NCBI RefSeq assembly: GCF_017115095.1 | Contig: NZ_JABXKI010000383.1 | Span: 1 to 33,839, forward strand | Reading direction: 5' to 3' | DNA from: Nostoc sp. NMS4 | GTDB taxonomy: Bacteria; Cyanobacteriota; Cyanobacteriia; Cyanobacteriales; Nostocaceae | Length of the DNA: 33,839 nt | Shown here: positions 1 to 33,839 of the stretch, piece after piece | Layout: every line of letters begins with the position of its first letter | How positions within the stretch are numbered: position 1 is the stretch's first letter | Position numbers and translations under genes: made by a program | Notes under the pieces: model-generated | What the model was told of the DNA's origin: nothing | The model's input: the letters and a program-made list of their open reading frames with translations, nothing else | Databases searched by the model: none

Positions 1-2
1 AC

Positions 3-455
3 TCAAGTCTCGAAGTTAATTGGTGTGAAGTAACTGTTATTAATGAGAAAACACAAAAAACTATCTACCAAAATAATTGGATAACCAATCATAAAATTAC
101 TGAAAATAATGTTGAAGAAATTGTCAAAGCTGGACGTAGCAGATGGAAAGTTGAGAACGAAGGTAATAACGTTCTAAAAAATCACGGTTATAATTTAGAA
201 CATAACTTTGGTCATGGTGAAAATCATTTATGCGAGTTCTTGTTGTCTTTAAATTTGCTATCTTTTTTATTTCATACTGTTTTAGATTTAGTTAATTACA
301 CCTATCAAAAAATTCGTGATTTATTAGTAACTCGGACTTCTTTATTTAATGATATTCGTACTCTATTAAAATTTTTATGGTTTAAAGATTGGTCAGATTT
401 CTTCTCATTTATTCTCAGGGAATATGTCCCATTCAAAAAAGTAAATTCTAGTTGA
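3..455 (+). pseudogene. IS transposase, C-terminal part (cut by the window edge)
   Basis: An open frame runs in from the left edge and ends at TGA 453-455, giving about 150 residues. It contains GRSRWKVENEGNNVLKNHGY followed by LEHNFGHGENHL and a hydrophobic tail. The W-K-x-E-N stretch is the third acidic region of DDE (IS4-like) transposases, and the Glu should be the last catalytic carboxylate. The N-terminal part lies outside the window, so whether the gene is intact cannot be told. The IS family was not identified. If the CAST reading is right, this is an IS inside the transposon cargo. No IS terminal inverted repeat could be recognised after the stop. Confidence 0.7.
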
Positions 456-687
456 AAAATGTCAACATATTGAAAGAGGAGGAGAAAGTTATTTATCAAT
501 AAAAACTACAAAGTTGGTTAGAATTTCAACTGGATTTAAGAGTTGAAATCGATTTTTAATGGACAGATTTTTAAAAACCTGTCTACCTCTGCTGTTGGAT
601 GATAATTATTTGTCAAAAAATGATGGTTCGACACAAGTTCTCTATTTAAACAAGAGAATTTTATCTGATTTTTTTTCAAAATGAGAA

Positions 688-1092
688 TTGCTGGTATATT
701 GGCGCAGCCCAGATGGTGAAGCAGAGGAATGGATGCCAGCAAAGTGGCTGAGAAAAATTTTAGGGGTCGTTGACTTACACCAAGGACAATTTTTGAATGC
801 TGCTGGTGAAGTTTTAGCTTTTACCCTAAAACAACCTGGCGAAAGTTGGGAGAAGTATCAGTGCCATCTTCTTGTTGCTCGTCGTGATGTAGTTATTGAT
901 GCCTTAACTGCAAGAAATTTAACTTTGGCTTCGGGAATTCAGATATATCGTCAACCATCCTATCCACTAATTGCCCTATCCAATGAAAAAAGAATGTATC
1001 GAGACTGGTGTGCAACTGTGTTTTATACAAGTGATGGCTTGAAAACTACTAATTCTAAAGATTTGATTCGTCGTTGGGGAGAAGATGCTTAA
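688..1092 (+). CDS. Hypothetical protein, possibly a gene remnant
   Basis: A 134-residue frame starts at TTG 688, directly after an in-frame TGA at 682. It has no good upstream ATG and no clear Shine-Dalgarno sequence. The protein is soluble-looking, rich in Trp and Arg, and ends in KDLIRRWGEDA. No family was recognised. Its position downstream of an IS transposase end, and its abrupt non-ATG start, suggest the C-terminal part of a longer gene interrupted by the IS. A short genuine gene with a TTG start is the alternative. The 230 bp between the transposase and this frame contain no recognisable gene. Confidence 0.4.
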   Translation: MLVYWRSPDGEAEEWMPAKWLRKILGVVDLHQGQFLNAAGEVLAFTLKQPGESWEKYQCHLLVARRDVVIDALTARNLTLASGIQIYRQPSYPLIALSNEKRMYRDWCATVFYTSDGLKTTNSKDLIRRWGEDA

Positions 1093-1142
1093 AACTGGCG
1101 AATCTTGAACGTTAGAAATGCGATCGCACTGCCACTCATAAA

Positions 1143-1173
1143 TAAAAAAGAGACCGGTACGAACCACGTCTCT
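1143..1173 (-). terminator. Rho-independent terminator of the 1199-1501 gene
   Basis: On the minus strand AGAGAC and GTCTCT (1168-1173 and 1149-1154) form a stem around a GGT/ACC inner helix. They are followed by a run of six T and then ATTT. It lies about 25 bases after the stop of the minus-strand gene that ends at 1199. Confidence 0.6.
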
Positions 1174-1198
1174 AGGCGATGGGAAAATTTTTTAAGGG

Positions 1199-1501
1199 TT
1201 ATACTACATCTGCAACCAGCAAGCCATTAACAGCTATGATGATTAACTGTGCTTGCAAAGGAGTATCAAAACAGGGTCTTTCATCTCTATTACAGGGCTG
1301 CGCTATCCATTTACCCTCCAGATTTTGATAAAAAGTACCTAACAATTGTGAACCGTTCCAAACTCGATAAAGTTCTCCAAAATCATCGTTTATGGAATCA
1401 ATTTCTATTTCTGGGGGTGCTGGGTCTGTTAGTTGGTCAACGTAGCCCTCAAACTCTGATTGAGCCAAGGCTTGGTTATCAAATTCTTCTTGTACAATCA
1501 T
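1199..1501 (-). CDS. Hypothetical acidic protein, 100 aa
   Basis: The frame starts with ATG at 1501 and encodes a strongly acidic N-terminal half (EFEGYVDQLTDPAPPEIEID) and a C-terminal half with LLGTFYQNLEGKWIAQP followed by a hydrophobic stretch. A plausible terminator follows the stop. No known domain is recognised. It resembles short cyanobacterial hypothetical proteins that carry a Tyr/Trp-rich beta motif. It is divergent from the XRE regulator at 1723 across a region full of inverted repeats, so the two may share control. The opposite-strand frame over the same region is judged a shadow because of its composition. Confidence 0.6.
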   Translation of the reverse strand: MIVQEEFDNQALAQSEFEGYVDQLTDPAPPEIEIDSINDDFGELYRVWNGSQLLGTFYQNLEGKWIAQPCNRDERPCFDTPLQAQLIIIAVNGLLVADVV

Positions 1502-1580
1502 CTAAGTAACCTCATCAATGGGGTTTTACAAAAGGCGATCGCAGTCTCTTCCCGGAGTGGCGATCGCTTTTGTTTTGTCT

Positions 1581-1691
1581 ATAAATTAATCTACGTGACG
1601 CGTAGTTATACGTCAAGCGTAGATTTATAAAACTTAGAATGTTATAAATCTACTTGTACTTTTAGATACTGACAAGTAGAGAAATCTACAT
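1581..1691. promoter_or_regulatory. Inverted-repeat operator cluster upstream of the XRE regulator
   Basis: Several copies of a TATAAATCTAC-like word occur in both orientations. A large inverted repeat spans 1581-1630, with outer arms ATAAATTAATCTACG and CGTAGATTTATAA. CTACTTGT (1650-1657) faces ACAAGTAG (1672-1679), and GTAGA-gaaa-TCTAC lies at 1676-1689. The cluster sits between a divergent minus-strand gene and the XRE gene at 1723. XRE-family dimers typically bind such palindromes and regulate themselves. That this one binds here is inference. Confidence 0.5.
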
Positions 1692-1722
1692 CTAACAGCT
1701 ACTAAACTGGGGATGTAGTGAT

Positions 1723-1983
1723 ATGCCTATGGATAAAGTGATTCGCTGGAAATTAAATGAAGTGATGGCGCGAAAGCGAGTGAGGAACAAGGATTTAGCT
1801 GAGGCGTTAGGAATTACTGAAAATTCTGTATACAGGCTGCGTAAGGTTGACGAAATGCCACGATTAGCCCCAGAAAGGTTAAACGGCATTTGTAAGGCAT
1901 TGGATTGTCAACCTGGGGAGCTTTTGGAATATTTACCCAATGATGACGATGGCAAGGTAGTTTCTAGCGTTGAAGTGGCGTGA
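1723..1983 (+). CDS. XRE-family helix-turn-helix transcriptional regulator
   Basis: An 86-residue DNA-binding protein. The HTH covers about residues 8-65: RWKLNEVMARKRVRNKDLAE, then ALGITENSVYRLRK as the turn and recognition helix, then ICKALDCQPGELLEYLP, which is the usual last helix of the Cro/CI/XRE fold. A GGGGA sequence lies about ten bases before ATG 1723; ATG 1729 is an alternative start. The gene stands alone in front of the TPR-CHAT gene, about 230 bp away. It is preceded by an inverted-repeat cluster that could be its own operator. It may regulate the neighbouring defence-like genes, but this is not shown by the sequence. Confidence 0.85.
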   Translation: MPMDKVIRWKLNEVMARKRVRNKDLAEALGITENSVYRLRKVDEMPRLAPERLNGICKALDCQPGELLEYLPNDDDGKVVSSVEVA

Positions 1984-2027
1984 TTTTAGGGTGTTGGGAT
2001 TTGAGCGATCGCACTCATCAACAATTA

Positions 2028-2059
2028 GCGATGCCTACGGCGGGCTACGCCAACGCATC
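2028..2059. repeat. Interspersed palindromic repeat (GCGATGCCTACGGCGGGCTA type)
   Basis: A 32-bp short palindromic repeat in the gap before the TPR-CHAT gene. Related copies lie at 6201-6230 and, remarkably, inside cas12k at 15292-15321. Such repeats are scattered through filamentous cyanobacterial genomes. Confidence 0.7.
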
Positions 2060-2212
2060 CTGCTGTTAAGTGAAATTGCCACTGGGCAATAGGGGGATTA
2101 TCGCTCGTCCTCAAAAACGCAACATCAGTGATGAAATTCTCCACTTTTCTGGAATTTAGAGCGTTAATGTTGAATTATTCTCATGATCTAGTTGCGTTTC
2201 ACACCCTTACCC

Positions 2213-5200
2213 ATGAACGAACAGCGTCAGCAAGCTTATCTCAACCTTATTCGCAGCCTGTTAGATTCCCCTAGTGGTGAAGAATCAGAGATTTTAGCAG
2301 CAAACCAAGAGTTACTTGATGCTGGCTTTGTGCAGAAGGTAGAAGAAGTAGCACAGATGTTTTCCCAACACGGAGATGAGAAGACAGCGAATTGGTTGCA
2401 AAGTTTGGCAATGCAACTACGGGAAGCGTTGAATCTAGATAACAAAATAGATTTGCAATCTCTCAGTGAGGAGGAGAGACAAGCATATTTACAATTCTTG
2501 ATGGAGGTACTACAAGCAACCGCAAACAGTAACGGTGATTCCCAGGTAGTTTACCCCTTGCTGGCAAATAATATAGACAAACTTGACAAAGTGTTAGCAG
2601 AAATATTGCGCCGTTGGGGGACAAATAGACTTGGGGAAGCCCAAGCAGATGAAGCGAAATATTTAGCAGCAGTTATTGTCACATTCAGCAATCTAATTCA
2701 GCAATTCCCCTTGGGTAGCAAAGCCAGCAATATGGAAATTGCCATTACTGGCTATGAAGTCGCGTTGACAGTCTACACTAGAGAAGCTTTGCCTCAAGAT
2801 TGGGCAATGACGCAAACTAATCTCGCAAATGCCTACAGGGAGAGAATTAAAGGAGACAAGGCAGATAACATCGAAAATGCGATCGCTGCTTCTACTGCTG
2901 CTTTAACTGTCTACACTCCTGAAGCTTTGCGTTTTGAATGGGCAATGACGCAAAATAATCTCGCTCTTGCCTACTGGGAGAGAATTAAAGGAGACAAGGC
3001 AGATAACATCGAAAATGCGATCGCTGCTTATAATGCTGCTTTAATTGTCAGAACTCCTGAAGCTTTGCCTTTTGAATGGGCAACAATACAAAATAATCTC
3101 GCTCTTGCCTACAGGGAGAGAATTAAAGGAGACAGGGCAGATAACATCGAAAATGCGATCGCTGCTTCTACTGCTGCTTTAACTATCTACACCAGAGAAG
3201 CTTTGCCTCAACAATGGGCAACAATACAAAATAATCTCGCTCTTGCCTACAGGGAGAGAATTAAAGGAGACAGGGCAGATAACATCGAAAATGCGATCGC
3301 TGCTTCTACTGCTGCTTTAACTATCTACACCAGAGAAGCTTTGCCTCAACAATGGGCAACAATACAAAATAATCTCGCTCTTGCCTACAGGGAGAGAATT
3401 AAAGGAGACAGGGCAGATAACATCGAAAATGCGATTGCTGCTTCTACTGCTGCTTTAACTGTCTACACTCCTGAAGCTTTGCCTTTTGAATGGGCAATGA
3501 CGCAAAATAATCTCGCAAATGCTTACAGGGAGACAATTAAAGGAGACAAGGCAGAGAACATCGAAAATGCGATTGCTGCTTATAATGCTGCTTTAACTGT
3601 CTACACTCCTGAAGCTTTGCCTTTTGAATGGGCACAGACGCAAAATAATCTCGCTGCTGCCTATAGCAATAGAATTAAAGGAGACAAGGCAGAGAACATC
3701 GAAAATGCGATTGCTGCCTCTACTGCTGCTTTAACTGTCTACACTTCTGAAGCTTTGCCTTTTGAATGGGCAATGACGCAAAATAATCTCGCTGCTGCCT
3801 ACAGCGATGGAATTAAAGGAGACAGGGCAGATAACATCGAACAGGCGATCGCTGCTTATACTGCTGCTTTAAGTGTCTACACCAGGGAAGCTTTGCCTCA
3901 ATATTGGGCAATGACGCAAAATAATCTTGCTATTGCCTACAGAGATAGAATTAAAGGAGACAGGGCAGATAACATTGAACAGGCGATCGCTGCTTATACT
4001 GCTGCTTTAAGTATCTACACCAGGGAAGCTTTGCCTCAAAACCATGCAGAATCTTTGTTTGGACTCGGAATTGCTTACCAAAACGCAAACAAGTTTGACT
4101 TAGCATACAATAATTTTGAGTCTGCCATTGCTGGTATAGAATCTTTACGAGAAGAAATAGTATCTGGAGAAGAAAGCAAACGCAAACAAGCGGAATACTT
4201 TAACAGCGTTTATAGCCGCATGGTAGAAGTTTGCAGGAAATTAAATAAGATTACCGAAGCAATTGAATATGTGGAACGTAGTAAAACCCGCAATTTAGTT
4301 GAACAAATCCTTGAACGTGACTCTAAAACCATCTTCCCTCTCGAAGTAGTAACTCAACTAGAAACATACAGGGATGAAATAGCCACAGGACAATATCAAA
4401 TCCAAAATGGCAAAGCTGAAAATCCCCAAGCCCTAGCACAACATCTGCAACAGTTGCGACAACAGCGTAATGAATTACAAAACCAATACTTAAGAGTTGG
4501 TTATGGTTTCAAATTTGGCTCCTTCCAAGGTTCTGTGGATGAGCATACAGCCATTATTGAGTGGTATATTCTGAACGACAAAATGCTGGCTTTTATTATC
4601 ACAAAAACAAGAGAGGTAACAGTTTGGCAATCTCAACCAGAAGACCGAGAAGCTTTGAGGAATTGGATAAATCAATATTTACAAAACTACTATAATCAAA
4701 AAGACCAATGGCTTAAGAGCTTAGGAGAATCACTCAAAGAATTAGCCTCAATTCTGCACATAGATGAAATATTAAACCAGATACCAAAGCACTGCAATCA
4801 ACTCATCCTAATTCCCCATCGGTTCCTGCATTTATTCCCCCTTCATGCACTCCCAGTCAATCACAATGCTGAAAATTCGCGTTGTCTTCTAGATTTATTT
4901 CCTAATGGTGTGAGTTATGCACCCAGTTGTCAACTACTGCAACAGGTACAACAGCGTAAACGTCCTGATTTTCAATCCTTGTTTGCGATTCAAAATCCCA
5001 CAGGTGATTTAAACTATACAGATTTAGAAGTACAAGTTATTCAAAGCTACTTTAATACTGCTAATGTCCTGAAAAAAACAGCAGCGACACTCACAGCAAT
5101 TAATAATTCTGACTTAAATACTTACCACTGCGCCCACTTTAGCTGTCACGGTTATTTTAACTTCACAAACACCGATAAATCAGCCCTAATTTTGGCAGAT

Positions 5201-5752
5201 GCACCCATCGCAGACACCCTAACAAAACCCGACTCCGAACGTTATCTGAATGTGCGAGCAGGGGAAACCCACGATTTAGACAAATGTCTTACCCTAGATA
5301 AAATCTTCAGTCTCAAATTAGAAAAATGTCGCCTCGTCACCCTTTCAGCCTGCGAAACTGGATTGATTGATTTTGACAATACCAGTGATGAATATATTGG
5401 TTTACCTAGCGGTTTTCTGTTAGCAGGAAGTAAAGCTGTAGTCAGTAGTCTGTGGAGTGTTGACGATTTATCTACAGCGTTTTTGATGATGAAATTTTAT
5501 GAAAACCTGCAAAAAATAAATAGTGTCTCCTTAGCACTTAATCAAGCACAACAGTGGTTGCGAAATTTAACTACAGAGGAATTTGAAGCACTATTAATTA
5601 AATATCAGCCACAAATAGAAGAAATTTTTGCTCAACTCCCAGAAGAAAAGCGTCCAGTTGCAAGAGCGATATTAAAAAGAACCTGCAAGCGTAAACCTCA
5701 CCCTTTTGCAGCAGCATTTTACTGGGCAGGATTTACAGCTACAGGGCTTTAG
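2213..5752 (+). CDS. TPR-repeat CHAT-domain protein (caspase-like peptidase)
   Basis: A 1179-residue protein. An in-frame TTG at 2192 would add seven residues, but the cyanobacterial family typically begins MNEQRQQAY, so ATG 2213 was chosen. The N-terminal region (about 1-200) is helical. It is followed by nine 46-residue TPR-like repeats (DNA 2822-4063) with the core IKGD(K/R)A(D/E)NIE, then a helical linker. The C-terminal CHAT domain has the expected His in FSCHG (H979) and Cys in TLSACETG (C1047), so the peptidase dyad looks intact. CHAT proteins of this layout are sensor-protease modules in defence and cell-death systems, including TPR-CHAT of type III-E CRISPR. The target here is unknown. 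The convergent small protein ending at 5749 is a candidate partner. Confidence 0.9.
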   Translation: MNEQRQQAYLNLIRSLLDSPSGEESEILAANQELLDAGFVQKVEEVAQMFSQHGDEKTANWLQSLAMQLREALNLDNKIDLQSLSEEERQAYLQFLMEVLQATANSNGDSQVVYPLLANNIDKLDKVLAEILRRWGTNRLGEAQADEAKYLAAVIVTFSNLIQQFPLGSKASNMEIAITGYEVALTVYTREALPQDWAMTQTNLANAYRERIKGDKADNIENAIAASTAALTVYTPEALRFEWAMTQNNLALAYWERIKGDKADNIENAIAAYNAALIVRTPEALPFEWATIQNNLALAYRERIKGDRADNIENAIAASTAALTIYTREALPQQWATIQNNLALAYRERIKGDRADNIENAIAASTAALTIYTREALPQQWATIQNNLALAYRERIKGDRADNIENAIAASTAALTVYTPEALPFEWAMTQNNLANAYRETIKGDKAENIENAIAAYNAALTVYTPEALPFEWAQTQNNLAAAYSNRIKGDKAENIENAIAASTAALTVYTSEALPFEWAMTQNNLAAAYSDGIKGDRADNIEQAIAAYTAALSVYTREALPQYWAMTQNNLAIAYRDRIKGDRADNIEQAIAAYTAALSIYTREALPQNHAESLFGLGIAYQNANKFDLAYNNFESAIAGIESLREEIVSGEESKRKQAEYFNSVYSRMVEVCRKLNKITEAIEYVERSKTRNLVEQILERDSKTIFPLEVVTQLETYRDEIATGQYQIQNGKAENPQALAQHLQQLRQQRNELQNQYLRVGYGFKFGSFQGSVDEHTAIIEWYILNDKMLAFIITKTREVTVWQSQPEDREALRNWINQYLQNYYNQKDQWLKSLGESLKELASILHIDEILNQIPKHCNQLILIPHRFLHLFPLHALPVNHNAENSRCLLDLFPNGVSYAPSCQLLQQVQQRKRPDFQSLFAIQNPTGDLNYTDLEVQVIQSYFNTANVLKKTAATLTAINNSDLNTYHCAHFSCHGYFNFTNTDKSALILADAPIADTLTKPDSERYLNVRAGETHDLDKCLTLDKIFSLKLEKCRLVTLSACETGLIDFDNTSDEYIGLPSGFLLAGSKAVVSSLWSVDDLSTAFLMMKFYENLQKINSVSLALNQAQQWLRNLTTEEFEALLIKYQPQIEEIFAQLPEEKRPVARAILKRTCKRKPHPFAAAFYWAGFTATGL
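2822..4063 (+). repeat. Nine tandem 138-bp repeats inside the TPR-CHAT gene
   Basis: The unit is 138 bp (46 codons) and starts at the Leu-Ala before each AYRERIKGD-type motif. Units 3, 4 and the first part of 5 are almost identical at the DNA level, while the outer units diverge. This points to recent unequal recombination or slippage, which would change the number of sensor repeats without breaking the frame. Confidence 0.9.
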
Positions 5753-6129
5753 GGTTCAGGTTTGGCAGCTTCACAAAACTGCTTTACGCCGATTTTGGCA
5801 ACATAAATTACTACTGGAGTTGCCAGAGCTATGGGAATATTACCACTTGCTGCTAAGGTGGCGATCGCAGCTGTCAATACTCCCGTCATCAAGTCGTCAA
5901 ATTCTTCCTGACAGATGATTTTGCTGAGTTTTTGTGCTAATTTCTCTAAATAATTTGAATCTCCCCTTAAGCTGACTTCTGCTTCGGTTGTCTCAACAGC
6001 AATTAACTGTGCTGCTGCTTCCAGATTTCCCTGACACTCTTCTATAGCATCCAAAGCTGCTAAAGCCTCTGAATTATCTGCCAACTGGCTGCGAAACTGA
6101 CTAAGTTCCTCTGGTGTAACGGTAATCAT
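5749..6129 (-). CDS. Small protein with C-terminal hydrophobic segment, convergent with TPR-CHAT
   Basis: A 126-residue frame with ATG at 6129. Its stop overlaps the stop of the TPR-CHAT gene by four bases on the opposite strand. Residues 1-45 are helical and contain ALDAIEECQGNLEAAAQLI, which resembles a UBA-like or coiled helical module. Residues 46-82 are charged. Residues 83-115 are hydrophobic and Ala-rich (VLTAAIATLAAS and IALATPVVIYVAKIGV) and could insert in a membrane as a helical hairpin. No family was recognised. A short helical domain joined to a membrane-active segment beside a CHAT protease fits a protease-released effector or a target, but this is inference from layout only. 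Confidence 0.6.
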   Translation of the reverse strand: MITVTPEELSQFRSQLADNSEALAALDAIEECQGNLEAAAQLIAVETTEAEVSLRGDSNYLEKLAQKLSKIICQEEFDDLMTGVLTAAIATLAASGNIPIALATPVVIYVAKIGVKQFCEAAKPEP

Positions 6130-6200
6130 TTAAGAGCTTTAACCAGTAAATATACAAAATACTCAGCAATTATACATTTAATGCCGAATCTAGAGTTATG

Positions 6201-6230
6201 GCGATGTCTACGGCGGGCTAAACCTACGCA
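6201..6230. repeat. Interspersed palindromic repeat, second copy
   Basis: GCGATGTCTACGGCGGGCTA followed by AACCTACGCA; a diverged copy of the repeat at 2028-2059. It lies in the 222-bp gap between the small hydrophobic protein gene and hsdR, which otherwise shows only a HIP1 site. Confidence 0.6.
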
Positions 6231-6351
6231 CTCACAGCATCCATCTCCCACAGCACGGAGATGGCGAGAAGCGATCGCTATTTTTAGCTATGGTTATGTA
6301 GCTTTGAGTTAATCGGCTAACTGGGGTGCTTAATTTTAGCTATCTACCTAA

Positions 6352-8706
6352 TTAAGCTGCTCTGTCCTGAGAATATAAATACTGCTGAAACCCGATAAAT
6401 ACTTGACTGATAGTTGCAACGCTTCCTAGTTCTTCAACAGCATCACGAACAGTATGATATTTCAACTCTAACAGTTGAGGTAATTTAGTGCGATCGAGTT
6501 CCCCCACCCCAGCTTTGATGTATTGTTCGAGTATAAAGTCGAGAAATTCTTGCTGTTTGCCGATATAGCGCGAGAAAATTAATGATTTGTGAGCGAGGAC
6601 ACGCTCTCGGCGGCTTATAGGTGCTGAGGCATAGGCGATATAACCCAGTACATCATATAAATCGCTTTTCTCAGCATCAATCAGGCGACTAATTTCTGTG
6701 AGTTGTTCTTCTCCGTAGCCCTTCTCTGCCAGTCCTTCTAATAAAGCTCTACGGGTGTCAGGGCGACTCCAAATTGCTCTTAATTCGTCTTCATCTGTGA
6801 ATAGTTCGGGAATTTCACCAAAGAGACGTTGCACAAATTCTGCGGCGCTCATAGGTTTACCGTCTGGACTCCAGAAGCTGGTGGATATTCGGTGCTGGAG
6901 AGTTCGTTCTTTACCATCGGCGAGTTTGATTTTGATGGTTTTGGGGTTGGGAACTTCTGCAATTTCGTTTCTATTTTTGCCTCTATTTATACCACCATCT
7001 GTTATAGAGTCGTTGTATGCGCCTGATTTCTCTCCCCCTCTGGCAATTTTGACGAGAACAGGTTCCTGGGGTTCGCCATCCCATTCAGGATCTTTGAAGT
7101 GTTCATAAGCTTTGACGAAATCATAAATGGTGAAGTAGTCTTTCCCATCAAATAGGCGAGTACCGCGACCAATAATTTGCTTAAATTCAATGATCCAGTT
7201 GATGGAGCGCATCAGCACAATGTTACGAACATTCCGGGCATCAACCCCAGTGGAAAGCTTTTGGGAGGTGGTGAGAATGGTGGGGATAGTTTTCTCGTTG
7301 TCTTGAAAGTTGCTGAGGTGCTGTTCTCCCAGTTTCCCATCATCGGCGGTGACGCGGACACAGTAATTAGGGTCACTGCTAATCTTCATTTGGTTGATTA
7401 AATCCCGCACAGCTAGAGCGTGGAGTTGGTTGGCGCAAAACACCAGAGTTTTTTGATTCTGGTCGATTTCTTCCATGAACAACTGCACCCGGTAGCGTTC
7501 GCGATCGCTAATTTCAATGATGCGGTTGAAGTCAGCTTCAGTGTAGGTTCTGGCTTCGTCTACTGCACCTTCAATCAGTTCATCTTCAGTGCTGTAAATA
7601 TATTCATCTAGGTTAGTTTCGATTTGCCTGACTTTAAAGGGAGTAAGAAACCCGTCGTTGATGCCGTCTTTGAGCGCGTAGGTATAGACTGGCTCGCCGA
7701 AGTAGGCGTAGGTGTCTGCGTTATATTTTCGTTTAGGAGTGGCGGTGAGTCCCAGTTGTACTGCTGGGGAGAAGTATTCTAAAATGCCCCGCCAGGTGCT
7801 TTCGTCACTGGCTCCGCCTCGGTGACATTCATCAATGATAATAAAGTCAAAGAAGTCGGGGGGATAGTCGCTGAATTTGGGCGTAGGATTGCCAGTGTCG
7901 TCCCGTCCAGTCATAAAAGTCTGGAAAATCGTAAAAAAGATACTGCCATTTTTGGGGACTCGACCTCGTTTTTTGATAGCTTCGGGGTCGATGCGGACGA
8001 GGGCATCATCAGGGAAAGCAGAGAAAGAATTATAGGCTTGGTTGGCTAAGATATTGCGATCGCTTAAAAACAGAATTCGCGGACGACGGGTGGGTTGTCG
8101 GCTGAGATTCCAACGGCTTTGAAAGAGTTTCCAGGCGAGTTGGAAGGCGATGAAAGTTTTACCTGTGCCTGTTGCCATCGTTAACAAAATCCGGTCTTGT
8201 CCTTGGCAGATTGCTTCTAGGACGTGCTTAATGGCATTGTGTTGATAATAACGGGCTTCCCATGTGCCGCTTTTGTCTTCAAAGGGGATGGCAGCAAAGC
8301 GATCGCGCCACTCATTATCTTCGCTAAAGGTGGCTTCCCAAAGTTGCTCCGGGGTGGGATATTGGTTGATGTAGCCTTCTGCCCCTGTGTGCATATCTAC
8401 TTGGTAGATTCCGATGCCATTTGTGGAGTAGGCGAATCGAGTCTGCAATTTTTCGGCGTATTTTTTGGCTTGCCCTAAACCTTCGGTATCTCGTAAGTCG
8501 CGTTTTTTCGCTTCGATGACGGCGAGTTTTTCACCACGATAAACCAGGACATAATCGGCGATGTCTGATTGAGCGCGTTTACCATTGCCAACTAAGCGAC
8601 CAGGGGCAATAACTTCGCGGCGGATGCGACTACCTTCAATAACTCCCCAGCCTGCGGTTTTTAGTGCGGGGTCAATTAGTTCGGCACGGGTTTCGGCTTC
8701 GTTCAT
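6352..8706 (-). CDS. hsdR: Type I restriction endonuclease, R subunit (EcoEI-like)
   Basis: A 784-residue motor and nuclease subunit of a type I R-M complex. It translocates DNA with ATP and cuts unmodified DNA when bound to HsdM and HsdS. The N-terminal nuclease domain shows D51 and VIEAKK (E65, K67), the D-ExK pattern of HSDR_N. The helicase has motif I ATGTGKT (178-184), motif II DECH (292-295), motif III LTATPKR and a motif VI-like region QIIGRGTRLF. The C-terminal part from about residue 620 matches the EcoEI R C-terminal region. The length is normal and the frame complete. It is the last gene of a minus-strand hsdM-hsdS-albA-hsdR cluster, separated from the previous gene by 232 bp of tandem repeats, so it may need its own promoter. 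Confidence 0.95.
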   Translation of the reverse strand: MNEAETRAELIDPALKTAGWGVIEGSRIRREVIAPGRLVGNGKRAQSDIADYVLVYRGEKLAVIEAKKRDLRDTEGLGQAKKYAEKLQTRFAYSTNGIGIYQVDMHTGAEGYINQYPTPEQLWEATFSEDNEWRDRFAAIPFEDKSGTWEARYYQHNAIKHVLEAICQGQDRILLTMATGTGKTFIAFQLAWKLFQSRWNLSRQPTRRPRILFLSDRNILANQAYNSFSAFPDDALVRIDPEAIKKRGRVPKNGSIFFTIFQTFMTGRDDTGNPTPKFSDYPPDFFDFIIIDECHRGGASDESTWRGILEYFSPAVQLGLTATPKRKYNADTYAYFGEPVYTYALKDGINDGFLTPFKVRQIETNLDEYIYSTEDELIEGAVDEARTYTEADFNRIIEISDRERYRVQLFMEEIDQNQKTLVFCANQLHALAVRDLINQMKISSDPNYCVRVTADDGKLGEQHLSNFQDNEKTIPTILTTSQKLSTGVDARNVRNIVLMRSINWIIEFKQIIGRGTRLFDGKDYFTIYDFVKAYEHFKDPEWDGEPQEPVLVKIARGGEKSGAYNDSITDGGINRGKNRNEIAEVPNPKTIKIKLADGKERTLQHRISTSFWSPDGKPMSAAEFVQRLFGEIPELFTDEDELRAIWSRPDTRRALLEGLAEKGYGEEQLTEISRLIDAEKSDLYDVLGYIAYASAPISRRERVLAHKSLIFSRYIGKQQEFLDFILEQYIKAGVGELDRTKLPQLLELKYHTVRDAVEELGSVATISQVFIGFQQYLYSQDRAA

Positions 8707-8720
8707 CTTTGTTGGGGCTG

Positions 8721-8938
8721 CGGTTTGCGTTAAAGCACTTTTTTCGAGATTTTATAAGGGTTTCAGACTTTTGGGGTTGACTATATCGGTTTGCGTTAAA
8801 GCACTTTTTTCGAGATTTTATAGGGGTTTCAGACTTTTGGGGTTGACTATATCGGTTTGCGTTAAAGCACTTTTTTCGAGATTTTATAGGGGTTTCAGAC
8901 TTTTGGGGTTGACTATATCGGTTTGCGTTAAAGCACTT
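8721..8938. repeat. 66-bp tandem repeat, three full copies and a partial fourth
   Basis: Units begin at 8721, 8787, 8853 and 8919, exactly 66 bp apart, each with CGGTTTGCGTTAAAGCACTT. The full copies are nearly identical, with one A/G difference seen. The fourth stops after 20 bases, immediately at the stop codon of the AlbA-type gene. The array fills the gap between that gene and hsdR. Because 66 is a multiple of three, it creates a spurious open frame on the plus strand. Confidence 0.95.
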
Positions 8939-10357
8939 TCACGCCCAAAAAGGAAGGTAGGAAGCATAGCGAGTAGAGGTCGATTCAGATTCATCCATTT
9001 TGATAAATCCATCTTCTTTGGTAGCCTTGATTACTAGCGAAATGGTTGCCGCTCCTGACTCGCTCAAACCAAAACGCTCTCTCAGTGTCTGGTTAGACAT
9101 TCGCCGATTATTAATATATAGTAAGCAACAATGTTGGTAACAAGCCCGAATGCGATCTGATTTTCTCATGTTGGCGAAGTTTTGATGAGCGAATAATATT
9201 GCTGTGGTACGAATCTCACCCACCCGAAAATCTGGTGCTGGTAGTTGAAACACTTCTGCTAAATTTACAACTTTATCAATGCCACTGCCTTTTTCTTCAC
9301 ATATACCGAAAAGTCGCATTAGGTTGGCAAGTTGTTCGTTACGGGAGCGATTTTCATCAATAAATCGCTCTACCTTAATGGGTGGGATGCCGGGATTAGA
9401 TATTTCAATGCGATCGCTATACATCTCGATCATCACTGAAGTACCTGTTGTTAGAAAATCTTGATGCACCAAAGCATTAGCAATAAGTTCTCTTAAAGCC
9501 TGTTCTGGAAACATCTTTACTTCTTCCCGCACAACTTCCTCGATAAAGCGATTTTGAGGTGCTGCTGAGTAGACGAAATCCACTAATCCGTTAAAGCCAA
9601 CAGCATATCCTCGGATGCCTGTCGTGTCATTACGAGTTTTTAGCTTATTGATACCTTCGTAGATTACGACACGGGGAGCTTTACGAGCCAATGCAGGGGA
9701 AAAGGCATCCAGTTTTTTTGCCAACAGGATCGCAGCTAGGTTTGTGATTGTCCAACCATGTGCTGTTGGTTTAATTAACTGTTGGCTCTGCAATCTTTCT
9801 AGGACAGCATCGCGGGTAGTTGGATAGGGAATTTTTAGCAGTTCAAAGTATGATTGAGTATCTAAAAGGGCAATTACGTCGTCAGGACTGGCATCAGAGC
9901 GAGCAGCTTGGCAAAACCAATCTTGTTGGTCTTCTGCAAAAATTTTCTTGAGTACATCTGGTGTCATCGGACGTAAATCTTCACCAGATCGCATCAAGTA
10001 TGCACCATCAAATGTATATGCTTGTCCTACAGGACGAGGTGGTATTTCAAAGACTAATACTCGACCATTGGGATGGGCTAATTCTGTTACGTCTACGCGG
10101 AATCTAAGTTTTTCTACAATACGGGATTTAATTTAATTCAGGGAAGTCTGTGATGGAAAAGCTTGGGAACCTACAACTTGACGTGGTGGCTTATTGGTTA
10201 CGCCGAAAACTAGATATCCACCTCCTTCATTGGCTAATGCTATACAATACTTGAGTAAGTCAACTTTATTAAATTGCTGCTTGGCTTCTTTAAATTCAAG
10301 GTTTTCAGTTTCAGCAGGTGCATTCAGCCATTTTTCAAGGGTTTCTAGGGTAATCAT
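8939..10357 (-). pseudogene. AlbA_2/Schlafen-type, RecG-C-like ATP-binding protein, interrupted by an in-frame stop
   Basis: The first 74 codons (ATG 10357) encode an AlbA_2/Schlafen-like start: ENLEFKEAKQQFNKVDLLKY and ANEGGGYLVFGV. A TAA at 10135-10133 then interrupts. The same frame continues open without a shift (KSRIVEKLRFRVDV and so on) through LRELIANALVHQDF, the N-box-like motif of the HATPase_c_4 RecG C-terminal-type domain, and a final winged-helix region, to TGA 8939. The whole would be 472 codons plus stop. Such genes are regular companions in type I R-M operons. The ATG overlaps the stop of hsdS (ATGA), which indicates translational coupling. A single nonsense change has probably inactivated it. 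A restart product from TTG 9997 would lack the AlbA part. Confidence 0.85.
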
Positions 10358-11595
10358 GCTGCAATTTCCTCCTTAGCAGCTTTCGGGGTGTCTGCGGTGA
10401 GTTCGCCTGTGAATGCTTTTTGCAGGATGGATTGTTTGAGTTCTTTGAGTGCAGCGATTTTTTGATGGTAGATGGATTCGAGACGACCAATTTTTTCGGA
10501 TAAGGCATCGAGTTCAGTGACAATTATTTCCTGTTGTTCTTTAGGTATTTTAGGAACAGAGAAACGCCGGAGTCCACTCAGAGAAACTGTTTTCTGTGCA
10601 GTACCCGTAGCACATTCATCAGCTTGAGTCAAAAGATAACGTGATAAAAGTATGTAATACAAACATTTTAAATTTGTTTCAGCGTTTGGTCTTATCAATC
10701 CAATATGTCGCTGAAAGCAAAAATCAATATCATGATCAACTATAACTGGAATTCCATACGAACCAGTAACTGTATAGAGCAAGTCACCTTTACGCGGTTT
10801 TCTATTGCTTTTTAGCTTTTCAAAATATTCAGGTGGAACCTTAAATGTATTAGAGAAATCAACTTTCCGATTTTGTTTATCTATGTTCGATATTGTAATA
10901 AATGGAATGCCAGATTGTGATTTAGGCGGAGGTTGATGATCTCCATCAGTAATATCCGTCGTTATCTCAGATAAACTGACCCATTCCCACCTGTTATTTT
11001 TCTGGGTGAAGATGGCGTTTAGATAGCTTTCAAATAGTTCGCGGGAGTTGGAGAGGTTCTTTTCGGCGTTGGCGATCGCTCTATCAATCCCCTCAAACGC
11101 CTCATCCAAAATCGCCACAATCCGCTTTTGTTCTGGAAGTGGTGGTTTTGGTATTTTATGTCTCTTGAGTTTTTCTATTGGAAGAGCTTGATAAGCTGAT
11201 CCGTGAGAAATACCATTTAGTTGATCAATAAAAGCCATTAATGAATATTTAAGGAAATAAGAATCTATATCTCTGAAATCCTTAAGCCATAATACATTTC
11301 CATCTTTAAAGTAAAAATTTGTGTTATCTACTACATATATTTCGCCTATTGTACCAATTGCAGTAATTAGTAAATCACCTATTTCAGGAGTGCCAAATTT
11401 TCTCTTTATCTCATCAAACCTATTTTGAGATATATATAACTCTGTCGATATTGTTCTTCCATTTGCTAATTCTTTAATTTCTTTAGTTCTATAGAAGGGA
11501 ACTCCTGTATCAACATATTCACTTTTAAATATACGCTTGCTAGAAGTAATTTTTCCTAGTTTTTCTAGGGCAACCATTTCCCATATTATTTTCAT
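10354..11595 (-). CDS. hsdS: Type I restriction-modification specificity subunit
   Basis: A 413-residue DNA-recognition subunit with two target-recognition domains, about residues 1-150 and 200-350. Each is followed by a conserved helical spacer: PLPEQKRIVAILDEAFEGID at about 155-200, and IPKEQQEIIVTELDALSEKI near the C terminus with SILQKAFTGEL. This two-TRD layout implies a bipartite recognition sequence, which cannot be read from the gene. The ATG overlaps the hsdM stop by four bases and its own stop overlaps the next gene by four bases (ATGA), so the three genes are translationally coupled. The start MKIIWEMVAL has no strong Shine-Dalgarno of its own. Confidence 0.95.
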   Translation of the reverse strand: MKIIWEMVALEKLGKITSSKRIFKSEYVDTGVPFYRTKEIKELANGRTISTELYISQNRFDEIKRKFGTPEIGDLLITAIGTIGEIYVVDNTNFYFKDGNVLWLKDFRDIDSYFLKYSLMAFIDQLNGISHGSAYQALPIEKLKRHKIPKPPLPEQKRIVAILDEAFEGIDRAIANAEKNLSNSRELFESYLNAIFTQKNNRWEWVSLSEITTDITDGDHQPPPKSQSGIPFITISNIDKQNRKVDFSNTFKVPPEYFEKLKSNRKPRKGDLLYTVTGSYGIPVIVDHDIDFCFQRHIGLIRPNAETNLKCLYYILLSRYLLTQADECATGTAQKTVSLSGLRRFSVPKIPKEQQEIIVTELDALSEKIGRLESIYHQKIAALKELKQSILQKAFTGELTADTPKAAKEEIAA

Positions 11596-13106
11596 AATAT
11601 TTCCCCAATACCCGCCAAAATTTCTGCACTCTCCGCATCCAAAGCCCCAATCTCATCCAAAATGTCCTGCGGTTCTCGTAACAGCGATTCCTCAGCTTTA
11701 TTTGGATTCTTCACCGATAAATCAAACGATTCCCGATCCAAATCAGCAATATCCACCAGCCAAGACTTTTCTGTTTCCGCAAACCTAGCCTGTAACTCCA
11801 CAAACTCGCGTAAATCCTCATCATTCAGGGAATTGGTTTTACCCATATTCCGCCCCGGATCGAGTTGGTAATACCAAATTTTCTGAGTAGCCATTCCCTG
11901 ATTTAAAGGTTTTCCCTGAGAAAATAAAGGCGTTCCCTGAACGGAGTCAAAGGGTTTTCCTTTCTCAAAAAACAGCACCACCGTTTTCACCCCCGCCCCG
12001 ATAAAAGTCCCACTCGGACAATCCAAAATGGTGTGCAGATTGCAACTACTCAAAAGCTCTTGACGCAACGCCCGCGAAGCATTATCCGAATTTGACAGGA
12101 ATGTATTTTTGATTACCACCGCCGCCCTACCGCCCATCTTCAGGATTTTGATGAAATGCTGCAAAAACAGAAACGCCGTTTCCCCAGTTTTAATCGGGAA
12201 ATTCTGCTGTACTTCCTTGCGTTCCTTCCCCCCAAATGGCGGATTAGCCAAGATTATATCAAAGCGATTCTTGTCCTGAATATCAGTGAGATTTTCCGTC
12301 AGCGTGTTGGTGTGGATAATATTCGGCGCATCAATGCCATGCAAAATCATATTCATGATCGCAATCACATACGCCAAACTTTTCTTTTCTTTACCCGTAA
12401 ACGTATGTTTTTGCAGTATCTCAAGCTCTTTTGTTGTCAGCTTACCCCGACGTAAATAGTCGTAACTCTCACACAAAAACCCCGCCGAACCGCAAGCACC
12501 ATCATAAATGCGATCGCCAATCTTCGGCTTCACCACCTGAATCATTGCCCTAATCAACGGACGCGGCGTGTAATATTCCCCACCATTACGCCCTGCATTA
12601 CCCATATTTTTGATTTTGGCTTCATAGAGATGCGATAGCTCGTGTTTCTCCTGTTGCGATCGAAACCGTAGCTCATCAATATATTCCAGCGCATCCCGCA
12701 AGCTGTAGCCGCTTTGAAACCTATTTTTAATCTCGCTAAAAATTTCCCCAATCTTGTATTCGATTGTATCTGGACTAGTAGCCCGTTGCTTGAAACTCTG
12801 TAAATATGGGAATAACTTGCGGTTGACATAATCAATCAAATCATCGCCAATCAGCGCATTATCATGATCCAATGTACCATCCGCTTTTTTCGGTGCTGCC
12901 CAAGATGACCAGCGATGCGCCTCATCAATAATAAATTCGTATGGCTTGCCAGCCAGTTCCGCCTCTAGCGCCCTTTCCTGCTCCAAATCATCCAAATACT
13001 TCAGAAACAGCAGCCAAGAGGTTTGCTCCGTGTAATCTAACTCTGTAGTACAACCCGCCTCTTTCCAGAGAACATCATCAATATTTTTAAAAGTTTGCTC
13101 GAACAT
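11592..13106 (-). CDS. hsdM: Type I restriction-modification DNA methyltransferase (N6-adenine)
   Basis: A 504-residue methyltransferase subunit. It has the N-terminal HsdM helical domain (about 1-130), the SAM-binding motif DGACGSAGFL (202-211), catalytic NPPF (288-291), and GGEYYTPRPLIRAM before motif I, all normal for the family. It methylates adenine in the HsdS-defined site and is required for both protection and cutting. Residues about 384-404 (KPFDSVQGTPLFSQGKPLNQ) look like an in-frame insertion encoded by a repeat with three TTCCCTGA words, between VVLFFEKG and TQKIWYYQLDPGRN. The catalytic motifs are untouched, so activity is likely preserved. It is the first gene of the minus-strand operon, with a promoter probably in the 264-bp gap to the right. 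Confidence 0.95.
   Translation of the reverse strand: MFEQTFKNIDDVLWKEAGCTTELDYTEQTSWLLFLKYLDDLEQERALEAELAGKPYEFIIDEAHRWSSWAAPKKADGTLDHDNALIGDDLIDYVNRKLFPYLQSFKQRATSPDTIEYKIGEIFSEIKNRFQSGYSLRDALEYIDELRFRSQQEKHELSHLYEAKIKNMGNAGRNGGEYYTPRPLIRAMIQVVKPKIGDRIYDGACGSAGFLCESYDYLRRGKLTTKELEILQKHTFTGKEKKSLAYVIAIMNMILHGIDAPNIIHTNTLTENLTDIQDKNRFDIILANPPFGGKERKEVQQNFPIKTGETAFLFLQHFIKILKMGGRAAVVIKNTFLSNSDNASRALRQELLSSCNLHTILDCPSGTFIGAGVKTVVLFFEKGKPFDSVQGTPLFSQGKPLNQGMATQKIWYYQLDPGRNMGKTNSLNDEDLREFVELQARFAETEKSWLVDIADLDRESFDLSVKNPNKAEESLLREPQDILDEIGALDAESAEILAGIGEIL
11895..11965. repeat. Repeat-derived in-frame insertion in hsdM
   Basis: On the plus strand TTCCCTGA occurs three times (near 11895, 11912 and 11933), followed by ACGGAGTCAAAGGG. 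The last part resembles a palindromic repeat widespread in cyanobacteria (CCCT..GACTCCG..CAGGG). It encodes about 21 residues in HsdM. Confidence 0.6.
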
Positions 13107-13370
13107 TTAGCTTTACTGTGGGATTTTTAATATTAATAGCTTGGCTCATAATTTTGCACCTACAAGGTGAAATGAGCGCGTGATTCAGTGCTATGGCACG
13201 GTCAAAAACATTACATAGTTAATGCAATCTAAAACTCCTAAGCCTAGATTAAACTTATCGACTGATGTAGGTGTAAACCTCGCTTTATCACAAAGGCTGA
13301 CAAACCAGTAATCAAGAAAAACTTACGGTATAGATTATACAAGCACTACAGTATTTTTGACCATAACCCT

Positions 13371-13544
13371 TTAACTCCCCTGTGACTCTCCACCAGGAGG
13401 GGAATCTTTTTTTTTCAACCAATCTCTAATCGCCTCCTCCAAAGCCGCAGTCTGGGTCAATTCCAGACGCGCACAGGCAATTTCAAAAGCGATTTTTAAG
13501 TCTTTAGGGAGTCTCCCCCGAACTTCTCTAGTTTCTTCTGCCAT
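13371..13544 (-). CDS. Arc-like ribbon-helix-helix regulator next to cas12k
   Basis: A 57-residue frame from ATG 13544 to TAA 13373-13371. EVRGRLPKDLKIAFEIACAR is the strand and first helix, and LELTQTAALEEAIRDWLKKK the second helix, of an Arc/CopG fold. A Pro/Gly-rich tail follows. RHH proteins bind DNA as dimers through the N-terminal strand. Type V-K systems commonly carry a small repressor gene divergent from cas12k, either the MerR-like CvkR or an Arc-type protein, which controls cas12k. Position, orientation and the tandem repeat in the shared intergenic region make this the likely local repressor. DNA binding itself is inferred. Confidence 0.8.
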   Translation of the reverse strand: MAEETREVRGRLPKDLKIAFEIACARLELTQTAALEEAIRDWLKKKDSPPGGESQGS

Positions 13545-13608
13545 CCTAATTTGAAGCCAAAGCTTGCGGCTTTCATTTTTGCACAGCCTCTCAGCAAAAA
13601 AACATTTG

Positions 13609-13641
13609 CGTCATTGCGCTATTACGTCATTGCGCTATAAT
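13609..13641 (+). promoter_or_regulatory. cas12k promoter with tandem 16-bp operator-like repeat
   Basis: CGTCATTGCGCTATTA (13609-13624) is followed directly by CGTCATTGCGCTATAA (13625-13640), two head-to-tail copies with one difference. The second copy ends in a perfect -10 TATAAT (13636-13641). A weak -35 TTGCGC (13614-13619) is 16 bases upstream. A repressor on these repeats would cover the core promoter. RHH proteins often bind tandem sites of this kind. Confidence 0.65.
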
Positions 13642-13707
13642 ATTGTAAAGTAAAAAAACAATTAACAATCCTGTCAGTGTTACCGAATCCACAAAGCTGA
13701 GGACACC

Positions 13708-15630
13708 ATGAGCATTATTACAATTCAATGTCGCTTGGTTGCGGAAGAAGACACTCTTCGTCAACTTTGGGAACTTATGGCTGAAAAAAATACACCACTT
13801 ATCAATGAATTGTTGCTACAGGTAGGAAAGCACCCAGGATTTGAAACCTGGCTAGAAGAAGGCAAAATACCTACTGAATTACTCAAAACACTTGTTAACT
13901 CCCTCAAAACTCAAGAGCGTTTTGCTGGTCAATCTGGACGCTTTTACACCTCAGCGATCGCTTTAGTGGATTATGTATATAAATCCTGGTTTGCGTTACA
14001 AAAACGCAGAAAGTACCAAATAGAAGGGAAAGAGCGTTGGCTGAAAATGCTCAAAAGCGATCTAGAACTCGAACAAGAAAGTCAATGTAGCTTAAACGTA
14101 ATTCGTACTAAAGCCACCGAAATTATTACCAAATTTACCCCCCAGTCCGAGCAGAATAGCAACCAGAAAAAGGGCAAAAAGACTAAAAAATCTACAAAGT
14201 CCAAAAAATCTTCACTTTTCCAAATTCTCTTAAACACTTACGGAGAAACAGAAGACCCTCTTACTCGTTGCGCTTTCGCATATCTGCTCAAAAATAACTG
14301 TAAAATCAGTGAACTCGACGAAGACCCAGAAGAATTTACTAGAAATAGACGCAAAAAGGAAATAGAAATTGAGCGATTAAAAGACCAACTTCAAAGCCGC
14401 ATACCGAAAGGTAGAGATTTGACAGGAGAAGAGTGGTTAAAAACTTTAGAAATTGCTACAGCTAATGTAGCTCAAAATGAAAAAGAGGCAAAAGCTTGGC
14501 AAGCAGCACTTTTAAGAAAAACTGCTGATGTCCCCTTTCCTGTGGCTTACGAATCTAAAGAAGATATGACATGGTTAAAAAATGACAAAGGTCGTCTCTT
14601 TGTTCGGTTCAATGGCTTGGGAAAACTGACCTTTGAGATTTACTGTGATAAGCGTCATGTGCAGTACTTTCAACGCTTTTTAGACGATCAAGAAATTAAA
14701 CGCAATAGTAAAAATCAATATTCAAGCAGTTTGTTCACTCTGCGTTCAGGGAGGCTTGCTTGGTTCCCAGGTGAGGAAAAAGGTAAAGTCTGGAAAGGAA
14801 ATCAGCTAAATCTCTACTGCTCTTTAGATACTCGGATGTGGACTACTGAAGGAACTCAACAAGTAATTGAGGAGAAAGTCACAAAAATTACCAAAACTTT
14901 AACTATAGCAAAACAGAAAGATGACCTCAACGATAAACAACAAGCTTTTATCACTCGTCAGCAATCAACGCTAGATCGAATTAATAACCCTTTCCCTCGT
15001 CCCAGCAAGCCTAATTATCAAGGTCAACCCTCAATCCTAGTTGGCGTTAGTTTTGGTCTAGAAAAGCCAGTAACAGTAGCGGTGGTAGATGTTGTTAAAA
15101 ATGAAGTCCTAGCTTATCGCAGTGTCAAACAACTACTTGGTGAAAACTACAATCTTCTCAATCGTCAGCGACAACAACAGCAACGCCTATCTCACGAACG
15201 GCACAAAGCTCAGAAACAGAATGCGCCAACCTCCTTTGGTGAATCAGAGTTAGGGCAATATGTAGATAGATTATTAGCAGATGCAATTATTGCGATGCCT
15301 TCGGCGAGCTTCGCTAACGCCAAAACCTATCAAGCAGACAGCATAGTTATGCCAAAACTCCGCGATATGCGTGAGCAAATCAGTAGCGAAATCCAATCCA
15401 GAGCAGAAAAGAAATGTCCTGGTTACAAGGAAGCTCAACAAAAATATGCCAAAGAATATCGTATAAGCATTCATCGCTGGAGTTACGGTCGATTAATTGA
15501 GAGTATTAAATCCCAAGCTGCAAAAGTCGGAATTTCTATTGAAATTGGTACACAGCCAATCAAAGGTACTCCACAAGAAAAAGCGGGAGATTTAGCCGTC
15601 TTTGCTTACCAAGAACGTCAAGCCGCTTAA
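13708..15630 (+). CDS. cas12k: Cas12k, type V-K CRISPR effector
   Basis: A 640-residue RNA-guided DNA-binding protein that finds the target for Tn7-like transposition and does not cut. It is recognisable throughout by similarity to known Cas12k: TPLINELL near the start, RFAGQSGRFYTSAIALVDYV, a Lys-rich linker at about 152-169, and IPKGRDLTGEEWLKTL. The RuvC-like half begins at ILVGVSFGLEKP (443-454), where the catalytic Asp of active Cas12 is missing. LGENYNLLNRQR, LSHERHKAQK, SIVMPKL and RWSYGRLI follow. Residues about 530-538 (MPSASFANA) look like a repeat-encoded insertion. A GAGG Shine-Dalgarno lies five bases before ATG 13708. The gene is followed by its tracrRNA and array. Expression is probably controlled by the divergent RHH gene. 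Confidence 0.97.
   Translation: MSIITIQCRLVAEEDTLRQLWELMAEKNTPLINELLLQVGKHPGFETWLEEGKIPTELLKTLVNSLKTQERFAGQSGRFYTSAIALVDYVYKSWFALQKRRKYQIEGKERWLKMLKSDLELEQESQCSLNVIRTKATEIITKFTPQSEQNSNQKKGKKTKKSTKSKKSSLFQILLNTYGETEDPLTRCAFAYLLKNNCKISELDEDPEEFTRNRRKKEIEIERLKDQLQSRIPKGRDLTGEEWLKTLEIATANVAQNEKEAKAWQAALLRKTADVPFPVAYESKEDMTWLKNDKGRLFVRFNGLGKLTFEIYCDKRHVQYFQRFLDDQEIKRNSKNQYSSSLFTLRSGRLAWFPGEEKGKVWKGNQLNLYCSLDTRMWTTEGTQQVIEEKVTKITKTLTIAKQKDDLNDKQQAFITRQQSTLDRINNPFPRPSKPNYQGQPSILVGVSFGLEKPVTVAVVDVVKNEVLAYRSVKQLLGENYNLLNRQRQQQQRLSHERHKAQKQNAPTSFGESELGQYVDRLLADAIIAMPSASFANAKTYQADSIVMPKLRDMREQISSEIQSRAEKKCPGYKEAQQKYAKEYRISIHRWSYGRLIESIKSQAAKVGISIEIGTQPIKGTPQEKAGDLAVFAYQERQAA
15292..15321. repeat. Palindromic repeat inserted inside cas12k
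   Basis: GCGATGCCTTCGGCGAGCTT followed by CGCTAACGCC is a copy of the interspersed repeat at 2028-2059, in frame within cas12k. It encodes AMPSASFANA between the residues that would normally join directly before KTYQADSIVMPKL. Confidence 0.8.
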
Positions 15631-15671
15631 ATTTAATTCACTAATCCGAACCTAGAAAATATAATATTTTT

Positions 15672-15934
15672 ATAACAGCGCCGCAGTTCATGCTCTTTTG
15701 AGCCAATGTTCTGTGAAAAATCTGGGTTAGTTTGGCGGTTGGAAGACCGTCATGCTTTCTGACCCTGGTAGCTGCCCGCTTCTGATGCTGCTGTCGCAAG
15801 ACAGGATAGGTGCGCTCCCAGCAATAAGAAGTAAGGCTTTTAGCCATAGTCGTTATTCATAACGGTGTGGATTACCACAGTGGTGGCTACTGAATCACCC
15901 CCTTCGTCGGGGGAACCCTCCAAATATTTTTTTG
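15672..15934 (+). ncRNA. Type V-K tracrRNA
   Basis: The sequence downstream of cas12k matches known Cas12k tracrRNAs closely, as I recall the Scytonema one. It starts AGCGCCGCAGTTCATGCTC and contains GGCGGTTGGAAGACCGTCAT, GACCCTGGTAGCTGCCCGCT, CGGTGTGGATTACCACAGTG and a CCCCCTTCGTCGGGGG hairpin. It ends in the anti-repeat AACCCTCC (15914-15921) before a T-rich stretch. The anti-repeat pairs with the 3' part of the crRNA repeat. The exact 5' and 3' ends are estimates. The opposite-strand open frame over 15641-15847 is a shadow of this RNA. Confidence 0.93.
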
Positions 15935-15972
15935 GCGTGTCAAAGCGGGGGCAAAATCCCTGGAGTCCCGCC
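15934..15972 (+). other. Strong GC-rich hairpin after the tracrRNA
   Basis: GGCG (15934-15937) faces CGCC (15969-15972), GCGGG (15945-15949) faces CCCGC (15967-15971), and an alternative inner GGG/CCC is possible. It lies between the T-rich end of the tracrRNA and the array, in about 190 bp with no gene. It could be a 3' structural part of the tracrRNA precursor or a terminator-like element. Its role is unknown. Confidence 0.45.
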
Positions 15973-16121
15973 AAAACTTTAAAACCCTTATCCAGTCTTG
16001 ACTTAAGAAACTAGTGTGTCAATGCATTTAGTTTTTTAATTTGCAATTCGAGACTTTTTAAGCAGACCTGCCAAATTATGTGTATGGAAAGCTTTTATAG
16101 CAAGGGTTCTAGACGGGTAGA

Positions 16122-16231
16122 GTTTCAACAACCATCCCAGCGAGGGGTGGGTTGAAAGTAATCTTCTTCTCTGCTAGCAAAAAACTCAATAATGGTTTCA
16201 ACAACCACCCCGGCTAGGGGTAGATCGAAAA
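16122..16231 (+). CRISPR. Minimal V-K CRISPR array: two 37-bp repeats, one 36-bp spacer
   Basis: Repeat 1 (16122-16158) begins GTTTCAACAACCATCCCAGC and ends GGGGTGGGTTGAAAG. The spacer is 16159-16194. Repeat 2 (16195-16231) begins GTTTCAACAACCACCCCGGC but has a degenerate 3' end, TAGATCGAAAA in place of TGGGTTGAAAG, as expected of a terminal repeat. The repeat is the V-K type and is transcribed in the same direction as cas12k and the tracrRNA. No match for the spacer was noticed in the window. The array is very short, so most targeting by this element may rely on the separate homing guide. Confidence 0.93.
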
Positions 16232-16250
16232 AATAAGCAATAGAAAATAT

Positions 16251-16292
16251 GTACTCGTACTAACCAGATTTGAAAATGGTTAGTACGAGTAC
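16251..16292. repeat. Perfect 16-bp inverted repeat between array and homing guide
   Basis: GTACTCGTACTAACCA (16251-16266) and TGGTTAGTACGAGTAC (16277-16292) are exact reverse complements around a 10-base loop. No T tract follows, so it is not a classic terminator. It sits just before the truncated repeat-spacer unit. Confidence 0.9.
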
Positions 16293-16303
16293 AACTAAGT
16301 TAT

Positions 16304-16335
16304 TAGGAGGGTTGAAAGGAGTGCTGCGATCGAAC
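16304..16335 (+). ncRNA. Delocalized homing crRNA: truncated repeat plus 17-nt spacer against tRNA-Ala
   Basis: A truncated repeat ending GGAGGGTTGAAAG (16306-16318) is followed by GAGTGCTGCGATCGAAC (16319-16335). The adjacent tRNA-Ala gene contains GAGTGCTGCGATCGCAC on its coding strand, a 16 of 17 match with one mismatch at position 15, directly after GTA. V-K PAMs are GTN. V-K CASTs are known to use such truncated repeat-spacer units with short spacers to home to tRNA genes, so the assignment is strong. The truncated repeat pairs with the tracrRNA anti-repeat over a perfect eight bases. A promoter of its own was not seen. Confidence 0.93.
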
Positions 16336-16394
16336 AAATGTTAAGGAAAAATAATTTCCTTGTGGTAAATTTTACAGTTAATGACGAAAGAAGA

Positions 16395-16515
16395 CGACGT
16401 TAATTTGCGAAAACCTAATATACTAAAATTAGTAACACAAAGTTACGAAATCGACCTTAATTGGCAAAAAGCGACATTAATTTGCGAATTCCGACATATA
16501 ATTTGCGAATGTACA
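16395..16515. repeat. CAST right end: four TnsB-type repeats and TGTACA terminus
   Basis: Four related sites are CGACGTTAATTTGCGAA (16395-16411), CGACCTTAATTGGCAAA (16452-16468), CGACATTAATTTGCGAA (16472-16488) and CGACATATAATTTGCGAA (16492-16509). The last runs into TGTACA (16510-16515). V-K element ends terminate in TGTACA and carry arrays of such TnsB-binding sites. CATAT (16516-16520) is the likely 5-bp target duplication. The open frame at 16381-16581 runs through this end into the tRNA and is not a gene. Confidence 0.9.
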
Positions 16516-16520
16516 CATAT

Positions 16521-16592
16521 GGAGAATAACGGATTTGAACCGATGGCCTCTGCGGTGCGATCGCAGCACTCTACCAACTGAGCTAATTCCCC
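16521..16592 (-). tRNA. tRNA-Ala (anticodon CGC), CAST attachment site
   Basis: On the minus strand the sequence folds as acceptor GGGGAAT/ATTCTCC, with the Ala identity pair G3-U70. The D arm is GCTC/GAGT. The anticodon stem CTGCG/CGCAG holds the loop ATCGCAC (anticodon CGC). The T arm ATCGG-TTCAAAT-CCGTT has one T-T mismatch. The HIP1 octamer GCGATCGC lies in the anticodon arm. The discriminator A would be at 16520, inside the presumed target duplication, and CCA is not encoded. The homing protospacer is 16555-16571 with its PAM at 16572-16574, 56 bp from the transposon terminus. Confidence 0.9.
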
Positions 16593-16657
16593 TTAATTGG
16601 TGCTGAGTCCAGAGTCATATCACTCATTAACTCAATACATTATCACCATAGATTATT

Positions 16658-17386
16658 CTAACATTCTGTTACCGATGGTTGAGGCTGTTTTTCGGAATAA
16701 ATCTTCTGCACCCGGTCGAGTTCTAACTCACTGAGGTAATCAACAGTCCAGTTACAGCAGCGCTGAAGTATATGGAATGGGTATGTATTCGCTACGCCGA
16801 CAACTTGCATCAGCGATCGCTTCGCCGCTTCGATACCTGCTGGAGTATCTTCAATTGCCAGACACTCCTGTGGTTGAAGATTCAATTCGGGATATTCTTT
16901 ATTCAGGCGTTTTACTGCTAGCAGATAACCATCGGGTTCTGGTTTACTAGTAGCGATATCGTCACCCGCGACAATAATTTTAAAATGTTCGGCTAGTTTG
17001 GCGCGATCAAGTACCAGTTCTATTTCTTGGCGAATCGCACCACTGACTAATCCTAATTTGAGATTCCGCGATCGCACCTGAAATATTAAGTCTTCTACAC
17101 CTGGATATAAAGGCAGTTTCTTTATTTTCTCTAGTTCCACCGTATAAGCTTGGGCTTTGCGGTACAGCAGCTGAGTTAAATAGTTTTCGTTGCTTACTCT
17201 ACCACGATTAGCGAGTAATTGCCCAAAACAAGCGCGATCGCTGCGTCCTAAACAAGCTTGACGCTCATTCACCTTTTGGGGTTGGAGATTTTCTTCAATG
17301 AGAATCTCATCAATCAGCTGCAAGTGGATTGACTCATCGTTAATGATCACACCATTAAAATCAAAGAGAACTGCCTTTAAACTCAT
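16658..17386 (-). CDS. HAD-family hydrolase (beta-phosphoglucomutase/phosphatase-like)
   Basis: A 242-residue enzyme of the HAD superfamily. Motif I is DFNGV (D9 nucleophile), with Asn in place of the usual second Asp (DxD), a variant seen in cyanobacterial members. A cap domain follows at about 16-95, with LGLVSGA as motif II and the conserved Lys and acidic residues at SKPEPDGY and IEDTPAGIEAAK (motifs III and IV). Likely substrates are phosphorylated sugars, but specificity cannot be read. ATG 17386 overlaps the stop of the methyltransferase gene by four bases, so the two genes form an operon on the minus strand. This is the first chromosomal gene beyond the tRNA attachment site. Confidence 0.88.
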   Translation of the reverse strand: MSLKAVLFDFNGVIINDESIHLQLIDEILIEENLQPQKVNERQACLGRSDRACFGQLLANRGRVSNENYLTQLLYRKAQAYTVELEKIKKLPLYPGVEDLIFQVRSRNLKLGLVSGAIRQEIELVLDRAKLAEHFKIIVAGDDIATSKPEPDGYLLAVKRLNKEYPELNLQPQECLAIEDTPAGIEAAKRSLMQVVGVANTYPFHILQRCCNWTVDYLSELELDRVQKIYSEKQPQPSVTEC

Positions 17387-18270
17387 GCCATTATGCCAAA
17401 CGCTGGAGATCCAAGTCCCTCCAAATCATTATTATCTACTGATGTGGGAGTGTACTGACGGACATTTTCGGTTGCTATTGGTTTCACGCCGCTAGTTACC
17501 TGATTTATCCACCATACATCCTGCGACCGCACGGCTTCAAATCCGGCTGCACCCATATTCGCTTCTATACTACCAGCAGCATACTCACGAATATATGGCT
17601 CCTCAAAAACCTCATTCAGCCATTTTAACTGACGCAGAGTCTTCTGATTCCCATCTAAAATTAATACTTGCCCTCCAGTTACCAGCAACCGGAAGCTTTC
17701 TTGCAGAATTGCTAAAGATACGGCATCTGGTGTTTCGTGGAATAGCAAAGAAGCTGTTACTAAGTCAAATGTTGCATCCTTAAAACCAGTTTTTTCAGCA
17801 TTTCCATGTCGCCAAACTATATCTAAACCAGCATTTCTCGCTTTATCTTCTGCCCTTACCAGCATATAGGGTGATAAATCCAAACCAATAACTTCTGCTT
17901 CTGGGAAAGCCTGTTTTAACATTAAGGTAGTGGAACCTGTACCACAACCTAAATCAAGTATGCGTCGTGGTTTTACCTTCACAGCATCAACTAAAGCTTG
18001 ACGGACAATACTTTCATTAGGGGGTAAAACGTATTGAGTAATCGGATCGTAGGTAACTGCTGCATCAGAGTTCAGATATCCGCCGACTACGCCGTGAAAG
18101 TTTTGACTGGTGTAGTACGACGGAATTATGACATCATCTCGTCGATAGCGATCGCTTTCTTTTTCCCAATCAATATTATCAGCGTAACGCCGTAACCCTT
18201 CCTTATCAATCAAAAGACCCACTACAGGAGATAAAAAACGTTCCCAGATTGTATCTTGACGCACTGCCAT
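17383..18270 (-). CDS. Class I SAM-dependent methyltransferase
   Basis: A 295-residue protein. Residues 104-113 (ILDLGCGTGS) are motif I for SAM binding, GLDLSPYML is the following acidic-end strand, and DLVTASLLFHETP is motif II. The fold is that of UbiE/COQ5-like small-molecule methyltransferases. The substrate is unknown. The N-terminal 90 residues form an extension rich in aromatic residues that may help bind the substrate. It is upstream of, and overlaps by four bases, the HAD hydrolase gene. ATG 18270 has no strong Shine-Dalgarno. Upstream, 276 bp separate it from the divergent rtcB gene. Confidence 0.88.
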   Translation of the reverse strand: MAVRQDTIWERFLSPVVGLLIDKEGLRRYADNIDWEKESDRYRRDDVIIPSYYTSQNFHGVVGGYLNSDAAVTYDPITQYVLPPNESIVRQALVDAVKVKPRRILDLGCGTGSTTLMLKQAFPEAEVIGLDLSPYMLVRAEDKARNAGLDIVWRHGNAEKTGFKDATFDLVTASLLFHETPDAVSLAILQESFRLLVTGGQVLILDGNQKTLRQLKWLNEVFEEPYIREYAAGSIEANMGAAGFEAVRSQDVWWINQVTSGVKPIATENVRQYTPTSVDNNDLEGLGSPAFGIMA

Positions 18271-18546
18271 TGTGTCGTTATTTTAAGGATTATTGAGACT
18301 AAAGTATTTTTCTTTACAAATTTTAATGCATTTGCGAAATATTTGCTTTATCTGTGGCGATCGGCTTGACGTTTGCAATTTTCTGTAGTATATATGTAGT
18401 ATAAACATATTACTCCTAAGAGCTTCACGAAAATTAAGCTAACCAAATGAAAGACAATACAGTATTTAAATTGCTACAACTAACTAGGTAATGGGTTATA
18501 TACCCAATCCAAAATCTAAAATTTAAAATCCAAAATAGAAACAATT

Positions 18547-19728
18547 ATGCCTTACGAAAAGTTAGAAATTACCACACCAACACCCGTTTTATCTTGGGCA
18601 AATCACTCTTTGGGTTCCGAAGAAACCAAGATGGCGAAGAATATGGCATCATTACCATTTGTGTTTAAGCACATAGCCTTAATGCCAGATGTTCACTTAG
18701 GTAAAGGTGCTTTAGTCGGTTCTGTAATTGCAACTAAAAAGGCAATTATCCCAGCTGCTGTCGGCGTGGATATTGGTTGCGGTATGAGCGCTATTAAAAC
18801 AGTATTTACCGCCGAACAATTAGAAGGTAAACTGAAGAAAATCCGCTTGGATATTGAAGCAGCAATTCCGACTGGATTCAACGAAAACAAAGATGTTGAA
18901 AAGTCTGTCAGCAATTGGCAACATTGGGATGATTTTAAAGACTTGCATCGCGGTGTGCAAGACTTACAAACTAAAGCAATGAAGCAGATGGGTTCTCTCG
19001 GTGGAGGAAACCACTTTATTGAAGTGTGCCTTGATACCGATAATCAAGTTTGGTTGATGCTGCATTCTGGTTCGCGCAACATCGGCAATAAACTCGCCCA
19101 GTGTCATATTCACACAGCCAGAGAATTAGCAAAAATGGCTGGTAATAAATTGCCTGACCCAGATTTGGCTCATTTTGTCGCTGGTACGCCAGAATTCCAA
19201 GCATATTGGCACGATTTGCAATGGTCACAAAACTATGCGCGTGTCAACCGCGATGTGATGATGGCGCGTTTTAAGCACATAGTCGAAAAGCATTTAGCAG
19301 GTGGGAAGGCAACTAAACCTTTATTGCAGGTTAATTGTCATCATAATTATGCTGAAAAAGAAGTGCATTTTGATGAGGATGTTTACGTTACTCGTAAAGG
19401 TGCAGTTCGCGCTCAAATTGAAGATTATGGGATTATTCCTGGTTCGATGGGGGCAAAGTCTTTCATCGTTAAGGGTAAAGGTAATGCTCACAGTTTTTGT
19501 TCTTGTTCCCACGGTGCAGGGCGTTTAATGTCTAGAAATAAGGCAAAAAATGTCTACACACTTGATGATTTGATTGAGCAAACAAATGGTGTGGAATGTC
19601 GCAAGGATGAGGGTGTTTTAGATGAAATTCCTGGTGCTTATAAGCCGATACAAGAAGTTATGGCAAATCAAGCAGATTTGGTTGAGGTTGTAGCGACTCT
19701 CAAGCAAGTTCTTTGTGTGAAGGGATAA
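18547..19728 (+). CDS. rtcB: RtcB-type RNA ligase
   Basis: A 393-residue GTP-dependent ligase that joins 2',3'-cyclic phosphate (3'-phosphate) and 5'-OH RNA ends, used in RNA repair. Family motifs are present in order: MPDVHLGKGALVGS, VDIGCGM with metal-binding Asp and Cys (C78), LGGGNHFIE, LHSGSRNIG, VNCHHNY, and SCSHGAGRLMSR with the guanylated His (H322). The length fits the shorter bacterial form. Gene order gives no partner; no rtcA or rtcR was seen. It is preceded by 276 bp without a gene, containing AT-rich sequence around 18380-18410 that could hold the promoter. Confidence 0.95.
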   Translation: MPYEKLEITTPTPVLSWANHSLGSEETKMAKNMASLPFVFKHIALMPDVHLGKGALVGSVIATKKAIIPAAVGVDIGCGMSAIKTVFTAEQLEGKLKKIRLDIEAAIPTGFNENKDVEKSVSNWQHWDDFKDLHRGVQDLQTKAMKQMGSLGGGNHFIEVCLDTDNQVWLMLHSGSRNIGNKLAQCHIHTARELAKMAGNKLPDPDLAHFVAGTPEFQAYWHDLQWSQNYARVNRDVMMARFKHIVEKHLAGGKATKPLLQVNCHHNYAEKEVHFDEDVYVTRKGAVRAQIEDYGIIPGSMGAKSFIVKGKGNAHSFCSCSHGAGRLMSRNKAKNVYTLDDLIEQTNGVECRKDEGVLDEIPGAYKPIQEVMANQADLVEVVATLKQVLCVKG

Positions 19729-19801
19729 GTTTATCGGGTGGGTATTGAGAGATTTTATTATAAGTAATCACCCGAACTTGATATCAAGGGGTTTAAGTCC
19801 C

Positions 19802-19824
19802 CCACCAAATTCAAAATTTGGTGG
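19802..19824. repeat. Hairpin/MITE-like repeat between rtcB and cobO
   Basis: CCACCAAATT (19802-19811) and AATTTGGTGG (19815-19824) are perfect 10-bp arms with a CAA loop. They are flanked by AAGTCCCC and CTAAATCCCC words that look like a decayed palindromic element. It may also end the convergent rtcB and cobO transcripts, although no T tract follows. Confidence 0.5.
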
Positions 19825-19894
19825 TGCAACAATTGAATGGTGGGTCTAAATCCCCAACTCAAAGATTGCTGAATTCTGAGTTCTGAATTCTGAT

Positions 19895-20575
19895 TTAATA
19901 TTCAATTCCCGGTTGCGCTTTTACACCTTGATCGCGGAAAGGATGCTTAACTAGGGTCATTTCAGTTACTAAGTCAGCACGCTCAATTAAAGCCTGTGGT
20001 GCGCCTCTACCTGTGAGAATAACGTGCTTGTTAGCGGGTTTTTGCGCCAAACCTGCTAAAACGTCTTCTACTGGTAAGTAAGCCATTTTGAGGGCGATAT
20101 TGATTTCGTCTAACAATACTAGATGAAAGTCTGGGTTGCGGATGTATTCTAATGATTTTTCCCAGGCGGCGCTAGCTTTGTCAAGATCGCGATCGCGATC
20201 TTGAGTTTCCCAGGTAAAGCCTTCGCCCATTGCGTGAAATTCTATTTGGTCTTCCCAATAGCTAAAAACCCTTTTTTCGGAAGGTTCCCAGCTACCTTTG
20301 ATGAATTGAACGATCGCTACTTTATACCCATGACCGAGCGATCGCAACACCATCCCCAAAGCCGCAGTGGTTTTACCCTTACCATTACCAGTATTTACAA
20401 TAATTAACCCTTTTTCTGGTACAGCTTCTGCTATGCGCTTGTCTTGCACTTCTTTGCGTCGCTGCATCTTTTTGCGGTACTGTTCATCAGTCAGAGATGA
20501 AGACATTACCTCATCAATCAAGCGCCCAATTTCTTGGTCTGGGTTCAATTCTTGCGGTGTATCGTTTTTCATCAA
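19895..20575 (-). CDS. cobO: Cob(I)yrinic acid a,c-diamide adenosyltransferase
   Basis: A 226-residue enzyme that transfers the 5'-deoxyadenosyl group of ATP to cob(I)alamin precursors in cobamide synthesis (CobA/CobO/BtuR family). The P-loop GNGKGKTT is at 63-70, followed by AALGMVLRSLGHGYKVAIVQ, FIKGSW, GEGFTW and LVLLDEINIALKM, all typical. An N-terminal helix of about 50 residues precedes the ATPase core, as in cyanobacterial members. The initiator may be ATG 20575 or the next codon. It is convergent with rtcB. No other cobalamin genes are adjacent. Confidence 0.93.
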   Translation of the reverse strand: MMKNDTPQELNPDQEIGRLIDEVMSSSLTDEQYRKKMQRRKEVQDKRIAEAVPEKGLIIVNTGNGKGKTTAALGMVLRSLGHGYKVAIVQFIKGSWEPSEKRVFSYWEDQIEFHAMGEGFTWETQDRDRDLDKASAAWEKSLEYIRNPDFHLVLLDEINIALKMAYLPVEDVLAGLAQKPANKHVILTGRGAPQALIERADLVTEMTLVKHPFRDQGVKAQPGIEY

Positions 20576-21042
20576 GCTTGTCTAGAAATAACTGTTAAAA
20601 GTGTTGAAAATGAACTGAAGTTTAGTTTCTTCTCTAATTTTACTGAAATTACATAATTCAATATATCCAGTGAGATTTTACGGAAAATATTGATACCGTG
20701 CTAGCTTTTTTAAGATCATTGGCAGAAAACTAAGTAAAACTCTATGATATACAAACTAAGCTTATAATTTGAGTTAAATATTGCTATTTTAAATAATTTA
20801 ATAGGTTTATCAAGTCCTCGTGTTTTACCATTTGGACAGGCGCTCGTTAGCCAAAATCTGAGAAGCTTGTGAGATAGGTTCATTAAACCTACCCAACCCC
20901 GCCCCGAAAGCCAATCCCGTTGAGAGGAAGGCCGTTGCTATCATTTGCTAGTTTTACACTTTCTTTCGAGGATGAGAGTTTGACATAACACGATGTGTTA
21001 TGATACCTATAGTCATCATAAATATATACAAAAACTAGAATT
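20576..21042. other. 467-bp intergenic region with a palindrome before the methylase gene
   Basis: No gene could be supported. The notable element is the perfect palindrome CATAACAC-GAT-GTGTTATG (20984-21002), 40 bases before the methylase start, overlapping a TTGACA-like word at 20980-20985. A stretch near 20870-20950 translates as EACEIGSLNLPNPAPKANPV before a stop. It could be the decayed end of a TnpB-like gene, but this is a weak impression. Confidence 0.4.
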
Positions 21043-22953
21043 ATGCAAATTGAAATTGCCTATAATAGTCATTCGGAAGTTTTCAAAAAACTTTATTATC
21101 ATTTTTACTCAAACAGTAATGCAAGTCGGGCTGAACGCATTATTTCTGATCTATCCAAGATAATTTTATTTACACTTTTATGTGAAAGACACAATCTTCA
21201 GGAGGAGTTAGAAAAATTTTTGAATAACAAAGCTCCTGCAAATCAAGTGATACTTCCATTGTTAATTAAGTATTATCCTGGTGTAATTGAAGAGCATGAT
21301 TTATTTGGTTTAGATGATAAGTCGATTCGAGAAGGAATAAATTTTTTATCACATCTTTCATTCAAAGATTCACCTTCTCATTCAATAGGAGATGCTTTTC
21401 AAGCTTTAATGGGCCCTCGTCTAAGAGGAGATAAGGGTCAGTTTTTTACGCCTAAAACTCTTGTACGAGCTATGGTTAGGATTATAGCTCCCGCTCCAGG
21501 CGTTAAGGTGGTTGATCCTGCTTGTGGTACTGGGGGATTTTTAACTGAAACAGCAGTTTTTTGGAGTGAGTTTGGACAAAGAAAGGGTCATCTTATAGGT
21601 CTTGATAAAGATAAAGATTTGAGCTTATTTGCAAATGCATTGCTTCAGGTTGTAGCTCCTGATAATTTTATTGTTCACAACACCAATTCACTGAATCTTT
21701 CTTATCTAGAATCTTTACCAGATTTTCTGTCACCACTAAATGCTGATGTTGTTCTTACTAATCCACCTTTTGGTGCAAAAATACCAATAAATGATTTATC
21801 AATTCTTCAACAATTTGAATTAGGTTATATTTGGGAGCGTTCTGATAAAGGATGGAAAAAAACAGAGCGATTACGTAGTATACAAGATCCACAAATATTG
21901 TTTATAGAATTATGCGTTAAACTCTTAAAAGAAAACGGTTTGATGGGTATTATTCTTCCTGAAGGAGTGTTTGGAAATGCAAATTCAGGCTATGTTTGGG
22001 ACTATCTTCGCCAGAATGGACAGATATATGCATTGATTGATTGTCCACGAACTACATTTCAACCCAGTACTGATACAAAGACTAACGTTTTGTTTTTTAA
22101 TAAGTTCAAAAAAAATAAAGATATAAAATTAGATAGTAATAAGGTATGGATATCTGTTGCTATTAATTGTGGTCACGATCGTCGAGGGCGCGAATTTAAA
22201 GGAAACGGTCAGCCTTTCCCAGATGACTTTGCTCTGATTTCGACTGATTGGGTTACAAAGGAGAGTCATATATGGAGTGAATCAAAAATAAGCAATCCTT
22301 ATTACCTTGTACCACGCTATTATGACAAAATAACAGATACTTTACTAGAAGAGCAGGCTAAAGATTTTGGAGGAGAGTTAATAACATTCGGAGAAATGGT
22401 AAAAAAAGGATGGATTAAAATCAATAAAGGCAACGAAATCGGTTCTGACGCTTATGGAACTGGAGACATACCTTTTGTGCGAACATCAGATATAAATAAT
22501 TTTGAAGTTTCAATCGATCCAACAAACTCTGTTAGTGAGGAAATTTATGATAAATATCGTAGCATTCAAGTTTTAAAACCCGGTGATATATTAATGGTCG
22601 TTGATGGAAGATATAAAATTGGAAGATGTGCGATATTGAATAAATGGAATTATTGTTGTATTGTTCAAAGTCATATTAGAATAATATCACTTACCGATAA
22701 AGCACCATTCGAGCCAATGGCTTTATTATATGTTTTAAGTTTACCTTCAGTTCAGAGAGAAATAAGAAGACTAGTATTTATTCAGTCAACATTAGGATCT
22801 CTTGGAAAACGAATACAAGAAGTTAAAGTACCGAATCCATCTTTTAATGGACAGTCTGAAGAAAGACTACAGCAGTTTGCTATTATTCTTACAAAAAGGT
22901 CTGAATTATTAAGTCAATTAACACAAATGCAGGACAGTGAGGTAGAATTATAA
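21043..22953 (+). CDS. N6-adenine DNA methyltransferase fused to a specificity (TRD) domain
   Basis: A 636-residue protein. The N-terminal part is HsdM-like: QFFTPKTLVRAMVRI, the SAM motif DPACGTGGF (158-166) and catalytic NPPF (240-243). From about residue 430 there is a single HsdS-type target-recognition domain: LITFGEMVKKGW, TGDIPFVRTSDINN, LKPGDILMVVDGRYKIGRCA and IVQSHIRIISL, ending in a helical QLTQMQ tail. This fusion is known from modification enzymes of type IIG/BcgI-like and related systems, but no nuclease domain is evident here. It should protect the host site against the convergent HNH nuclease at 22948. The two stops overlap by six bases. A palindrome (20984-21002) may control it. 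Confidence 0.88.
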   Translation: MQIEIAYNSHSEVFKKLYYHFYSNSNASRAERIISDLSKIILFTLLCERHNLQEELEKFLNNKAPANQVILPLLIKYYPGVIEEHDLFGLDDKSIREGINFLSHLSFKDSPSHSIGDAFQALMGPRLRGDKGQFFTPKTLVRAMVRIIAPAPGVKVVDPACGTGGFLTETAVFWSEFGQRKGHLIGLDKDKDLSLFANALLQVVAPDNFIVHNTNSLNLSYLESLPDFLSPLNADVVLTNPPFGAKIPINDLSILQQFELGYIWERSDKGWKKTERLRSIQDPQILFIELCVKLLKENGLMGIILPEGVFGNANSGYVWDYLRQNGQIYALIDCPRTTFQPSTDTKTNVLFFNKFKKNKDIKLDSNKVWISVAINCGHDRRGREFKGNGQPFPDDFALISTDWVTKESHIWSESKISNPYYLVPRYYDKITDTLLEEQAKDFGGELITFGEMVKKGWIKINKGNEIGSDAYGTGDIPFVRTSDINNFEVSIDPTNSVSEEIYDKYRSIQVLKPGDILMVVDGRYKIGRCAILNKWNYCCIVQSHIRIISLTDKAPFEPMALLYVLSLPSVQREIRRLVFIQSTLGSLGKRIQEVKVPNPSFNGQSEERLQQFAIILTKRSELLSQLTQMQDSEVEL

Positions 22954-23634
22954 TCTATATTCTACTCTTTGAAGGATATTATAAATCCATTTATAAAACT
23001 CATCAAGTGTTCGATTTCCTTGAGCAATATTGCATTCGCGATGTGCAAATCCAACATTATCTGGATTATGAATGCGTGGATTAGCGTGTGCTGTTTCAAT
23101 ATGTGCGCGTCCGCGCTTCGCTTCATCAAATAAAGAAAAAGAAAGATAATCCTTACAAATAATACATTTTGTACTTCCGAATAATATTATACCAAAGCGA
23201 CTTTCAAGATAAAAACTAATTGATTGTGGTGGAGTAGGAGCATCTCTCATTTGGTAAACTAGCAATGTTAGCTTGGCAGCAACGTTCATACAATCTTCAT
23301 ATGTAGCTGCTTTCTCTCGTAATTTTGCTTGTACACCAGGTTTTAGCACAGATATATTGACTCTGTATTTTTCCAGTAATTCTTGTTCGTCAAGCAGCAT
23401 AGCCCATCGGTCTATTCTGTTGGGGCCAGCATCTTCACTTTTCCAAGCTGCTCCTGTGGTTTTAGTCGCATCCCTTTTAATCTTGTTAGCTACTCGGGGA
23501 GCAACAGAATTCAGATGGAAGAGATATGGAAACTCTTCGCATGAACCTATGTGTCCATCCTCCTTATAACAACATCTGGTAATAACTCCTTTTCCTAGCA
23601 AACGTGTTTGAATCGGTTTACAGCAAAGTTTCAT
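22948..23634 (-). CDS. HNH endonuclease, putative restriction enzyme
   Basis: The frame extends up to 23667, but ATG 23634 is the likelier start because it lies just inside the end of the controller gene (GAACGATGAAACTTTGCTG), giving 228 residues. The C-terminal half has CIICKD, then HIETAHANPRIHNPDNVGF and AHRECNIAQGNRTLDEF, which fit the His-Asn-His metal finger of HNH nucleases. The N-terminal half is Cys/His-rich at the start (LCCKP, TRCCYKEDGHIGSC), possibly a zinc-binding site. Its place, downstream of a C protein and convergent with a methylase, is that of a restriction endonuclease. The recognition site is unknown. Confidence 0.75.
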   Translation of the reverse strand: MKLCCKPIQTRLLGKGVITRCCYKEDGHIGSCEEFPYLFHLNSVAPRVANKIKRDATKTTGAAWKSEDAGPNRIDRWAMLLDEQELLEKYRVNISVLKPGVQAKLREKAATYEDCMNVAAKLTLLVYQMRDAPTPPQSISFYLESRFGIILFGSTKCIICKDYLSFSLFDEAKRGRAHIETAHANPRIHNPDNVGFAHRECNIAQGNRTLDEFYKWIYNILQRVEYRL

Positions 23635-23863
23635 CGTTCTCGGTATCCAAGCATTGAAGTAACTCACTTGGTTTGCAATGCAACGTTATAGCCAAAACAA
23701 TAATATTCATCAAGGACACATTTCGCTCACCCCGCTCAATACTACCTATATACGTGCGATGGAGATTGGCTTGAGCTGCTAGGGCTTCTTGAGAAAGACC
23801 CAAAGCCATACGCCGCCTACGAACTTCTTGTCCAAATTTTTTTAAATGCACGTTTTCTTGCAA
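23618..23863 (-). CDS. Restriction-modification controller (C) protein, XRE-type
   Basis: An 81-residue helix-turn-helix protein: FGQEVRRRRMALGLSQEALA then HRTYIGSIERGERNVSLMNI, a textbook XRE/C-protein core, ending ELLQCLDTENDETLL. C proteins activate themselves and the overlapping restriction gene after entry into a new host, delaying cutting until DNA is methylated. The overlap with the HNH gene and C-box-like repeats about 30 bases upstream (23893-23917) support this role. ATG 23863 starts MQENVHLKKFGQ. Confidence 0.88.
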   Translation of the reverse strand: MQENVHLKKFGQEVRRRRMALGLSQEALAAQANLHRTYIGSIERGERNVSLMNIIVLAITLHCKPSELLQCLDTENDETLL

Positions 23864-23892
23864 CCCAATTAAACAATTAATATTGCAATGTT

Positions 23893-23917
23893 GACTATAA
23901 TGCTACAGACTATAAGT
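23893..23917 (-). promoter_or_regulatory. C-boxes upstream of the controller gene
   Basis: On the minus strand ACTTATAGTC-TGTAG-CATTATAGTC places two (A)TTATAGTC half-sites 15 bases apart. This closely resembles the C-box operators (GACTTATAGTC type) of PvuII-like controller proteins. It is about 30 bases before the C gene start. Confidence 0.75.
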
Positions 23918-24094
23918 AGCAATAAGTTTCTATTTTTAGACTCTAGTTAAATCACTTTACTAAGAAAATTTTATCTTTTCCTTCGACAGGTCAGTTGGGT
24001 AGGATAAAGATTATCATTTCATCACTTATTTAGAAATTTACATTGGTTTTACTATGGGTACTTATTTAGAAATTTAGTTACTAAAATTGTATAA

Positions 24095-25360
24095 TTACTC
24101 TCCCTCCTCCTCATCTTCATCCTCACTCCAATACTGTTGAGGTGCGTTTCCGTGAACTTCTAAAATCTTTGGTTTCTTGATTTTGTTATCAGGTGGATTA
24201 ATTGCTTCTAATTGCACATCAAATTTCCAGTTGTCACCAAAATCATAAAGATAGGTCATTTTACCACCCGGTTCTAAAGACAAATCACCAATCTGCACTT
24301 GGTCGGCAAATGGGGGTGTTTCCATATAGGCATGACCGATTTTTATGATGCGACCAAAATGGTCTTTATAACTAAACTCGTACAGGTGATCGTAATCAAA
24401 ATCAAAAGCATCGAGAATTATCTCTGCTAGCCAGCTTAATGGTTTTTTTGCTGGTATAGCAATGCGTCGCCAAGCCTTAAAAAGGGATACTTTGAAAATA
24501 TAAATACCATCGGTGAAGCCTTGTTTAGGAACAAATAAATTATGTTCCCATTCAGGAAAAAATGGTTGAAGATGTGACTGCAATTTTCCAAAGTTTACAT
24601 TTACATCATCCTGTAATTCTCCTCGTATACCCAATGGAAAGAGTAATTGCAACAAAGCATCACCAAAGGGTAAGCGTTGTAAACTAGTAATGCGCCACCC
24701 CTTACCTTCTTGTGGTTTTCCATGTTTTATAGATAAAAATCCAAATAACTCTAACAGGGCAATATTATGTAGTCCTGGGTAATAACTAATATCGTGTTGA
24801 TCTTCATATTTAGGAAAATTTAAACCTTTATCTGGGACGCGAGTCCAAAGTTGAATACATCTAAATAAATTCCCTAATGAATCTTGATGTTCACCCAAAA
24901 TTTCGTTATTTCCCCAAATTAACCAGGCTTCTAATAAGTTGAAATAACGTTCTGTTAAGTTCAAGTTTGACCATGATTGCAAAGTTGTTTCGTCTAAAAC
25001 TAAAACCTGCTTTTTTCCTTGGGATCTAATTTGGGCTATTCCAGAACTGCGTAATAACAGATATAGTCCATTAATGTAGGGGTATGATTTCTGTACGGGG
25101 CGTTTGAGTTTAGTTTCAATTGGGTGACTTAACCGAGAATTAACTTCTGATAGAACTTTTAGCGGTAGAAGGTTATTAACATTACTAACTTCCACTCCAT
25201 TTGGTTGTAAAAAATCTATCAGAGTTTGAAAGTCATGCAGAATCGTACCGGGTTGATTTTTATCAATACTGAGTTCTTGTAGGAGTTGTTGTTGTGACTC
25301 TGTTATAGAAGGCAGTTCAGGATTGAGTGTACGTTCTAGTCGCGCAAATAAATCTTCCAT
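24095..25360 (-). CDS. Plasmid pRiA4b ORF-3 family protein
   Basis: A 421-residue protein. The C-terminal part from about 285 matches the pRiA4b ORF-3-like domain: IYIFKVSLFKAWRRIAIPA, LSWLAEIILDAFDFDYDHLY, FSYKDHFGRIIKIGHAYMET and MTYLYDFGDNWKFDVQLE. An acidic tail EDEDEEEGE closes it. The N-terminal 280 residues are helical and unassigned. The family is widespread, often on mobile DNA; its biochemical role is unknown. It is a single gene, separated by 230 bp from the controller gene to the left and by 194 bp from the nucleotidyltransferase to the right. Confidence 0.85.
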   Translation of the reverse strand: MEDLFARLERTLNPELPSITESQQQLLQELSIDKNQPGTILHDFQTLIDFLQPNGVEVSNVNNLLPLKVLSEVNSRLSHPIETKLKRPVQKSYPYINGLYLLLRSSGIAQIRSQGKKQVLVLDETTLQSWSNLNLTERYFNLLEAWLIWGNNEILGEHQDSLGNLFRCIQLWTRVPDKGLNFPKYEDQHDISYYPGLHNIALLELFGFLSIKHGKPQEGKGWRITSLQRLPFGDALLQLLFPLGIRGELQDDVNVNFGKLQSHLQPFFPEWEHNLFVPKQGFTDGIYIFKVSLFKAWRRIAIPAKKPLSWLAEIILDAFDFDYDHLYEFSYKDHFGRIIKIGHAYMETPPFADQVQIGDLSLEPGGKMTYLYDFGDNWKFDVQLEAINPPDNKIKKPKILEVHGNAPQQYWSEDEDEEEGE

Positions 25361-25554
25361 AAATAAAAATTCTAAATTCTAAATTCACAATTTAACCTTA
25401 TGTGTAACCTGTTTTCTTTATACTATGACTTCAGCAGTTACCCTCAAAAAGATTGGCTTGCAAAGTGTCACAACAGGACTATCAACACCGTAAGTTTGAT
25501 GAAATGTGAATGATAATATTTTCACCTTCTACTTGACAATCCCAGGAATTTGAT

Positions 25555-26091
25555 ATGAATAGTAACACTCGCCTACAGATGATTTTAGCTGATACACGTA
25601 TTAATACAGTATTACCTGCGATCGCTCAACTAAATCTACCTAACTGGTGGTTAGCAGGGGGTGCAGTCCGAAACACCGTTTGGTCTTCAATTTTTGGCGA
25701 GAATTGTGGCTTGGTAATTAAAGATTTTGATATTGCATTCTTTGATATAGAGGGGAACCGTTCTCAAGAACTAGCAGCAAAGGCGACTCTCACAGAACAA
25801 TTTCCTCATGACGAGTTTGATGTCAAAAATCAAGCCAGTTTTGCTCGTTGGCGACTTGGCAGCAGACCTTACAATAATACAGAAGATGCGATCGCGGATT
25901 GGCTACACACCGCCACTGCTGTGGGAGTTAAACTAGATACCCAAGGACAATGGCAATTTTTCACACCCTACGGTTTGGATGACCTATTTGGTGGCATTAT
26001 TCGACCTACGCCAACGCATACTCATAATTTGGATGCCCATAATAAGGCTTCTGGTTTTTTACAGAAGTGTCCTTATCTGCGGTTGGCGTAA
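25555..26091 (+). CDS. Nucleotidyltransferase family protein (COG3575-like)
   Basis: A 178-residue protein: LNLPNWWLAGGAVRNTVWS near residue 30 and KDFDIAFFD near 60. This gives the GG/GA..D.D pattern of a pol-beta-type nucleotidyltransferase fold used by this family. A conserved Arg/Trp-rich ASFARWRLGSRP and GLDDLFGGIIRP follow. The usual end of the family (a helical stretch after IIRP) is somewhat altered here, so slight C-terminal change cannot be excluded. Substrate unknown. ATG 25555 is preceded by AGGAATTTGAT. Confidence 0.75.
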   Translation: MNSNTRLQMILADTRINTVLPAIAQLNLPNWWLAGGAVRNTVWSSIFGENCGLVIKDFDIAFFDIEGNRSQELAAKATLTEQFPHDEFDVKNQASFARWRLGSRPYNNTEDAIADWLHTATAVGVKLDTQGQWQFFTPYGLDDLFGGIIRPTPTHTHNLDAHNKASGFLQKCPYLRLA

Positions 26092-26268
26092 AAATTACAG
26101 CCAGATTTTAGCCAACTACTTTCCATCACAAGGGAATAATCGCTTTCTAATCTACAACCCTTGGGTACGAAATCCCAGTGTTAATATTTTTATCTCGCTG
26201 GGAATAATTAAACTAGAACCCCTTTAACGGGGGTGATGCTAATTTTATAACTTTATAGTCAAAAATCA

Positions 26269-29200
26269 ATGCCAAATCGTACTGGATACCAAATCAACTC
26301 GACTCTCCACGAAGGAATCCAAACAATTATTTATCAAGCACAAAGGCCAAAGACACAACAGCGAGTTATCCTCAAGCTGCTTAAAAATGAATATCCGACT
26401 CTCGAAGCCTTTACTCGAATTAAAAATGAGTATCAAATTCAGCAAGGTCTAGACCATCCCAATATAGTTAAAGCTATCAGTCTAGAAACCTTTGAAAATC
26501 GTGTGGGACTGTTGTTAGAAGACTTTGGTGGTCAGTCTTTAACTCAACTGCTACAAATAGAAAAACTTGACTTAATTAACTATTTAAAAATTGCTATTCA
26601 ACTGACTAAAGCCTTAGATTATTTGCATAAGCAGCAGATTATTCATAAAGATATAAAACCTAGTAACATCATTATTAACTCTCAGACAGGTGTTGTTAAA
26701 CTCACTGACTTTGGTATAGCCTCCCGCCTCAATAAAGAAAATCCCCAATTTAATAACCCTAACTGCGTTGAAGGCACACTTGCCTATATGTCTCCTGAAC
26801 AAACCGGGAGAATGAATCGCATTCTTGATTATCGCACTGACTTTTACTCTCTTGGTGTGACTTTATATGAAATGCTCACTGATAAAACACCATTTTTTAG
26901 TCAAGATCCCTTAGAAATAGTTTATAGTCACATTGCCGTTCAAGCAATAAACCCACAGTCTTTAAATTCACAAATTCCTACCGCCATCTCGGAAATTGTG
27001 ATGAAGCTGATGGCAAAAAATGCGGAAGATAGATATCAAAGTGCTACAGGATTATTAGCAGATTTAGAATTATGTTTCAATCAGTTAAAAACTAAGGGAA
27101 TTATTACTGATTTTGTTCCAGGTCGTTTGGATATATTGAGCCAATTATTAATTCCTCAAAAATTATATGGTCGTGAAGAACAAGTTAATGAACTTTTAGC
27201 TGCATTTGAGCGAGTTGCTAACCCCCCTGAATCCCCCCTTACCAAGGGGGGACTAAGGGGGGTAGAAATGATGCTAGTTTCTGGTTATTCGGGGATTGGC
27301 AAATCAGTTCTAGTCAATGAAGTTAATAAACCCATTACTCGGAGACAAGGGTACTTTATTTCTGGTAAATTTGACCAGCTAAAACGTAATATACCTTATG
27401 CTTCTTTAATTCAAGCTTTTGCATATTTAATGCGGTATTTGTTAACCGAGAATAATGAAAAAATAGAAATATGGCGTAGTAAAATACTATCAGCTTTAGG
27501 AACAAATGGAAAAGTTATAACTGACGTAATTCCAGAAGTAGAATTAATCATTGGTACACAGGCGGAAGTTGCCCAAATTGGTGCAACCGAATCACAAAAC
27601 CGCTTCAATCATGTTTTTAAAGAGTTTATCCAAGTTTTTACTCAAAAAGAACACCCCTTAGTCATCTTTTTAGATGATTTACAATGGGCAGATTCAGCCA
27701 CATTAAATCTAATCCAACTGCTTATAACTGATACAGATAGCAAATATTTTTTATTTATTGGGGCATATAGAGATAATGAAGTTACTCCGGCACATCCTTT
27801 AATCCAAAAAATAGAAGAGATTAAGAATAGTGGCACAGTTGTTAATAATCTTGTCTTGCAACCTTTAAATTTAGATAATGTCACTCAGCTAGTTGCTGAA
27901 ACTCTTCAAGAAACAGAGATTAAGCAGGATGAAGAAACCGGAGTATTTGATAATAAAATTATTAAACTAGCTGAGTTAATTTGTAATAAAACAGGTGGAA
28001 ATCCATTTTTCATAACACAACTAATTCAGGTACTTTATCAAGAAAAGCTCTTAAAATTTGACTTTACCAATGCCAAATGGCAATGGAGTTTAGAAGATAT
28101 ACAAGCAATTGGAATTACCGATAAAAATGTAGTTGAGTTAGTTGCCAGTAGAGTTGAAAAACTACCAAAGCTCACTCAAGAGGTTTTAAAACTAGCAGCT
28201 TGTGTGGGTGACAGATTTAGTTTGGATGTTTTATCGATAGTCAATGAAAAATCACCTTCTTTGACAGCAAATGATTTACACTCGGCTTTGCAAGCGGGAT
28301 TAATTCTACCTTTAAGTGAAGCTTACCGCATTCCTTTAGTTTTTAATCAAGAAGAAGCAGTTAATTTAAATTTTGATACTTCACGAGTAGGTTATAAGTT
28401 CTTACATGACAGAGTACAACAAGCAGCATATTCGTTGATTCCAGAAGAACTCAAGAAATCAACTCACCTGAAAATTGGGCAATTGCTTCTACAAAATATA
28501 CCTAAAGAGGAAATAGAAGCTAATATTTTTGATATCGTTAATCAGTTGAATGTAGGTATTGTTAATCTGAGAGAGCAATCTGAAAAAACTGAATTGGCAC
28601 GATTAAATTTAATTGCTGGACGAAAAGCTAAAGCTTCTACAGCTTACGAAGCGGCTCTTAAATATTTCACAAATGGAATAGAACTTTTAAATATAGAAGC
28701 TTGGCAAAATGAATATAGCTTAACTATCGGTTTATATGAAGGAGCCGCAGAGGTAGCCTATCTGAGTGGTGATTTTGAGCAGATGCAAAAATTGGCTGAG
28801 GTGGTGCAGCAAGAAGCCAAAATTCTTTTAGATAAAGTGAAAGTCTATGAAGTACAAATTATCGCTTGTATCATTCAAAGCAAGCAATTGGAAGCCATTC
28901 AGATAGCAGTATCAATTCTGCAATTGTTAGGAATAAGTTTTCCAGATGAGCCGACATCAACTGATATTCAGCAGGGGATGGATGAAATTGCTACTTCTTT
29001 GAAAGGAAAAGCGATCGCAGATTTAATTAACTTACCATTAATGACTGATTCTAACAAGATTGCAGCTATGAGAATCTTAATGGGAGTTCTCCCTGCGGCT
29101 TTTCAAACTGCACCTGCAATGATGCCAATTATTGTTTGTAAAATGGTCAATTTGTCCTTAAGTTATGGCAATACGGCTGTATCTGCCTATGGTTATAGTC

Positions 29201-31728
29201 TTTATGGATTACTTCTTTGTGGAGTTCAAGGAGAAATTGATTCTGGCTATGAATTTGGCAAATTAGCTTCACGTCTGGTGTCACAATTTAATGCTGAAGA
29301 ACTTAAGGCTAAGATTTTAACGGTTGTTAGCGCTCATGTTATGCATTGGAAAGAGCATATTAGAGAGACATTAACATCATCAATGTCAGGATATTCTAGT
29401 GGTCTGGAAACTGGAGATTTAGAATATGCTGGTTATTGTGGTTACATTTATCCCTATCATTCATTTTGGCTGGGTAAGGAACTTTGGGTTTTAGAAAAAG
29501 AACTGATAGCTTATTGTGATTCGCTGAAAAAAATCAAGCAACAAGTAGCTTTCACTTGGAACTCAGTGTATTTACAAACGGTTCTAAACTTGAAAGGAAG
29601 TTTTGAAAATGTGGACTGTTTAATTGGAGAAGCATACGACGAACAAATTATGCTGCCAATTCATCAGCAAGTAAATGACCTTTACACAATTAATCATTTA
29701 TTTGTTAATAAGCTAATGCTCTCTTACATATTTGGGGAGTATTTTAAAGCTGTAGAAAATGCTGCGATCGCAGAAAAATCTTTAGGTGGTGTTACAGGCT
29801 TATTTGTGGTTCCACTGTTCTACTTTTACGATTCTTTAGCACACTTGGCTATATATCATACTACTAAAGAGTCTGAGAAGCAAGCTATTCTGGAAAAAGT
29901 TCAAGCTAATCAGCAAAAAATGGAACTCTGGGCGACTCATGCTCCCACGAATCACTTACATAGATTTTATCTCGTGGAGGCAGAACGTTATCAGGTTTTG
30001 GGTCAAAAGCTGGAAGCAATGGACTACTATGAAAACTCCATTGCCAAATCCCAAGAAAACGGTTTTCTCAAAGAAGAGGCTTTAGCTTATGAGTTAGCTG
30101 GAAAATTTTATCAGTCTCTAGGTAAAGAATTAATTCATCAAACTTATATAACGAAAGCCTATTATGCCTATATTCGTTGGGGTGCGATCGCTAAAGTTAA
30201 ACACTTAGAATCAAAGTATGTTTTTCTACTAGCACAAACTAATACTATAGAAAATACTACTTCAAAAATAGAGACAATTCATCTTACCACTAACACGACT
30301 ACCAATAGCAGCTTGAGTGATTTTTTAGATTTTAATGCATTCATCAAGTTTTCACAAGCGATTACCAATGAAATTGTTTTAGAAAACTTATTAGGCAAAC
30401 TGATCAAAATTTTACTAGAAAATGCTGCCGCCCAAAAAGCAGTACTACTCTTAATTAAAGATAACCGCCTTTATATCGAAGCTTCGGGAAATGCTGCTGA
30501 CAATCTGGTGACAGTTTTACGCTCCATTCCGGTTGAAACATATCAGGATTTACCACTTTCGGTAATTAATTATGTTTTTAGAACTCAGCAATATCTTGTA
30601 TTAAATGATGCGATAATTACAGAACCTTTTAACTTTGATGTCTATATTCAGAAATCTCAAACAAAATCAATCTTTTGTTTGCCAATTATGTACCAATCAC
30701 AGCTTACTGGTATTATTTATTTAGAAAATCAGTTATCATCAGGAGCTTTTGTTCCAGAAAGGGTAGAGGTACTAAAAGTCTTAGTTTCTCAAATGGCTAT
30801 TGCCATAGAAAATGCCAGTTTGTACACAAGAGCGCAAGAAAAATCTAGTGAATTAGAAGAATCTATCAAAGATTTACAAGAGGCTCAACTACAACTTATT
30901 CAAAGTGAAAAAATGTCTTCTTTAGGAAATTTGGTTGCAGGTGTAGCACACGAAATAAACAACCCCATTGCTTTTATTACAGGCAGTATTGTCCAAGCCA
31001 AAGATATTGTTAAAGATTTAATAGACTATTTGCAAATGTATCGAGAAAAATTTCCCAATCCTGGTATAGAAATTGAAGAAAAAGCTGAAGAAATAGATAT
31101 AGATTTCTTACTAAAAGATTTGCCCAAAATGATTGATGGTATGACGGTAGGTACACAGCGAATCCGTAATATTAGTACCTCTCTTCGTACTTTTTCCCGC
31201 GCTGATACTACCTCAAAAGTATTAGCTAATATCCATGAAGGTATTGATAGTACTTTGATGATTTTACAACATCGTCTAAAAGCCGATAGCAATCGCCCCA
31301 GCATTAAAATAATTAAAAACTATGCATACATCCCACCAGTAAAATGCTATTTGGGACAATTGAATCAAGTTTTTATGAATATTATTGCAAATGCAATTGA
31401 TGCTTTAGAAGAAGCAAATAGTGGGCGTAGTTTTTTAGAAATTCAAGAAAATTATCCAAATATTATTACTATTGATACTTATCTACTTGTAGATAATGAA
31501 AAAGTAGTAATTAAGATTCAAGATAATGCAAAAGGAATGACTGAAGAAGTTAAAAAATGCATTTTTGATAATTTATTTACTACCAAATGTGTAGGAAAAG
31601 GTACGGGATTAGGATTATCTATAAGTCGGCAAATTATAGTGGAAAATCATGGTGGAAATTTGATTTGTGAATCAGTCTTAGGACAAGGAACGCAATTTAT
31701 AATTTCTATTCCCATTTTGGGAGAATAA
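26269..31728 (+). CDS. Ser/Thr protein kinase - AAA ATPase - GAF - histidine kinase fusion
   Basis: An 1819-residue trifunctional signalling protein typical of filamentous cyanobacteria. The kinase domain (about 1-270) has ATP-binding K36, HKDIKPSN (D128) and DFG (D147). A STAND/AAA-type ATPase follows with Walker A GYSGIGKS (339-346) and VIFLDDLQWAD, then long helical repeats (about 750-1340). The GAF domain is about 1360-1515. A coiled coil leads to the H-box AGVAHEINNP (H1561), and the HATPase has N1708 (IANAIDAL), DNAKGM and GKGTGLGLSI. No response-regulator domain is attached. Residues 319-332 (PPESPLTKGGLRGV) are a repeat-encoded insertion just before the Walker A strand. Signal and target are unknown. 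Confidence 0.93.
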   Translation: MPNRTGYQINSTLHEGIQTIIYQAQRPKTQQRVILKLLKNEYPTLEAFTRIKNEYQIQQGLDHPNIVKAISLETFENRVGLLLEDFGGQSLTQLLQIEKLDLINYLKIAIQLTKALDYLHKQQIIHKDIKPSNIIINSQTGVVKLTDFGIASRLNKENPQFNNPNCVEGTLAYMSPEQTGRMNRILDYRTDFYSLGVTLYEMLTDKTPFFSQDPLEIVYSHIAVQAINPQSLNSQIPTAISEIVMKLMAKNAEDRYQSATGLLADLELCFNQLKTKGIITDFVPGRLDILSQLLIPQKLYGREEQVNELLAAFERVANPPESPLTKGGLRGVEMMLVSGYSGIGKSVLVNEVNKPITRRQGYFISGKFDQLKRNIPYASLIQAFAYLMRYLLTENNEKIEIWRSKILSALGTNGKVITDVIPEVELIIGTQAEVAQIGATESQNRFNHVFKEFIQVFTQKEHPLVIFLDDLQWADSATLNLIQLLITDTDSKYFLFIGAYRDNEVTPAHPLIQKIEEIKNSGTVVNNLVLQPLNLDNVTQLVAETLQETEIKQDEETGVFDNKIIKLAELICNKTGGNPFFITQLIQVLYQEKLLKFDFTNAKWQWSLEDIQAIGITDKNVVELVASRVEKLPKLTQEVLKLAACVGDRFSLDVLSIVNEKSPSLTANDLHSALQAGLILPLSEAYRIPLVFNQEEAVNLNFDTSRVGYKFLHDRVQQAAYSLIPEELKKSTHLKIGQLLLQNIPKEEIEANIFDIVNQLNVGIVNLREQSEKTELARLNLIAGRKAKASTAYEAALKYFTNGIELLNIEAWQNEYSLTIGLYEGAAEVAYLSGDFEQMQKLAEVVQQEAKILLDKVKVYEVQIIACIIQSKQLEAIQIAVSILQLLGISFPDEPTSTDIQQGMDEIATSLKGKAIADLINLPLMTDSNKIAAMRILMGVLPAAFQTAPAMMPIIVCKMVNLSLSYGNTAVSAYGYSLYGLLLCGVQGEIDSGYEFGKLASRLVSQFNAEELKAKILTVVSAHVMHWKEHIRETLTSSMSGYSSGLETGDLEYAGYCGYIYPYHSFWLGKELWVLEKELIAYCDSLKKIKQQVAFTWNSVYLQTVLNLKGSFENVDCLIGEAYDEQIMLPIHQQVNDLYTINHLFVNKLMLSYIFGEYFKAVENAAIAEKSLGGVTGLFVVPLFYFYDSLAHLAIYHTTKESEKQAILEKVQANQQKMELWATHAPTNHLHRFYLVEAERYQVLGQKLEAMDYYENSIAKSQENGFLKEEALAYELAGKFYQSLGKELIHQTYITKAYYAYIRWGAIAKVKHLESKYVFLLAQTNTIENTTSKIETIHLTTNTTTNSSLSDFLDFNAFIKFSQAITNEIVLENLLGKLIKILLENAAAQKAVLLLIKDNRLYIEASGNAADNLVTVLRSIPVETYQDLPLSVINYVFRTQQYLVLNDAIITEPFNFDVYIQKSQTKSIFCLPIMYQSQLTGIIYLENQLSSGAFVPERVEVLKVLVSQMAIAIENASLYTRAQEKSSELEESIKDLQEAQLQLIQSEKMSSLGNLVAGVAHEINNPIAFITGSIVQAKDIVKDLIDYLQMYREKFPNPGIEIEEKAEEIDIDFLLKDLPKMIDGMTVGTQRIRNISTSLRTFSRADTTSKVLANIHEGIDSTLMILQHRLKADSNRPSIKIIKNYAYIPPVKCYLGQLNQVFMNIIANAIDALEEANSGRSFLEIQENYPNIITIDTYLLVDNEKVVIKIQDNAKGMTEEVKKCIFDNLFTTKCVGKGTGLGLSISRQIIVENHGGNLICESVLGQGTQFIISIPILGE
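27221..27262. repeat. Palindromic repeat inserted in frame in the large kinase gene
   Basis: ACCCCCCTGAATCCCCCCTT followed by ACCAAGGGGGGACTAAGGGG forms CCCCCCTTaccAAGGGGGG-type palindromes. It is a repeat found widely in these cyanobacteria and encodes PPESPLTKGGLRG. Confidence 0.8.
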
Positions 31729-32321
31729 GAGACTATAGTTTTCTCGGTAGATTTCCGACTTCTCAAAGAAGTTGAGGACTTTATCATGCAATACAGTTCA
31801 GAAAAACATTTCTTTCTTCTCTTCTTTCTCTTCTTTCTCTTCCTTCGCGTCCTTCTCTTCGAGACACTTCGTGAACGCGTCCTTTGCGGTTCGTTAAAAA
31901 AATATCACTTTGATAAAGGTAAAGCCTTAACTGAACCATATTGCTTTATCACGAATCTTGCAGAATTGCTATAGTAATTCTATTTGATTTCGGAAACTTG
32001 GTAAACTAAAATTCATTTTGCTGTGATTCAAACTATGTAAGTAGTAACTTTATTACTTAATCAAATCAACACAAACTTAGTTGCAATTAACACTTGTAAC
32101 TTACTAATTAACTGTTATAACTAATTGTATACATCAAATCTTGTACATACTGGCTTTATAGTTTACTAGAAAAGAGATTTTCTAGCGGATATAAAATGTA
32201 ATTGCTAGCAAAATCTACAACCATTTTAGCTAAATTTTATGAGCTAAAATTATTAGCCAAAACTTGAGTTTTTGGTAAAGTACAAGATGCGAAAATTGTA
32301 AATAATTAAGGGAGTCATCTT
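31729..32321. other. 593-bp region without a supported gene, with a C/T-rich repeat
   Basis: 31811-31842 is a polypyrimidine tract built on TTCTTTCTC, followed by CTTCGCGTCCTTCTCTTCGA and GACACTTCGTGAACGCGTCC (to about 31892), an interspersed repeat style common in filamentous cyanobacteria. The 62-codon frame over it is judged an artefact of the repeat. The remainder (31980-32300) is AT-rich and probably holds the promoter of the next gene. Confidence 0.6.
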
Positions 32322-32984
32322 GTGGAAAAAAGAAGAGAAAATGGGGGAATAGTTTCAAAGGCTATTTCGTTTCTGTTAAATCGGATAACTTTGATTGTGC
32401 TTGCAGTCACTCTTGTGCTGTTTGTTGGAGGTAAGTTTGAGGTAGCAAGTGCAGCTCAACCTAACGCAGAGCTAGAAATTCAAAAATTAACATCCTGTTA
32501 CGCTCTGGGAACTGATGCTATTGGTAGAGGAAATCTCCAAGAAGGAAAGAATATTTATCGGGATTGTTTTACCCAAGATGCAGTTCTCACTGCCATTTTT
32601 CCTGATGGGGCAACTCAAACAAATTATGGGACAGATTCTTGGGCAGATTTTGTTTATTCAGTATTCCAAGGAAATGGTTATACAGCTACTCAACACTTGA
32701 TGGGTACAATAAACATTTCAGTTCAAAATAATCAAGCAACGATGACTTCTTACCTCCATGCGACTCACAAACGTTCGGAAACTAGCATTGATGTCGCTAA
32801 TGGCACTTATGAAGATCAAGTTGTTAACAAAAATGGGCGCTGGAAAATTCGTAATCGGACTTTAAAACTCATCGATTTCTTAAATCTCAGTTCCCCAACT
32901 ACTGCTTCTTCAAGCACTAATGCCCGAAGCGCTAATTCCTCAGCTACCTTTATAAGACCAAGTATACCTCATTTAAAAGAATAA
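32322..32984 (+). CDS. SnoaL-like (NTF2-fold) protein with N-terminal membrane segment
   Basis: A 220-residue protein starting at GTG 32322, with AAGGGAG about ten bases upstream as a Shine-Dalgarno. Residues about 20-40 (NRITLIVLAVTLVLFVGGKF) form a membrane anchor or signal sequence ending near ASAAQP, a possible cleavage site, so the domain is likely periplasmic. The mature part (AELEIQKLTSCYALGTDAIG, CFTQDAVLTAIFPDG, VVNKNGRWKIRNRTLKL) is a cone-shaped SnoaL/NTF2-like fold, of which ligand binding or isomerase/hydroxylase activity is known in relatives. The C-terminal 35 residues are Ser/Thr/Ala-rich and disordered. A terminator follows at 33060. Confidence 0.8.
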   Translation: MEKRRENGGIVSKAISFLLNRITLIVLAVTLVLFVGGKFEVASAAQPNAELEIQKLTSCYALGTDAIGRGNLQEGKNIYRDCFTQDAVLTAIFPDGATQTNYGTDSWADFVYSVFQGNGYTATQHLMGTINISVQNNQATMTSYLHATHKRSETSIDVANGTYEDQVVNKNGRWKIRNRTLKLIDFLNLSSPTTASSSTNARSANSSATFIRPSIPHLKE

Positions 32985-33059
32985 TTATTCAGACCGGAAT
33001 TGCACTAATACGGCTTGGATAAGTATTTTTTACCTCCCTTATAAACTGGGAAAATGCAA

Positions 33060-33090
33060 GGAGTGAATTCAACTATTCACCCCTTTTTTA
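33060..33090 (+). terminator. Rho-independent terminator
   Basis: GGAGTGAAT (33060-33068) pairs with ATTCACCCC (33075-33083), with one mismatch, around TCAACT. TTTTTT follows. It lies about 75 bases after the SnoaL-like gene. Confidence 0.75.
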
Positions 33091-33149
33091 TTTGTTATAT
33101 AACCGAAGTTTGGCATTCAAGAATTTTAAGCTTTAGCAACCCTTTTAAT

Positions 33150-33572
33150 TCAGCCTTGATTCTGTTTGATGTATGAATAGAGAAGTTGGCGATCGCGCCG
33201 AGGATTTACAATTAAACATGGGCTATTTCCGTGACTTCCATTACTTACAATCACCACGGTAATGCCGGATTTTGGACAAATCCCTAAACAACTGGTGCTA
33301 ACGACCCGAAATTCACCCCATAATCCCTCAAATTTTAAACGCGATTTCAACCAATTCTCTAAGTCTTCGGAAGCGGTTGAGCCTAACTGCTCGTTTGCAC
33401 ATTGCGAACACACAAGCACCAAACCAGATTCCCATCGGGGAGAAAGGGTTGGAATAGAAGTTTCTAATTGAGAATTTATTAGGGGCGATGGTTGCTGAAA
33501 ATTGGATGCAGACCTCTTGAGGATACGTTTGAGTAATGCTTTGATACGTTGGAGCAATTTCTTCATGGACAA
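33150..33572 (-). CDS. 2Fe-2S ferredoxin-like (thioredoxin-fold) protein
   Basis: A 140-residue protein. After a basic N-terminal helix (KLLQRIKALLKRILKRS) and a Ser/Pro linker, residues 51-140 hold C55-x2-C58 (LVLVCSQCANEQLG) and C95-x3-C99 (STSCLGICPKSG). This is the four-Cys arrangement of the thioredoxin-like 2Fe-2S ferredoxin family annotated in cyanobacteria as (2Fe-2S) ferredoxin domain proteins. Role: electron transfer or metal binding, exact partner unknown. The basic N-terminal helix is unusual and could contact membrane or nucleic acid. The 267 bp upstream to the window edge hold no recognised gene. Confidence 0.82.
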   Translation of the reverse strand: MSMKKLLQRIKALLKRILKRSASNFQQPSPLINSQLETSIPTLSPRWESGLVLVCSQCANEQLGSTASEDLENWLKSRLKFEGLWGEFRVVSTSCLGICPKSGITVVIVSNGSHGNSPCLIVNPRRDRQLLYSYIKQNQG

Positions 33573-33839
33573 CCCCGCCTATTTCTCTGACAGGATAGTG
33601 TAAATTTCCTGTTTAGTCTGTTCTAGTAGAACCCTCAAGAAATGCGGGCGTGTAATGAATTGCGACGAATTATCGAGAGAGCTTTGCTTGTCAGATATCC
33701 ATTAGACTTATCAGCCTCCGCTCCTGACTCCTGAATTATTTCTTATTAAAGTAGTAATTATTACTAATCATTACTAATGATTTCGGTTCTTGCGTTACTT
33801 TTATGGAAAATTAATACTAAAGTGCCAGTTTAATAAACT

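What the first reader, a model, noticed from the sequence alone, without database searches (positions are those of the whole stretch)
16304..16592. Homing guide, protospacer, PAM and insertion point all visible at one tRNA-Ala site
Seen: the truncated repeat is followed by GAGTGCTGCGATCGAAC. The neighbouring tRNA-Ala(CGC) contains GAGTGCTGCGATCGCAC behind GTA on the same sense, and the transposon terminus lies 56 bp from the PAM, downstream of the protospacer. Known: V-K CASTs use delocalized short-spacer crRNAs, GTN PAMs and a fixed insertion distance of roughly 50-65 bp. Together this explains the present position of the element, including why the tRNA stays intact. The CRISPR-side end is the one facing the tRNA, which is worth comparing with the orientation reported for other V-K elements.
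Basis: partly seen in the sequence, partly recalled or inferred. Interest (0 to 1): 0.85.

Follow-up and report, generated by a model that had tools for sequence, protein, structure and literature searches.

The report
tRNA-homing guide of a CRISPR transposon
A cyanobacterial jumping element carries a short RNA guide that aims it at a transfer-RNA gene and sits exactly where that guide predicts; this is a known kind of element, but comparison with relatives suggests that such elements may change target by swapping a small guide cassette.

Summary
A type V-K CRISPR-associated transposon (Cas12k 13708-15630) lies beside tRNA-Ala(CGC). A 12-nt truncated repeat (16307-16318) precedes a 17-nt guide (16319-16335) matching the tRNA gene 16 of 17 behind a GTA PAM; the terminus (16515) is 56 bp from the PAM. 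This is the published V-K homing architecture, and the CRISPR-side end facing the tRNA is the published standard: a new member of a known kind.

Added here: (1) The other end and tnsB lie on another contig, whose outer flank matches the DNA beside this tRNA in a relative lacking the element. Close copies of tnsC and tniQ were not found in the assembly and an IS stands in their place, so this copy is probably stranded. (2) The single guide mismatch (position 15, an anticodon base) recurs in 18 of 19 comparable Ala guides, with differing bases, but in 0 of 16 guides of a second V-K group at the same tRNA. (3) The nearest relative of the inner left end shares the tRNA target in 51 of 96 elements, against 16 of 90 for the stretch upstream, which suggests that targets are switched by exchange of a guide cassette.

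The parts
13708..15630 (+). cas12k (640 aa)
   Evidence: NCBIfam V_Cas12k NF038191, 950.5 bits, cut-off 150
13371..13544 (-). 57-aa ribbon-helix-helix protein upstream of cas12k in reverse orientation, place of the Arc-type CAST regulators
   Evidence: ORF; PF21432 56B_RHH 58.1 bits, cut-off 27.2; place as described in PMC9938897
15640..16110 (+). tracrRNA region (limits inferred); 8-nt complement of R* at 15914-15921
   Evidence: AACCCTCC at 15914 pairs with GGAGGGTT of R*; position between cas12k and array as in PMC9938897; no Rfam match here at gathering threshold
16122..16158 (+). CRISPR repeat 1
   Evidence: direct repeat; Rfam CRISPR-DR15 52.3 bits, listed on the - strand
16195..16231 (+). 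CRISPR repeat 2 (diverged)
   Evidence: 83% to repeat 1; Rfam CRISPR-DR15 38.5 bits
16250..16293 (.). 17-bp perfect inverted repeat between array and R*, function unknown
   Evidence: imperfect in L025, L029, L038, not formed in L141
16307..16318 (+). truncated repeat R* (12 nt)
16319..16335 (+). 17-nt homing guide, mismatch to target at position 15
16395..16515 (.). left end with repeated TTAATTTGCGAA-like sites, terminus TGTACA at 16510-16515
   Evidence: repeats D1 and D3; same terminal 17 nt at the right end on C387
16516..16520 (.). CATAT, possible target-site duplication (CATA repeated at the right end)
16520..16592 (-). tRNA-Ala(CGC), the attachment gene
16555..16571 (-). protospacer in the tRNA gene
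16572..16574 (-). PAM GTA
688..13106 (.). cargo: TPR-CHAT protein 2192-5752, type I restriction-modification genes 6352-8706, 10354-11595 and 11592-13106, and small ORFs
   Evidence: largely shared with the sister element in G028
1..455 (+). 3' part of an IS transposase that replaces tnsC and tniQ in this copy (likely join to contig C387)

Best explanation
This is the left end of a type V-K CAST. Cas12k with the tracrRNA and a short crRNA made from the truncated repeat and its 17-nt guide binds the tRNA-Ala(CGC) gene next to a GTA PAM; TniQ, TnsC and TnsB then insert the element 56 bp from the PAM, just beyond the tRNA 3' end, so the tRNA gene stays whole. Shown by sequence: the anatomy, the match, the spacing, the mate end, the same site without this element in a relative, and the recurrence of the arrangement in relatives. 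Inferred: that this guide directed this insertion, and that crRNA and tracrRNA are made. In this copy an IS stands where tnsC and tniQ should be, so it is probably unable to move by itself now.
For: Guide, PAM and spacing. Cas12k at 950 bits. Mate terminus with tnsB on C387. Outer flank of C387 orthologous to the DNA beside tRNA-Ala in G001. 128 non-redundant guide/target pairs in fetched loci, most at tRNA genes, with the same design; PAM-to-terminus distance 53-67 bp in 21 of the 23 pairs where the terminus motif was recognised, the other two 76 and 273. Loss of tnsC and tniQ: sister element G028:C450 has both, this copy lacks the stretch, and the best matches in the genome are 32% and 28% (TnsC) and 54% and 56% (TniQ), on C22 and C162. 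Published architecture: PMC9938897 and PMC11406308, passages.
Against: Only four of five duplicated bases are visible. The join of C387 to the window is not unique: contig C290 shares the same 55-mer. The guide has one mismatch. No expression or transposition data.
Confidence: 0.9

Rival explanations
1. The guide mismatch at position 15 is selected. A perfect copy of this part of the tRNA would let the guide fold on itself (GUGC with GCAC, or GCG with CGC); a change at this PAM-distal base opens the guide at little cost in target binding.
For: Mismatch at 15 in 18 of 19 clade-1 Ala(CGC) rows with A, T or G, while position 4 follows the host base in 19 of 19; 8 of 92 other clade-1 rows mismatch at 15. 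By the cas12k route alone 9 of 10. Perfect guide -3.3 kcal/mol, actual guide unfolded. Targets with a structured perfect guide have only mismatched guides in 7 of 9 cases against 17 of 46, one-sided Fisher p 0.029.
Against: Clade-2 guides at the same tRNA keep the matched base in 16 of 16. The rank test over all clade-1 pairs is not significant (p 0.09), the cut-off of -1.5 gives p 0.068, and a perfectly matched Cys guide is as structured (-3.7). L207 is perfectly matched. Rows are related by descent. Avoidance of the octamer GCGATCGC would fit equally well.
Confidence: 0.3
2. The recurrent mismatch is neutral inheritance: one ancestral guide carried it, and a PAM-distal base is free to drift.
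For: Mismatches are common in general (33 of 92 other clade-1 rows). Inner left ends of several Ala elements are related.
Against: The base varies (A 11, T 6, G 1, C 1 of 19) yet is almost never the matching C, and positions 16 and 17 stay matched in the same 19 (the pattern search favoured a matched position 17, not 16). Ala guides are scattered over the Cas12k tree (45 of 128 rows, many weak nodes).
Confidence: 0.5
3. The guide/tRNA match is chance, favoured by a common cyanobacterial octamer (GCGATCGC, recalled as HIP1).
For: The target contains GCGATCGC.
Against: 0.03 matches expected in the window; same design, PAM and spacing at many different tRNA genes in relatives.
Confidence: 0.01
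4. The copy is complete and the missing tnsC and tniQ are an assembly gap: the IS on C387 joins another contig.
For: C290 shares the 55-mer with the window start; several IS copies exist in the genome.
Against: No close tnsC or tniQ anywhere in an assembly rated 98.73% complete; the window resumes homology to the sister at its position 3532, after tniQ.
Confidence: 0.12

Closest known systems
Type V-K CAST with a tRNA-homing truncated repeat-spacer (systems surveyed in PMC9938897; review PMC11406308; Hsieh and Peters 2021 and Saito et al. 2021 known to me from reference lists and recall only)
   Same: Cas12k, array, R*, 17-nt guide, GTN PAM, left end beside a tRNA gene directed toward it, spacing within 46-82 nt, small DNA-binding regulator beside cas12k
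   Different: this copy lacks tnsC and tniQ; its guide has a PAM-distal mismatch that recurs in relatives; its inner left end differs wholly from that of a sister with the same main cargo at another tRNA
   Same: 95% identity from 11577 to 16230, related cargo, same terminal repeats
   Different: complete tnsB-tnsC-tniQ; guide to tRNA-Val(CAC); unrelated stretch between the last repeat and the terminal 58 bp
Second V-K group at the same tRNA-Ala (R* with TTTGAAAG or CTTGAAAG; L086, L103, L100)
   Same: 17-nt guide to the same protospacer and PAM
   Different: Cas12k 41-43% identical; position 15 matched in 16 of 16, position 4 mismatched in 8 of 16; different terminal repeats
Type I-D and I-B2 CASTs that home to tRNA genes (PMC10293859, passages; PMC11406308)
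   Same: Tn7-like elements that insert near tRNA genes
   Different: they home with a TnsD protein, not with a guide RNA

Membership tests
Type V-K CAST | Cas12k effector | tested here: met
   950.5 bits, cut-off 150
Type V-K CAST | CRISPR array with tracrRNA after cas12k | tested here: met
   two repeats; the tracrRNA is inferred from position and an 8-nt complement to R*, its transcription was not tested
Type V-K CAST | truncated repeat with 17-nt guide matching a protospacer outside the left end, GTN PAM | tested here: met
   16 of 17, PAM GTA
Type V-K CAST | left end 46-82 nt from the PAM | tested here: met
   56; range from PMC9938897
Type V-K CAST | two ends with related terminal repeats | tested here: met
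   identical terminal 17 nt on C63 and C387
Type V-K CAST | tnsB, tnsC and tniQ in this order next to the right end | tested here: not met
   tnsB present, tail replaced; no close tnsC or tniQ found. The sister has all three. Read as decay of this copy, not as another kind
Type V-K CAST | 5-bp target-site duplication (recalled) | tested here: inconclusive
   CATA shared, CATAT against ACATA
Type V-K CAST | inactivated RuvC site in Cas12k | not tested
   not examined
Type V-K CAST | RNA-guided transposition activity | not testable with these tools
   needs an assay

The most novel reading that the evidence does not exclude
V-K CASTs change attachment site by exchanging a left-end homing cassette of some 200-300 bp (R*, guide and inner left end) as a block, between the last CRISPR repeat and the terminal repeats, rather than by mutating the guide in place. 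Once in place the guide is tuned: its early positions follow the host tRNA, while a PAM-distal base is kept mismatched in some lineages, perhaps to keep a tRNA-derived guide unfolded.
Probability: 0.5. Interest if true: 0.65.

Novelty: new member of a known kind. Interest (0 to 1): 0.45.

Why it matters
The locus is a clean natural example of RNA-guided homing. [quoted passage not shown] Cassette exchange would explain this and can be tested directly. The recurrent mismatch suggests a simple rule to test for 17-nt guides taken from tRNA genes.

Tried and rejected
L222 carries the same guide sequence but no matching target in the fetched 4 kb. That homology between different-target elements stops at a CRISPR repeat is not diagnostic of cassette exchange: same-target pairs stop there too. 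A first inner-left-end comparison (15 of 93 against 40 of 89) could have reached into the host tRNA and was redone with a cut 45 nt short of it. The rank test of folding against mismatch was not significant (p 0.09). The sister's own ends show no 5-bp duplication, so lack of a clean duplication says little. The array spacer 16159-16194 has no match in the plasmid collection at the sensitivity used; phages were not searched. The Cas12k tree holds 45 of 128 rows and many weak nodes and was used only to see that Ala guides are scattered. Saito et al. 2021 is not held; Hsieh and Peters 2021 is a bioRxiv preprint seen only in a reference list, so either may already report cassette exchange or the mismatch.

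Full report
WHAT IS THERE. The window is the whole contig C63 of a 7.58-Mb, 440-contig genome. Its relatives appear to be Nostoc: the closest Cas12k among the 27 loci are mostly from records of that name. cas12k lies at 13708-15630, followed by the tracrRNA region, two CRISPR repeats, a 17-bp inverted repeat, the truncated repeat R* (16307-16318), the 17-nt guide (16319-16335), the repeated left end ending at 16515, and tRNA-Ala(CGC) on the other strand. The guide equals the tRNA gene at 16555-16571 except at position 15, with GTA as PAM. With up to 3 mismatches only these two places match in the window; 0.03 are expected. R* finds an 8-nt complement, AACCCTCC, at 15914-15921; for the ends of the two full repeats no exact complement of 6 nt or more was found there.

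THE OTHER END. The window does not contain the right end. The terminal 17 nt occur exactly once more in the genome, on contig C387, next to tnsB. C387 and the window share a 55-bp exact overlap inside an IS transposase whose frame runs on across the join; contig C290 carries the same 55-mer, so the join is likely, not certain. A second line of evidence: the DNA outside the right end matches the DNA directly beside tRNA-Ala in G001 (86% over 740 bp), where no such terminus stands. Outside the right end stands ACATA, preceded by what look like the terminal repeats of another Tn7-like family; outside the left end stands CATAT. Of 29 relatives whose tRNA-Ala flank I read, I judged by eye that 21 have a Tn7-like end abutting the gene, of two or three families (6, 13 and 2); this is a visual count.

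A STRANDED COPY. The sister G028:C450 (19,291 bp, related cargo) has open frames for TnsB, TnsC and TniQ in order at its right end; I assigned TnsC and TniQ by position and by their matches to other elements. Its stretch 2021-3531, with the tnsB tail, tnsC and tniQ, has no counterpart here; C387 stops matching at 2020 and the window resumes at 3532, with the IS between. The best matches in the genome are 32% and 28% identical (TnsC) and 54% and 56% (TniQ), on contigs C22 and C162, which carry other elements; one further weak TniQ match lies on C233.

AGAINST THE LITERATURE. Passages of PMC9938897, which surveys 118 systems, give the same anatomy, including the left end next to a tRNA gene directed toward the transposon, the array beside that end, and PAM-to-end distances of 46-82 nt. 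Passages of the review PMC11406308 say that most V-K att sites are tRNA genes recognised by truncated, separately placed crRNAs. So neither the kind of site nor the orientation is new.

COMPARISON SET. Cas12k passes the family cut-off in 100 of 388 genomes of the order and 87 of 217 of the family. I fetched 120 stretches downstream of cas12k, a part of those listed; 84 of the 120 gave a guide/target pair, as did 16 of the 27 loci. With loci of the Ala pattern search (36 places, 30 fetched as loci) and others already held, this made 128 pairs, non-redundant by sequence. Where the terminus motif was recognised (23 of 128), the PAM-to-end distance is 53-67 in 21, and 76 and 273 in the other two.

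THE MISMATCH. By the letter before TTGAAAG in R*, I call G or A clade 1 and T or C clade 2; in the three clade-2 loci with Cas12k in hand it is 41-43% identical to ours (L086, L103, L100). Clade-1 Ala(CGC) rows: 18 of 19 mismatch at 15, 3 of these also at 14, none elsewhere; position 4 equals the host base in 19 of 19. Clade-2 rows: 0 of 16 mismatch at 15, 8 of 16 at position 4, one each at 9 and 16. Other clade-1 rows: 8 of 92 at 15, 33 of 92 at any position. Nine of the 19 were reached only by the pattern search, which left positions 15 and 16 free but favoured a matched position 17; by the cas12k route alone it is 9 of 10. Position 15 is the third anticodon base (read off the tRNA sequence). 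ShCAST forms a 17-bp heteroduplex with S15 and TniQ at its PAM-distal end (PMC9876797, passages), so this base lies near the contact with the transposition proteins (inference). The perfect guide would make a 4-bp hairpin of -3.3 kcal/mol, the actual one folds into none. Across targets the link is modest: 7 of 9 structured targets have only mismatched guides, against 17 of 46 (one-sided p 0.029; p 0.068 at a laxer cut-off), the rank test gives p 0.09, and a structured Cys guide is perfectly matched; among 12 related mismatched pairs the gain exceeds random changes with a combined p of 0.004, which is overstated because they are not independent. Clade 2 contradicts a general rule. I leave this open.

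THE CASSETTE. Against the sister, identity is 95% from 11577 to 16230, nothing is detected to 16457, and the last 58 bp are 93% identical. The tracrRNA-array stretch of the window is 98-99% identical to elements aimed at Val (L054), Gly (L060) and Pro (L073) tRNAs. Its inner left end 16336-16457, guide left out, finds 14 elements: the best 7, itself included, are aimed at Ala; below them stand 4 Ala and 3 others, over 36-84 nt; L054 and L073 are not among them. Over the set, cutting 45 nt short of the tRNA, the best match of the inner left end shares the tRNA target in 51 of 96 elements, the best match of the upstream stretch in 16 of 90 (Fisher p 7e-7); without Ala, 35 of 77 against 10 of 76. 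Of clade-1 pairs at 85% or more over 60 nt or more, the 18 that reach 100 nt all share the target, and the 14 with different targets are all 83 nt or shorter. Against a simple reading: for pairs with upstream identity of at least 93%, an inner-left-end match is found in 6 of 25 different-target and only 3 of 8 same-target pairs, so the inner left end also changes fast by itself. Elements are related by descent, so the p-value is a guide only.

VERDICT. The finding is a well-formed member of a known kind, in a copy that has probably lost mobility. The cassette exchange and the recurrent mismatch are the parts that a specialist may not expect. I saw no mention of either in the passages read of four papers (PMC11406308, PMC9938897, PMC10293859, PMC9876797) or in the search listings; none of these papers was read whole, and two key 2021 papers were not available.

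Noticed in passing
L085 (G009:C309:23501-23885): Two V-K left-end termini stand 368 bp apart beside tRNA-Ala; the outer one abuts CRISPR-repeat sequence, as if a second element's end had joined onto the array.
   Followed up: partly
16250-16293: A 17-bp perfect inverted repeat lies between the array and R*. It is imperfect in L025, L029 and L038 and not formed in L141. No T-run follows; function unknown.
   Followed up: partly
window:16516-16592 and the same tRNA in relatives: tRNA-Ala(CGC) seems an insertion hot spot: by eye 21 of 29 relatives have a Tn7-like end abutting it, of two or three families.
   Followed up: partly
L015 (C162) and L021 (C22) of the same genome: Other CAST-like elements: C162 has a cas12k with one stop, tnsB, tnsC, tniQ and a perfect guide to tRNA-Arg(CCG); C22 has tnsB, tnsC and tniQ relatives.
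   Followed up: partly
L207 (G073:C50): The only clade-1 Ala guide with a perfect match is also the one with an odd PAM-to-end distance, 76 bp against 53-59 in the 11 others measured.
   Followed up: no
L222 (G363:C1, about 4006433): An R* with the perfect Ala guide but no matching target in the fetched 4 kb, in a genome that also has a mismatched Ala guide at another place.
   Followed up: no
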